Positions 1 to 64,000 of a DNA stretch of 64,000 nt are shown here, one piece after another (the stretch's first letter is position 1; each line of letters opens with the position of its first letter). Both the position numbers and the translations under genes were made by a program. The notes beneath the pieces are model-generated. The model was not told the DNA's origin. It saw only the letters and a list, made by a program, of their open reading frames with translations, and made no database searches. The DNA is from Deuterostichococcus epilithicus (lineage: Eukaryota > Chlorophyta > Trebouxiophyceae > Prasiolales > Stichococcaceae): assembly GCA_033439295.1 (NCBI GenBank), contig JAVTLE010000021.1:1612009-1676008 (forward strand), read 5' to 3'.

Positions 1-8
1 AGGACTAT

Positions 9-3000
9 TCAACGAGGCTGCCTGTACTCAGACCTCGCATTCTCACCGGAGCATACAGAAGGTGGCGCATGTGCATGGGGTGCCTGGGGTGAGTGCGCTG
101 CTTCACCACAGTTAGGGCAGGCGCAGACACGCGCCTGCAGGCCAGGGTCGGTGCACTCCACCTTGCCGGCCTGGTAGTCGACAGCGACGTCCACACCGTC
201 CACCTGCACACGGTTGGGCAGACAGCGCAGTCGGCGCACAAGCGGACAGAGCGCCCACGCGGCGGCAGCATTCATGTCAACACATCAGATGAGTCGTCCT
301 GTCAGAGAGGAAGGGTGCAGGGCATCGGCCCTCTGCCAGCAGCGACTGACACCACAAACAAACCAGCGACATGCGTGATGTCACCTGCAGTAGGACGAGC
401 TCCTGTTCCCGATCCACATGCGCTTCGCCAAACTGCGCCGACAGCATCGCCGCAATGATGTCCATTTCTGCGAGAAAACAGGCAGCACGGTGTCAAAGCA
501 AGACTGCCACAATGCACTCTTTGCAAGTCTTTCTGAGACGCAGCATCCTCTAGCAAAACATTTTTTGCATGAAACAAAGCGCTTTGGTGAAAGAGGATGT
601 GTTGCAATGACAGCATGCCCTCAGCAGAAGGAGTCCGTGAATTTGCCAGCAGTGTTGCACACCTGCACTGGCGACGCCGGCAATGTCGTCGGCAGCCAGT
701 GCTGTGCGCCGCCGCTTCTCCGCTGATGACAGGATCTGCGGCTCGTCCATCGTCTGCAGACAGAAACACCCAGGGTTTGGCTGAGCTGGAGTTGCACCAC
801 AGCACGGCCAGCAAGGCAGTGTAAGCATGGCCATCAAACGGCGGGGCTGCCTGAGCACCTGGAGCAGGACGGCAATGACGGCGTCTGCCAGCATGTCCGA
901 CATTGCGCCGCCTTCCCACTCCACGACCAGGTGCTGCGCCGTCGCCGCCGCCGCAGCCGCGCACGCACCCGCACCCGCACCCGCCACCGCGCCCGCAGCC
1001 TTGACCGCCGGCTTTGCCGCGCCAGGCTTCACCTTGTCGGGCTTCGCCGTCGTTTCCATGGGGGACTGGGCTGGGGCCGACTGCTCCGCCGTCGATGCCA
1101 GCGTGACGGTCACGACATCGCCGACGCGCAGGCTCTGCGCATCCGCGCCGCTGGTGACGCCTGCCATGTCCGGCCCAGGCAGCCCCGCTGCCTGCAGCCC
1201 CTCGAACACTAGCTCCAGCGCCAACCGCACCTGCCGCCAGTTCGGCAGCACACACGACTAATAAGCAAACAGCAGGGGCCCGCTTACAGCTTGCAACCTG
1301 GAGCTTGCAGCACATCCAGGGGCCGGAGTTGCTGGACACCTTTCCTCCCGGAAAACAGGCATCGAGTGCTGCGGGGAGCTGCAGCAGGATACGCGAGCAC
1401 AAGCAGCTCCACAGCACGGTTTAGAATCTCAGGGCGCACCTCAGAGAATGGGCGGGCGAGCGGCAGCGCCTGGCGCTGCAGGATGCGGCCCGGGTGGAGC
1501 TTGGTGTAGGCTGGGAGGTCACCCGGCGCTAGCAGGGTGTCGCGCCCCCGGGACCGCACCAGTAGCCCTGCCAGCGGCCGCCCTGGTGCCGGCGGCTTGT
1601 CCGCCAGCCGCCCCGCCACCTGACGCACCCATTGCGTCGCTGCTTAGGCGTTGAGCTGACAGCAGTGACTGCAGGGCGGTCCGTCGGGTGACGGCTTGCT
1701 GCATTGCAGACTGCAGCATGCCATGTTGACGGTTGCAGAGGCTGCAGAGGCTGCTGTTCTGTTGGAAGGAAGCGATCAAAGGAAGCGGCGGGACATGGGG
1801 TGCCTCCTTCTGGAGAACCCAGCGGACCACCACTGCATAGCAGCACCCGGAAGCCCCACCTTTGCGAGGCGCTCCGGCTTGTGCAGGATGCGCACGGCCT
1901 GCGTGACGCGCGGCATGTAAAACTGGCGCTCCTGTCCCAACGCCTTTGCCTGTGCGAGGAGTGGCACATAATGCATATGAGGCTTTGTCCTTGCTCTTCA
2001 CAGCAAGAAAATCAAGGATTGCGAGGCTGACCGCCCGGCCGGCGCTGTTCCCGAGGCAGATCCCACACCTGGCAACAGGCAATACGCCTCTACGAAGGTG
2101 GAAAGGCCAAAACGCGATGGGGATGCGCAGGCTCAGCCGCAAGGCAGGGCACCTGCGCGGCGAGCGCGTCCCGCAGCCGCTGCATGTTGGTCGCCTCTCC
2201 ATGCACGAAGACCACGTGCGGCGGCTGCAGCGCGGCGATGAACTCCGAGGTCTGCGGGAAATCTGCGTGCGCCGAGAACGAGATGGCGTCCACTGACATG
2301 CGCAGCGGCACCTGCATGGGAAACCAGTGCAGCGCTCAGCCTAAACCCCCGAGAGCTGGGACGGGCTCGAGTGCACACGCCACTGCAGTGGAAGGACACG
2401 CCATCAAGACAAGCCGGGCACGGCTGTCAGTGCTGCCATGCGTGCATGGTGCACGAGCAGGCGAGCACCAGGTGGGCAGAGCCACCAGTCGAGCGTTGGA
2501 CACTCGAAGGGTCACGGAGACAGGCAGCGCCAGTTGGCAGCGGCCGCCATGGCCGGGGGATCGGCCGCGACGCCGCACCTTGAGGCCGGCCCGCGTGAGC
2601 ACCTCGGCGGGGCTGTCCAGCACCTGGCGTGCCATAGTGCCCGCGACGGCAAAGTCCGCGATGATGAGGCCGTTCCGGGGGTTGTCCGCCCACTGGTCGA
2701 ACAGCTCCCGCGACACACCGCTCTGCGGCAGCTACCAGGCAGACTTTAGGGTTTGCTTTGTAAACGCGGTCAATCGACGATCCGAATGCAGGTGGCTTCG
2801 GAGGTCGTTGGATCCGAGGTGGCCGGCAAACCCCGCCACGTGTACGACGGGGGGCGTTCGACGGACATGACCTGCCTGCTTCGCAGCCAAACAGCATGCC
2901 CAAAAGCCTGCCACTTTGCACTGTAACGCCTCGACCGCCTCCGAAGAGCGCGGCAGGGCGGCAGGCGGCAGCGCGCCTGCAGCATGGAGGGCGTGGCCAT

Positions 3001-5746
3001 GACGACGCAGGGGCCGCTGTCGTCCAGCGAGCCTGCGAGGTGCTGCACGTGCTTGAAGACGAAGGGGTTGGCTGCCTGCATGTCGCACAGGAAGGCGATT
3101 GTGTCGACGGCAGCTCGGACACTGGCAGGAACCGCATGTCTTGGCTCCTGCCTGAACATGCGTCACCTGAGCTCCCTGCGCAGGCGAGCAGGTGCTAGCA
3201 GACGCCAGGATTCGGCGGCAGGGGAGGCATTGGACTTTCTTGCCACGATAGTCCCAAGGGTCATGGACCCATTGAAAGCCCGTCTCTCACCTGGAAGGCG
3301 GCCTTGATGTCGTCGTTCATCATCTCGATGTAGGTCTGGTAGATGGACATCGCGCGGCGCGCGAGGGCGCTCGCCTGGTAGATGGGCACGTCGCGCATGT
3401 CCGCGTGCTTCTGCCAGTACTCCTCCAGTATCAGCAGCAGCTCCTGCCCACATACATGTCCCCAGATGAGAATGCAGGTGCTACGCGGTCGAAATGCGAC
3501 ATGCGCGCTTTCAACGCCGGCAGTGGCTGATGCACGCAGGTGAAATGCATGATATCAATGGCAGCAGCAGCTCCTGCATGGCGGTGGGCGTAATCTCAGG
3601 AAGCTGTCTCAAGTGCAGCAGCACTGGGTGCAGCAGCAATGGGTGCAGCAGCATGTATGCTGGGGATGAACGGACCCAGCAAGCTGGACCACACGCGATC
3701 CAGCAGCAGCGTTCGTCGCTGTAGCGTAGCGATCGTGCAGTAGTTGCCGCAGATGCACGTTGCGGTAGCGACCAGTCGCTGAGCGCGGGCTGCTGAGAGC
3801 GCAGTCGGAAGAGCGTCCAAGGTGCTTTCATCATGACCCTGGAGCAAGTGCGGCAATTGGCTGGCGCGCACCTGGGCGCGGCCGAGGGCGACGACGGGCA
3901 TGAGCACCCGGCCGCCGCGGGAGACGATGCCGCGCACCGTGGCGACCAGGCGCTGCTCCCGCGTCACCCGCTCCTCGTGCCGGTTGACGCCGTAGGTCGC
4001 CTCCACCACCACTGCGGCGCGGCGTGCACAGCATATGAGGGAGGCGGCACGTATTCCTTTTCTATGTAAGAGTTCTGCTGAGAATGTTGGGTCTAGAGTT
4101 GTGGGCCTCACAGAACCAGAATCAGGCTGCCAAGGAGCGCTGCAGCTCCTGTGAAGCGCCCTGCCTTGCCAAAGAGGGCGCAACAAGCACGAGCTACCAG
4201 ATCCGCTGCAGGAGCCCCTCTCTGAGTCACAGGTGAACGACACAGCCAATCTGCCAATGCAAGTGCCACGCCGCACCGATGTCGGGCCGCACATCCGGCA
4301 GGTCCGCGGCAGACAGGTGGCGGTCAGGCAGGCGGCTGTAGTCCCCGGTGTACAGCAGCCGCATGCCCGCAATCTCCACCATGAACATGGCAGCGCCCAG
4401 CACATGCCCCGCCCGGTACGCCGTCACCTGGTGGCGATGCCAGGATCAACGGCGTGAACCTCTGGAAGCGTGGCATGGATGCATGAAATTGCCGCCCCTC
4501 CTGCACCCGTCTGCCTCCTGAACCTGTCTGCCCTGCTTATAGAGGGCGCTGGAGGTGACGATCACGTCCGCAGAGAGGGGTTTTGCACTCGAGGGCAGCG
4601 CACGCACCCGGATGCCATCGAGGTCGACGGTCTGGTGGAAGTCCATGACCTCGGTGCGCTCCAGGGTGGCCTCCAGGTCCTTCTCCGAGTACAGGCCCTC
4701 GTCTGTGGAGCCGCGCGACACCTTGACGAAGTCCCGCAACAGCGTGTGCGTGATCGCCTTGGTCGGGTGCGTCATCAGAATGCGACCCTGCGCACGAGCG
4801 CCCCAATACCATCAGCGAAGTGGTCCCTGCGTTACAATCTCGATCATGCAGCTGAGCCTGCTCGGCTGGACTCCCTTCTGAAAGTGGTAGCCCAGGAGCT
4901 TTGCCTGCAGCAGGGGACAGCCTCCGGGGCGCGCACCGCGCACATCCGTCGCATGGGAACACGGCATCTGCTTTCAGCGCACAGCACCCTGGGTGCTCGG
5001 CGCGCTGCCGCGCGTCACCTTGGACAGGGTTTCAGAGGAAACACCTTGAAGGTGGTCTTGGTCGCGACGTAGGGCACGGCGGCGACGTGGTCCAGGTGAA
5101 AGTGGGTGACCAGCAGCGCGTCCACCTCGTCCATCTCCACCTCGTCAAAGTACGGCAGCGAGGCGGGCCCCGTGAAGCCTGGGTGGATGCCCGCGTCCAG
5201 CATCACCGTCTTGCCCCTGCGCCGCCGTCAATGATGGTTTACGGTGGTCATCCCTTCCGAGTTCTGACGCGCACCTCGAGCACGGCCGAGCGGTACGTGA
5301 CATCGAGGCTCGACGCGGAGGTCTCGCGAGCTGTCTGAGACGAAACGTGGCGCTGCCGGCCGCTGAATGCAGCCGCTCATGCTGCTCGTGACATATCGCT
5401 GCAGCGCCCATGCATCTATGCACAAGTGCAGCTGCAGATGCCAGAGGCAATGCGCAACCTTACCATGTGGCAACTTCTGTTCGTGAACTTTGGCAGTGAT
5501 TGCAGCGCTTGACAAGGGGATGTCTGCTCTTATATCTGCACTCGGCGTGGCTGAGTGCGAAAACATGGTGGTTGGCGATGACATTCCAGCACTCGCATGT
5601 GAAAATTGGCTGTGGGATTCATCTCACATGTACTTGACGACGATGCATGACCGCCCGACCTCCTGGCCCGCACCCAGCGGGATGACTTCCACAGCTGGCG
5701 GCGCTGCGGCAGTCGGCTCATCGGCCTTCCGCTTAACGCCCGCCAT
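9..5746 (-). CDS. CPSF3: CPSF3/CPSF73, pre-mRNA 3'-end processing endonuclease
   Basis: This is the zinc-dependent nuclease of the cleavage and polyadenylation complex, which cuts pre-mRNA before poly(A) addition in the nucleus. Fifteen exons: 5746-5628, 5216-5045, 4787-4608, 4427-4277, 4011-3872, 3443-3291, 3075-2977, 2722-2579, 2311-2153, 1931-1860, 1619-1401, 1230-859, 753-663, 467-385 and 203 to 9 or to about 131. All join in phase, giving about 782 aa if the last exon runs to the TGA at 9-11. The metallo-beta-lactamase signature HFHLDH lies at residues 78-83. Further along are [19 protein letters not shown], the beta-CASP segment NPFVFKH, and ISFSAHAD. The ATG at 5746 gives [11 protein letters not shown], a good N-terminus. 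The intron after 2977 has a GC donor. An Ala-rich insert in exon 12 (about residues 571-622) makes it longer than the usual 680-700 aa. The last few residues may instead be spliced to an exon left of the window. Confidence 0.93.
2975..2976 (-). other. GC splice donor in CPSF3 intron 7
   Basis: The exon ends ATGCTGCAG and the intron begins GCGCGC. The next exon begins SGVSRELF, so Met-Leu-Gln-Ser-Gly aligns without a gap to the family. No GT in the area gives the right phase. Confidence 0.8.
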
Positions 5747-6272
5747 GGGCCCCACGCACGGCTGTCACGATGTTATGTCCAAAGTTTTGCTATTTCAAGT
5801 AGGTGTGGGACATACTCATCCACAGCACGGAACTGGCTCCAGACCGAAACGGGGATTGGATGACTTGGTGGTCGCAGTCTGGTTGCCCTCTACGACGGCG
5901 CTGCAGCTCGCAAAATGTTGACCTCGTCAAATCTTGTTAAAATGCAAACATGGGGAATGATCCTATGGCGCTGCACAGAGGAATGGAAAGGCTTCGACAA
6001 TGCTTGCCACCCTGTGTGGTTATGGAAGGAAATTGCCTGGTACAGCTGGCAGTGTGCACGGTCGGGGTGATCACTATGTTGCACTCTGTGCGACGAAGGC
6101 GCGCCATGCGCTTCCTGAAGACCAAAGTGACCGGTCAGCGGCGGCCCGGCTGCTATATGGTCTGGACGGCAGAGGCATGTCCAGCTGCTTTGCGCGGCCC
6201 GCGGCGACTCGTCCGGGACGCCTGACGGCATGTGCTTTGCCGTGCCGTATTTGCAGGCCTCAATCAAAATAG
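5747..6272. other. Intergenic stretch, SET gene 3' side to CPSF3 5' side
   Basis: This 0.5 kb lies downstream of the SET-domain gene and upstream of CPSF3, both on the minus strand. It must hold the CPSF3 promoter and 5' UTR and the 3' UTR of the SET gene. A 128-codon open frame runs through it on the minus strand, but it lacks recognisable motifs. No RNA gene or repeat was seen. Confidence 0.5.
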
Positions 6273-7979
6273 TCACGCGTTACTGAACGACATGCGGCGC
6301 CCCGGCGGGCGCTTGGTGTCAGCAAATCGGGGCTGCAAGCTGCACTGCCACTGCCGCAGCAGGTGTTACCGCTGCTCCAGCTCCATCCGCAAGGACATGT
6401 ACGTCTCGCCACGCAGCCCCTCGTACACCAGGCAGAAGCGCATAGCGCGCTCGAGCCAGTGCCACTTGTCGCCCGCCTGTGGGTCCACAGCGCACGCGGC
6501 GGCGGCGGCGAAGCTGGCGTAGCAGCGTTGCACCGTGTCCGCGATGCGCTCCTCGTCCAGCAGCTGCAGGATGCGCTCCACTGCGTCGCAGACCAGTGTG
6601 CTTTCAGTGCTGCAATTTGGCGATGGCCGAGTGGGGCATGCATTGGCGGCGTGTGACTTGTCCGGAGTGCTGGCGTCAAGAGGCCGGAGCGCATCGGCAT
6701 CAGCACGTCCACAGCAGAACAGACCTCTCAGGCCAGCACGAATGGTGACAGGAGTACACCAGCAGACTCCCGCAGCATATGCGGTTAAGTCATTCATGTT
6801 CAGCGGCTCTGACAGGCTACAACGCACTTACTGACCTGCGGCGACGGTCGCGCGGCCGCCGGTCTCCAACAGCGATGTTCGCAACAGGTTGTCGACGCTG
6901 CCGCGGCGCTCATCGCTGGCAGCCACTGCTTTGGGGGGAACACTGCAGGCGTCGCATGCGCAGGCGAAGCGGTGGCCGCCCAGCAGCAGCTGCTGGCGGA
7001 CCGCCCTTGGCAGCAGCAGCGCATCGACGCCGATGTATGTGATCGTAACCTCCTCTCCGAGCTGGATGTCGCGGAAGGCGCGGAACTCCTGCAGCGCCCA
7101 GTGAGATACCAGGATGGACACAGGGCTGGATCGCACACCAGATAAGCTTGCTAGTCCTTGGGCAAGACCGGGCTTGTCGCTGCTGGCATGGCCCATCACG
7201 CCTTCAGGTTTAATCCCACGCCCCGTCTCAAGCGGCCGCAGACTGGTGGGCGGATGCACTCTCAACACCATGGCTCCGTATGCGTATGAGCCATAGCATA
7301 GCCGCGGCACTGTCGGCTCACCAGCCGTTCCAGATCGTCGTTCCAGGCGTGGTGGCAGTTCCTGTTGCACGAGTGGCTGGGCCGGCATGCCGTGGCATAC
7401 ACACCCAGGACATCCTGCCCCGCCGGCAGCGCGTTCGTGATGAACGTCCCTAGCTCCCGTGATTGGAACCTGCGCAGCGTGGTGGCAATTGAAGTTGCAC
7501 TTTCGGGTGCACATTCGTCCAAGTGCTGAATGAGGGTGCAGTGCTGGCATCTAACGTGCGCAAGAAGGCTGGAAATGTAAGCACCCTGGCGGCAGAGGCA
7601 CTCACTCCGGGCCATTGTTGGACAGCGTCCAGAACGTGGCCTGATTGGCGGCCGAAAGCGCCTGCAGCGCCGTACAGACGGCCTGGTGCTTCCGCCGCTC
7701 GGTCTGAGGCGTGCGCTCCTCGTCTTCTGCGCCAAAGCCGCAGACCGACAGCAGCGGCGCCTCCGACAGGATGAGCGTGCCCGCCGGTATCAGCTGCACG
7801 GCGATCATGCCCAGGCCCTTGCCTGGGACCTCCTTAACCGTGAACATCTGCCTCGATGCTATGTCATCCGCTGCGGCTGCTGGATGCGCGGTCGACTGTG
7901 CTGCTGCTGCATCTGGATGCCCTCGCGGGCCTGCCTGGCCGGGTTTCCGTGCCGATGACTTCTTGGGACGCTTTCCCAT
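6273..7979 (-). CDS. SET-domain protein, SMYD-like without a MYND finger
   Basis: A likely protein lysine methyltransferase. Exons 7979-7606, 7469-7322, 7088-6836, 6580-6370 and a short last exon, tentatively 6339-6273, give about 350 aa. The N-terminus is basic (MGKRPKKSS), possibly a nuclear signal. The SET domain starts at FTVKEVPGKGLGM. It continues through the substrate and cofactor region with RPSHSCNRN (the NHSC-like motif, here SHSCN) and GEEVTITYIG. A post-SET cysteine cluster CACDAC follows. The C-terminal half (ERILQLLDEERIAD onward) is helical, as in SMYD proteins, but no MYND zinc finger is present. An in-frame ATG at 8021 would add 14 residues. The acceptor of exon 2 could lie further upstream at about 7530, which would add some 20 residues. 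The last exon is the weakest part: an alternative acceptor gives a stop at 6261. The substrate cannot be told from sequence. Confidence 0.75.
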
Positions 7980-8788
7980 GCTGACCCAAGTTGCGATGAT
8001 AGCTTGGACCTCCTGAGGCACTGAATCAAGTGACTTGCAACAGGTGGATTGGTCTGCTCCAAGCGTGTTGCCGGCGGCGCACGTCTCAGAATCTGCTCCG
8101 ATTGCTAGTCAATCGGTTTCGTTGTTTGTCACATGCCATGGCGTCCGGCGAACGATTTGATGTCGCTTGCACTCTGACTCCGTACACGCTGTACAGAATG
8201 TACGGGCAACATCTACGCAAAGTTTCTCTCATTTATTTTCCCCACATACTGATTGAGGCAGTAGCCTCCTCGATTTGTATGCTTACTGTCCCCGCAACTA
8301 AGGAAACGAGAGAAAGATCAAAGTGCGAGCCGGGTGGAGTGCACTCAGGCGGGGTCGGCCAAGCAGCATGCTCACAACAGAAAAGGCACCTGACTCGAGG
8401 GTCAGGCTGACAGGCAGTGTCCCAGGTGCGTTAGACGGTGGCTGCAGAGGTCAGTGTCAACAGGCGAGAGCTATAGCGAAACGTATTGGACAAGGCAGTG
8501 TGCTACGCACCTCGATCTGTGTGCCTCGCATCAATCATCACACAGCATGGTGAAAGCAATATGCTCAATGCAAACTGATTTCAGTAACACTCACACTCAC
8601 ACAACACGGGCCTAGGGAATGTGCGTCGCGTTGTGACAAACTCAGCACAATGCCACGGATCAACTTCATAAGCCAGCCAGCCGCCTTGCTGCGGTAGATC
8701 AAATCATGTTGTAAGCACTACTTGATGATGCCCAAGACGTGTCTAGTCTCAATGCGTCGCCACCCCCACACTCACGCCACTCCCAAAT
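7980..8788. other. Intergenic stretch with SET gene promoter and PAA2 3' UTR
   Basis: About 0.8 kb between the start of the SET gene and the stop codon of the copper ATPase, both on the minus strand. It is less GC-rich than the flanking exons, and no exon with conserved motifs was found on either strand. It should contain the SET gene promoter and the ATPase 3' UTR. Confidence 0.5.
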
Positions 8789-11700
8789 TCACCGGTTCGC
8801 TGCCGCCTGCGGGCCGTTTGCGGGCTCCGCCTCTGCCGGCGCTGCCGCCACAGCTTGGCCCGCGCCTTTCCCGCCGGAGCCTCGCAGCAGCAGGCTATTC
8901 GTGACCACGGCCACAGAGCTGAAGGCCATCATGCCAGCAGCAGCGGTCGGGCTGAGCGACACGTCAAAGGCCGGCAGCAGCGCGCCGGCCGCCAGCGGGA
9001 TGCCCACAAGGTTGTAGACCAGTGCCCACACCAGGTTCTGCCGGATCTTGCACAGCGTCGCCTTGCCCAGGTCCAGCGCCTGAGAAGGTCAAAGGCTCTC
9101 GTTCATGCCCTTCGTTATGCATATTTGCGTGAAGTGCAGCCTGTTATATATATATGGGAAATGCAGCCCGTTTACCCTGCTCTATAGGCTCAAGTGGCCC
9201 CAATAAGATATCATGGCGCCAGCTGCAACAACTCACGCCCCCCGCCCTCCCCCCCGCGCCTTGCACGTCCTGCTACAGCAATAGGATGCTATCCGGCATG
9301 CTGTCTGGCGTGCTGCAGAGCCCTCGCCGGGTCCAAGGCGCTCACCTCGAGCAGCTGGCCGAGACGGTTGCCCATGAGCACGATGGAGGCGGCCTGCGCC
9401 GCGGCGTCCATGCCGCCGCTGAGTGCGATGCCCACGTCCGCGGCTGCGAGCGCTGGCGCGTCGTTCACGCCGTCGCCGACAACCGCCACTGTGCGGCCCT
9501 CTGCCCGCAGCCGGCGCACGATGTCCACCTTGCCCTCTGGCCGCATGCCGCCCATCGCCGCCGTCTCCTGTGGTGTCGGGCGGCGGCGGGTGTCGCAATG
9601 CCCCGGTGATGTGGATGCAGTTTCTCGAGTTGTGCAGGTGGGACAGAGGCTGCTGGTCTGCTGGGCTGCGCGTCTTCCGCATGCTGCCGACGCTGTCCAT
9701 CATGTGACTGACAGACTGGCAACCTTCACTGCGAGCTTTGCAGCGTTTCAGAGGTCCCCATCGCCAGCTCTGCGCTGCTGGCTGTCCTGTCAGCATCTTG
9801 CTTTGCATTTACACAAAACAGGCTGCAGGCCCATGCAAAACTCAGCAGCCGCACCGGGATGCCAGCCTCACGAGCGCAGGCGGCGACGGCGGCGGGGCTG
9901 TCACCCGACACCAGGAGGACCTGTGCGCCGCGCGATTGCAGCTCCCGCACCACTGAGATTGCATCTGGCCTGCGAGACAGAGAGCAGGAAGATATTCCGA
10001 GTGGGGCTGGCCAGATGACAGGCTTTCAGCCGCTACAGGTTTGGGCTTGGCCACACGCCTCAGCAGTGCCTGTGGCCGCAACAAGCTTGCAAGAGTAACG
10101 ACATTATCACCGGACATCTGACTTCGCAAACGGTAGACACATGCGATGCAGTCGATAGCCCAGTGTGCACTGCATCAACACCTGAGGCTGTCCCTGAAGG
10201 CGAGGCTGCCGATGACACCGCGCCCCTCCATGCCCACGTACACCACCGTAGCTGGCGACGCCGCGTGCCTGTCATCTGCCGCCGCGCCCGAGCCTGCTGC
10301 CGCTGCTGCGGGGCCAATGGCGGCCTCGACCCACTCCCGCCGCCCCACCGCGACCCGCACCCCGTCGATGCTGCCGCGCACACCCTCGCCCGCCTCCGTG
10401 TGTGCATCCTGCAGCGGCGGCACTGCCAGGCCTGCGGCAGGCAGCCGTGCAGCTGTCGCAGCCATTGGCAGGCAAACAAAAGTAGACAAAGGCAGCGCTG
10501 CTTGGAGCATGTGACCTGCTGACCTGATGTCCTGGCGGCACTGTATGGACTGACCGAGATGAGACGGAGCAGCATTGCAGGGTCGAGGTGGCATCGCTTG
10601 TGGTGATGGACCAGACCGAAAAGGGGCGGCGCACCTCGCCGCTCGGCCGCCGTCAGCACCGCCTCCGCCACTGGATGGCGGGTGCTGCCCTCCACTGCCG
10701 CCGCGGTGGACAGCAGCTCTGCCTCGCTGGTGCTGCCTGCACGAAGACATCCGGGACACAGCTCGCGCGATGCCATTCCCAAGCCGATCGAGACAAGCTG
10801 GGCATTGCCTGCTGCTAGCAGGCCTGTGGAAGTGTGTGCTCAAGGTCCAGCGTGGCACAGAGCTTTCCTCGCTGCTGCTCTTCTTGTGAGCACAGTGTGG
10901 ACGGTCAAACAGACCCGGCATCGAGCTCACCGTACGGCACAGCGCTGGTGAGCTGCGGCTTGCCGTGTGTCAGCGTGCCCGTCTTATCCAGCACCACCGC
11001 GTCCACCGCCGCCGCTGCCTCCAGGACATCACCGCCGCGCAGCAGCAGGCCCCGACGGGCGCCTGCCGCCGAGGCCACCAGCACCTGCGGCGAGCCGCGG
11101 GCACGCTTGGTGACGAATTTCGGTTGTAGATGAGCGTGCAGGACTGACACTGCGGGGGAGTACCAAGTATGAATTGGGGACCTCAGTTTGTTGGCAGTCG
11201 TCACCCCGTCTGGCAGTGACATTGCAGGCGTGGCAAGCATGGCAGGCATCCCCCATTCAGCGCGTGACCGCGCTCACCGCGGTTGGCGTGGCGAGGCCCA
11301 GGGCGCAGGGGCAGGCAACCACGAGGACGTCCACTGCCAGCCGCACTGCCAACGGCAGTGCGCCGCCCGCTGCAGCGTCCACCACATCCGGGAACACCTG
11401 GGCACCTGCAGCGCGGCAATGGCAGACGTCCACTCACAAGCGACCAAGCACACAATGAGCTCGCAGCAAGCTGCGGACCACCAACAAGCGGCAGGAAACA
11501 TTGAGCGGCTGGACACACTAAGCTTGGAGAAATGGGTCTTGGTATTTGTTCTCACCTGGGTGGTGGCAGAAGACATGCAGGCTATTTCGAGTGGGTACCC
11601 ACTTGAAAGGCCAGCTCCCAAACGGAGGACTGCTGCAGCGGGGGGGTGTGGCGCAGCTCACCCGCCAGGTACCAGAAGCCAAAGGTGGTGGCGGAGGCCG

Positions 11701-14009
11701 CCATGACGGTGTAGCAGAAGCGGCCCGCCACCGAGTCCGCCAGCCGTTGCACCGGCGCCTCCCTGCCCTGCAGTGGCATGCGTGAGGAAGCAGTCCACTG
11801 ACGCTCGGAAGAAACGACATCGAGACGCGCGTACCAGGGCACGCCTCACACATGCAAGCGCAATTCTCGGCGGCACTTGTGGTGGTGCACTGGAGGCACT
11901 AAAAGCTCAGCCAGAGCCGGAGTCGGGGTACCTGCGCCTCTGCCACCAGCGCGGCGATGCCCGCGAGGGTGCTGTCCTGCCCGGTGCTGCAGGCGCGGAC
12001 CGTGAGCGCGCCCTCGTAGTTCACCGTGCCAGCCGTGACCTGCGCTTTCTCGACATGGAGTCCTCAGCATGGTTGAGGTTCGCGCGATGCACACCGTGCA
12101 CCTCCGCGTCGCTGTTTGCTGAGCAGCTCAGCCAATGCTCCACACCTGCTCGGACATGGACGCGTCATGAACCGTTCGACACGACGTTATGATGACCCTC
12201 ACCTGGTCGCCGATCGACTTGGCCACCAGTGCTGCCTCGCCAGTCAGCATGGCCTCGTCCGCCACAGCGCGCCCCGCCAGCACGATGCCGTCCACCGGCA
12301 TGCGCTCACCGGGCAGCACACGCAGCACATCGCCCGGCGCCACGTCAGCCGTCTGCACCATCACCGTCTGCGCCGCTGCCGCTGCCGCCGCCGCGTCTGC
12401 AGGGGAGCCGCCGACGCCGTCCAGGACCATGCGAGCGCGCTCTGGGATGAGCGCGGCCAGCGTCCGCAAGTCCGCTGCAGTACGACGAGAATCGGTTGAT
12501 CCCAAATGCGTCGGGGAGCATCGAGTCACGATGCTTGCCAACTCATGCCTTGCTAAGCAGACAGCAAAGTTTGCCGATGTTGCGATTATGCCCCGATGAT
12601 GGGGACTCGGAGCAGCTCGCGCATGCAACATGCAGAGCTGCAAACAGTCTACCGCTTAATGTGAGCAGAGCAACGAGCAGCAGCGCACCCGAGGCCTGGA
12701 GGCGGGCGCGCGCCTCCAGAGTGCGGCCCAGCAGCACGATGGCCAGCAGCATGACGGGCTCCTCCAGGAAGGAGGACTGCAGGCCCACCTCCGGCAGCGC
12801 CAGCGCCGCCGCGCCCGCCAGGAAGGACGTTGCCGCGCCCAGCCCGATCAACGAGTTCATGTCGGGGTGGCCCCTGCGTCGGCATGGCAGGCGCACAGGT
12901 GTGGGACGGCTCGAAAGGATCACCGCGCCCCCCTTTCCTCCGCAGTCAAGGTACTCGCCACAATCGCAGCTTCCCTTCCCCCACCCAATTTCAGGCCCCA
13001 CCACGATGCAGCCGCCCAGGAGCTTCGGAAGCCTGCGCCCACCTGACGAGAGACATGACGCCGCTGGCGAGCAGCTTGCGGCCCGGGCCCAGCAGCGCTA
13101 CAGCGCCGAGCCCCGCCGACACCACCGGCGTACCGAGCGCGTGCATAAGCGGCGTGTGCGCATACTGATGCCAGCCCATGGCGTGCGCCAGGTGCCCCAG
13201 GTGGTGTGCGCAGCACACTGCCACCAGGCCCCAGGCAATGCCCAGGTTCAGCAGCCCCCGCCGCAGCTCCTCCTGCTTGGCTGTCTCTGCGGCGTCCGCC
13301 GAAGCGAGCAGGCCGCCCTGCGCCGCCGAGCGCGGCTTGGACGGAAAGCCCTGCGGCGACGCGCAAGACGTGTCGGAGTTCACCAGTATGCAGAGCGGAT
13401 GACTGCATGCCATGGGCAGGTAGTCAACCGGGCATTAATCAACAGCACCCCAATTGAGCTCCGTGCCCAGACTCTGCCATGCCTCTGAGAGAGGCCCTCG
13501 AAGCAGACGATGCGCTGCCCACCTTTGCTGTGAGCAGCTCGCCGAGCTGGACGGGCAGCCCGGCTGCCGCGGGGCTGTGTACCGAGACCACCGCGCTGCC
13601 CGTCAGCAGGTTGACCGCCGCAGAGTGCACCTCTGGGCGCGCCGCCAGCAGCCGTTTGACCGCCGCAGAGCAGCCGCCGCACTTCATGCCGTCCACGTCC
13701 AGCAGAACGGCATCCAACACCGCCTCTGCGCCCGCATGTTCATCTGCAAGCGGGTTGACATGCGGGGGTAAAGCGGTGGCCATGCGATGGGCCATCAAGG
13801 AACACGTCATGTGCTGTTGAAAAAATGGATCACGAGACACAAGAATTAAGTCTGGAGTGCCAATATGCCAGCATACGGCCGACTCTGCACGCCGCTGACC
13901 TGCAACACCAGCGGGTGCCGCGGGTGCCGGTGGTGCCTGTGTTGAGGCGGCTCGGCAGGCGGTGCCAGAGCACAGCCCTCGGCTGCCTGGGGCTGAGGAC
14001 AGACGCCAT
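8789..14009 (-). CDS. PAA2: Chloroplast copper-transporting P1B-type ATPase, PAA2/HMA8-like
   Basis: A P-type Cu(I) pump; PAA2/HMA8 delivers copper into the thylakoid lumen for plastocyanin. Fourteen exons keep phase throughout: 14009-13877, 13743-13523, 13350-13043, 12873-12689, 12474-12203, 12039-11932, 11767-11662, 11405-11278, 11084-10931, 10736-10635, 10431-10182, 9969-9855, 9567-9346 and 9079-8789. The product is about 864 aa, close to the plant enzyme. Visible motifs are a heavy-metal domain GMKCGGC (residues 63-69), the transmembrane ion site CPC (476-478), the phosphorylation site DKTGT (Asp520), the nucleotide site HP in STRHPVAEA, and GDGVNDAP (725-732). The first exon ([17 protein letters not shown]) is rich in Ser, Arg and Ala, as expected of a plastid transit peptide. 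It was chosen because its donor phase fits the exon carrying the metal site. PAA1/HMA6 of the envelope is the main alternative. Confidence 0.92.
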
Positions 14010-14500
14010 GAGTTCGCGCCGCGCGGTCTGCCACTGTTCTGTCGTGCACACGCTGGGGGTGCAGCTACGGAGTGGCTGTGGTGTCCCGCTGTTGCGTTAG
14101 CCGATGGACGGTTGTCGCCGCGCACAGCCGAGAGAGGATAGCTTTGGATTCGCGAAGATCGACCAGGGACAGCAAAAGTGGTGAGCGACGTCGCAGAGGC
14201 GGAATGTCGAGCCAAGATGCCGAAGAAATGCAACGAGCGGTGCGCCTGCATCGTATCCACTGGCTCAAAGAACGGAACTGAACATGTTTGCTGATTCACG
14301 ACGCGGCCGACACGCTTGGACAGCAGCTGCAACCCTGTGAGATTGCTCAAATCACATGGGCTTGTATATCCAAAATCTTCCCGCGTGTTGCACCTTGCTA
14401 CAGAAACCCTGAACATATTTCTCCCGCTCAACAACACCTGCACATATTGCCAGCGACCCAGCCACACACTCTCTTGCAATCGTGCGTCTGCGGTCAAGCA
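14010..14500. promoter_or_regulatory. Divergent promoter region between PAA2 and mS38 genes
   Basis: The two start codons (14009 minus, 14501 plus) are 0.49 kb apart and point away from each other. The interval must therefore hold both 5' UTRs and promoters. No conserved box was identified by eye. Confidence 0.5.
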
Positions 14501-15304
14501 ATGCTACGCCGTCTGCTGTGCAGTCGCGCTGGCGAGGCGCTGCCTTCCGATCTTTCGTGCAGCAGCTTGGCAACCACCGTCCGCGGCTTTGCAAGCGGGA
14601 CTGCCGACATCTGTGGCCTGCACGGATCGCAAGCACTCCCCTGCACGTCGCTGCTCCCCCTCGTGGGCGCCCTGCCGGCGAAGTTTTCTGTCCCAGGTGA
14701 TGGGTGGCCTGTCGTGGTTGATGCTGCACTGTGTCGATAGTCGTAAGTCTCCTTGCACCTTGCTACACATCACAGCTTCGGAAACGCACTGGTCCTGCGT
14801 GTGCATTCAGCCACTTTCGTCGTTTGACGATTGCCCTGCCCCCGGAATGCAGCGGCGACGGATGCGCAGCATGCAGCGCGGGCGCTGGGCAGCCAGACCA
14901 GCGGCAGCCTTTCGGAGCAGTACGACCGACTGCACAGCATAGCGCAGCGGCAGGACGCGGCGGCCATGTTCGCCGCCATGCAGCAGGCGGGCAGCCCCTT
15001 CCCGAGGTGGCGCAGCGGCAGCCGAGCGGCAGCGGCGGTGGAAGCGGCCACCATGCCGTCCTATGCGTCTGCAGCCGTGAAAGCAGCCTCGGCCAAATTC
15101 GCGCCGCTAACTGTCGGCCAATCTGAGGCGCAGCAGGCCGCACAGCTGGTCAGGCGGCTGGCGGCCGTGGAATGGGCGGCGCACTGGGAGGACAACAGCG
15201 TAGCCGTCGTGTGGCGCATGGACAGCGTGCGGCGCAAGCGCAAGCACAAGATGAACAAGCACAAGCACCGCAAGCGGCGGAAGGCACAGCGGCACAAGAC
15301 CTGA
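14501..15304 (+). CDS. mS38: Mitochondrial ribosomal small-subunit protein mS38 (AURKAIP1/COX24 family)
   Basis: Two exons, 14501-14696 and 14853-15304, join in phase to give about 215 aa. The N-terminus (MLRRLLCSRAGEALPS, later VRGFASGT) looks like a mitochondrial presequence with a cleavage-site-like RGFAS. The C-terminus is extremely basic: a run of Lys, Arg and His from DSVRRKRKHKMNKHKHRKRR to the end. The core SVxRKRxxKMNKHKxRKRRK is the signature of the mS38/COX24 family (Pfam DUF1713). In that family this short tail binds 12S rRNA near the decoding region, and yeast Cox24 was first linked to cox1 mRNA maturation. The middle of the protein is low in conservation. The start codon is secure because the only downstream ATG in exon 1 would remove the presequence. 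Confidence 0.85.
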
Positions 15305-15792
15305 TGCGGGTGGGGTGGGGGCCCGGCATGTATTTGCCTAGGTAGAAAGCAGGTTCAAACAGAAGCCATGCGCCAGCTTTCTTGTGCTGAGTGCCTGCAC
15401 AGACAGTGCCGCTTGCTGTAAGTGTTATGCTGCAAGTGCTGTAAGTGTAGTGCTGTAACCTGAGCGCACACTTCCAACCTACAGGAAGATCTCTTCAGAT
15501 CTCATCAGATCTCACATGTATCACTGCATTCAAGGATTCGTTCAACAGTTTGCTCGCCTTCTGATACGCAATCAGCTGAGGCAGGATTGTGCTAGAGGTT
15601 AGTCTGCACCATCGCCTGCTCCCGGAATTCCTCTCAAAGAGACGGTCGGACTGCCAGTTGTAGTTGGAAGTCAGTCTCGTCTCGACGACCGACTGTTAAC
15701 TGTAATATCAGTGACTGTTGCAAGATGAGGTCGTGCCTCGCGGAACGGGCCGCCGGCAACGGTGGCTGCCCAAGCCTTGATTCGCTCCGAGC
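15305..15792. other. 3' UTR of mS38 and promoter of the next gene
   Basis: This 0.49 kb holds the poly(A) signals of mS38 (see next entry) and a short direct repeat at about 15486-15513, in which AGATCTC occurs three times spaced about 10 bases apart. No coding potential was recognised. Confidence 0.5.
15417..15458 (+). terminator. Cluster of three TGTAA poly(A) signals
   Basis: TGTAA occurs at 15417-15421, 15440-15444 and 15454-15458, about 110-150 bases after the mS38 stop. TGTAA is the usual polyadenylation signal of chlorophyte green algae. Three close copies, inside a short GCTGTAAGTG-like repeat, suggest the mS38 transcript ends just after them. Confidence 0.55.
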
Positions 15793-18700
15793 ATGGTCCT
15801 CAGGGCGGTGCCCGCAGATGCGCACAGCTCACACGCGAGCACCTCTAAGGCACAGGTGCGGATGCAAATGATGTGCAGCCACTCGCTCGTGTGTGAGCCA
15901 TGACACGACGCAACTATGAATGGGAACCCGTGCAGCAGCCCTGCAGTGGAGGTGCGCACTCCGCACACCAATCTGACCTGTGTGTTGCAGCTGCGACCTC
16001 GGCCTTCGGGTCTCAACCCGATGTTGTTACATGCGCACAGCAAGCGGACAGTCGCTGAAAGCGGCGACGGCAACAGAAATGGCGGCGACCGGTCCTCTGG
16101 GAAGGAGCGGCGCCCCAGTTTGGCCGAGCTGAAGGAGGCGAGGCAGCAGATTGACAGGTAAGCAAGCTGTGACACACCAGCAAGTTGAAAGACTGGGCAC
16201 CCAGCATATCCACAGACCCTCAAGCGCGGCAGCATCCTGACAGGCGGACGTATGGCTGATGTGCTGGCCATTCCCTCTGATGCGGCGAGTTGTGCATTGC
16301 CTGCAGGGAGATCCAGGGGGCTTTGGCAGATTCGGACGACCAGCAGGCGCGCAAAGCCGTCGAAAGGTATGGGTTGCTCAGCTTGGTGATGGAACGAATT
16401 GAAAGGCAGCTGCTGCACCGGCAGGCCTCTGACGGCCTGCCCATGCCCTGCGCAGTGGGCTTCCGAGCGACCTTGCAGAGTCGTTGAAGACGACCAAGCA
16501 GCTCCAAAGGTGTGTCGCAGCGACCTGCCGGCCCCTGCCCACAGGGCAGGGCTCTTGCCGACCGCCCAACCTCAAAGATGCCTTTAGCAACCTGGCTCGC
16601 ACGTGCGGCAGTCTTGCCCAAAACAGCGCACCGCATGAAGCGCAGAGCGAGTCCTGCATTTAGCTCTGCACACGGCGGGCAGGCTGTTTGTATGCGCTCC
16701 TCGAAGGTTTCTTCCATGGAGGACCCTATACCCCCTTGATGGTGTCGCAGGGACTTGGAGGAACTGCGCGGCCGCGTCGAGGGTGAGGGCGTCCTTGCTC
16801 GCGCCGTTCGCGGCGTCGTGGACTGGTCAGTGGAGTTTTCCGCCAAGGCGCAGCAGCAGCTGCTGGATGAGGCTGCATTACAAAGCGAGGCGAGCAAGGG
16901 CTCCGCGGCCATGATGGTGGGCCTAATTGAGCCGCTTCGTGGGGACACTGCAGGGACCAATGCACTCTCTCCTGGGTCATCCTATTTTTGAATCCTGCTC
17001 CGGGGTATTGCCTGCTCAGACCTGCCTCGACCCTGCTCGAGCGGCCAGTCTGTGCTAGTCTCAAAGCTCGAGGCTGCGGCGGGTTTGCCTGCGGTGCGCA
17101 AATGCATGCGGTCGGCTGATGAAGGATGCTAGGAGGCCTGCGGCACATCTTGCGCACCCGCTGGCAGGCGGGAAGATTTGCTCGGCAATGCTGAATTGTG
17201 TGTGCCGCTGCTACTGCACTGCGGGCTGCCGTTGCGACCTACAGATGAGGCACCGCAAAAGGTCTGACCGACCACCGCTGCGGCGCGATGCGCCTTCCCC
17301 AATGCGCGGGTTGCTGCAGTCATTGACCCAACGCCTGCCTAATCATACCGAAGACTCGTTGCTGCGGGGCTTTCTTCACGGTGTCCAGCAAACAACGATC
17401 AGGGTTTGTTCACCATCATTCCTTTCAGGAACTCAGTGTTCGCCGCTCGCTGCGCACAGGATCCCGCGCTGCAGCCAGATGCATACGTGGACCTGGATCT
17501 TTTGCTACAAGGCAGCCACTGGTCGCTCGCCGTGATCGTGACGCTGGCCACGCTCGGTCTCAGCGCCCTGCTCGGCATCGACACACTTCGCCTGTGGCAC
17601 GGCCCCGCGGCAGGTGTGTGAGGGCGGCTCCCAGCACGACTCGCGCTGCCGTGCAAACACAGAGACTGACGGTGCTTGTCTGGATGTGGCGACTCGGATG
17701 CGTTTCGAATGTGACTTGTTCAAGGCTGTGCGCACTGCTTCATAGCGCCGGCATTGGCCAGCGCGCCCTGCTCTGGCTGTGCACCACAGCTCCCCGCGTT
17801 CGTGGTCAGGCCCTACTGATGGCCACGACTGCCGCTCGTTGCCACCATTTCTCACCCAAAGCTTCGGTGTACTTGCATCGTACTCGATCTGAAACGTTGA
17901 TGCTGTCGCTGTAGGGTGGGGGGCGGCATGGCCCGCCTGGACCGGCTGCTTCCTGGTGGCTGCTGCCGGCACCAGCATTGTGCAGAGCGTCAGGTTGGTG
18001 TCCTTGCCTAGGGCTTCGCCACGGCTGCCATGCCTGGCTGAGGTGCATGATCGCACCGCCTCCACATGCTAGCTGACCGAATGCTGGCAGAGCCAGCCGG
18101 CATCTGTACCTTGAGGCAGGCTCAAACCCTGTCGTGACAGATGCACTGGTACGCCTCTGGCACAGGGCTGGTTCGCCGCCGCGCCTGGCACTGACCGGTG
18201 AGCAGATGGCGGCGGCAATTCTGCTGCGCACGGCTGAAGGCATCTTGTACAGGTGCTGCCTCGCTTGTGCCCCGCATGTGCCTCACATGTCGCAGGCACC
18301 ACCCTCTGCACGCATCACTCGATGCAGGTGCACTTTGCGCGCCGCACCGACTGCGCACCCAAGACAGCCTGATGTGCTTCGGGGTGGTTTGCCTGCTGTG
18401 ACGCCAAAAGCCTGAACATCGTGGCTGGCACCCTGCATTCTCGAAGTGTCCTCTGCGCGGTGCACAACTGTCAGAAGGCTCCAGCTGGCCGTATGCGCTT
18501 GGCGAAGGGGCGCACTGCTGGGGGTGCTGACGGCGGTGCTGGCGGGGCAGCAGCTGGGGCCGAGTGCGCCGCCTTCGGCTCTCACGACGTTTTTCCTGGC
18601 GCCGACTTTGGCGCTAGCCGTAGGTGCGCACCTTTCCCAGCCATTTTCTCGCCCTATAAAGAACAGCAGAATAGGGCTGATTTCATGCATGTTGTGAATT

Positions 18701-19901
18701 CCGTCCTGACTAAGAATTGGGACTCCAATTCACCACAGGAATTGTTGAGGCCTGGCTTACGTTCGTCAACGATGGTGCATCACCTTATGGCGATTCCAAA
18801 GCAATATTTTCAGACGTCGGCCAAGGTACGCTCTCTGAAATAGCACGCACCATTGTGTTGTGAGGTGCCTCGGCAGGAGTACCCGCCTCAGTGCATCGCT
18901 GTCTCTGATGCACCGCAAAGCTGCTTCATCTTGATACGTCAATCTGCGGCAAATTGAGGCTGTTGCACCTTGTTTGCAGTTGTCGCGGACGGTAAGATCA
19001 TCGCAAACGGCGTCTCCCCGGTCGTGGCGGTGAGCGTATGCCAGCGCTCGCTGTGTCTCTGCGAGTGTTTCCATGCGGCTAATTGCTCGTGTTGCTCAGC
19101 CACGGCAAGGAATGACTCATGTGTGCATTGCATTCCAATGTGCGCAGGACAGGTTCAGTCGGATGATTGGCGCTGGGACCACGCTGCCGTGGCCGAACCT
19201 GGTTCTGGATCGAGCTGCTCCCACTGCTGAGCGGCCGGTGTGGCCGGTCGTTGCCGCAGCTGCTGCCGGCACATTCTTGACGGCAGAGACGATGGCACTG
19301 AGCAGTCTGCAGGTGCGCGCTGTCTTGGTCTCTTGCATATCAAGCGAGCCAACTTTCATCAAAGCAAGCCACATCTACGACAAGAAGCTCCTGGTGCAGC
19401 GTTCCACTTGCCATGTCAATTGCACATTCTCAATGCACATGCGGGTCATGCGCCACCGCAATTCTGAAAGGACCGAGCATGACATGTGCGCCAGTGTCAC
19501 TGACTTCTGGAAGTTCATATTTCGGCTCGGGCAGGCTAGCGTGGCGACTGCTGTGGTGGGGGCTTTGGCATCGACAGCGCTGGCATCGCCCAGTAGTCTG
19601 ACGGTGAGCAATTTTAGGTATACCCTTTGCTTCTTGAGGCCTACCCGCAGCAAGGCTATGGCTGCGCTCCCCAGATGCCGGTTGATGCTCCTCTGCCATG
19701 ACCTCGGGCTTGGCACTGATTCGGGTGCGACCAGCTGTATAGATCGCCTGCCGCCACTGCTGCTGGGCCATGCTTTGTCATGAAACATTCTCCACCTTGC
19801 ATGCTGAACAGGGCGTCTACATCAGTTGGGACAGCATGAGGGGGTTGATTGACAAGGTTGCCCAGGATCAGTGGGACTCGGACGGCGATGGAGGCAGATG
19901 A
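15793..19901 (+). CDS. Unidentified multi-pass membrane protein with N-terminal coiled coil
   Basis: I do not recognise this family. Likely exons are 15793-15855, 15991-16157 and 16307-16366, then one or two exons before 16751 and others at about 17461-17612, 17915-18005, 18110-18258, 18480-18620, 18740-18829, 19148-19315, 19512-19604 and 19811-19901. The stop is at 19899-19901. The N-terminal third is charged and helical (SLAELKEARQQIDR, KTTKQLQRDLEELRGR), which suggests a coiled coil. It is followed by at least five hydrophobic helices, such as WSLAVIVTLATLGLSALLG, GCFLVAAAGTSIV, LLGVLTAVLAG and VWPVVAAAAAGTFL. The last residues form an acidic DSDGDGG tail resembling half an EF-hand loop. 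A start at 15793 (MVLRAVPADAHSSH) fits the phase and could be a plastid or mitochondrial targeting peptide. Middle exon borders are uncertain. Confidence 0.5.
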
Positions 19902-20398
19902 CATGGTACCAGCCAGCTCAAATGGATTGCGCTCCAATGCTTGCACTGCGGATCCTACACCCATGTACCGTTGCGATTGCAATTCGTACTTCACTCTATG
20001 TACAGTTCTCTGGTGCATTCCATACAGTCGCACAATAGGCCCAATGCAAACAAATCTAGCGGTCGGTTCGCTGACATGCAAGCGGTCTCCATTTTCCTGT
20101 CAATGTGCAACCTACCTACGAATTCATGAAACGACCATCAAGACCAAACCCCAGAGCTGGACAAACTCATGGATGCCGATATCTGTGACCTTCGATGGAC
20201 AAGGTCATGTGTCCAAAATGGTCCCTCTCCGGTATCCGCCCAGCAATGCGAGACATGCCATGGACAAGTTGCCGCAGGCTGGAAAGCCAGCGCTGCCCCC
20301 TCCCTGATATTGGGTTCGGCACCCTGGACGCCCGCTGTGCGGACCTCGAGCAGGACCCTGGGAATGAAGAGATGCGGGCCGGCATCGAGATGCCATCT
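19902..20398. other. Convergent intergenic region
   Basis: Between the 3' ends of the unidentified membrane protein gene (plus) and CCS1 (minus). It should contain both 3' UTRs. Nothing coding was recognised. Confidence 0.5.
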
Positions 20399-23300
20399 TC
20401 AGCCGGAGTCTTGCAGCGCCGGCGCATCGGGCGACCGCTCGGGCATGCTGTCCAGGACGGCCGCCATCTCCTGCCCGAAGCTCACGGTGGCACGGTTGGT
20501 GCGGGAGCCGACGTGCAGCGTGGAGCCCTGCTGCAGCGCCCACACCTGGCTGTGCGACAGGTAGCTCACGATCGTCGTCACCTGCGCGCACGGGTCACCG
20601 AACGCTCAATAGTCACGCGTGCGCCGCACAGACGCTGTCTGAGGAGAAGGCAAAAGGGCGAGTCGAGGCGGAGCAGTGGGCAGACCCGCGGGTGTGAGCC
20701 TCTGTGCGCCTCCTCGGCAGGGCATCAGAGCCCAGATGCCTTGCACTGGACGCCTTCCAGCGGCAGCGCAAGCCGCAGCCACGGGGACGGGAGGCGCACC
20801 ATCATGCCTGCGAAGCCGGCGTAGACGAAGGGCACGCCTGGGTCGGACTTGAGCTCCAGACCGGTGGCGCCCACCATGTCCTCTATGACCAGCTCCATGC
20901 CCTCCACCTGATGGCAAAATTTTCTTGCATTTCTGAGCATACAAAAAAGCGTGCCTTTCAGAGTTGCCGACCGGCTAACTCACCACGTCCAGTTGATCAT
21001 GCGGGGTGGCGCCGCTGCAGCTCGCTGCCCAGCGCCACGTCCAATGCGCCGCTGAGCGCCGACTCCCTGCCGCACTCGGCTCACGCGCTGCCGCAGCGAC
21101 GGCACACCCGAGAGCGTGTGATTTGCTACTCGATGGCATTGTGCCATGCAGCGGGCGTCTGCAGGCCCCCGCAGCCAAAGAGGCAGCGCTCCACAATGCC
21201 GGAGCAATGCGCCTCAACAATGGCGCACACCTCTATGGGGCGGCCGGAGTCGGGGCGGCGAATGCCCACGAACTCGCCGCGGCTGTCGTAGATTGCCACG
21301 GACTGCATGTCGCGCGCCAAGATAGAGGCGCCGCGCGGTGCCTCTGTGTCCGATGTTGGCTGCTCCGCTGGCAGGAAAGTGCCCCACAGCCGCCCGCTCA
21401 CGCCTGCGCGCGCAGACTCTCACGTCAGCTTTCGTCTCTGAGGATCCGTTCCGCAACCCGCCGTACCGGCCTGTCGAGGCGCTGGCCTTGCATCGATTCG
21501 TGGGCACGGAATGGTGATCAACGCGAATCCTGATGGCATCTCACCAGGGCGCCCTTCCAGGGAGGCCATGGCGAGGCTGATGGGGTTGCCGGTGCCGTCC
21601 GACAGCGGCGACCCCTTCACCCGCACAACGAGCGTGGCTATCGACCAGTCTGTCTGGTATGCTGTTACGCCGCCTGTGCAGGACAATCATTCAGCGTGAT
21701 GCAAGCCTTCAGGTTCATGGTTCACTAGTATGGAACGCAAGGTCGTGGCATCGCACGCCTGACCCAGTGCTGTCGAAAGCACGCTGGTCCTACCGAACCG
21801 CACACGAAGCTGTGCGGCAGACATGTCTGCGCGTGCACACGAGAGGGGAAGCGGTCGGGCACAGCCGCGGCCACAGGAAAGGCCCACCCCAGCGCAGGGG
21901 CTTGTTGACGCTGATGTGCTGGTTGGACAGGGTGCGCCCCGTCTCGCTGTCCACCACCGACAGGTCGGACATGAACTGGCGCTCAGAGCCGTCCTCCCTG
22001 TAGTCAATGTCAAAGTTGTCCACGCGCACCACAGCGGTGCCACCTGCGGACCCACCAGGGAGGGTTGGCGGGTGGTCGGCAGCCACGAGAGAGAGGCCTC
22101 TGATGTTATTATGGTCTGGACATGCTGTACACAGGGCAGAGATGCTGACACAAAACTGCACTGCTGCCCAAAGCAGTTTGGCTGGGGCCCTGCCGGAAGT
22201 AGTAAACCTGCACACCTCGCATCCCCCCTTCCCCCCTCCCCCCGGAAGGCACGTTCGCAGTGCGCGCGCGAAGGCAGCGCTTTGCATGCCGTCCGCGAGT
22301 TGCCAACTGCTCAGCTGTGGTTGGCATGCTCGCTCACCGCCGGGCAGCCGCGCCAGCGGGCTGGCAGGCCGCAGCGCGTCAGCCAGCAGGAACTCGGAGC
22401 CCTGCGGCGCCATGGCGCTGCCCTTCCAGCCTGCGAGGCCGCCCCACGCAACGCCGCCCATGATGGCCAGCATGCTGGCGTGCACGCCGATGGGGCCCAC
22501 CCTGCCCGCAAAGCCCTTGAAGGCGTACATCGCGCCGTCCCGCACAAACACCTGAGGCGCGTTTGGATGGAATCACCTCTTTCTACTGCCAAATGTTGGG
22601 TGGCGGGTACCCGCAGGGCCACCTGGCGGCCGGTCTGCCGCTCAGCCACGCGTGTGACATGTGGTAAACATTGCATGCATGTGCGACCAACACTAGCATC
22701 TGGGATGCCAAGTGCGAGTGCAGGGACCGAGAGTGTTTGGATGTGCCACTGACCTGGAAGCCGCGCGTTGACAGCATGCGGGCGAGATCACCGACGTGGG
22801 CGGCGGGCAGCACCTGCGGGCTGCCCTGCTGGTACACCTTTTTTGGAGACGACGCAAAGCGCCACCGCCGTGCGACCTTGGCGGCTGGCAGCTGCCTGCG
22901 AGACAGGCACAGCTACGCTCGCATATGCTGACGTCGCCGCCCGTCGATGCACAGCCATGGCGACCAGGCTCGCACAGGCGGAAACTGCGCCCGCGGCAAG
23001 GCCCTCCAGCCAAAGCCACACTGCCGTCCCGACAGCGGCACCTGCAAGCCATGCTGCCAGCCGCCACGGCATATCACAACCTCGTGCATCAAGCCAGAGG
23101 GTTGCCGCGGGTCGTAAGAATATCCACTCAATCCCTCCTCTTCAGAAGCAGCTCTGCATTGGCACAGACACTAGCGTTGTGAAACACTGCTTGCCTGGTG
23201 CTGGTGCAGGCTGCGAGCGATGCGCCCAGCAGCGCCATGAGGGCCAGGAAGTACGGTGCCGTGTATATCTGGTCCAGGTGCAGCTTGAAGATGATGTCGT

Positions 23301-24068
23301 AGGTCAGGAATCCCAGCACCTGCAGTCACCTTTGCGATGGTCGGACGTGTAGGAGCAGCATGTGCTGCAGGCCCCCAGTGCACACAATGTGCCACATCCA
23401 CTTCCATGGATGCATCAGAGTGTCCGGGCAGAGGAGCCTCGCCTTCTGGTCAGCGTCCGGATAGTTGTCGATGTAGTACTGGATGGGCTTGTTCTGCTCG
23501 ATGAGGGTGCCGAGCGCTGACAAGCCGGCGATGATGAACATCTCTGATATCGCGAGCGGCAGTGAACTCAACCGCCTTAGCGTCCGCTTGTACAAGATCT
23601 TGAGCAGCGACGGCGCCTTGCCCTGCGGCGTCGGTGGCAGCTGATTGGGCAGCCGCCCGCGTTCGCCGCTCAGGCCTGGCGCTGGCTGGTCCCTCAGCGG
23701 TGGCGCAGCGTCATCTGTGCGGATGCGGCCTGTTGTACACAACAGAAGCCGTGCCTGAGTCGCTGTCGCTGCTCCTCCGCACGACCTACCATTCAATCAT
23801 CGATGCAGCAGCACTTCCGGCACTGTTTAACATTCTTACCTGTCTGAAGCGCCTGCACATTGACTGGGTGTCGGCGAAGTTGCGCTGTCTGCGGGGCGAA
23901 CCGCAGCTGGGTTGTTTCGCACCCCAGTCTGCTACGCGGCGTAACAGTCTGCGATGTGCTGTGCAGCACTCCGGCTGCGGGCCTTCCGCCGGGGCTGGAC
24001 CAGCAGCATGCCCGCGTGTTGAAAACAGGATGCCCCGGTGCCAGTGCGCCTGCGATACCCTGAGCCAT
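20399..24068 (-). CDS. CCS1: CCS1, chloroplast c-type cytochrome assembly protein (ResB family)
   Basis: CCS1 works with CcsA in thylakoids to carry haem across the membrane and attach it to apocytochromes f and c6 (System II). Ten exons keep phase: 24068-23840, 23729-23443, 23319-23195, 22895-22754, 22551-22338, 22043-21888, 21673-21545, 21403-21231, 20907-20800 and 20581-20399, giving about 581 aa. The first exon (MAQGIAGALAPGHP onward) is a plausible transit peptide. Four hydrophobic helices are visible: LPLAISEMFIIAGLSALG, APYFLALMALLGASLAAC, GPIGVHASMLAIMGGVAWG and AGFAGMMVTTIVSYL. The large lumenal part contains YREDGSERQFMSDLSV and PLRWGGVTAYQTDWS, typical of ResB. The last helix ends in SHSQVWAL, carrying the family's conserved histidine. 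Introns 2 and 3 both have GC donors (after 23443 and 23195). Phase and family alignment leave little doubt about either. Confidence 0.93.
23193..23194 (-). other. GC splice donor in CCS1 intron 3
   Basis: The exon ends ACCAG and the intron starts GCAAGC, close to the GC-donor consensus AG|GCAAG. A second GC donor lies one intron earlier at 23441-23442 (AAG|GCGAGG). Confidence 0.8.
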
Positions 24069-24241
24069 TACTGTTGGCAGAACTCTGGAGTCACATAGAT
24101 TCAGTGGTGTGTCAACAGCATTTCAGGCTTGCCTTGGCTCTGTGATATCTGCCACGTGGGGATGACGTACGAGCTCCTACACGTTACGTGAACCAAACTT
24201 GCAGGACCCAAGTCCTAGGATGTGTCATGAGACCATAAGAG

Positions 24242-26280
24242 CTACAGATTCGATCGGCTTCGCAGCTGAGACCGCTCCTGCGTCATCAAGAACTTGGCCC
24301 GCTCCAGGATGCGCCGCTCTCGGGCACGGACTTCTGCCACCAGCTGTTCTAGCCGTGGCGCGTCCGCACCCGGCGCCGCGGCGGCCTGCGTCGGACTGCT
24401 GCTTACCATGGCATCCAGCTGTGCGGTGCAGCGGTCTTTCAGCAGCGTCAGCGCGGCGAGCCTGGCGCTCTGGTCCAGCCGTTGCTCGCCACTGCGCTGA
24501 GCCGTGAATGCGTTCTGCAGGGCATCCGCATCCGGCGCCGCTAGGATCGCAGCATACTGCGCACAATCCAAAATCGGTGTCTTGAATCGTGTGAGCGATT
24601 GAACGATGGTCAGGACGCTTCCATGTGACCTTCTGCACGTAGAAAGAGATGTTGCAAGCATTCCAGTAACATAGTCCTTCGCCACCAACAGGCAGCGCGC
24701 CGCACCTGGACCATGCCATCCGGAAAGGCGCCCAGGCGCAGCGGGAAGCTCTCTGCTCGTCCCAGCCCGCATGCCGCCAGCGTCGCCGCCTTGCCCGCGT
24801 ACAGCGCATCTCCCTCGGCCAGTGCCAGCTCCACGCTCACGGATTCGTGGGGGTTGACGCCTTCCGGCACAAACCCGTAACTAAGCAGCAACGCACCGGA
24901 GGAGCGGTCGCCATAGCTGGCGCGCAGCTGCTCGCCGGGTGCCGCGGCGGCCTCTGCGCGGAGCACCACTGACCGGGATGCGGCGTCCCAGTCCAGACAC
25001 GCGCCCGACTGCGGGCTGTGGTTGAGCAGGTCCGCCCATGGCACGAGCGCTTCGGTGTCGTTGAGCGACGCCAGCCGGATGAGGCGGCTGAGCAACATGC
25101 TGAAGGCCCACTGGAAGTCGGCGCGGCTGGGGCGCCGGCCGCCGAGCGCCGCGAGCGTCGCCGGCTCGGCCAGCAGCGGCTGCAGCTGCTCCCAGGAGGT
25201 GTCGGCGGCGGCGCGCACAGCGCGCGCATCCTCCAGCAGCTGGCTGCCCGCCAGCAGGCTGTCGACCTGGATATCATCGAATATAGGAGGCTTTCCAGAA
25301 TGCGGCTGCACATGTCCCGGGTCAAGAGGAAGCAGGAAATGCAAAGTCGCTGGCCAAGGTTTGGCCGACGCTGCTGCAGGGACGAGGTGGTGGCATGAAG
25401 CCGCAGCAAAGACGGGAGACTGCCTCGCCTGGCTCTGCTTCCACTCCAGGACACCGTTGCTGGCCTTTGGCAGCATGCTGATGTAAGGCTGCCAGGCAGA
25501 GGCCTGCCCGAGGCGGCACTCCACCAGGAAGAATGCCAGGATGCTCCATGCCGGCAAGTCGCCCCGCTCAAGGGTGGCCTGCATGAAGCTCCGGACAGTC
25601 ACGGCTTGCGCACGGCCGAGTCAGCAGCACCCGTTCCAGGCAGGCGGGAGGCAGAGTCACCGGCGCAATGACACCTGCCCATGGAAACGCAAACCTCACC
25701 GACAGCTGTGACTGTGCCACGGCGTCGTCGGCGGTCAGCAGCAGCGCCCGCGGCACCTGCAGCAGCAGTTCGCCCGGCTTGATGCGGCTGGTGACGACCA
25801 GGCCGCGGCCCTCGGGACCGCAGTCCCGTGCTGCGAGCTTCTGCAGTGGCAGGCCGTTCGAGCGCAGCCACTCCAACGACGCCCCTTGCAGCTGGTCCGG
25901 AAGTGCCTCGGTATGCCTGTGCACATGTGACGTGCAACCTCAAATATAGGTGCGCTTGACAGGCATCAAGATCTATCTCCCCTGCAGCTTCCTGGCGTCG
26001 CCTCGGGCGCTCATTGAGCACATCTCTATTGGAACCGGTGCTCTGTACAAATATTTCGTTGCTGCGAGCTGAAAACACAACTGCTCTGGAAGCAGATTAG
26101 AGGAGAGGCGAGGCATCATGGAATGTGCCCCAAACGCGCTGCGCCGAATGCTCACCTGCCGAAGAGGCTGCCGAGCAGGGCGCATGGCGCCCTCCGAGGT
26201 CTCGATCGTCGATTCACAGAGTCCCTACACCGCGCTAACTGCAAGTGCGTGTCTGATTGAGCTCCTGCATGAACTGGCAT
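24242..26280 (-). CDS. Rubisco LSMT-like SET-domain protein lysine methyltransferase
   Basis: A SET protein of the Rubisco large-subunit/fructose-bisphosphate aldolase methyltransferase group, which also includes SETD3 and SETD6. Five exons in phase: 26280-26156, 25916-25700, 25578-25429, 25266-24706 and 24556-24242, about 455 aa. The SET core shows GPEGRGLVVTSRIKPGE at its start, the cofactor motif WADLLNHSP and the catalytic-side motif ASYGDRSSGALLLSYGF. A C-terminal helical domain (ARLAALTLLKDRC onward) matches the Rubisco-LSMT substrate-binding domain. The first exon could be a transit peptide; an in-frame ATG at 26334 would lengthen it by 18 residues. The third intron has a GC donor after 25429, supported by uninterrupted alignment of WKQSQ to VDSLLAGSQ. 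The substrate is not certain: many green-algal members methylate aldolase rather than Rubisco. It is followed on the same strand by CCS1, only 173 bases away. Confidence 0.85.
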
Positions 26281-26654
26281 TGCTGCGCCTGCGCGCCGAT
26301 CGACAATCTGATGACTGACTGGCAACTTGCACAACCTGGATGCGCGCCACCTGCAGCCCTTCGAAAAGATCCAAGTGTCGTCTATGGTACATCTGACTTA
26401 TTGTGAATCTGACTGCCAGTTGCTGACACCCAGGCTGGATCGGATTTGCGCTGCAGGGTTGGCTCTTAAACCCAGCCAGACTAAATAGGGTTTTGCTGCC
26501 CTCCCTGCATGAACGCTCGTCCGACAGCTTAGCGTCCTGTTTGAGCTCCAGACAGAGTGACCGCCAGCGGTGCAGGATGTCCGCAACGCACCGTTGAGCT
26601 CTTTGCGAAGAGCTCCTGGCGAGTGGCGAGGCTTGGCACTGAACTGCTGCACAG
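26281..26654. promoter_or_regulatory. Divergent promoter region, LSMT-like gene and kinesin
   Basis: 0.37 kb between start codons 26280 (minus) and 26655 (plus). Both promoters and 5' UTRs must lie here, possibly overlapping. No conserved element was recognised. Confidence 0.5.
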
Positions 26655-29600
26655 ATGAGCTCGAAGATTGAACAACAGCTGGCGGAGTGGCGCGCCAAGC
26701 GCGACGCCGCCAGGCAGACCGGCAGCAAACCTCTGGCGCCTGTTGTGAATGCAAGCAGGCCCAGTGCGTCCACAGCTCGGCCCGCTGGGCCGAAGGCAGC
26801 CACAGCTCGCAGTCCAGCGGGATGCGAAAATGGCAGGGCAGCTGCCCAGCCACCCGCCGCGGCGCAGCCAGCCCTGACATTGCGACCGGGGTACCTGAAA
26901 GCCACGAATGCCAGCATGGCGCGGCTCAAGCCTGCGGGCAGCGAAGTCGCAGCAGCAGCAGCAGATCGCTCTGACCAGCCAACAGCCCAGCCAGCCCAGG
27001 CATGCCGTGTTGCTCGTTGGGGAGGTGCTGTCGCTGCACGTATCATTGGCGGAACCTCCAGGTGCATCCTTCGCCAGCGGCTGCTCGCACCGTCAACTAA
27101 CCAGGCCAAAATTTGCTCCCGCAGCATGCGCCCGGCCAAGGGACGGCAGCGCACCCTGTTCAGCCTCAGACAGCAGCGGTCGCGGCAGCAGACGCCGACG
27201 GCATGAGCGACGACCTACTGCAGCCGGAGGGCGGTCCAGCGGAGTCAGTGGGCGGCGGTCACGCAGGACCCAGCAGCGGCATCGCAGCCCGGCTCGAGGC
27301 GCTGCGGCGGGAGGCTGCCATCGCACCCAGCACCTCGGCAGCCGCGCAGCCTACTAGCAGGTAGCGAATCTTTGCCAGCTCCGGCTCGCTGGTCAGCCCC
27401 CACCGTTGCTGCACTCTCGGACAGGGGCAAAGCGCTGCATCATGCGGCCTGCTGTCGCGCATTCCTTCAGCTGAAACCACAGCCGGTGGCTAGTGGGCCG
27501 CGACGGAGTGTGCGCATGGAGGCGCCTTGGTATGCTTCGCCTCCACCTTCAGCCGCGTCCTCCTTCCAGCAGGACTAGGAGAGTTATTACACCTCCAACA
27601 CCTGTGGCATGTGTGGCTCTGGTGGCCTGGCACACCTGGGGGAGGGGGGGGGGGGCATTGGGGCAGCAGATTGGCCGAACCATCTTACCCAAGACGTTGC
27701 TTGCTTGCAGCTCCAGCAGCGGGGGCGGCTCGCAGGCAGAGCGCAGCCTGGCAGCGCTGGCGGAGGAGCTCTTTGAGGACCCCGCGTTCAAGGCCGCGTG
27801 CCACAAGGGCGTCTCCATGCGGCTGCAGCGGACGAAGGACGGCGCCACGCAGGAGTCACGCATCCACGAGCTCGCCGGTGCGCTTACAACCCCTGAACGC
27901 CCGCCAAATCATATGCGACTGGACCTGGTCCGTTTGCTCGTGCTGTTGGTGATGTGGGCCCCTGGCTCGATGCTGCATTCTGCTCTTGCACTTGCTGAAG
28001 CTTGTTGGCGCATGGCCATTTGTGCAGGCATTGTGCGGCTGCTGCGGAAGATCTACATGCAGCTTTCGCAAAAGAATCGGGAGTTCGTGGCACTGAGCCT
28101 GAAGTTCGAGAAGAATGCCGCCCAGCAGGTGAGCAAAGAAAAGGAGGGGGAATGCCGGACATACCTTGAAAGACACAGAGAGGCACATCATTGTCAATAT
28201 CCGTCCACTTGAGAGTATTCTCATCTCCACCTTCGTTCTCTGTTGCTAGAATTAAATGTTTGGGCAACACCGCCAATTCTGCCAATTGCTGTGCGCTGCA
28301 GATCGAGGCCGTCAAGCTGGCGGCGGAGTCGCAGCGGAAGCACCTGGAGGCGACGCTCGCCAACGCCAAGCGCGATGCCGCGCAGGCTGCCACCTCCCAG
28401 AAGACGGCCGCGGCGGTGTGGCACGGCGAGCTGGACTTCCAGAAGGCCGAGGTGCGAAATTTGCGGCTCAAAAAACAAACGGTCCAGGAATAGCGCCCCT
28501 GCTGCTTCGTGCACGGCAGGGTTCCTTCAAAAGTCATGCTGCGTGAGAACGAGAAACACCACAGCATCCGTTACACATGTGGTCTTTGTTGGTGCCAAGC
28601 TTGCAGAACGAGCCGCACCAAAGCATTGGTGACACATGGATTGCTGTTGGTGCCAAACTTGGTGATGTCGAGCTTCTGCCAGGACAGGCAGGGTGAGAAT
28701 GTGAGCATCCGTGAATTGTCACCTTGCAGGTGAGCCGCATCAAGAGGGAGCTGGACCGGGTGGAGTCCGAGCGGTCCCGCGCGCAGGAGGACGCCCGCCG
28801 GTGCGCATTGTTGCCGACCAACTCCCGCCTCCGACCTCAATGTGCTGCCTGTCCGCGCCGCAGGGCCATGGGCTGCGGGTGTCAGCTGCCCCCACAGCGT
28901 CTCTGGCTCCTTCCTGCCAGCGTGCTCCACCCAAGTCCCCCATGCACAGCAGGCTGCCTGTGCAGCCAAGGCGTGCCCTCACCCGATGTCCTGCTCCAGG
29001 CTGGAGGCGGCGCGAGCGGAGCTGGACGCAGCGCTCAACCAGCAGAAGCGGGAGGGCGCGCAGGCATTGCAGTCCCTGCGGGACCAGCTGGCGGCGGTCA
29101 CTTCGAAGGCCGCCCGTCTGCAGGCGAGCGTGTTGATGTGCACCGAGTGGGCCGGCATGCAGGACTTCCATGGCTGGGTTTCGTGAGTGCCTCTTTCATT
29201 CTGGGCCTCGCTTGTTGGGTCCGCAGTCAAATTCGTCCATCTGACAGCCAAGCTGCGGGCAGCACTGCACCGGTCGGGCTTGCAGCGGCGGGTCTGCCTG
29301 TCGATCAGGCTCATTGGGATCGTGCACATCCGCTCGTGCAGGGTGACTTGGACATGGCCGGAGCATCAGAGACAGCCACCCAGCGGCGTGCGTCAGCAGC
29401 CGAGGCGCAGTGCAGGCAGCTCACTCTGGTGCGGGTTGGGGATCTGCAGTCGCAGTGTGCCCACCACAAGGACTATGGTTAGATTGCACTGTGTCACTCT
29501 GGAGTCCAGCACAGTATGCGATCGTGTCCACACAGGTCGATGTCCAGATTGCTTGCCGTGATGACATTTCTTCGATGCACGGCGGCGCTGGCTGTGCCGT

Positions 29601-32600
29601 GTTCATCGGCGCTCCCAGTGCGCGCAGGACGGGCAGCAGCTGCGGGGGGAGCTGGACAGCTTGCGGCAGGCGCACGAGGCGCTGCGCGCAGAAAGCCTGC
29701 AGGTCCGTGCACCTCCTCCAGACTGACTGTCGGGCCACGGGAGAAGGAGTGACACTCCCCTGCTGAGCACGTGTGCACTCACTTCGATTGCGTCTGGAAA
29801 GGCTGCAGGTTGGTCGTCCCAGCCGCTAAGGGCATGGGGCAGGTCTTTGCCGAACGCGACTGTTTCCGAACAGCAAATTGATCACACCGCTTGCCATGCC
29901 CGCAGATGGGGACGCAGCAGGCACAGGCGCAGGCGGCGCACGCGGAGGTGGTGGCCACCGCTGCTCGCACCGGCCGCGAGCTGCGCGCCGAGCAGCAGCG
30001 GGCGGCGGCGCTGGCGGCGCAGCTGGACTCTGCGCATGATGGGGCGGCAACAGCGGCGAGGGCGGCCGCCGATGCTGGCGCTGCGGCCGCCGCAGAGCGC
30101 GGCCGCCTGGAGGTGTGACTCGTTTACACAGAGGTTGAGGATGTACTGTAGCGGGCTGCTCCCGTCGAGGCCTATCGCCAGGATGCTGTGTTTGCACAGC
30201 GCTTCCTATGCGAAGTGTATTACAAGTCACACACGATATCTTTCAGACGGCTGTGCTTGTCGACGGCCTGCTGGAGATTGGGTGTTGCGTCCTGCTGCAA
30301 CACAGCATCAGTCTTTCGCCTGCCGTTCCGCAGGAGCGGTGCGCGGCAGCGGAGGAGCGGTGCGGCGGCGCGGAGGCGCGGGAGGCGGCGCTGGCGGAGG
30401 AGAAGGCGCAGCTGAAGGCGGGCATGAAGGTGGCCTTCGCGCGCCAGGGGGAGCTGGAGGAGTCGCTGGCGGTGGCGCAGTCCGCGGCCGCGGGCCTGCG
30501 GCAGCAGGCGCGTCCTCTCGTTGTTTGCGGCTCGAAGTTTCACGTGCAATCACACACGTCCAGCTTGCTCAGCGGCGGTCGCAGGCCTACGGCAGCAGGT
30601 GCGGGCAGCTTACAGCGCAGGCACGATGGCGGCTGCGCCACAGCGGTGGCCGATGCGGACCTAGCCGCCGGTGTTGCGCCTGCTCCTGGGGTGCTGCTGC
30701 AAGCCAGGGTCGGACTGTGTCGTACGATTAACCCAGACGCCCCCCCGCCCCCCAACCATACAGACGCCGTGGCACCGCCATCTGCCCAGGTGGAGGAGCT
30801 GGCCGCGGCGAGGGAGCAGGCAGCGGCAGCCGCGGCGGAGGCGCGCGATCAGGCGGAGGGGCTGCAGGGGCAGCTGAGCGTGTCGCAGCAGGAGGTGACC
30901 TCCGCACGAGCCGAGGCGGAGGCGGCGGCGCAGCGGGCCGACGACACCGAGGCCCAGATGTCGGACAAGGCCGCCCGCCTGGCGCGGCTGGAAGGTGCGG
31001 CGTCGGCAGGAAGCCCCGACTGTGAGCCCGTGCACCTGCACTTGCGCCTGGCAGGCGAATTCGCAGGCGCCGGCCTGGCATAGCCGCCCTGCTGCGCACC
31101 GCCCTCAAGCTTGATGTGGCACCTGTATGTCCAATCGTGCTCTGTTTCGACTCGCAACTTGAGGATAGCACAGGGATAGCGCAGGGCCAAGACAGCAAGT
31201 GGGAACAGGCGCATGTCAGGAGAGGCAACGCCCACCGCTTGGACCCACCCCAGCTGCTGACTGCGGCCGCGGCGCTGCCTGCACGCAGGGGAGCTGGAAG
31301 CGTTCCAGGACGTGATAGGTGAGGGCGACCAGAGCCAGATGCTGAGCCGGCTGGTCAGCCGCGTGGCGTCACTGGAGATGGCTGTTGCCGCTGCCGATGG
31401 CCGCCGGCGGGACCTGCACAACCAGCTCATCCGACTGCGCGGCAACGTACGCTGCGTTTCGACTCCCGAGTGTCGCCGCTGACTGCTGCGGGTGTCTGCA
31501 GCTGCGCACCGCGGTTGCTGGCACCGATCTGCCCGTCTTACAGGCGTTCTCACACCCTGAGTGAGGCGTGTCCGGCGCTCCTCCTGCTTGGAAAGGCACA
31601 GGCGGGCTGCGCCACTGCAGGCCAAGCCCCCCAGAGTCCTGCGGACCCCGCAGATGTGGCTGATGCGCTGTGGCGCACGCGCAGATCCGGGTGTACTGCC
31701 GGCTGCGCCCAGTGGCGCCCAGCAGCGCCGCCTGCAACTCGGACGGTGTCAGCCTGGCGCTCACCGCCGAGGACGGCAAGCAGCACTCCTTCTTCTTCGA
31801 CAAGGTGCCCGCCACCGCCGCAGAGCCCTGCTCCTCCTGACGAGGCAGCCTGCCGCTGCGCCTCGCTTTCAAGAGGGTGCACCTGGGCGCGCCCCGCGTG
31901 CTGCACAAGTACGAGCCTCTCAACCCTGCAAATGGGGGCGCAGGTGTTTGCGCCGGGGACGGAGCAGGCGACTGTCTTTGCAGAAGTCGCCGAGCTGGTG
32001 CAGTCTGCCCTCGATGGCTACCAGGTGCTGCCGTCTTCGCACTTCTGGTCTGACGCCTCGGCAGCCGGGGCCACGCCTACAGTGTATGCACATCGACCAT
32101 GGGGACACACCGCTGCGGCTGAACCTCTGTCTTCGGATCCGGCTGGCACTCGCTCCTGCATGCATGCTTGGCGAGCCGCTGGCATCCTGCGAAACCTGCT
32201 GACTTGGGGTTCGGAGCAGGCTGGCTGCGGCGCGCGACAAACCGGGCGTGCTGCAACGCGCAGGTGTGCCTGTTTAGCTATGGACAGACGGGCGCGGGCA
32301 AGACGCACACGATGCAGGGCACGCGCGCCCCCGACGGCCGCGGCATCACGCCCCGCGCCCTCGAGCAGGCACGTACCCCCGCTGCCGCCCCCGTGCACGG
32401 CCCTGGACCGCCAGCGCGCGCACACACGCTCCAGGGATGTGACCGATCGGCTCGCACAGGGGGCCGGCCGCGCATGGAGCTGGCGTCCCTGCCCACAGCA
32501 GACCCCATCTCACCTGTGATTTCAAACTCCGAAAGCAGAGTTCAGTCCTGCTGACCACAGATCCTGGGCGCGGTAGCGGCGTTGCGGGAGCAGGGCTGGA

Positions 32601-34069
32601 CCTACGAGCTGGCGGCCTCCTACCTGGAGGTGTACAACGAGACTCTGCGGGACCTGCTGGCGCCGTCAGCGCCCGGCCGCGGCGGCGCCGCACGCGCCCT
32701 CGAGCACGCCTCCATCAAGCATGACGCCGGCGGTGCGAGCCGGCGCGGGACTGGCTGCCTCACATGCGCACAGGACGCAGCAGCGATCTGGACAGTGGGC
32801 ATGCACACCCTGCGCTGGCAAGGGCCCGTCGCAGCCCTCTGCCACTCGAGCTGCAGCCTGGGGCGTGGGGACACTCTTGTGCAGACTGGGAGTTGTGGTG
32901 AGGCTTGGGGTGATGCAGGCCGGGGCATGTGCTGCCGCGAATGCGGCATCTCAGCACCACATTCGAAGGGCAAGCTTGGTCGGCGCTCCTCCCCGCAGGC
33001 GGCGGCACACAGGTGGCGGGCGCGACGCGGGTGGCCATCGACTGCGCAGCAGACGCAGAGGAGGTCATGCGGCGAGCGGCGGCGGCGCGTGCCTGCGAGG
33101 CCACCGCCATGAACGCCGCCTCCAGCCGTTCGCACAGCGTGCTGACGCTGCACATCGTCGGTCGCCACGAGGGGAGCGGCGACCGCCTCGCCGGCGCCCT
33201 CAACCTCGTAGACCTGGCCGGCAGGTGTGCCCCTCTTCGCCGGTTCCCTGGGAAGTCAAACAGCCTTGCGGACGACTCATTGGGCGTTGTGCCAGCTACG
33301 CCCCACCCTCCCTTGCCTGCGGCGGCAGCCAAGCCCGCGGTCCAGCGGTGTTGGTCGGCCTGAGTGAATCTGAGGCGTGGCGCTGGCTGGCTGGCGTGCT
33401 CGCAGTGAGCGGCTCAGCCGGAGCGAGGCGGCGGGGCAGCGCCAGAAGGAGGCGTGCGCAATCAACAAGAGCCTGTCGGCGCTCGGCGACGTCTTCGGCG
33501 CGCTCGCCGCCAAGGCGCCCCACGTCCCCTACCGCAACTCCAAGCTCACGCACCTGCTGCAGGTATGTGCCGCTGCGGCTACCGCCGCTGCTGCTGCTGT
33601 CTCCAAACGCTCCATCACCGCATCACAGGCTGGAGCCAGTTGGAGGCTCGTGCGTCCCGACGGCAATGCGACATCCCCTCGACCACTTGCAGCTGCGTTC
33701 CCACGGCCCTGGTCGCCCCAAGGGGAGTTGCCTTAACATGTCCCTTGGTCGCCACTCGAGTGTGCTCACCGGCTTCGAGATGGGCTTCAAGCGGCAGGGC
33801 GAAGTGACACGAGCTTAACTACAGGGAGGCTAACACAAGTTCCAACAGCAATTGTTCCTGCCGTGCAGCCGTGCCTGGGCGGCGACGGCAAGACGCTCAT
33901 GTTCGTCAACATCAACCCGGAGCCGGCGTCCGTCGGCGAGTCGCTGTGCTCGCTGCGCTTTGCGGCCAAGGTCAACGCGGTCGAGACGGGCGCCAGGGGC
34001 GGCGCCCGCCGCCACCTGCTCAGTGCAGCGGACCCCGCCCCCAACGGCTCCTCCCAGGCAAGCCAATGA
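26655..34069 (+). CDS. Kinesin-14 with C-terminal motor (KIFC/KCBP-ATK type)
   Basis: A minus-end directed microtubule motor, used in spindle organisation or organelle movement. Twenty exons were traced: 26655-26999, 27125-27360, 27711-27877, 28028-28128, 28302-28451, 28730-28800, 29000-29123, 29342-29428, 29628-29702, 29906-30112, 30334-30507, 30790-30994, 31289-31446, 31685-31804, 31944-32024, 32264-32368, 32561-32732, 32999-33224, 33406-33562 and 33869-34069. The product is about 1050 aa. Residues 1-190 are Ala/Pro-rich. Residues about 250-690 form a long Ala/Glu-rich coiled coil. The neck [10 protein letters not shown] leads into IRVYCRLRP, which defines kinesin-14. The motor has GQTGAGKT (774-781), switch [10 protein letters not shown] and switch II DLAGSE, created across an exon junction. 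It also has [11 protein letters not shown] and [12 protein letters not shown]. Four introns have GC donors (after 26999, 29123, 30507, 32368). No calmodulin-binding tail follows the motor, so it resembles ATK/KIFC1 more than KCBP. Exon 9 borders are the least certain. Confidence 0.92.
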
Positions 34070-34979
34070 AACAAGGTTGCCCTTCTCAGGCTGCTTGCGT
34101 CAGCAGCTGGTGCCGTTGCAGGAGCGAGGCAGGCCGGCTGCGGGCGCGCCCACAGGCAGCTTGCCGCCACTCTGACGGGGCGTCTGCTTGCGAGGAGAGC
34201 GCGAGTTGCGGCGGCGCCGCGGCGCTCGCATGTAGACGCCTCGGTGCCTGCAGGCAAGCTTGCAAATAAGCAATGCGTATTCGGCATTTGATGATGCAAG
34301 GATGTGGCAATGCAGGGGCTCGGGCCAGCCAAGCGCAAGCCGGCCGCGGCTGGGCTGGGCGCCCGCAGCGTCAAATCACGCATGAACTGAGGCCGCCAAC
34401 CAGGCACAGCTGGATTCGGAAGCATAGCACTGCATGCGCCTCCATGGTCCACCGGCCGCGAGATGCTGTGGCTGCGGCTCCTGCATAAGATTTATACCTC
34501 CATAGTTCCCGCTCGCGCGGCCCGGGTGTGGAGGAGCTGCCAAAACGTTGTCGTTGTGATTTGGGCTGCCCGCTTTCCGTCTTGTGGTTTGGGGTTTGCG
34601 AGGACGTTAGCGATGCCAGAAGGTCAGAGCTTTGAGTTGCAGTCAGAAGAGCGATCGCTGGGCATTCAGTGGAACAAGTACTTAGGTATACCTACGCGTC
34701 GCAATCTCACATCTAGATAGCTGCACTGCTGGTAGGTACCTAGAATATGGAGGGTGACATCTAGCGCGGACTTGCTCTCGGATGTGCACAAACCCTTTCG
34801 ACACTGTCCGGTCTGGACTGATGAACGTGACGGCTGACTGAAGCAGGGCTCGAGCTCCGCAGTGGGCATGTTGATGCCTCAAAGCAGACAGGGCCGACGG
34901 TCCCCCGCAGCCTTAAAAATGGGATCAATGGTAATCTGGACATCACAGCCTGCGGCGGCAGTGACGCAGGGTCGCATCC
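34070..34979. other. Convergent intergenic region, kinesin to MET1
   Basis: 0.9 kb between the stops of the kinesin gene (plus) and MET1 (minus). It is AT-richer than its surroundings towards 34600-34950. An 85-codon open frame at 34463-34720 has no recognisable motif and is not called. Both 3' UTRs should lie here. Confidence 0.5.
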
Positions 34980-37900
34980 TCACTTGTTGCCTCCGAAGAT
35001 GCTCTTGAGCGCCCTGCAAAGCAGCCGTAGCATACATTCGTCAGCACGAATGCTGTGGCAGTTGTCATGAGAAGAGAAGAAGAAAAAGCCCCAGGGTCAG
35101 CACATTGGTCCAGGCCGACACCCTCAGCCTCGTGAGCTGGGCACTGGCACAGCCGCTGACACCACTGGGTGGACTCCTTGCCTGAGGCAGCACTTGCGGC
35201 CAGGCCAGAAGGACAGAAACAGGGCGCACTTGAGGGCGCCGGTGTTGAAGACGGGCTCATCGTACTCATCGATGGTCTTGTCGAAGCGCGGGTCCGCCCG
35301 CAGGTTCTTCAGGTTGGGGTCCTCCCGCACCACCTGCAGCAGCGTAGGGTCCCCATCAGGCACAATGACGCATCTGCCAAGTGTCTTTTTTCCAGCGCGA
35401 AATGCCTCACCCGGTTGTGACATGTGCGCTTGTTGGTCACATGCAGGGAGCCCCGAAAGTGAGGGAGCTGGCTGGGCGGGGCACACAGCGTTGGCAGCTC
35501 CGCCAGGCGGTCCACAGCCGACCAGGCAGCGGCGGCACATACCTTGTACTGGTCGAAGCCGGACCTCAGGGCGTCCTGCAGCGCCTCAATGCCAGCGTCC
35601 ACCTGCAGCAGTGCAAACAGCCTGTGCGGATTCTGCACTCGACTTTTCGAGGCTTGTGACACACCCTATGCATTGAGAAGGGCGCGTCACCAGCAGGGCA
35701 TCGGGAAGTGGCTCCCTTCAGATGCAGCCAGCGCACGCCGGCCGGCGTGCGGCTAGACGGTGCGTGCGCACTGCAGCAGACGGATGCATGGGGACATGGC
35801 GACGCACGGAGCCCATGGCGGCATAGCAGCAGGCGATGTTGTACTGGGTGACGCGGTAGATCTGGGTGATGCGCGAGAAGTTGTCGCCCACGTAGTTCTT
35901 GGGCTCCATCGCCAGCACGTTCTCGAACTCGATCAGGGCCTGCCGGAGAAAAACGAAGAGACGCTTGGTGGGTGTTGTGCATGCAGAACCTGGGCAGCTG
36001 GGACGCGTCCCACAACACGAGGCGCCCCGTGCATCCGGCTCCCTCGCGGGAAGAACAGTCTTACTGGCAGCCGGCCGCCGCCTCCGCGGGGCTCGGCCAC
36101 CGGACCGCAGCACCCCAGGAGGGCGGGCGAATGGGAAGCACACAGTGGCACCCGCCCACAAAGCCGGCACAGTGGCAGATACCCCGGGGGAAGGGCCTCG
36201 CACGCACCCCCTCGATGTCCTTGGTGTTGAACTTTTGCAGCGCAGACTCGAAGAGCTGCTCCCTCTCGGCCTCCTGCACCTTGCGCTTCTCGTAGTTGCG
36301 CGCCTGCATCTCCTTGGTGCCCTGCCCGTAGTTGCCGCCCGCCTTCTCGGCCTTGAACAGCTTCTCCGCCTCCGTCATCTCCTCCTCCTGCTCATGAGCA
36401 GGGGGCTCGCGGGTTGAGGACAGCCCCTCTGCAAACCAGGCCTCCGCGAGATGTGTAGATCAGCAGTATGAGCGGGTGTGAGTGGGCCGCCGCAACCTAC
36501 CAGTGCGCACCACCATTCCTCCTGCTACGGAATGCACATGTGTCCGCAGTTCCATCAGCAAGCAGCGCGGCGCAAGCATCTGCAGGCTATGAGGACACCA
36601 TCATAGCCTCTGCGGGCCTCCACAGACTGTGGGCAAGCCTCAGCAGTGTGAAGGGTTCTCCCCAGTGGGCCTTGCAATCTGTGGGCGAGGGGGTTGCGCC
36701 CGGGCATGTAGCCATCACTCCCCACGCCCAGGCAGGATCTGGAGTGGCAGCTCTCCTTTTCCTTCATTTGCCTGGGCACACCGCGCTGCGCCGCGCTTCC
36801 CGCTTGCTTCCACTGCCGCGGCGGCTGTCCGTGTGCAGCCGTGCCCGTCCCTGCCCCTCGCTAACAGTCCATAGAGATGCGGTGCCGCCATGCCGCCGGA
36901 AAGCTCTGCACCTGTGGAGGCCCCGCCTCACCTCGAGGAAGCTCATGTCGCCGCCGCGCTTGAGCATTTTGAGGTACACCTGCCCGTTGCGGGTCTTGAT
37001 GGCATACATGACCTGACCAAAATTCTTCGCCTCCCAAACGTCCTCGCCAAAGGAGGCGCTGACGTACATGATCTTGTCGCCCACCTGCGTTTCATGTTTG
37101 TAGATTCACTACTGCGCGATCGGACAACAGTACAGTCCTGCAGCAGCACACGACTGATTGCACAACACAGCTGCAAGGCATGTCCTTGAGCACATGCAGG
37201 ACTTACTCATGGCTCAGCAGGTGAGAGCTGCAGCAGCAGAGACTGGACGTTGCGCGGCGTTGCAAGTCACAGCAGTGAGGTCCCCCCACCTCTATCTGGT
37301 CATCTGTGTCGCCGACCCTCGGGTTCGAGCCAACAATGTATGCGCCGCCGTCGTTGCCGCGGGCAAAGCGCAGGCCGAGCGGCTTGGTGAGGTACACCTG
37401 TTGCATGCAATGGCAGTCCCGCATCAGACAGGGCCAGGATCTCAGTGCTCGCATTGTAGTGCATGCCTCCAGCGATTACCCTCAGGGCCGGCGCAGAACT
37501 GCTCTCATGGGTGTGCCATGTTCCGAGGATATAAAGCTCACCTCATAGGTCTCCTCCTCCCCCGATGCTGCCTCTGCTGCGGCTGCCTCTGCCTGCGCCC
37601 TCAGCCGCAGGGACGGCGATTGCCGCCTGGCTGCCGCCGGCGCCTGCCAGAGCAGTTGTGCTGTGATCTGCGCACCCCGTCGATCAATTGCTGCCCCAGT
37701 ACTGCATTCGAGAGGTGGCATGCTGACACTTCTCCGCAAATCCATCTGACGCATCATCCAGCGCAGGGCGGAACACACTGCACCGCTCACCTGCAGCCGC
37801 TGTGCAGCCTGTGCCGGTTGTGCAAGCGAGCGGCTGGCGTTGCACCATTTCCTGCTCGCAATAACTGCTCTGCTGCTGCGGAAGCACGCGGGAGACCTGT

Positions 37901-37997
37901 GGACAAAAGCATGGCTGGTGAGCCACAGTAGACTCAAATGCCGTGATCGTGACCCAGGCGCCAACATGCATGTTCTGAACACCAGTAGCAGAATCAT
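34980..37997 (-). CDS. MET1: MET1-like photosystem II assembly protein (PDZ plus TPR)
   Basis: MET1 (also called ZKT in Arabidopsis) is a thylakoid-associated protein with an N-terminal PDZ domain and C-terminal TPRs. It helps assemble photosystem II supercomplexes. Nine exons in phase: 37997-37791, 37667-37542, 37397-37290, 37084-36932, 36426-36208, 35939-35808, 35602-35543, 35333-35230 and 35013-34980, about 380 aa. The PDZ region runs from [18 protein letters not shown] to [13 protein letters not shown] charged helix ([18 protein letters not shown]) follows. The TPR part contains [13 protein letters not shown] and [12 protein letters not shown], then [17 protein letters not shown] and [17 protein letters not shown]. 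It ends with [10 protein letters not shown], the family's typical short tail. The N-terminal exon is rich in Ser and Arg, as in a transit peptide. Its true start could be the ATG at 37997 or 37964. No other gene lies between it and the O-methyltransferase downstream of 38736. Confidence 0.87.
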
Positions 37998-38735
37998 GGC
38001 AGCAGCAACGCAGGAGACGCAGCCACGGATTGAAGTTCACCTGCTGAGCACAGGCGATCTGTCGGTGTTAAGACCGCGTCCACACGTTGAGCAATCCATG
38101 TCAGCCAACACTGCTCTGTATGTACTCGTTTGGACACTTTGACAGCGCTGATCAAAGCTGGAAGGCTGTGGAAGTCTGTGCGTGAAGGACCAGTAGCAGC
38201 CTCACGCTCAGCGCTGCACGAGGATCTTGCCTGGACACGTCACTGCCATGAGTCCCACGTCGCCATGAAACGGCGGAGGTCTGCATTTGACGACAGGAGC
38301 GCTGTCTTTGGTCCGGGTAGGACTGGAGCGCTGGAGCACTCAGACCCTCGCGTAGTAGTAGGTTAAGACGCGCCCACTTCATTTTGATCCAGCTTTTGTG
38401 CCTGCTGCCTCCGCCGCGTGCGCCGGTGTAACTACGGCGGCAACATCGTCAGCAATAGCTCTCTCATAGCCAACTCACGTCGCTACCTATTAGTGTCAAT
38501 CCCTCATACATGCCTAGGTATGCTCTTCACTGGAATGTACGATTGCAACGCCTCAAATTTCGTTACGTGCATTCAAGCCAATGTGACATTCAGGCCATCA
38601 GACCAAGGCGTGCCGCCGCACCCTGGTCTAACAAAGAATAGCTGCAGTCTTCCGACCAGATAATGTCTACCGTATCACTTCGCTGAGCAGTCTGCTAATG
38701 ACAATACCCAGTTCACGGGGCTGTGTTTCCACTCA
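37998..38735. other. Intergenic stretch, O-methyltransferase 3' side to MET1 promoter
   Basis: 0.74 kb separating two minus-strand genes. It should hold the MET1 promoter and the 3' UTR of the O-methyltransferase. No motif, RNA gene or repeat was recognised. Confidence 0.5.
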
Positions 38736-41407
38736 TCAGTTCTGCTGCCAGACGAGCAAATCCATGCTGGCGCCGACCGGCTTGACATCCTTCAGGCTGT
38801 AGTTGGCGGTGGCAAAGATCTTCTTCCACTCCGACAGTGTGCGCCAGCCGCCGCCGGGGCACTGCGCCAGAATCTCAATGGCGAACAGGCCTGCAACGGC
38901 ACGACTTTGTAAGCCTACAGATGTCACTCAATGACACAGTTGTGTCAGACACAGTTGACACCAGAGTTCAGCTTGCATACAGATGCACTTGCAGGTAGGC
39001 AATGCACCTGGCGCAACTCCGTCCTTGCAGATGTTGTTGGACCGGTCGCCCGCCTCTGGCACAATAGTCTGCACAGCAACACCGATCCGTTCTTCACATC
39101 TGGCAGTTGAGTTCCAGCCTACCTTCACACTGCTGCAGGATGCGCACAGTGTCAAGTGATGTGGTGGCTCCTTCTGCAAGCAAGTCACCACTGGCTCACC
39201 TGCAGCAGCAGGATGTTGGCCTGCTTGGGCAGGACCTCGCTGCAGTGCTTCAGGATAAGTTTGGCGTCGTCATCCGAGAAGCCGCTCAGGAAGTGCTTCA
39301 TGACCAGCGTGTCAACGTTGGCATTGCGCACGGCCTCTGGGAACGGCTCTCGCACATCGCCCGACACCCGCAGCAGCCGCTGCTTAGCGTCCAGCACGCC
39401 CTTCCGCTCGAAAGTGACCTTGAAGTCGACGCTACAGCGTTTGAAAGCAGACTGTCAAGTCGAGTTGTGAAGCGGTTTTGGGAAGTCTTTGCAAACTGCA
39501 AAAGATAGAATTGAAAGAAAGTCTAGAGCGCCACGCCAAGCAGAAGCTGTGACTGTGCAAATGCAGTCAACTTGATGTGCCAAGCAATCAGCGAGTGCAG
39601 GTCATGCGCAGTGTTCCTGTGAGTGGCAAGGATGCCCTTGAGGTCCCGGACCTGTCCAGCACCCATTGGCGGTCGAACAGGACGCCCTTGCTCTCGTGGC
39701 CTGCATACAGCATGCACCGCGACAGCAGCTCGCCGCGCCCGCCGCCGACGTCCATGACGACCTGCTCGCCGCAAGCACTTGTCATCACGCCGCAAGAAAA
39801 TGATGCAGGTGCGCCCATCAGGCATCACCAGTCACATCGAGCTGTGCGAAAGCATTCGCGACCCTGTTGCATGGAGGTCTCATGGATGCATCAGATCAGG
39901 CTCGGACATGGTTTGCACAGAAAAGGTGGTCAGGAACGAATGTCCGCACCTTGGCTGACCGCCAATCATACGCGTCCTGCAAGTCCACGTCGCCGCCCAT
40001 GAGGCTCTGCTGCGTGTAGTATGTCATGGCGTTCTGGAAGTCGTCGGCGAAGGCCTCGTTGCCCTTTACCTCGTCGTACTGCGAGCCATAACCAATGATT
40101 TGTTCAGTTGCGATGGTGCAGTGATGCAGAGAAAGCGAGCAAGTGCATGCATGCGGAATAGCACAACAGGAGCGAACTCTTCGGTACAGCCGGAGGAGGC
40201 GCAGCAGCTGGTGCGTTGAGTCGTCTATGCGGCAGGCTGGTCACCTCGTGCATGTCGAGGCCGCCGTGGGCAAGGGCAAAGGCTACCTGCCCGGTGCGCA
40301 CCGCCTCCGGCAGCACCTTCCACGCGTCCCACTTGGGCTCGTTGATCTGGTGGTCCTGCGATTGTGATGCACGGATGTCTGAGACGATGGCCGCATGGTC
40401 GCAAAAATAAACGTCAGAATACCGGTGCTGGCATGAATGAAACGATCTGGGTCCGGGACTCATTTCAGGTCAGCACGGAAACAACGTACCACAAAGTGCC
40501 CCAACGTGGCCTCCTTGCCCCGGACCAGTAGCCGTGTAGCCGCGTTTGGCGAGAACTTGCGGCCCTCTTCCTCGTCCAGGATCTCCCACTGTGCCAGCAT
40601 CCGGAGCACCTGGCGGACAGAACAGCAGGTGGTGTTGGGGACGCGCATGCAGAGCATGTCTTCCGGTACAAACTGATGTCTGACGACATGAGGGTGTGAG
40701 CAATATGAGGCGCGAATGCGACCCGCTAATTCATGCTGTCATTGCCAACACATGCACTCCGCATGGCGGCGCACCTTGTAGAAGTGGTCATGGCCAGCAT
40801 CGGTGACGTTCGCTGCCGAGGCGAGCTGCAGCAATAATCAAGAGAGTGCAACAATCAGGTGGTGGTTTCATGCATCACAGGAGCGCTTGTATCACAGCGT
40901 ATCACAGCACAGTAAATCAGACTGGCACGCTGTGCTCGGGCGGCACCTTTTCAAACGGCATCGCGCCCGATTCGCTCGTCAAGATCTCTGCAGCAGCAGT
41001 GTACAAGGTCACAGTCTTGCGGTCATAGCGAAACGGATCATCGTCCGCAGCTGGGGACATGAAGGAGCTATGTCGCTGCCGCCGCCAGCCATGCACCTGG
41101 AATCTTCAGCTTCATGATGACGCCCAGGCATGCCGACAGCCAGTGCCCCTGAACCGCCTGGAAGATCTTGGCTGCAGCAGACCATGAGCAGAGGTTTGCA
41201 AAGACGTGATCCGCCACAATAGTACGGTGGCGTCAGCAAGTGCCACTCCGATCGTGCAAGTGCGTGGTCAAGTGTGGTCAAGATCGGCATTGCAGTCGCC
41301 ATCGGACGGTTGGAAAAGCAAGTCTTCGCAGCACCTGTAGCCTGCAGATCCTGCTGCTGACCCGTCTCCTTGGCGGCAGTACCGTTCGCGACTCCGTTCT
41401 CGACCAT
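38736..41407 (-). CDS. SAM-dependent O-methyltransferase, plant COMT/ASMT type (Methyltransf_2)
   Basis: A small-molecule O-methyltransferase, probably cytosolic. Eleven exons in phase: 41407-41335, 41171-41097, 40987-40947, 40825-40775, 40609-40490, 40355-40245, 40078-39950, 39761-39663, 39418-39200, 39068-39008 and 38890-38736, about 377 aa. The N-terminal half is the dimerisation/winged-helix domain: IFQAVQGHWLSACLGVIMKL, then VLRMLAQWEILDEEEGRKF. The SAM site is VMDVGGGRGELL. The stretch DTLVMKHFLSGFSDDDAKLILK contains the conserved KHxLxxxxD region, where the histidine of COMT-type enzymes acts as base. The C-terminus WKKIFATANYSLKDVKPVGASMDLL matches the family end. The acceptor SPLIRL-type substrate residues cannot be read by eye, so phenolic, indole or other substrates are all possible. 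It opens the metabolic block on the right half and is divergent from the MFS carrier. Confidence 0.87.
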
Positions 41408-41893
41408 AGTTGACTTAGAGCAGCAACCTTTGAGCCGGTGGAAGCTGCGCAGGTCGAGTCCACTGCAAACGAACAGAATGGCGGCTGTCAAGCGCGACGT
41501 GAGTGACGATGCCGCCTGCGATGAGAAGGCAGCGGCAGCGTGGCACACCGACGTCACAGCGCCTTCGAGATCCGCACGTGCACTCGTTTTGCAAGTGCAG
41601 CAGCTCAGCTACGATCCAAGCTGTTGCTTGACCGCAAACAGCTCTCCTCCGAGAGCTGTCCGGGTCTGCTGCAGAACCACAACACAAACACTTTGCCGAA
41701 TCTGGGATCCAGTGCATCTCGGAGCAGCTTTCAGAATGGGGAGATGACCGGCGGGAGGAGCCTGTCTACATTTGCAAGTGAGTTGCTTCTGTATTGTGGC
41801 GGATGATCAGCATGGCAAGTACAAAGAGATTTCGTGAGCCGGAATGCAGGTGCGCCGCATGACTAGTTGTGCTACTGTGCAGGAGCTCGCAGC
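41408..41893. promoter_or_regulatory. Divergent promoter region, O-methyltransferase and MFS carrier
   Basis: 0.49 kb between start codons at 41407 (minus) and 41894 (plus). An ATG at 41478 followed by a good donor after seven codons could be an extra 5' exon of the carrier gene. Its phase does not fit the next exon as drawn, so it is left out. Confidence 0.45.
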
Positions 41894-44800
41894 ATGCGGG
41901 GTCAGGACCTGGATGATGTTGGTGTGCTCGACAGCAAGCACGAGGACGCGCCAGCACCCAGCCTATCGGCCTCGTCAGACTCGCCGCGGCAGCGGCGCCG
42001 CATTGGCGTGTCGCAGGCGCGCGCACACAATTCGAGCTATATAATTGCCAAGACAACTTCTATAAGGATGAACTCAGCTTGTTGCGTTGAACTCGCTGCA
42101 GGATGCGCGGGTGCAGTCGGACACCGTCATGCGGAAGCTCAACAAGCACATCATGACCAAATTTTGCCTCCTCACCGTTTTGAACCACATGGACCGCGCC
42201 AATCTGGTAGGCTACTGAAACATGCCCATGCGTCATGTGCCGCATAGACTTGATGGCTTGCGAAATTACCGACAGCTTTACAGACTGTCACGGGCCCTTC
42301 CTTGCTGCCTCGCGCAGGCGTATGCGTCAGTGCAGCTAAATGAGGACCTTGGCTTCTCAGACTCTGTCTATGGCTTTGCTGCCGGCGTCTTCTTCGTGTC
42401 CTACGCCATCTTCCAGGTATTCTTGACCTCAATCGACTGCTCAAATCGCCCTCGCTGTCGCTTGTATGTTGGCGCGTGTCCTACTCCTTCAGGCCCGCAT
42501 GTTGCTGTGCCACTGCTGAAATCGAGATCCGCACCCCGCCGCACAGGTGCCCATCCAGCTGGCGGCGCAGCGTTTCGGGCTGCCCCGGGCCATCGGCGTG
42601 CTCATGGTGGGCTGGGGCGTGGTGGCCACCTGCTTTGCGGGGCTGACCAGCAACCCGTTGCACCTGTACGGGCTGCGCTTCCTGCTGGGCTTCATGGAAG
42701 CCGGTGCCTTCCCCTGGTACGGCTAAAAGAAACCCCTTTGATCAAACGCGTTTTCGAGCGTTTGCGGCATGCTGCTGCTGCTGCTGCGGCGGCGGCGGCT
42801 GCTCTGACGAATATTGGTCCTGTCCCTTGGATATGACATGAAGCCTCTTGATGTTCGGCATCGCAGCATGTGGGCATACCTCACGCTGTTTTATGCCAGC
42901 GGGCCAGACCTGGCAGTCGCCTGGAGCTTCATTGCTGCGGCGCAGCCGCTTGCACAGGTGTGTCTTGCCTGGTGTGTGTCACCATGTCCACACGGGTGGG
43001 GAGGCCGCCTGGGCATTGGCTTCGGGTCCTCCGGCAGGCCTCTGCTCGCAAGCTTTCAAGCGTATGAACCCGACCGGCAATTGAGCATGCTTCGCCTTGA
43101 AAGGCCCTCAAGCAGAAGGTCCTTGACTTTCCAGGTGGCGGGCGCGCCGATCGCTACAGCCCTGCTGCTGACAGGCGCGTGCTGAATGTGTTTTGCAGAT
43201 CACCGAGCCCACCCAAGCTGCAAATGCTGCGGGGTGCTGCCCTTTGAACATGGCATCGATCCGACCTGTCTGCTGCTCACAGACGGGCTGCTGGGGCTAC
43301 GGGGCTGGCAGTGGCTGTTCCTACTGGAAGGCATCCCCACGATTGCGCTGGGCATCTGGGTGTGGCTGACGCTGGCGCCGACGCCACTGGAGGCCGGCTT
43401 CCTGGCGCCCAGCGAGCGGGAGTGGGTGCACCAGCGCGTCAAGTCGCACAAGGTGTGCTGGTCCGCCTTCTGGTTCAGAAACCGCCTCGTTGCACCCTGA
43501 TGCGGCGAGCTCCGCATTCTGGCAGCCGTGGCCAGGTGGCGGCTGTCCCTAGGCCCTGACACGCCAGCTGAGTATCCGATCCATGTGTCCGAAGCACCAA
43601 TGGAGGCTGTCCGGGTTTCTTACAGCCTGCGTCCCGCGCCGGCGTGCAGGAGGACATGTCCAGGGACAGTGGGGAGCAGACCACCTGGGACGGCGTCAAG
43701 TGCTGGAAGGTCTGGGCGCAGGGCTTTGGCAGTGGCTGGGCAGGTGTGTGGGAGGCTGCATGGAAGGGACTGCGTGGAAGACTGCTGTTGCGGGAGCAGA
43801 GTGCTGACATGTGCGATTGGTGCGTTGCAGGCATCATGCGGTAAGGTTCCGGATATGCGCCCCTGACTTGGGTCTCCGCTGCTGACCACATTCATTGAGC
43901 TCTCGCAACGGCCGCATGGGACCATCCTTGCATGGTTTGTGGCGATTCTGCTGGTTCTGTGCGCTTTTATTTTTCCAATGGATCTGGCGCGTTGATGCAG
44001 ATATGGTGCTATGTACTGGACTCCACTCATCGTGTACGCCATACAGAATGGCAAGCACATCAGGGACAAAGACGCGCCAGATGAGGCCAGCAGAGGTGTG
44101 TGTAGTCTGTCGCCGAATCTCTGTCACCAGAGGCGCATCTCCAGGCAGCCCCGCCAATGATGTGTCGACAAGCGGTTGTGGCTTTGGGTCGACAGGTGCA
44201 CTGGCAGTGCTGCTGTCTGCCATACCGTTCAGCTGGGCAGCCATCTCGACGTACCTGAACACGGCGCATGCTAAGCGGACAGGTGCCAGCTCGCTGCAGC
44301 ACATGAATACTGACTGCTGCTCTGCGTTGCTGTACATGGCTGCCAGTAGTGAACATGCCCTCAACGAATGTCTTTGGAAAAGCTCAAGCGTCCAATGAAC
44401 CCCTCACTGCCGCAGGGGACATGTACTGGCATTTGTTGGCGCCACAGGCAGTCTGCACCGTGGGCCTGGCCATGCTGGCGTTCACGCTCGCTGAGCATCC
44501 GCTTCTGGCATTCTTTGCACTGACGCTCAGCGCCACCAGCCAGGCATCGAACCCTCTCGAATGGGGGTGAGTCTGCACATCCCATCTGGCCACCTGTTGT
44601 GCAACCTCAAGCCGCTCGTGATGATCTACTGAGACTCCCTCTCCATCATCTGCAGGTATCCAGCCACCTATCTGCATGGCGCTGCACTGTCAAGTGGGTG
44701 GGCCGTCGCCAATTGCGTTTCCAGCTATGGAGGTGAGCCACCTTGTCGCAACGTGAGGTTACCTTTGACAACACATCGTTGCTCATGCAGCATAGGACGG

Positions 44801-45041
44801 TAAGTGTGGACATTCGTCTTGCATTGAACTGCAAGCGTCTTAAAAGGCATGGCATGCCACAGGTGTCGTGGGACCCTGGCTGATTGGGGAGGCCAAGACC
44901 AAGTTTGGCGGCTTCACCATCCCCATGTTGATTTTGGCGGTGCTCAGCTTTTTGGGGGTAGGCTACTTTGCAGTCCTGCTGCGACTACTGCCCGCCAAAG
45001 ACCGGGCTGAGGAGCAGACTGAAGCTAGCGCTCTGTTGTGA
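41894..45041 (+). CDS. MFS transporter, anion:cation symporter (ACS) family
   Basis: A 12-helix secondary carrier for an organic anion or acid (the family includes pantothenate, tartrate and allantoate carriers). Fourteen exons in phase: 41894-42016, 42102-42206, 42318-42416, 42547-42716, 42867-42957, 43135-43174, 43283-43452, 43650-43743, 43831-43840, 44001-44095, 44196-44282, 44416-44566, 44656-44732 and 44863-45041, about 496 aa. The first helix region FCLLTVLNHMDRANLAYASV is the ACS signature. Others are VFFVSYAIFQVP, LRFLLGFMEAGAFP, WQWLFLLEGIPTIALG and MYWTPLIVYAI. The N-terminus is polar and cytosolic, and the C-terminus is short and acidic. Introns 1 and 6 have GC donors (after 42016 and 43174). 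Exon 9 is only 10 nt but is needed to keep frame and to complete the helix. The substrate is unknown. It lies next to biosynthetic genes, which makes an exporter role possible but unproven. Confidence 0.88.
42771..42798 (+). repeat. Trinucleotide repeat in MFS intron 4
   Basis: A run of about five GCT units passes straight into about four CGG units inside the intron between exons 4 and 5 of the MFS gene. It is a short simple repeat and could vary in length between strains. Confidence 0.8.
43831..43840 (+). other. 10-nt micro-exon of the MFS gene
   Basis: Between a TTGCAG acceptor and a GTAAGG donor lie ten bases. With one base from exon 8 and one from exon 10 they encode Gly-Ile-Met-Arg, joining SGWA to YGAMYWTP in the seventh helix region. 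Skipping it would shift the frame (10 is not a multiple of three). Confidence 0.75.
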
Positions 45042-45275
45042 TCTGCTGCGGCAATCGCAAAATTGATGAAGACCTGTGGCCATGAGCACTGGCGAAAAAT
45101 GTCATTCTTAGGCATGTATTCTGGGGTACTGGCAGCGACGCTATCGGAAGTGATCACAATTCCGATCGGATTGTATACTAGTCTACCTTAATCACAGTGT
45201 GCGCCAGTCAAAATGTCTGTGGCGTTCTCAATGCCAAAAAGAATTCGAGTCCATGTCAACCGGACGACGCCACCC

Positions 45276-47504
45276 CTAGGCTGTCCTGTTGCCAGTCCTC
45301 CCCGTGTGCCACGTCTGGTCTTTGACCGGCTCAAAAATAGCTGTAATCTCCTTCGTAACTGCCGCCTCCAACTCCGCTGCCGGGTCCGGGATGAACTCCA
45401 GGGCTTCCCGCACGACGCGCAGGTCCTCCTCGACCTGCGTATCACATCAGTTGTTGCAATCGATCGTTCAGTTGTGATGGAACATGTTCCTTACGACTCG
45501 GTGCAAGCACACATGAAGGAAGGCACGGGAGTCAATGCCACAGACGCGGCCCGCTGGCCACCTCATTCTTTCAGCCGGCTCATGGTGTTGATGCTCTTCA
45601 CTATGCCCTCGACAGACTTCACGCACCTCCGCAGGTGACGCCATGCCCATGAGGTGGACGTGCACACCCGGGGTCCTGCGCCACAGCGCGCATACACCTC
45701 GCACCCAAGTGTGCATGACACAAACTCGGCTGCTGCTGATCAAAACACTGATAACGCGTTCGCCACTGTCAAGCGCTGTGACCACCTGATGAAGTGCTTG
45801 ATGGCGATGCGAGCGAGGTCTGTGCCCTTCTCGACACACAGCTCCTTGCTCTTGATGGCAGCCGCCTTGACGTCCTCAGATGCGGGGTGCCATGACGGCG
45901 GGTCCTACAGCACCCCGTGCAGTGATCAGACAGAGTGTCCAATCTCGGATACGCCGCGGCAAATATAGCGACTCCAACGTGCCCCTGACAGCGATGAACG
46001 ACAGCACGAAAGCGACAGCACGCCATGGCGTTCAGACAACTACCTGCAGGTCCAGGGAGCAGTGTCTGATCCGCGCAGGGCAGCGGCCATTGCCCGTGGC
46101 AACCCACCTTCTGCGTGAGGAGGCCCATGGAGGAGAAGGAGGCGCTGATGACGGCGACGCGCTTCTCCTCCAGGTACGGCAGCAGCCCCGTGAGCGTGTT
46201 GTCCGCCAGGTTGTTATGGCAGTAGGAGAGGATCGCGTCCACGGTGCCCACTGGCACCCTGCGATGGCCGCCCCAGGACACACTCCTCAGCGCCTCGAAA
46301 AGGGATTTCACATGTGCATACAGCTTGAAAGCAACTCGGGACAGATGCCTGTCACACGATGCGAGCAGCAGTTTCCTACTCGAAAGGCTCCTGACCTGTC
46401 GAGGATGTAGGAATAAATGTCGAGCGGCAGGCCGGTGATGCCGATGTGGCGCACCAGGCCCTCCTTCTTCAGCTCTTGCAGCGCCGGCAGCGTCTCCATG
46501 ACGATCTGCACGCAGTGTTTCGGCTTGTACTCAGCGCATTCAACATGTGGAGATCACAGAGGCGCTGAAATGACATGCGGGCCGTGACGTAAAATGTTAC
46601 AACAGCCACTGAGTGACACGGCAGCACACACATCCCTTGTGACAGGCTGTGAGCACCCACCTGCTTCATGTCGACGGCAGACTCGATGTCGTGGCAGTGT
46701 ATGAGATCGATATACGTCAGCCCTGCGGCACGAGCACACAACCGTCACATGAGGCCCGCAGAAAATGGAGACATGTCGGCTGGTAGGCAACAACAGCAGA
46801 GGATGGCATGTGCGCCTCCATGGATATGGACATGGAGTATGATGCCGCAAGGATGAGGAAATCTGCGCACCCAGGCGCTCCAGTGACTCATGGACGCTGC
46901 GCTTCACGCGCTCGGCAGAGAAGTCCTCCGACTCGCCAGGAATGTACTTGCCCACCTTGGTGGCCACGAAGATCTGGTCGCGCGGCAGCTTCGCCAGGCC
47001 GCGTCCTAGCAGCTGCATTTAGGCGCATGAGGTGGAGGTCAATCACCTGCCACGCCCCATGCATGCGCAAATCCGTTGCGTGAAGCCATGCAAATGCTGT
47101 TTGATCAGGAAAGGAAGCAGTCAGAGCCACCAGACATGGTCGAGATGCCGTCGGCGCATGGCGGCACATTGCAGGTTTTGGCAGCGCTAGCACCTGCTCC
47201 GCTTTGCCGGCGGCATAAAACGGCGCGACGTCGAAGAAGTTAACACCGTTGTCGAAAGCCAGCTGGATCGCCTTCAGGGCTGCGGTCTCGTCGGGGGTCT
47301 GCAGCAAAACAGCAGCAAAATCATGCAAGCTGCCACACGTGCACCGTGATGCCATGCATGATCGCCTGACAAGACAGGGTGTCTCACCCCGTAAGCGTGT
47401 CCGAAAGGGCTGCATCCCATGCCGACGACGCTGACTTGGGCGCCCGTTGCCCCAAACTGCCGGTGAGGAATCTTCGGCGGGCCATCTGTGCCGACGTTGC
47501 CCAT
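45276..47504 (-). CDS. GALDH: L-galactose dehydrogenase (aldo-keto reductase family)
   Basis: This enzyme oxidises L-galactose to L-galactono-1,4-lactone with NAD+, the step before the last in plant-type vitamin C synthesis. Nine exons in phase: 47504-47388, 47298-47194, 47012-46871, 46722-46661, 46505-46396, 46258-46108, 45904-45786, 45675-45627 and 45434-45276, about 337 aa (plant enzymes are about 320). Motifs seen: VVGMGCSPFG, NGVNFFDVAPFYAAGKAE (catalytic Asp and Tyr), IFVATKVGKY (Lys), DLIHCHDIE (His), HIGITGLPLDIYSYILDR, and DAILSYCHNNLADNTLTGLLPYL. The last three mark L-galactose dehydrogenase among aldo-keto reductases. The C-terminus EPVKDQTWHTG matches the plant EPVKNLTWPSG-type end. 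At first sight a frameshift seems present near 45630. Splicing from 45627 to 45434 removes it. Confidence 0.93.
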
Positions 47505-48011
47505 CTTGAATGCGAATGCGATGGCAATTGCCCGAGTGCAGCCACCTCAGGTCTTCTGATATCGGAAGTCAGGACAGATTCGCAGGTCTGCAGGGGCCTG
47601 TGCGCGTTGTCAGCGAGTCGAATTGCCACGACCGTAGACCACGTGCTTTGTATTGTCGGACGAGGTGCAGAGCAACTTTCGAGATGTGTTTGCAAATTCT
47701 CCACCCAGACTGTTACACTGTCGCTTCGAGAAGAGCTCTCAGCCCATCCCGCTGCCTCTCGCCTACATTGGAAAAGGGGTCCTGGCAACAGCTGCCGAGT
47801 CCTACCGTAGAAGGTGCAATGGCGCTGCATCGCTGCATTGACCGTATTGGCACGAAAAATGCTTGCTGCAGACTCTCAACTTTGGATCTAGGCGTCTGGG
47901 TGGCGCAGCAGGCTTCAGCTGTCGATGGTCTTAACCGTTCTGTGATCAAGTTGCCAACAGGATCTGCAGCTCGTACTGACGTGCGACAGGTGTTTCACAC
48001 AGGCAAACAGC
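47505..48011. promoter_or_regulatory. Divergent promoter region, GALDH and SDR
   Basis: 0.51 kb between the start codons at 47504 (minus) and 48012 (plus). It must contain both promoters. No known light- or stress-response box could be assigned by eye. Confidence 0.5.
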
Positions 48012-49453
48012 ATGTCATCCGAGGGCAAAATCGCCCTGGTCGTCGGCGCCAGCAAGGGCGTTGGCCTTGCGGTACGCCGAGCAGCATGGCACGCTTGCGC
48101 TGGGCTTCGCCGTCAGGGCTGGGTACTTGGTGGATCTGACGCCGATTACAACACCCCGCGCAGGTTTGCAAGAAGCTGAAGGCGGAGGGGTACACGGTGG
48201 TGGGCACTGTGCGGAGCCCCAGCGACGAGCTGGAGGCTGCCGGCATAGAGTGCATCAGCGGTGAGTGAGCGTGTTCAAGCAATGCACAATACACACGTGC
48301 AGCCTCTGATTCTCTACCGTTCAAGTGGGAGGCCGTGGCAGCAGCTGAGGTAAGGAATCTTTCCACTGCTCGTGCAGGGTTTGACATCGCGAGCAGCGAT
48401 ATGTCGATGCTCGACCAGGTGGGGATAAAAGCTCGAACACATGCTGACAATTTGCGTGAGTGAGTTCGGCAGGAGGCTAGTAGATGTTTGTCTCCTGATT
48501 GAAGTAGGCAGCTGATGGTGCTCACGGCACTTGTTGCAGGCTCTGGACGATGCGCACATCGACATGCTGGTGGTCGCCGCCGGCATCCAGGAGCCAGACA
48601 CGCTCGATGACGTGACACACGACATCATCCGCCGTCAGATGGAGGTCAATGCCCTGGGCCCCGTCTTTGTCGTGCAGGCGCTCAAACAACGCCTTGCACA
48701 AGGCGCAAAGGTGAGGTCCTTGTTCGACTTTGCATCGTTCCATGCTGCAGTCATGGAGCACTGCAACTCCAGTTCTGTGCATTCGTGCAAGTGAGTGCAA
48801 CGTTACCGATTTGCCTGCCCATGCAGGTGGCCTTGATAGCCAGCAAAATGGGCTCCATCGCAAATGTCGGCCTCACGGGTGGCGATCTGGTGAGTTTCGC
48901 TTGAAATTCGCCTGGCTGTGCGCCAACTTCTTCCAAAAATGCCATGGGACTCAAGGTGATTGATCAGGGCCATTTTACTAGAGCCCTGTTTTACTAGAGC
49001 CCTGTGTGCTGTGCAGCTGGGCTACCGCATGTCGAAGGCAGCGCTCAACATTGCCGGGGTGACGATAGCAAAGGACCTCGAAAAGCAACGGGTGTGGTTA
49101 CCCTCGACTGCAGTCGGCCTCATGCATCAGCTGCGTATGTCACTGCATTGCGCCTGGTCGGTTCTAATCGCCTCATTGACCATACTTGCCTCAGCCCATT
49201 CAAACCTTCAGGCTGAAAATGTGCGCTCAATCCACAGGTGGCTGTGGCGCTGGTGCACCCGGGCGTCGTCTTCACGGACATGCTGCGAACCCTGCGTGAG
49301 GGGCGCGGCGTGGCGCCCGACAAGATCCGCGACAACTCGATCACCCCAGAAGCATCCGCTGATGGCATCTGGAGCGTCATGGAGGGCATGTCCCTCGAAA
49401 ACACTGGGCAGTATTGGGACGCGGCAAACCCTGGGCAGCAGCTGCAATGGTGA
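48012..49453 (+). CDS. Short-chain dehydrogenase/reductase (CsgA/C-factor-like)
   Basis: A classical Rossmann-fold NAD(P)-dependent oxidoreductase. Seven exons in phase: 48012-48071, 48164-48260, 48378-48418, 48540-48710, 48827-48889, 49017-49091 and 49238-49453, about 240 aa, the usual size. The cofactor motif is VVGASKGVGLA (the GxxxGxG pattern) near the N-terminus. The DxxVxxAG equivalent is MLVVAAGI. The catalytic Ser lies in LIASKMGS, and Tyr and Lys lie in GYRMSK. After the active site comes VHPGVVFTDM, the PG motif. Arg follows the GTVRSP strand, which favours NADPH. Its substrate cannot be predicted. It lies upstream of the MysC-like ligase on the same strand, 600 bases apart, so a role in the same pathway is possible. 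Confidence 0.88.
48973..49004 (+). repeat. Perfect 2 x 16-bp tandem duplication in SDR intron 5
   Basis: The unit TTTTACTAGAGCCCTG is present twice back to back (48973-48988 and 48989-49004), just before the acceptor at 49015-49016. It looks like a recent small duplication. Confidence 0.95.
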
Positions 49454-50053
49454 TGTGCCGACAGGAGTAGGCGTGGCAAGGGTTGGACGCATATAATTGG
49501 AGCAATGATATGCATTCTGCGCCGTGACTCGGGGTACTGAAGTGCAGCACAGACAAGAGTTTGAGAGTTGTGGCGCAGCGCCGCCACACACGAAATTGTG
49601 GTTCAGGCACAGCCACTGTCATGGCCGTCACGCTGTGTGTTCCTTCTCAGTTGCCCACGAGGCCTGCCGCTGATCACCCCAATCGCCAACTCATAGGCCC
49701 CAATGAAGCCCAACAAGTGTGAGTTTGATAATCCACCTTCCAGGCAGCTCCGGCTTGTCGGACAAGTCCCCCGCATGCATGTACCCCAACACATGGCTGG
49801 CGCTCCTGATTAGGATGTACAAAGAGGAGCAATCTTTGAAGTTTCGCGATTCAAGTGTGTCAAGATCAGGTTTTTGCCGTCCGGAAATCCAGCACGGTCA
49901 CACTTCGACCTGCTGACACGCGGGCATAATCAGCCATCCTGTCCTGTCGCCTGGTCCTTTTCACGGTTGTAGAGAGATTCAAGAGACGTGGCTGTGGTTG
50001 TCGAGGTTGGCGGGTCCAGACCCCCCGATCAACGTGAGGCGTTGCCGGTGACG
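49454..50053. other. Intergenic stretch, SDR 3' side to mysC promoter
   Basis: 0.6 kb between two plus-strand genes. It should hold the SDR 3' UTR and the mysC-like promoter and 5' UTR. In the mysC frame a GTG-initiated extension reaches back to 49988. The first in-frame ATG is 50054. Confidence 0.5.
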
Positions 50054-53000
50054 ATGGGGGCGTCCGAAGGTAGTGCAGCCGACACATTTGCAGCCGCAGA
50101 TGCCAAGCTGATCAAGAGCATCATCACGCTGGTGCCTGCCGCCAATCAGCATGTGAGTCAGTATGACGCCCTGCACTGCCATCACTTTCCAGCTTCGCCA
50201 CATTCTCTGCGCACTGTCGTCCCTTCCATGTGCTGCCAAGGCAATCTGCTGCAAGGCCGACAGCACAGACAGGCTTCTGCGAAACGAGTTCTGTCATTGT
50301 CACCAGGACGTCATCGAGGCTTTGAAGCAGGACTACCCGCAGCGCTACAAGGCAGTGGTGGGCGTTGCGCCATGCGAGGCATGGTCCGGCGCCACAAAGC
50401 TGGCCTCGCGCACCAAGGCCGTCGCCCTCTTGTGGCTCATCTACTTCGTCGCGCTGCCGCTGTCGCTGTGCGTGCTGTGCGTGCGCGCTGCGTTCACGAG
50501 GTTCTTTGGACGGCCGGCGCCAACGAACGGCGCTGGTCACAATGGGCAACAGACCAACGGACACAGATCCAGCCCACGTGGCACAGCGCTCGTCAGCGGT
50601 GAGCGCTGCTGCGCGACATGGCCTATGATCCGGACCACAGCACCATGCTTCAGGAGGCACCTGTGCCTGACCTGGTTTTGAAAGCTGTAGCGACAGTTTC
50701 CTGAAGACATCATGTCATTCTGACGCTTGTCTGTGTCCGATGCGCAGGCGGCAACAAGACCAAGGCTCTGCATGTGTGCAGACACCTGCACAACGCCGGC
50801 TGGCGCGTCGTGCTCGTCGACGGCAGCAAGTCAGCTCCCTGAGACCCCCTGGTCTGCTGCATAGCGACTTCACCAATCCGCGCCTGATACTGCCAGCTGC
50901 TGCATGCGCCTGTGCAATGCCCACCGCTATCTGGTTCTTTTCTGCAGCAGCACGGCTTCGTGGCGGCACACTGATGCCGTGGCATCCGTCTGCTCCCCGC
51001 AGGAACTGGTCGTGCTGCGCCCGCTTCTCCAACAGCGTCGCCAAGTTCTACGCGGTGCCCATCCCCAACGAGCGCCCGCTCGAGTACCTCAAGGTATGTT
51101 CGACATCTCGTCTTGTTGAACACGACGACCCATCGGACTGGCTCTCATCATCTCTGGCTTTGAATCCGCGCGTACCGTGTGTCGCGGCCCTGCCTGGACC
51201 TGCCCCAAACCAGCACACAGGACCTCTTGCAGTTCTGTGAGCGCACGATCTCGCAGTAGCGGCCACCCCTGCAGGCGATGGCGCGGATCGGGGCGCGGGA
51301 GAACGTGTCGCTGTTCGTGCCGGTGTCCATTGCGCAGTACAGCATCTATGAGGCGCTGGCCGCGGAGCTGCTGCCGCCCGGCTGCCACAACTGCACCCTG
51401 ACCGCACCAGATGTGCGCTCTTGTGCCCGTCTTGCTTGTGCCTGCTGTCCTAGGCGCATAGTTGCGACACCAGCAGAATGCCAATGCTGTACATCGCAGT
51501 CATCTTGTCGGATGGCTGGCTGCCGTTCTGAATTGTTGAAGCACGCGTGCCGGAAGGTGATCCAGTCCTGTCACCTTCACCTTCTCTGCCTGCAGGTGGC
51601 GGTCCTGAACGACAAGATCAAGTTCCAAAGGTTCTGCGACAAACACGGGCTGACGACGCCGCATGTGTTCCCCATCACCTGCAAGGACGAGCTGCGAAAG
51701 CTCAACGACAGGTGCGGTGGCTTTGAGCAGATGTCCTGTCGCTTGACCATTGGCTTCGAAGGCAACGCTGGCAATTCGAGCAGAGGTGCTCTCCTGCTGC
51801 ATGGCACCCAACTGCCGACGGGTGTGTGACCGCAGACCCTAGGCACCGCAGACCCTAGGAGCTTTTGCTATTTTAATGCCGTCAAACTCCAGGCGGCGCA
51901 AGTCAAACCGCTCCTGTATGCTGCAATGCCCAGGCCGGAGGTCTTTAAGGGGAAGCCGTACCTCCTGAAAAGCGTCCAGTACGCCGCGCTGTCGCGAGCA
52001 GACATGTTCAAGCTGCCCTGCAACCCAGAGGTGGGCAGCGCCGCCTGCTGCGAAAGCGACTCCGGCTTCTCCCAGCAGCAAAGACCTGCATGCATCCTCT
52101 GTGATTACCGGCACCTGCCCCGTGCTTGCCCCAGCGCCGCGCCGCCAGCTGCCTCGCCTTTTTACCTGCTGACTGCACGCCCTGCGCATCCGTCGCATCT
52201 GTCAGCAGTGAACTGCCCATTCCAGGCCCGCTTGATCCCTCCACCGAACCCTCTTGCTTCTCCGCGTCCGCAGAAGCTTGAGGCCTACATAGCAGACCTG
52301 GACATCTCGGACACCTCGTCGTGGCTGCTGCAGCACTTCATCAACGGCCCGGAGTATGCGTGCTACTCCATCGTGCACGACGGCAACATTGTGGCGCACT
52401 GCGACAACGAGGCCGAGCTCTCCTGCCTCAATTATGCGCACGTCGGCCTCCCCGAGGTGTGCGCCTTTTCCGTATGCTCGCGGCCTGTCCCATGCGGCCT
52501 GTCCCGTCCCTTAAGCGGCGCTGGTGCTGAGAGAACCTGCGATATGGACAGAGTCAGGTACTGGGATTCAGTTATCAAACAGCTGCCTCAGCAGGCTGCG
52601 CATACCCGGATGCACATCCAATCACCCCTGCTCATCAGGTTTTGTGTGTGTGCTCGCAGATCCTGAAGTGGGTGCAGAAGTGCTGCACGGCGCACCCCAT
52701 GTCAGGCCAGCTGTGCTTCGACTTTATGCTGGACCGCGCCGAAGGCGTCCTCTACTGCATCGAGTGTGAGTCCTTTCTGCCTGCTCCCCCTTCTGTACAG
52801 CCATGCATCCTGCAGTCTACGGCGTCCTCTACCGCACCGTGACCGAGCAGCGCTTGCTCACCGTACTCGAGCTGCTGCTTGTCCCGCTGCTGCTAGCGGC
52901 CACTGCCTTAAATTGCTGCTTCTACCGCCACCCCATCCCCTCACTGGAAACTCCTTCTCGCCAGCGCCCAGGGTGCCATGCATGGCGACACAGAAGGTGC

Positions 53001-53983
53001 AGCTCCGCAATCGCACAGTGAGTGCCCGCCGCCATGCAAAAAAGTACATGCAAAAGGCATGCTGTCGAACCGCTGAGCTGTACCCTTGTTCATCAACTCT
53101 CGCCCATTTGCCGCAGGCAACCCACGGACCAGCACCAACATCCTGGCGTTCCAGGGCGACCAGCGCCTGCCAGTGGCCTTGTTCAACCCGCAGGCAGTGG
53201 TGGACAGTTGCGCCGCGCCGCTGGAGCCGCTGCCGACCAGCCGGCCCACCTATTGGCTCTTCAACGAGCTGGGCAGCTTCCTGTTCGGAGACCTGCCTGC
53301 GGTGCGCGTCCAGCAGCATGTGCAGATGTAGGCAAAGGACGGTGCATGAGTGCACTTACCTGCAGCCCCGACGAAGCGGTGGGCGCGCATCTCTGTCCAA
53401 GCTGCCACTGTGCCGACGCGGCTCTGTATCACACCCTGGGCCAGTCGATGCAGCCTTCTGAAGCCTCGGGAGGACAGGGGGTGCACACTAAATCCCTGTT
53501 TCAGAGCTTCTGCCCCTCGGCCGGCAGGGAGTTGCTGTGACACCAGCTCTGCTGACTGACCCATGCCTGACGCGCCACAGGTGCGTGGCCCATTGCAGCT
53601 CATCAGCGGCCTGAAGACACGCCTGCACACGCTGCTCAGCGGCACAGACGCAGTCGCAGACGTGGGCGACTACGGACCCTTCTTCGCTCTGCACTTCCTG
53701 CAGATTCCCGTGCAGCTCGCTCGTATCATCGCCAGCGGCAAGCCGTGGATCAAGATCGACCTCTGCAGGCGTGCCCCAACTCCTTTTCACACAATGCTTG
53801 ACTTCCAGTCGTTTTCGATTGCATCGGTGCACCACGCCGGTGCTCCTGTGTGCCTCGGCCCCCAAGCAGGTAGCATTCATGTGAACCTATGTGGGCGCGC
53901 TCTCGCTGTGCGACTTTCAGATCTGACGCATCGCTGTGTGGCTTCTCTGCAGCGGCAAGGTCGTTGAGCTGGGTGGCGACTGA
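50054..53983 (+). CDS. mysC: MysC-like ATP-grasp ligase (mycosporine biosynthesis)
   Basis: In cyanobacteria MysC uses ATP to couple an amino acid (glycine) to 4-deoxygadusol, giving mycosporine-glycine. Twelve exons in phase: 50054-50152, 50307-50598, 50748-50829, 51003-51093, 51275-51412, 51596-51711, 51934-52030, 52274-52456, 52660-52765, 53117-53301, 53581-53768 and 53953-53983, about 535 aa. A hydrophobic helix at residues 71-92 (ALLWLIYFVALPLSLCVLCV) matches the membrane segment found ahead of the ATP-grasp fold in bacterial MysC. Next come the fold start GGNKTKALHVCRHL and KPYLLKSVQY (ATP-binding Lys). LLQHFINGPEYACYS and IECNPRTST (metal-binding Glu/Asn) follow. The C-terminus PWIKIDLCSGKVVELGGD keeps the characteristic VELGGD end of MysC. 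The intron after 53768 has a GC donor. The N-terminus before the helix is longer than in bacteria. The amino acid substrate may differ from glycine. Confidence 0.9.
51829..51859 (+). repeat. 15-bp direct repeat in mysC intron 6
   Basis: ACCGCAGACCCTAGG occurs at 51829-51843 and again at 51845-51859, one base apart, inside the intron between exons 6 and 7. Confidence 0.95.
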
Positions 53984-54506
53984 GATGAGATGGTAGCTGG
54001 GCACCAATCCTGAAAAGTTGACTGGTCAACATCGACGATGAGTATCAATCGTGCCGTCGTCCATGTGCGGGACCTAGACAAGCTTAGTTGTTGACATGCT
54101 ATTTTGCAGTGTAAAAGATAGGCTGAGCACCAGACAAACAGGTTCTGAGCAAACGCATTTGCAGATTGCAGCAAGATGGTTGTATGTGGCTGCCAGGATC
54201 CTCAATATGCACGAATATCACCAGCGCAAGCGCAGTATTCCTTTCAACAACTTTTGTACTGCTGCAGCAGTATGTGTTTGACACCTTTTCGAACTGTCGA
54301 AGGATCCACAATGAAGTCATGTCATGTCCAATAGCCTGTCTAACACCCCAGCCTGGGCAAAGCTCGTTTATGCACGGGTAGACTGCTGACAATGATCAGC
54401 GGCGGCAATAATGATTGCGCGAAAATCCATCTCAGACCTCCGATCTGCCTCTGCCAAACTATCTACGACAACCTTGACTATTGTCGCCTGTTGCGTGTCG
54501 ATATCC
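53984..54506. other. Convergent intergenic region, mysC to the MysB-SDR gene
   Basis: 0.52 kb between two 3' ends facing each other. A TGTAA at 54110-54114, 127 bases past the mysC stop, is the likely poly(A) signal for the plus-strand gene. Nothing coding was recognised. Confidence 0.5.
54110..54114 (+). terminator. TGTAA poly(A) signal of mysC
   Basis: The chlorophyte polyadenylation motif TGTAA lies 127 bases after the mysC stop codon on the coding strand. Confidence 0.45.
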
Positions 54507-57500
54507 TCACCACAAGCTTTGGCCACCCTCCAGGACCAGGTTGTGGCCCACCTGTATACAAGAACACCGTCATGAATGACAATCATTCAGGGACACAGGT
54601 ACCGTCAGCCGCAAATTCTACATGGCATCGCAGCCATCCCAGAGATGTCAACTGACACCGGCACGCATTGATCAAATGCCACGTCGACGCACTCACCATG
54701 TAATCCGATGCCGGAGACGCCATGAACACAATGGCCGTCTGCAGGTCAGTGACCTCTGCCAGGCTGTGTGTGGGGATCTGGTGGTCAACCCACTCGGACA
54801 CCAACGGCTGCAAGTCCTTTGACTTCTGCACAAACCCATAGGAGAGCAGTTTTGGAAACGGTTATCAATGAGGGAGGGCATGAAACGGCAAACATGCGCC
54901 AAGCATGTGCAAAGTGCAGGGTTTGTAGGCATGTTGAGGTGCAGAGCGCATGATCAAGCACCGTGCCTGGATGAGCTCGGTGTTCACGATACCAGGCGAG
55001 ATGCAGTTGACGCGCACGCCGCGGTCAGCCCACTCGCACCCCAACGTCTGCGTCATCTTGACGACTGCTGACTTTGAGGCGTTGTATGCTATCTGCGGAA
55101 CGACGACCGCCTTACTCAGCAGCTCCGAATGCAAAAGAAACACGGCCCCATCGCATGGTTGAAATGTTGGCACAGACATCGTGAGGTGAGAAGCTGCCTG
55201 CACATGGCGCACCTGCTTCTGCGGGTGCGGCACCAGCAGGCTGGCCATGCTGGCTGTGTTGATGATCTTCCCCCGGCCTGCAGCAGCAATGTTAGGACTT
55301 TCAGAACATGCTGTGCTGCCCTGGCGAGCCTGCAGCGACGACGATGTTTAGAGGTGATGCAGCCACAGTGATTACAGCACGCACCCTGCTGCAGCATGTG
55401 GCGGCCCTCCGCCTGGCAGCACAGGAACACAGCACGCGTGTTCAGGTTGAAGGTCAGGTCCCAGTCCTCTTCGGAGCACTCCTCTGCGGCATGGTTGCGG
55501 TTCACGCCTGCATTGTTAACGGCGATGTCCAGGCCACCCAGCTGCTCCACAACCTGCGCCACCATGCTGTGGGCACCAGGGGACGTGACCTTTAGGGCGC
55601 CCGCTCAATTCACCACTGGGAAGACACGACATTCGAGGACGAGCTCACCCCACCATCTGCTGCACATGCTACGGGCACATATGACGGGCTGGGTCAGCGC
55701 TTCTGATGCAGGGTCCCATTGCTGGTTCGCTGTCACATTGAAAGACGATCTATCAGGAGGCGGCACATGAAGTTGCAGGCCAGAGGCCCAGGGCACCCTG
55801 TCCGTACGGCACCTTGGTTGCAGGCGAGCAGAGGGTGTGGATGTTTGTCATATTGGATGTTTGTCATTTGAAAAGGAAACACGGCTGGACAGCGCACCTG
55901 TTGCAGGCGTCTGCCTTGGTGATGTCTGCTGTCACCGCGATGGAGCGGATGCCCTTGGCGGCCAGTTCATCACGGACTGCCTCTGCCTTGGGGCCGTTGA
56001 CGTCGACCACCGCAACTGCCGCGCCCGCTTCGCCCAGGGCATGCGCAAATGCGCGCCCAATGCCCTGGCCGGCGCCTGTGGGTTTGATGTGGGTGCACGG
56101 TCAGCTGCAGTGCATGAACCGTGCCAGCCTCCTAACTTTGCCCCTGCGCTCCAAAGGTGCTCAAGCCAGGCACAGGCGGTGGCAGAGCCGCTGCAGAGAA
56201 GCCAGCACCTGTGATCAGGGCTGTCTGGCCATTCAGCTTGAAGCGCTGCAGGATGTTGTTTTGCGCCAGTCCTGTGTTGACGTCGTCTCCATCTGCCACC
56301 TGCCTGCACGCCACCAGGACCCTGGTCTCTGCTAGTGCATCAGCGTTTGGGCCTTCTTGGCGGACAGCCTGCCGCATCATGACAAGCTGAATATGTGGAC
56401 AGCATCTCGCAGCATAGAGAGAGTACCGACTCAATATGTACCGACTAAGTGTACCGACTCAAAAGGATCATCCTGGCAAAGGGAAGGTCAGAGCCGCACT
56501 TGCGCATGATGATGCTGACGCCGTCGCGGAAGGGCGTGCCAATGACCTCCACTCTGTCGTCATTTCTGATGGCCTCATTGAACTCACGGATGGCCGTGCC
56601 CAGCTCGTCATCCTTGTCAGTATATGGCCGGCCCTGGGGAGGTGGGGCCACACCTGTCAGCCTCTCCTCGCCAGGCTGCAAACTTCGCTTGGCAAAACTT
56701 CGATTATCAAAAACATGTGTGCGCAAGGCAGGTGCGTCTGGATGCCGCACTTGCAGCACAGCAGGAGCAGTACCTTCATCAGGGTGTTGTCCGCCACGAT
56801 GGCGCCGCCCGGCACGATAAGGTTGTTGTCCATCAGCTGCATCAGAATGAACAAGATGCAGCCTCAGCGTCGGCGTGAAACTCGCTTCACGCTTCCTAGC
56901 GGTGACGTACATCACTGCACGATCGCAGGGAGACAGCAGATACAGTAGGAAAAATGCCTGGTTGTAATAGCCGAGGTAGCCGCCCTTGTCGGCGTCAAGG
57001 AACGCCAGGTCGAAGCGCACGCCCTTCTTTGCTAGCGTCTTGATGCCCTCGTCTGCTGAGCCCACCACCACTGTCACCTGAGTTGAGACAAACATGTCTT
57101 GTCTGAGCACCATCTTGACAATCCAACCGGTATGCCACAACTTACTGCTGCATCGCTGGCACATTTTGTGAGCCGCAAAGGTAGCTCGAGCATTGGCAGC
57201 TCTGAAATATGGAGTCAAACAGGCCAAGCACGTGCTATGGAGTTCCCACAAGGCAAACTGCACCTTCTTGTCGACGCCCGCCTTCTTGAAGTAGGGCTCC
57301 GAGAAATCCTTCATGTACTGCTCGATCTCGAGCGCATACACCTGGTGCTCACACCAATCGAGAAGTGAGCCTCGCAGCCCTCTGAGCCGATGTCATACAG
57401 TTTCCGCAGATCGCAGAGAGCAGAGTCACAATCCTGCCTGTGTATATGGCGCTGACGCATGTTGTTGCAACGTCAAAATCTCAGGCCGTGCACTGGAGAC

Positions 57501-58262
57501 CACCCGTGCAGTCAGACAGGCAGGGCATGTCTTGCCTGGCCATCGTCGGGAATACACTGCGCCACCGCCAGCGTGGTGGTGCCAGTGAACATGCCAACCT
57601 CCAGCACCGTCTTGGCGCCTGTCAGCCGGCAGAGGGTGGCGATGAAACGGCCCTCGAGCGCGCCCGCACAGCACTCGCTCTTCTGGAGGAACAGGGTCTT
57701 GCCCTGCAATTGCACTGTAACAGTCAGCTGGACCGTACAGCAGCTAGGCTGCTGCACGTAGAGATGCAAAGGTGTCGGACAACAGGTCGATGGCAGCGCG
57801 CAGAAATCAGGAGCACGTGGCGCAGTAGATTGCAGGAGCACCTGCTCGTGGGCCTCCCGCCAACCATGCGACAGCGATGCGCTGATCAGGTCCTGGCAGA
57901 CCTGCGGCCGTTCGGGAACCACCCACCTCAGGGACCTCCGTGCCAGCCGCACCACAGGCTGCTGATGTCAGCTGCGTCCGTCAAGAAGAGAACTGCCAAC
58001 CACAACCAAAGGGTTTGATTGCTTCAGACCCAGCGCTGCTGCCGCTCACCTGTGACGGCGGCGTCGAGATCTGATCGAGGTATGGGTCAAGGCCTGCCAC
58101 GAGGGCGTGCGCCTGCTCCACCAGCTGCTTGACGGCCGCGGGGTCATGCTGCTGCAACGCCTTGCCCAAAAGCGCCGTCAGCACCTCCACTGGCGTGTCA
58201 GGCTGACCGGCAGCATTGACATCGCCATTGGCATGCGGCCCGAAGCCGTTGGCGGCCACCAT
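54507..58262 (-). CDS. Fused MysB-like O-methyltransferase and short-chain dehydrogenase (MT-Ox type)
   Basis: One gene of 13 exons, about 531 aa. Methyltransferase exons: 58262-58050, 57703-57536, 57341-57264, 57077-56958, 56836-56774 and 56633-56500. Dehydrogenase exons: 56303-56209, 56075-55898, 55566-55385, 55277-55213, 55092-54967, 54825-54697 and 54551-54507. The first half matches cyanobacterial Mys[14 protein letters not shown] near the start, the SAM site [12 protein letters not shown] (104-115), DADK (181-184), VADNTLMK and [11 protein letters not shown]. The second half is a classical [12 protein letters not shown] (289-297), NNAG, and YNASK with catalytic Tyr435 and Lys439, ending [10 protein letters not shown]. 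The phase of the donor after 56500 and the acceptor before 56303 agree, giving MRK joined to QVADGDD. Read as two genes, the MysB stop (56445) and the next ATG (56434) would be only 10 bases apart, which leaves no room for a nuclear promoter and 3' UTR. Three introns have GC donors (after 57536, 56958, 54967). Confidence 0.82.
56423..56459. repeat. Three copies of GTACCGACT in the fusion intron
   Basis: GTACCGACT is found at 56423-56431, 56438-56446 and 56451-56459 on the plus strand, about 13-15 bases apart. They sit within the 196-nt intron that joins the methyltransferase to the dehydrogenase, near its donor. The read-through stop of the methyltransferase (56445-56447) falls in the middle copy. 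Confidence 0.9.
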
Positions 58263-59501
58263 GAAAAGCAGTGCTTGGAGTCTCGTGGTCGGCGCCCGAT
58301 TGAGCTGCAGGTGACATGTTCGCAGTTCGAAGTTCGAGCAAACATCACTTCGATTTAATCCCAGGATATTGATGTGTACGAAATTGCTACCAGTTGAAAA
58401 TGACACTGCAGCTCAAAGACTTGCTCGTTGAACAGTGAAGGAGTGCGCACGGCACTTGCGATGTCATTTTCTGCTTCACATTCATGACTGAGGAGGCTGT
58501 CCGAGGCTGTCAACACCAAATGACTCACCTGCACCTGCCCACTTGAAGTACAACGGCACACCTGCGGACGGGAGGATCTGACCGACTCAAGGACCCCGAC
58601 CCCAGAGCCTCGCCAAGATGCCTACTTTCAATGAAGCTTGACAAAGTTGCGATCCAGACTCGGGCGATCCGAAAAGGCTGGGAATGGCGTGGCCGTTTCC
58701 TCGAGCGGCACGTGTGTGCAAGCTCCCGCTCAGAGCAGATTCCCCTCCATCTCTCTTTTTCCCCTGACCCCGCCGAGAAGTTGCGACTTGTGCTTGCTGG
58801 AGATTCGTTTCGCTGTCAGCAGCGAGGTCAGTCCGTTTCACCCCACTCTCCAGCATAAGGCTCACATTGGATTGAAGCGCAACCAGGTGTGTGTCCAATC
58901 GGTCAGCCACCGGTCGGAACTGTGTCTACCTGTTTCGATAGATCGTCCACGTCATCTTGGTCACGCAGCGACTTCTCCCACTTACAGTCGCACAAGCGGT
59001 TGCGGATCGGTGTATCTGGCGCGATGGCGGCTCGTCACGCTCTGGGGGTACGAATCCATGCCGGGACGACCAGGGATGTGGCGCCACTGGCCCAGAGGCC
59101 GCATGGCGCTGCGATGCCTGCAAGCAGGTGCGGCATTAATTTCGCAATGTTGGCAGTTGCGATCACACGCGTCTTTGCCTCCATTGACTGCTCCACAATC
59201 GTGCAGCAGCCGCCGCGCCGGCCTCGCGCGTGTCGCCTGCGGGCGCGCTCGACGTGGCCACCTTTTTTGACCGGGGGCATGCCCTCGGTGCAACAGGCCG
59301 CCCCAACACTGCTCGCAGCAGGGTGTTGCATGGTTATTCAGTTCCAGACGGTCCTGTCCTGCAGCTCGCCGCGATCCTGCACACGTCCACGAGGCTAGCC
59401 CTGTGATCGACGACGTTGGCTGTACACACACATCGATACGTGTGTCCCGTTGCAGGGCGCCTGGTCCGGCTGGACACCACGGTATCGGCAGCTCCGCAAT
59501 C
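58263..59501. promoter_or_regulatory. Divergent promoter region of the MysB-SDR and cyclase genes
   Basis: The two core pathway genes start at 58262 (minus) and 59502 (plus), 1.24 kb apart, the widest divergent gap in the window. It should hold both promoters and 5' UTRs. A possible short 5' exon of the cyclase (ATG at about 59023 followed by a GGGGTACG donor) was considered, but its phase does not fit. The region has no recognisable protein motif on either strand. Confidence 0.55.
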
Positions 59502-62500
59502 ATGAAGCAGGCGCCGCCCAGCGGCGTGGAGGCGCCTGCCGTGGCGGCCCCGGAACGTCAGCATGCGCAGCACGCTGAAAAATCCTACTCGTCCACATCT
59601 TTGGTCGTGGAGCCGCCTGAGACTGGCAGAATGAACTCACCGGGCCTTGGCGGCCTCACAGCCGGCGGCACCAGCGGCCTCAGCACGGTAAGCTGTGAGT
59701 TCTGGGGACATTAATCACAGCTTGTCATGCTTGACGTCCCTCGCTGACCTTTTCGCTTTCTTATCAGTCTGCCAGTAGGTACTTTGAAATTTTGCAGTCG
59801 CGCGGTTTCTTAACATCGGCCGCCAGTCCTCCTGCATCGAATCGATTTACATCTGTTTACCCTGCCAACGTACTTTATGTGCTGGCGCTTAACAGGGGAG
59901 CTTCCAGGTGGTGGCGGCGCAGCCCGTCAGCTACACCATCCAGGAGGTGGTGGGCCTGCTGGATCTTGACAATGAGGTATGTGACTGAGAGTAGCAGACA
60001 GACACAGTGATTTTGCTGCTGTCGCGTCCACGACTCCACCTTTCTGGTTGTGCGGGCTGTGGTTCCTTTAACATGGCCTTTCCTCCTTGACATACTGTGC
60101 TGTCCTCAGGCCCTGCTGCGCGGCGTCGTTCCCGGCTCGTTTCCCAGCCAGCTGGCAGCGTCGCCAACCCAGGAGATCGGCCAGCGGCGGTTCGTCATCA
60201 TGGACGACAACGTGTACCGGCTGTATGGCGAGCGTGTCGAGCAGGTCAGCAATGCAAGAGAAGTGCAGTTTGCATGCCTTCCGTCTCTGACTAAGTGTAC
60301 GCATCCACTCACCTCCACATCACTTTTTATTGTCATATAGCACTCTGACCGATGGCTGTCTTTGACTGGTGATGCAGTACTTTACGCATCACGGCTTCGA
60401 GTACGAGATCCTGCCGCTGCCAACCAACGAGGCCAACAAGAGCTTCGAGCTAGTGTTCGAGGTGGCAGATGCGCTGGAGAAGTTCGGCATCAACAGGTCT
60501 GCAATTTGTGGGCGGTATCGTTATGTTTGGGAATTTTGGGTATCTGTAAAGGATCTCCTGCTGTACATTTCGAATGAGCATCATCACAGCCTGACATGCG
60601 GGCCATTACCGGAGCTGATGACGTCCTGAATGTTCAGGCGGAAGGAGCCAATCATTGCCATTGGCGGCGGTGTGTGCCTAGACGTTGCCGGTTTGGCAGC
60701 AAACCTGTTCAGGCGAAACACCCCGCTCATCAAGGTGGGTGGGCATCGCATGCGCCGCAGTGCCCTGCTGGCATTTGCCATGTCTAGTGTCGTGTCTTGA
60801 GGATCCTGGAGAGGCTTTAAGCGTGTGCAAAACTGGATTGTGCAAATCCCGGAGGGTTTGAGCACGACCTGAAGCAATTGTGCTGATTCAAAGCCCTGTG
60901 TCTGAGCAGGTGCCGACCACACTGATGGCTGCCGTGGATGCGTCAGTGGGCATCAAGACGGCAGTCAACTTCCATGAGAAGAAGAACAAGCTGGGCACAT
61001 ACTGCCCGCCGCTGGCAGTCTTCCTTGACAGGTATCTGCCGCAGTCTGCGCTTGCGCTAACCAAGCAGAAGCCGTGTCCTGGTTTTCCACAATGGATACA
61101 GCCTACTTGTACTCGCTGTCCAGGAAGCCTGTCGCCAAGCGGTGATATCGCCAATACCTCGCTCTGCAGGTCGTTCCTGCGGTCGCTGGACCAACGCAAC
61201 ATCAGCAATGGAGCGGCAGAGATGCTGAAGATGGCGTGCATCAAGGACGAAGAGCTGTTCAACATCCTGGAGCAGCACGCCGAAGATATCATGATCAGCA
61301 AATTCCAGGTACGCTGATACTGTATGGCTCACCGGGCCCGGCGGGAGTAGCTGCTGTGCCTTGCCGACATCGCTTGCATCCTGCTTTCAAAGGCCAGTCG
61401 TTCAGAGTCTACTTTCACTCAGAGGCAGGACTGTAGGACAAAGCTGTCGATTGTGCCAATATGTCTCCAGCGAAATCAAGAGAATTTGTCAAACGCTGCG
61501 TTCAATTCTTGCGTAGGGCCCAATTGCGGGCATGGCGATGCGGCGGTCGATCCAGGGCATGCTGGAGGAGCTGGAGTACAACCTGTGGGAGCACATTTTG
61601 TGCCGCCTGGTCGACTACGGTCACACTTTCTCGCCAGAGGTGCAGTTTGGCTGCTGCATTTAATGCTTCATTCGAACTGGAGATGGGGCACACGTCCCAA
61701 TGTGCATGGCGCTACGCTCATGTGACAATGTGCAGCACTATGTGGCGGTCGATCGGCGTGTTTTGAGATTGAGATTCAAATGTGAATGCGCCTGCTTCAT
61801 GCAGATCGAGATGGCGGCACTCGCATCAGGCGAAGAGCTTCTGCATGGTGAGGCCGTCAACATCGACATGGCGCTCACCACACAGGTGCGCCTGCAAAAT
61901 TGGAAGGAGATTGCTCCGCTGGGTTTGTCCACACGCCACCCACCCTCTATTGCACCTCAGGCTGGGTTGAGCCTGAGCCTGATGTCATCACACACTGCAG
62001 CATTTGGATGGGTGACGATGTGTTCAAGGGCAGGGTAATGATACTCATCATGACACCTTCTGTCTGGCGCTGCAGATCTCCTGCAACCGGGGCCTGATCA
62101 GCCCTACGCAGCGCGACCGCGTGTTCAAAGTGATGAATGCACTGCAGCTGCCAATGCAGCACGGCGTCTGCAACACGAAGCTGTACATGAAGGTGGAGCA
62201 CCTCTTTGTTGAAAGGGTCTTGCAGGAAAGCACATCACCCTGCAACATGCATGTCGAACATGCGCCAGAAGAGTGCAGCGCAGTGGTGGGGCCACACCAT
62301 GCATGTCGTCGTGCCAGAGCATCATGCATGATGTAGTGGGCGGGCTGAAATGTCAATCTGAGACCAACTGAGTGGTGGTTTCACACGCTGCAGGCCCTGC
62401 GGGACACGACGAAGGCCAGAGACGGCCTGCAGCGCACGCCTCTCATGGCCGGCATCGGCGCTGCCGTGTTTGTGAACGACCTACAGGTGGGGAGGCTGCA

Positions 62501-62671
62501 TCATCAGTCTAATGAAAAGCAACTGCTGGCCTTTGCACACTGCCGTTGAAGACAGATCCAGCTTCACTTTCGCTTGCCTGTCCTCAAATTGTTCACTACC
62601 TTTCTTGATCCTGCCTGTCGTCGGCCCAGGAGCACGAGGTGGCTGCCGCAGCCACTGCGATGGGCTGCTGA
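59502..62671 (+). CDS. mysA: Sugar-phosphate cyclase, MysA/DDGS or EEVS type
   Basis: A dehydroquinate-synthase-fold, NAD- and zinc-dependent cyclase. Members acting on sedoheptulose 7-phosphate give desmethyl-4-deoxygadusol (DDGS, MysA) or 2-epi-5-epi-valiolone (EEVS). Twelve exons in phase: 59502-59687, 59896-59976, 60110-60244, 60378-60496, 60638-60734, 60910-61031, 61170-61308, 61517-61639, 61805-61885, 62076-62192, 62394-62486 and 62630-62671, about 444 aa. MysA-like segments are IMDDNVYRLYGERVEQYF, the NAD site IAIGGGVCLDVAG (GGG at 183-185), PTTLMAAVDASVGIKTAVN, NGAAEMLKMA, LVDYGHTFSP (metal His) and LLHGEAVNIDMAL (metal His). GIKTAVN and the loop before YGHTFSP separate it from true dehydroquinate synthase. 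The first 60 residues are not conserved and may be a targeting or linker segment. By eye DDGS and EEVS cannot be separated. The neighbouring MysB-SDR fusion is compatible with either. Confidence 0.9.
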
Positions 62672-62923
62672 TTCATGTATCTCGTCCACAAGCCAGGGCC
62701 AGGGCATTGCATTGGTAGGACGGCAGAATTCGATTGCCCCAGGAATTTGGCACGAAGGGTTTTAGCTTAGATAAGTTCCCCAGACATGCCATCCGCAGAA
62801 TGAAGGAGTGCAGCAGGAATGAACTACTAGCGATGCTTGTTTCCGGCGCATCGTCAGTGATACCGTCGGCATGCGTTTTTCTAGAGGCATCGTTGGCGAC
62901 CGGCTTTTGGCTTCCCTACTGTA

Positions 62924-62946
62924 GACGACTGCTTTTAGCAGTCGTC
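62924..62946. repeat. Perfect 9-bp inverted repeat with 5-nt loop
   Basis: GACGACTGC (62924-62932), TTTTA loop, then GCAGTCGTC (62938-62946). It could form a stable hairpin in the 3' UTR of the cyclase transcript, about 50 bases before a TGTAA. Confidence 0.9.
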
Positions 62947-62995
62947 ATGAGCATTCTTTATTCTTACGGATTCTTTCGCCTGCTATAGACTGGCA

Positions 62996-63000
62996 TGTAA
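62996..63000 (+). terminator. Candidate TGTAA poly(A) signal of the cyclase
   Basis: TGTAA on the coding strand 325 bases after the stop codon and 50 bases after a hairpin. It is the only copy noticed in this 3' region. Confidence 0.4.
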
Positions 63001-63479
63001 GGTTACTCGACCAACACGTCTCGCGCTGACATTGAAGTCTGAAGTGGCAATAGGCGATTGAAAGTAACGCAATCGTAACATGCTGGCTGCCAACAAGTGA
63101 GCCGCATAGCAGAAATAAGTACTTCGGCAGCTCCAAGAGCAATTTTACAACTCCTGGTCCAGTCTGCAAATGGGCAACCATTGATTGAAAAGACATTCAC
63201 AGGCTGCATTCTCAAGTTTTCATGTGCATTGACCACTGCCGTCAGGGTGCTTGCCTTCAACATTGCCAGAATATGCAGCTCTGCTCGCAACAGCATCCGA
63301 CTGCAGGTGTCTGCCCTAGCTACGCTCCCCCACTCCAGCTTCACTATGTGGCCACTGACGACAGCGCAAAACACCGCTTGACCACACCAAGGGCCTACTG
63401 CCGCCATGGCGCCGACACCGTCTGCTCTGTGCGGCCACTGCCTCCAGACAGAACTTTAATGGTTCATGGCATCCCCGGT

Positions 63480-64000
63480 CTAGAAGTCGGCCAGCTGCAC
63501 GCTCTTAGCGGGCGCCCAGCGTTCGGCATGGCCATTGGACGGCAGCGCGCCATCCGGGCCGCTGACGGGCAGCCCGTCCAGCTTGATGGTGCCAGGTCGG
63601 CAGCGCGCCTCTGCCGCGGGCCACTCCTCGTCGCTCGTCCGCAGCAGCTGGTGCGCGTGCAGCCGCCCGCCGTGCAGCCGAGTGAGAGCCAGCCGCAGCG
63701 CCAGGTAGACTGCGCACCATTGCAGCGAATGCGTCAAGGGCGCGCTATGTTGTGGGGAGGCTGCATCAAGGTCGCAGTGCACGGCGGCTGCAGCTTTCCC
63801 TGAGCGCCACGTTCTTTATGCAACATGTGCTTGCCGGGATGTGGGGAGGTGTGAGCAAGACGGATGCTGCTGCAACCGCATCACAGCCAGGCACCCGCGG
63901 TGACCCATACTGAGCATCAAGCAGTTCAGAAGCGTGGGCAGGGGTGCGCACAGCCAAGCGCGCCGAGGGTGAGCAGCATGATGTCGAGGCAATACAGCGC
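63480..64000 (-). CDS. 3' end of an unidentified gene (partial at right edge)
   Basis: Two exons are visible: 64000-63952 (continuing off the window) and the last exon 63709-63480, joined in phase. They encode about 92 residues. The upstream part is hydrophobic (LDIMLLTLGALGFYLALRLAL), perhaps a membrane helix. The tail is polar (HQLLRTSDEEWPAAEARCRPG onward) and ends with KSVQLADF. I do not recognise a family. Confidence 0.5.

Follow-up and report, generated by a model that had tools for sequence, protein, structure and literature searches.

Do the three neighbouring, intron-rich genes at positions 50054-62671 of the window analysed here, a 64,000-nucleotide stretch of the Deuterostichococcus epilithicus genome, encode the cyanobacterial route to mycosporine-glycine, or do they make a different sunscreen? 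The initial annotation of this DNA claimed a green-algal nuclear gene cluster for a sunscreen of the mycosporine/gadusol type, and this proved right, 'gadusol' being the better half of that designation. The accompanying claim, that the genes match the three cyanobacterial mycosporine-glycine enzymes, held for MysC; it was mistaken about the first enzyme and described the second only in part. All three genes gave complete spliced proteins, in which the motifs quoted in the annotation are present: a MysC-type ATP-grasp ligase (50054-53983, forward strand; 12 exons, 535 amino acids), a fused methyltransferase-SDR with MT-Ox architecture (MT-SDR; 54507-58262, reverse strand; 14 exons, 551 amino acids) and an EEVS-like sedoheptulose-7-phosphate cyclase (59502-62671, forward strand; 12 exons, 444 amino acids). 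Nothing unrelated lies between them, as had been stated; the gaps measure ~0.5 kb and ~1.2 kb, and the exons from 54507 onward that encode the SDR form the latter half of the methyltransferase gene. The MT-SDR and cyclase genes diverge from an intergenic region of 1.24 kb by the model coordinates (58263-59501), a possible candidate for a promoter region shared by the two genes. Bacterial contamination, against which the annotation had cited the introns, is ruled out, as all of the genes are intron-rich and lie within a 3.58-Mb contig.

The three genes had been taken for the whole cluster, and a fourth was missed. By tblastn from ORFs of cyanobacterial clusters for mycosporine-like amino acids (MAAs), we found a PF00891 methyltransferase gene at 38736-41407 on the reverse strand (11 exons, 385 amino acids). 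All four pathway genes are inside 38736-62671, within 24 kb of a 46.8-Mb genome, and we infer that such co-location is not due to chance. One point against membership of the fourth gene is its distance of 8.6 kb from the other three, with three genes intervening. An MFS transporter gene (41895-45041, forward strand; PF07690, E = 4.1e-17), the limits of which are approximate, set by eye with a query of joined conserved exon pieces only (174 amino acids in total), has the fourth gene on one side and the core three on the other. It is followed by an aldo/keto reductase gene (45276-47504, reverse strand; 9 exons, 337 amino acids; PF00248, E = 1.8e-50) and a separate short-chain dehydrogenase gene (48012-49453, forward strand; 240 amino acids, exons joined by eye; PF00106, E = 5e-24). 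The aldo/keto reductase, presumably similar to plant L-galactose dehydrogenase, probably has no part in the pathway; this enzyme and the 240-amino-acid SDR were both set aside as cluster members, their position being the sole evidence either way. Flanking ORFs of the reference loci also matched at 9.3-12.5 kb (E = 1e-15) and 67.7 kb (E = 1.4e-9) of the joined region.

Genome searches with the ATP-grasp enzyme, the methyltransferase domain alone, and the fourth gene, in which only the best candidates were scored, returned no second copy: every match was the window's own gene (11/11, 7/7 and 10/10, respectively). A search for DHQ_synthase hit the window cyclase and one other locus, which is a normal DHQS ~95 kb away. 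No match to PF07478 (MysD-type) was found in the genome by an exon-by-exon search (control, 14/14), which fits a product with a single amino-acid substituent.

The ATP-grasp enzyme had been annotated as MysC-type, and its sequence argues that it is a true MysC relative. Its phmmer matches to MysC comprised 49 ORFs in the 46 reference mys loci (L005-L050; 43 cyanobacterial and 3 actinobacterial), the best of them with an E-value of 1.9e-83. The protein keeps 18 of the 18 invariant columns of the MysC family, including K285, D387, E401, N403 and R405, which we take to be the catalytic residues of the ATP-grasp fold, and it groups with MysC relatives in two trees. A hydrophobic helix starts near its N-terminus, from ~residue 71, and the last intron of its gene is of the GC-AG type. 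No Pfam or NCBIfam match above cut-off was obtained for this protein, nor any significant solved relative by sequence (best E = 0.44).

The MysB-type methyltransferase of the annotation was correct as to the methyltransferase domain (~residues 1-279), which is related to MysB (best E = 1.1e-56), but overlooked the SDR (~residues 280-551) to which this domain is fused N-terminally in one open spliced frame. The protein is thus of the MT-Ox type, not a stand-alone PF01596-type MysB. Both PF01596 and PF00106/PF13561 were detected in one protein, the Pfam search being that of an earlier 576-amino-acid model. Two separate genes, as the unspliced DNA might suggest (a methyltransferase stop at ~56445 and an SDR ATG ~65 bases on), were ruled out by P0121, an ORF of 551 amino acids without introns that was taken from a JGI contig of 1957 nt and crosses the junction; its alignment also sets two acceptor sites of the final model, in which 3 of 13 introns are GC-AG. 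In a quick tree, the methyltransferase domain grouped with MT-SDR proteins (support 92, not starred). Both Pfam domains are listed for 22 of 28 homologs of the methyltransferase domain, and a stricter rule (length plus SDR motif) finds the fusion in 20; no SDR domain is listed for six of the 28, Ulva included.

Taken together, we think it probable that the locus is a nuclear cluster for a gadusol-core MAA, in which the EEVS-like cyclase, MT-SDR, ATP-grasp ligase and fourth methyltransferase would act in that putative order and would presumably be co-expressed. From sedoheptulose 7-phosphate, the cyclase would form a C7 cyclitol that is probably 2-epi-5-epi-valiolone (EEV); this cyclitol the MT-SDR would oxidise and O-methylate with NAD+ and SAM to gadusol. 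The MysC-type ligase, probably membrane-anchored, would then join a putative amino acid to the gadusol ring with ATP, giving an oxo-carbonyl MAA. Finally, the His-less PF00891 enzyme would transfer one more methyl group, the nitrogen of the amino acid being the most likely acceptor, in a pattern like that of klebsormidin B (N-methylserine) and algasporine-glycine. Rather than mycosporine-glycine, the likely product is an MAA with a gadusol core, an absorption near 324 nm and probably an N-methyl group. Gadusol-core MAAs with absorption at 324 nm are reported from green algae, namely the klebsormidins (PMC7118736) and prasiolin (PMC4698291); the latter report gives prasiolin without an N-methyl group, which counts against an N-methylated product. 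A further point against the proposed pathway is a UV transcriptome study of Jaagichlorella, which credits shikimate-pathway genes and methyltransferases (PMC12786583); the terms EEVS, ATP-grasp and gadusol are absent from the main text of that paper.

The assignment of the last step depends on the fourth enzyme, which belongs to the PF00891 family (E = 3.3e-16) and carries the dimerisation domain PF08100 (E = 4.8e-8). At the catalytic-His position of PF00891 O-methyltransferases, where the His presumably acts as the catalytic base, this enzyme has Ser286. The ortholog comparison covered 291 genomes out of a larger class and gave 12 intact close orthologs in cyanobacteria; all 12 were read, one of them from the genome of the seed locus (L045), and all have Ser in place of His. 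His stands at this position in each of the 8 distant cyanobacterial homologs that were read, out of many, and in each of the 5 PDB enzymes aligned. A thirteenth close ortholog, in G265, is fragmented and interrupted by stop codons and lies outside this count; likewise broken are the copies in G002 (L039). The replacement fits N-methylation as in the klebsormidins, and we take the enzyme as a candidate N-methyltransferase. Under a different reading, which we regard as rather unlikely, the pathway is the same, but the fourth gene encodes an O-methyltransferase, an inactive or regulatory relative, or part of some other pathway. The Pfam family name and the designation as a putative O-methyltransferase in the cluster section of PMC7826186 speak for O-methylation, and the absence of MysA, B and C within ~8 kb of 2 of the 12 intact cyanobacterial orthologs speaks for a role elsewhere; the distribution of Ser and His given above, and the N-methyl groups known in klebsormidins and algasporine-glycine from the reports consulted, argue against O-methylation. 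In 10 of the 12 genomes with an intact close ortholog, the related methyltransferase is beside MysC. Identity between the algal enzyme and its cyanobacterial relatives is only ~34-38%, and the former sits on a long branch in the tree. The titles and abstract openings of the literature revealed no apparent enzyme for N-methylation of mycosporines or algasporines.

The cyclase, which carries the Pfam domains DHQ_synthase and DHQS_C, has the EEVS ValA as its best solved relative (4p53; 338.9 bits, E = 3.4e-100), ahead of DHQS and of the DDGS structure from Anabaena (5tpr; 231.5 bits, E = 1.4e-67). A 442-amino-acid ORF on a 1798-nt JGI contig (P0001) is near-identical to it (98%). The enzyme is not a DHQS: it has GHTFSP rather than GHTFGH, which we take to be the DHQS motif and which is present in the DHQS chains compared, and it reaches 216.1 bits for aroB against a cut-off of 305, the separate canonical DHQS with GHTFGH being that ~95 kb off. 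Two sites, which we take from Kean 2014, separate DDGS from EEVS. The EEVS pair of Asp and His is half retained in the window cyclase, as D326 and A408, which we assume to correspond to D281 and H360 of ValA. The matches listed, 120 of 2131, were sorted into 32 algal rows, many of them assigned from identity and tree position, 5 fungal rows and the remaining 83, here called 'bacterial-type'. The Asp is present in all 120, and the His in 83 of 83 bacterial-type rows and in none of the 37 algal and fungal rows, which have Ala, Gln, Thr, Gly, Cys or Leu instead. Because the His is missing, we file the window cyclase as EEVS-like rather than EEVS, and EEV as its product is not assured.

These replacements favour an alternative in which the algal and fungal cyclases are a class of their own, yielding, for example, another valiolone epimer and ultimately an MAA that differs in ring stereochemistry. 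An N-terminal motif, GLxGL...G..GL..GxF, points the same way, occurring in 22 of the 32 algal and 5 of the 5 fungal rows among the matches listed, but in none of the 83 bacterial-type rows and none of 46 DDGS. Both trees also set the algal and fungal cyclases apart from bacterial EEVS and DDGS together; in the careful tree, the DHQS outgroup falls among the algae, probably by a long-branch effect, so that the algal cyclases may or may not nest within EEVS. We nevertheless consider another product improbable, as the MT-SDR partner shares its architecture with the fish enzyme that uses EEV, and gadusol itself has been obtained from Klebsormidium, where it arose by degradation (PMC7118736). On the fingerprint residues of the cyclase, our literature search gave nothing beyond the eLife paper.

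The route of cyanobacterial type, from DDGS (MysA) through MysB and MysC to mycosporine-glycine, built on 4-deoxygadusol and absorbing near 310 nm, is very improbable in our judgement. It would accommodate the clear kinship of the methyltransferase domain and ATP-grasp enzyme to MysB and MysC, and deoxygadusol MAAs have been annotated in one Klebsormidium species, the canonical ones of K. subtile, such as shinorine, by mass spectrometry (PMC13312787). The annotation of the cyclase as MysA-type had to be abandoned, however, not only for its higher score with ValA than with DDGS. At 26 positions that discriminate 21 chosen bacterial EEVS (20 of the 83 bacterial-type rows plus ValA) from 19 chosen DDGS (18 of the 46 plus the solved one), the cyclase agrees with EEVS 19 times, with DDGS once and with neither six times. 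At the two sites above, DDGS have Ala (46/46) and Thr (45/46, with one gap), where the window cyclase has Asp and Ala. In addition, an SDR fused to the methyltransferase would be superfluous with a DDGS, and the structurally elucidated green-algal MAAs described in the cited sources carry the gadusol core. It is scarcely conceivable that a dehydroquinate synthase, a methyltransferase of caffeoyl-CoA type and an ATP-grasp protein like carbamoyl-phosphate synthase, all ordinary and unrelated, adjoin here by accident, for although several automatic database names read '3-dehydroquinate synthase' and the ATP-grasp enzyme lacks a domain match above cut-off, the canonical DHQS is separate, the ATP-grasp enzyme groups with MysC relatives, and such genes travel together in several algae, both by the contig comparison given below and in PMC7826186.

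The preferred reading, a gadusol-core MAA cluster, places the locus in an already published cluster type, and the clustering itself is not new. Foflonker and Blaby-Haas (2020, PMC7826186) described a four-gene MAA neighbourhood in Klebsormidium nitens, Chromochloris zofingiensis and Coccomyxa subellipsoidea. As the cluster section of that paper has it, the neighbourhood combines an EEVS-type cyclase, an MT-Ox double-domain protein, a MysC-related ATP-grasp protein and an O-methyltransferase akin to proteins of cyanobacterial MAA clusters, under the same gadusol-core hypothesis; these four gene types are co-located in D. epilithicus too. The present locus differs in its genome and in the displacement of the fourth gene, and the section is silent on the Ser-for-His replacement and the missing His of the cyclase. 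It also states closeness to vertebrate MT-Ox for other green algae; the likeness of the window protein to fish MT-Ox is one of domain architecture, and otherwise rests on PMC7826186 and PMC4426668. In the latter, recombinant zebrafish MT-Ox converted EEV to gadusol with SAM and NAD+, and adjacent EEVS and MT-Ox genes were named in C. subellipsoidea (Osborn et al. 2015). The vertebrate pathway likewise has an EEVS-like cyclase beside a fused methyltransferase-oxidoreductase, to which the alga adds the ATP-grasp ligase and the fourth methyltransferase. In this comparison, the algal cyclase is without one site that we assume for the pathway.

The cyanobacterial mysA-mysB-mysC loci (the 46 reference loci, 3 of them actinobacterial) share with the window the MysC-type ligase and the MysB-related methyltransferase domain, but the algal cyclase is EEVS-like, the methyltransferase is fused to an SDR, and the genes are intron-rich and on both strands. 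A cyanobacterial cluster in G039 (L124) is similar in another respect: an EEVS-type cyclase lies beside a PF01596 methyltransferase, MysC and a Ser-type methyltransferase. Its cyclase, at 51% to ValA, has Asp and His at the two sites; it differs from the algal cluster in keeping this His, in having no SDR fusion, and in carrying its four genes on one strand. The annotation had suggested a synteny search in other trebouxiophytes; linkage elsewhere in green algae was judged from equal contig sizes. Coccomyxa viridis appears to have the cyclase (g6478), MT-SDR (g6480) and ATP-grasp (g6471) genes on one contig of 2,242,362 bases; by the same inference, cyclase and MT-SDR share contigs in Symbiochloris, Trebouxia C0006 and Elliptochloris, and cyclase and ATP-grasp share one in K. 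nitens. The Elliptochloris ATP-grasp gene is on a contig that differs in size from that of the cyclase and MT-SDR; together with the six methyltransferase homologs without an SDR, this indicates that neither clustering nor fusion is universal.

New here are the Ser-for-His replacement in the fourth enzyme and its orthologs, the absence of His from the algal and fungal cyclases examined, and the pairing of an EEVS-type cyclase with MysC and the Ser-type methyltransferase in G039. It is attractive to speculate, though we hold this only tentatively, that the pathway is no simple mix of fish and cyanobacterial parts, combining instead a distinct His-less cyclase class of algae, chytrid-type fungi and Saitoella with a PF00891 N-methyltransferase, shared with cyanobacteria, that installs the N-methyl of klebsormidins and algasporine-glycine. 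The bacterium in G039, with its EEVS-type cyclase, MysC and Ser-type methyltransferase, is relevant to the question of whether algae put this route together themselves or inherited part of it. The odd active-site residues of the cyclase and last methyltransferase make the final product worth testing. The cluster connects green-algal sunscreens of a known class, which absorb at 324 nm, have a gadusol core and are in some cases N-methylated, with specific genes at one small locus of a contiguous genome, and makes two points testable: which enzyme N-methylates, and whether the algal cyclase yields 2-epi-5-epi-valiolone without the His.

In a genome of 46.8 Mb and 21 contigs, the window spans bases 1,612,009-1,676,008 of the 3.58 Mb contig 18. 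Gene models were built by manual splicing at GT-AG borders (rarely GC-AG) followed by translation. The gene for an ATP-grasp ligase (50054-53983, + strand) was resolved into 12 exons with an open frame of 535 aa, that for a fused methyltransferase-short-chain dehydrogenase (MT-SDR; 54507-58262, - strand) into 14 exons encoding 551 aa, and that for a sugar phosphate cyclase-like protein, hereafter the cyclase (59502-62671, + strand), into 12 exons with an open frame of 444 aa. The three neighbouring genes noticed in the initial annotation were thus borne out, as each gave a complete open frame after splicing. Two acceptor sites of the MT-SDR model were set from the homolog P0121. Its ORF of 551 aa lies on a JGI contig of 1957 nt, a length that leaves no room for the introns and makes a transcript origin probable. 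GC-AG introns account for 4 of the 24 introns in the MT-SDR (3/13) and ATP-grasp (1/11) genes, and all three in the MT-SDR gene match spliced P0121.

The top solved relative of the cyclase is ValA, a 2-epi-5-epi-valiolone synthase (EEVS; E = 3.4e-100), followed by the MysA-type enzyme (DDGS) of Anabaena (E = 1.4e-67); true dehydroquinate synthases (DHQS) rank behind both, at E = 4e-38 and weaker. Among the best 120 of 2131 homologs, the closest relatives with a species name share 68% (Elliptochloris bilobata) and 69% (Coccomyxa viridis) identity with it, which makes a trebouxiophyte green alga the most likely source. We compared 26 columns that are conserved within 21 chosen bacterial EEVS and within 19 chosen DDGS, and differ between the two groups: the window cyclase agrees with the EEVS group at 19, with the DDGS group at one and with neither at six. 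Two of the 26 columns carry most weight, those at the ValA positions D281 and H360, which we take to be the published fingerprint sites separating EEVS from DDGS. The D281 column holds Asp in all of the best 120 of 2131 homologs and Ala in 46/46 DDGS. The H360 column holds Thr in 45 of the 46 DDGS (one gap) and, within the same best 120, His in 83/83 bacterial-type sequences, 0/32 algal and 0/5 fungal ones; the listed algal residues are 19 Ala, 6 Gln, 5 Thr, 1 Leu and 1 Gly, and the fungal ones 2 Gly, 2 Cys and 1 Ala. A quick tree united the algal and fungal cyclases in a single group (support 99), and a careful tree placed them apart from bacterial EEVS and DDGS (100/100), its root being unsure because the DHQS outgroup lands among the algae. 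Ahead of the catalytic domain, from about residue 48 in the N-terminal exon (59502-59687), lies a GLxGL...G..GL..GxF motif, which was seen in 22/32 algal, 5/5 fungal and 0/83 bacterial-type sequences (best 120 of 2131) and in 0/46 DDGS.

In the MT-SDR protein, a PF01596 methyltransferase domain precedes a short-chain dehydrogenase (Pfam, run on an earlier model). The dehydrogenase half carries NNAG, Ser and YNASK, which are motif elements of the short-chain dehydrogenase family. Both Pfam domains were listed in 22 of 28 methyltransferase-domain homologs and not in the other 6. The fungus Saitoella coloradoensis has an algal-type cyclase (P0067) and an MT-SDR fusion (P0139), which are probably on the same contig because both contigs measure 308,388 bases.

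The ATP-grasp protein gave 49 ORF matches, adjoining MysA and MysB, in 46 reference loci for mycosporine-like amino acids (MAAs; best E = 1.9e-83), and retains 18/18 columns invariant across 31 relatives, including K285, D387, E401, N403 and R405. The N-terminal hydrophobic helix described for it earlier is indeed present, and the cyanobacterial MysC compared have one too. In a tree with two fungal proteins as the outgroup, the algal ligases and nine metagenomic proteins form a group (100/100) beside cyanobacterial and actinobacterial MysC. A sequence search of solved structures returned no significant relative.

The initial annotation had read the locus as a mycosporine/gadusol-type cluster whose genes match MysA, MysB and MysC, the cyanobacterial enzymes for mycosporine-glycine. 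The gadusol part of this reading is retained, given the EEVS-like cyclase and the MT-SDR fusion; the mycosporine-glycine part is unlikely, with the cyclase DDGS-like at 1/26 columns. Of the two, a gadusol-type pathway is by far the more probable. EEVS and MysC coexist in at least one bacterium, as judged from a cyanobacterial cluster (L124, 2576-9117, genome G039) with the gene order EEVS-type cyclase, PF01596 methyltransferase, MysC and a Ser-type methyltransferase (see below). At the two EEVS/DDGS sites its cyclase carries Asp and His, and its identity to ValA is 51%; unlike the algal cluster, L124 is without the SDR fusion. A xylose-isomerase-like TIM-barrel gene lies upstream. In three other cyanobacterial loci, cyclases of ~600 aa adjoin MysB and MysC (L126, 12297-14090; L128, 11727-13577; L129, 11390-13282). 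With an N-terminal extension, Ala/Lys at the two sites and only 35-36% identity to DDGS, they make up a divergent type of MAA-cluster cyclase.

Foflonker and Blaby-Haas (2020; PMC7826186), in the text available, describe a four-gene cluster in three green algae. All four of its gene types are in the window, since exons at 38.7-41.2 kb (- strand) splice to a PF00891 methyltransferase (11 exons, 385 aa). They emerged from a search of the window and 20 kb beyond with all ORFs of at least 100 aa from the 46 reference loci, where they matched (E = 3.5e-17) the ORF after MysC in two cyanobacteria, Microcoleus (L045) and Symplocastrum (L042). The 8.6 kb between this gene and the ATP-grasp gene hold genes for an MFS transporter (42-45 kb), an aldo/keto reductase and an SDR. 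Other exon-like matches to cyanobacterial MAA-flanking ORFs, at 9352-12487 (- strand, E = 1e-15) and at 67.7 kb of the joined region (3.7 kb of L051, - strand, E = 1.4e-9), probably represent unrelated housekeeping genes.

The catalytic His of PF00891 O-methyltransferases is the base deprotonating the hydroxyl. It is present in 5/5 solved enzymes aligned to the L042 protein, which itself has Ser, as does the window enzyme (S286). With the L042 protein as query, a search of 291 genomes of the cyanobacterial class gave some match in 73 and an intact close ortholog in 12 (63-80% identity); one further ortholog (G265) is in broken pieces, and the next best full-length matches are at ~35% identity. 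We compared the neighbourhoods of the 12 close orthologs and 8 distant homologs. The site is Ser in 12/12 of the former and His in 8/8 of the latter, and 10/12 against 0/8 lie beside MysC plus a MysB-type or PF01596 methyltransferase (nine with a cyclase too). The window enzyme falls within the Ser group (100/99) on a long branch. As the base that deprotonates hydroxyl is lost, transfer onto nitrogen would fit, making the enzyme a candidate N-methyltransferase on sequence grounds. The Ser-type methyltransferase is followed by a gene of ~370 aa, similar in its N-terminal sequence across loci (L120, 9240-10367; L121, 7047-8165; L118, 6914-8026; L042, 13607-14734), even in two loci without nearby mys genes; for the copy in L120, matches were to profiles of glycosyl hydrolase family 43/32.

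Known compounds bear on N-methylation in both directions. According to the accessible portions of the sources, klebsormidin A and B have a gadusol core bearing N-methylserine (PMC7118736), and algasporine-glycine is said to carry N-methyl (PMC13312787). From Apatococcus ammoniophilus, a compound of 275 Da with the formula C11H17NO7 was initially likened to mycosporine-serine (PMC12325221, in part); by formula arithmetic, it is also compatible with N-methylglycine on gadusol. Against N-methylation count prasiolin, described without N-methyl in the excerpt of PMC4698291, and the two of the 12 close orthologs positioned away from mys genes.

Elsewhere in this genome, ~17 condensation domains of non-ribosomal peptide synthetases (PF00668) lie on a single strand of contig C11 (1152910-1245941, +), spaced roughly 5-6 kb over 93 kb, and 46/46 listed genome matches fall there. 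The array may represent a green-algal non-ribosomal peptide synthetase of giant size.

Osborn et al. (2015; PMC4426668, partial text) reported that Coccomyxa subellipsoidea carries EEVS and MT-Ox genes side by side. For the four-gene cluster, the available text of PMC7826186 proposes a gadusol-core MAA, possibly klebsormidin A, with gene functions still awaiting tests as of 2020; the literature searched, available in part, yielded no later experimental test of the green-algal cluster. Two partially available reports point partly in other directions: deoxygadusol MAAs are annotated in Klebsormidium subtile (PMC13312787), and a Jaagichlorella transcriptome credits shikimate genes (PMC12786583). 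The kind of cluster is thus already published, and the two unexplained active-site changes, in the cyclase and in the fourth enzyme, pose testable questions.
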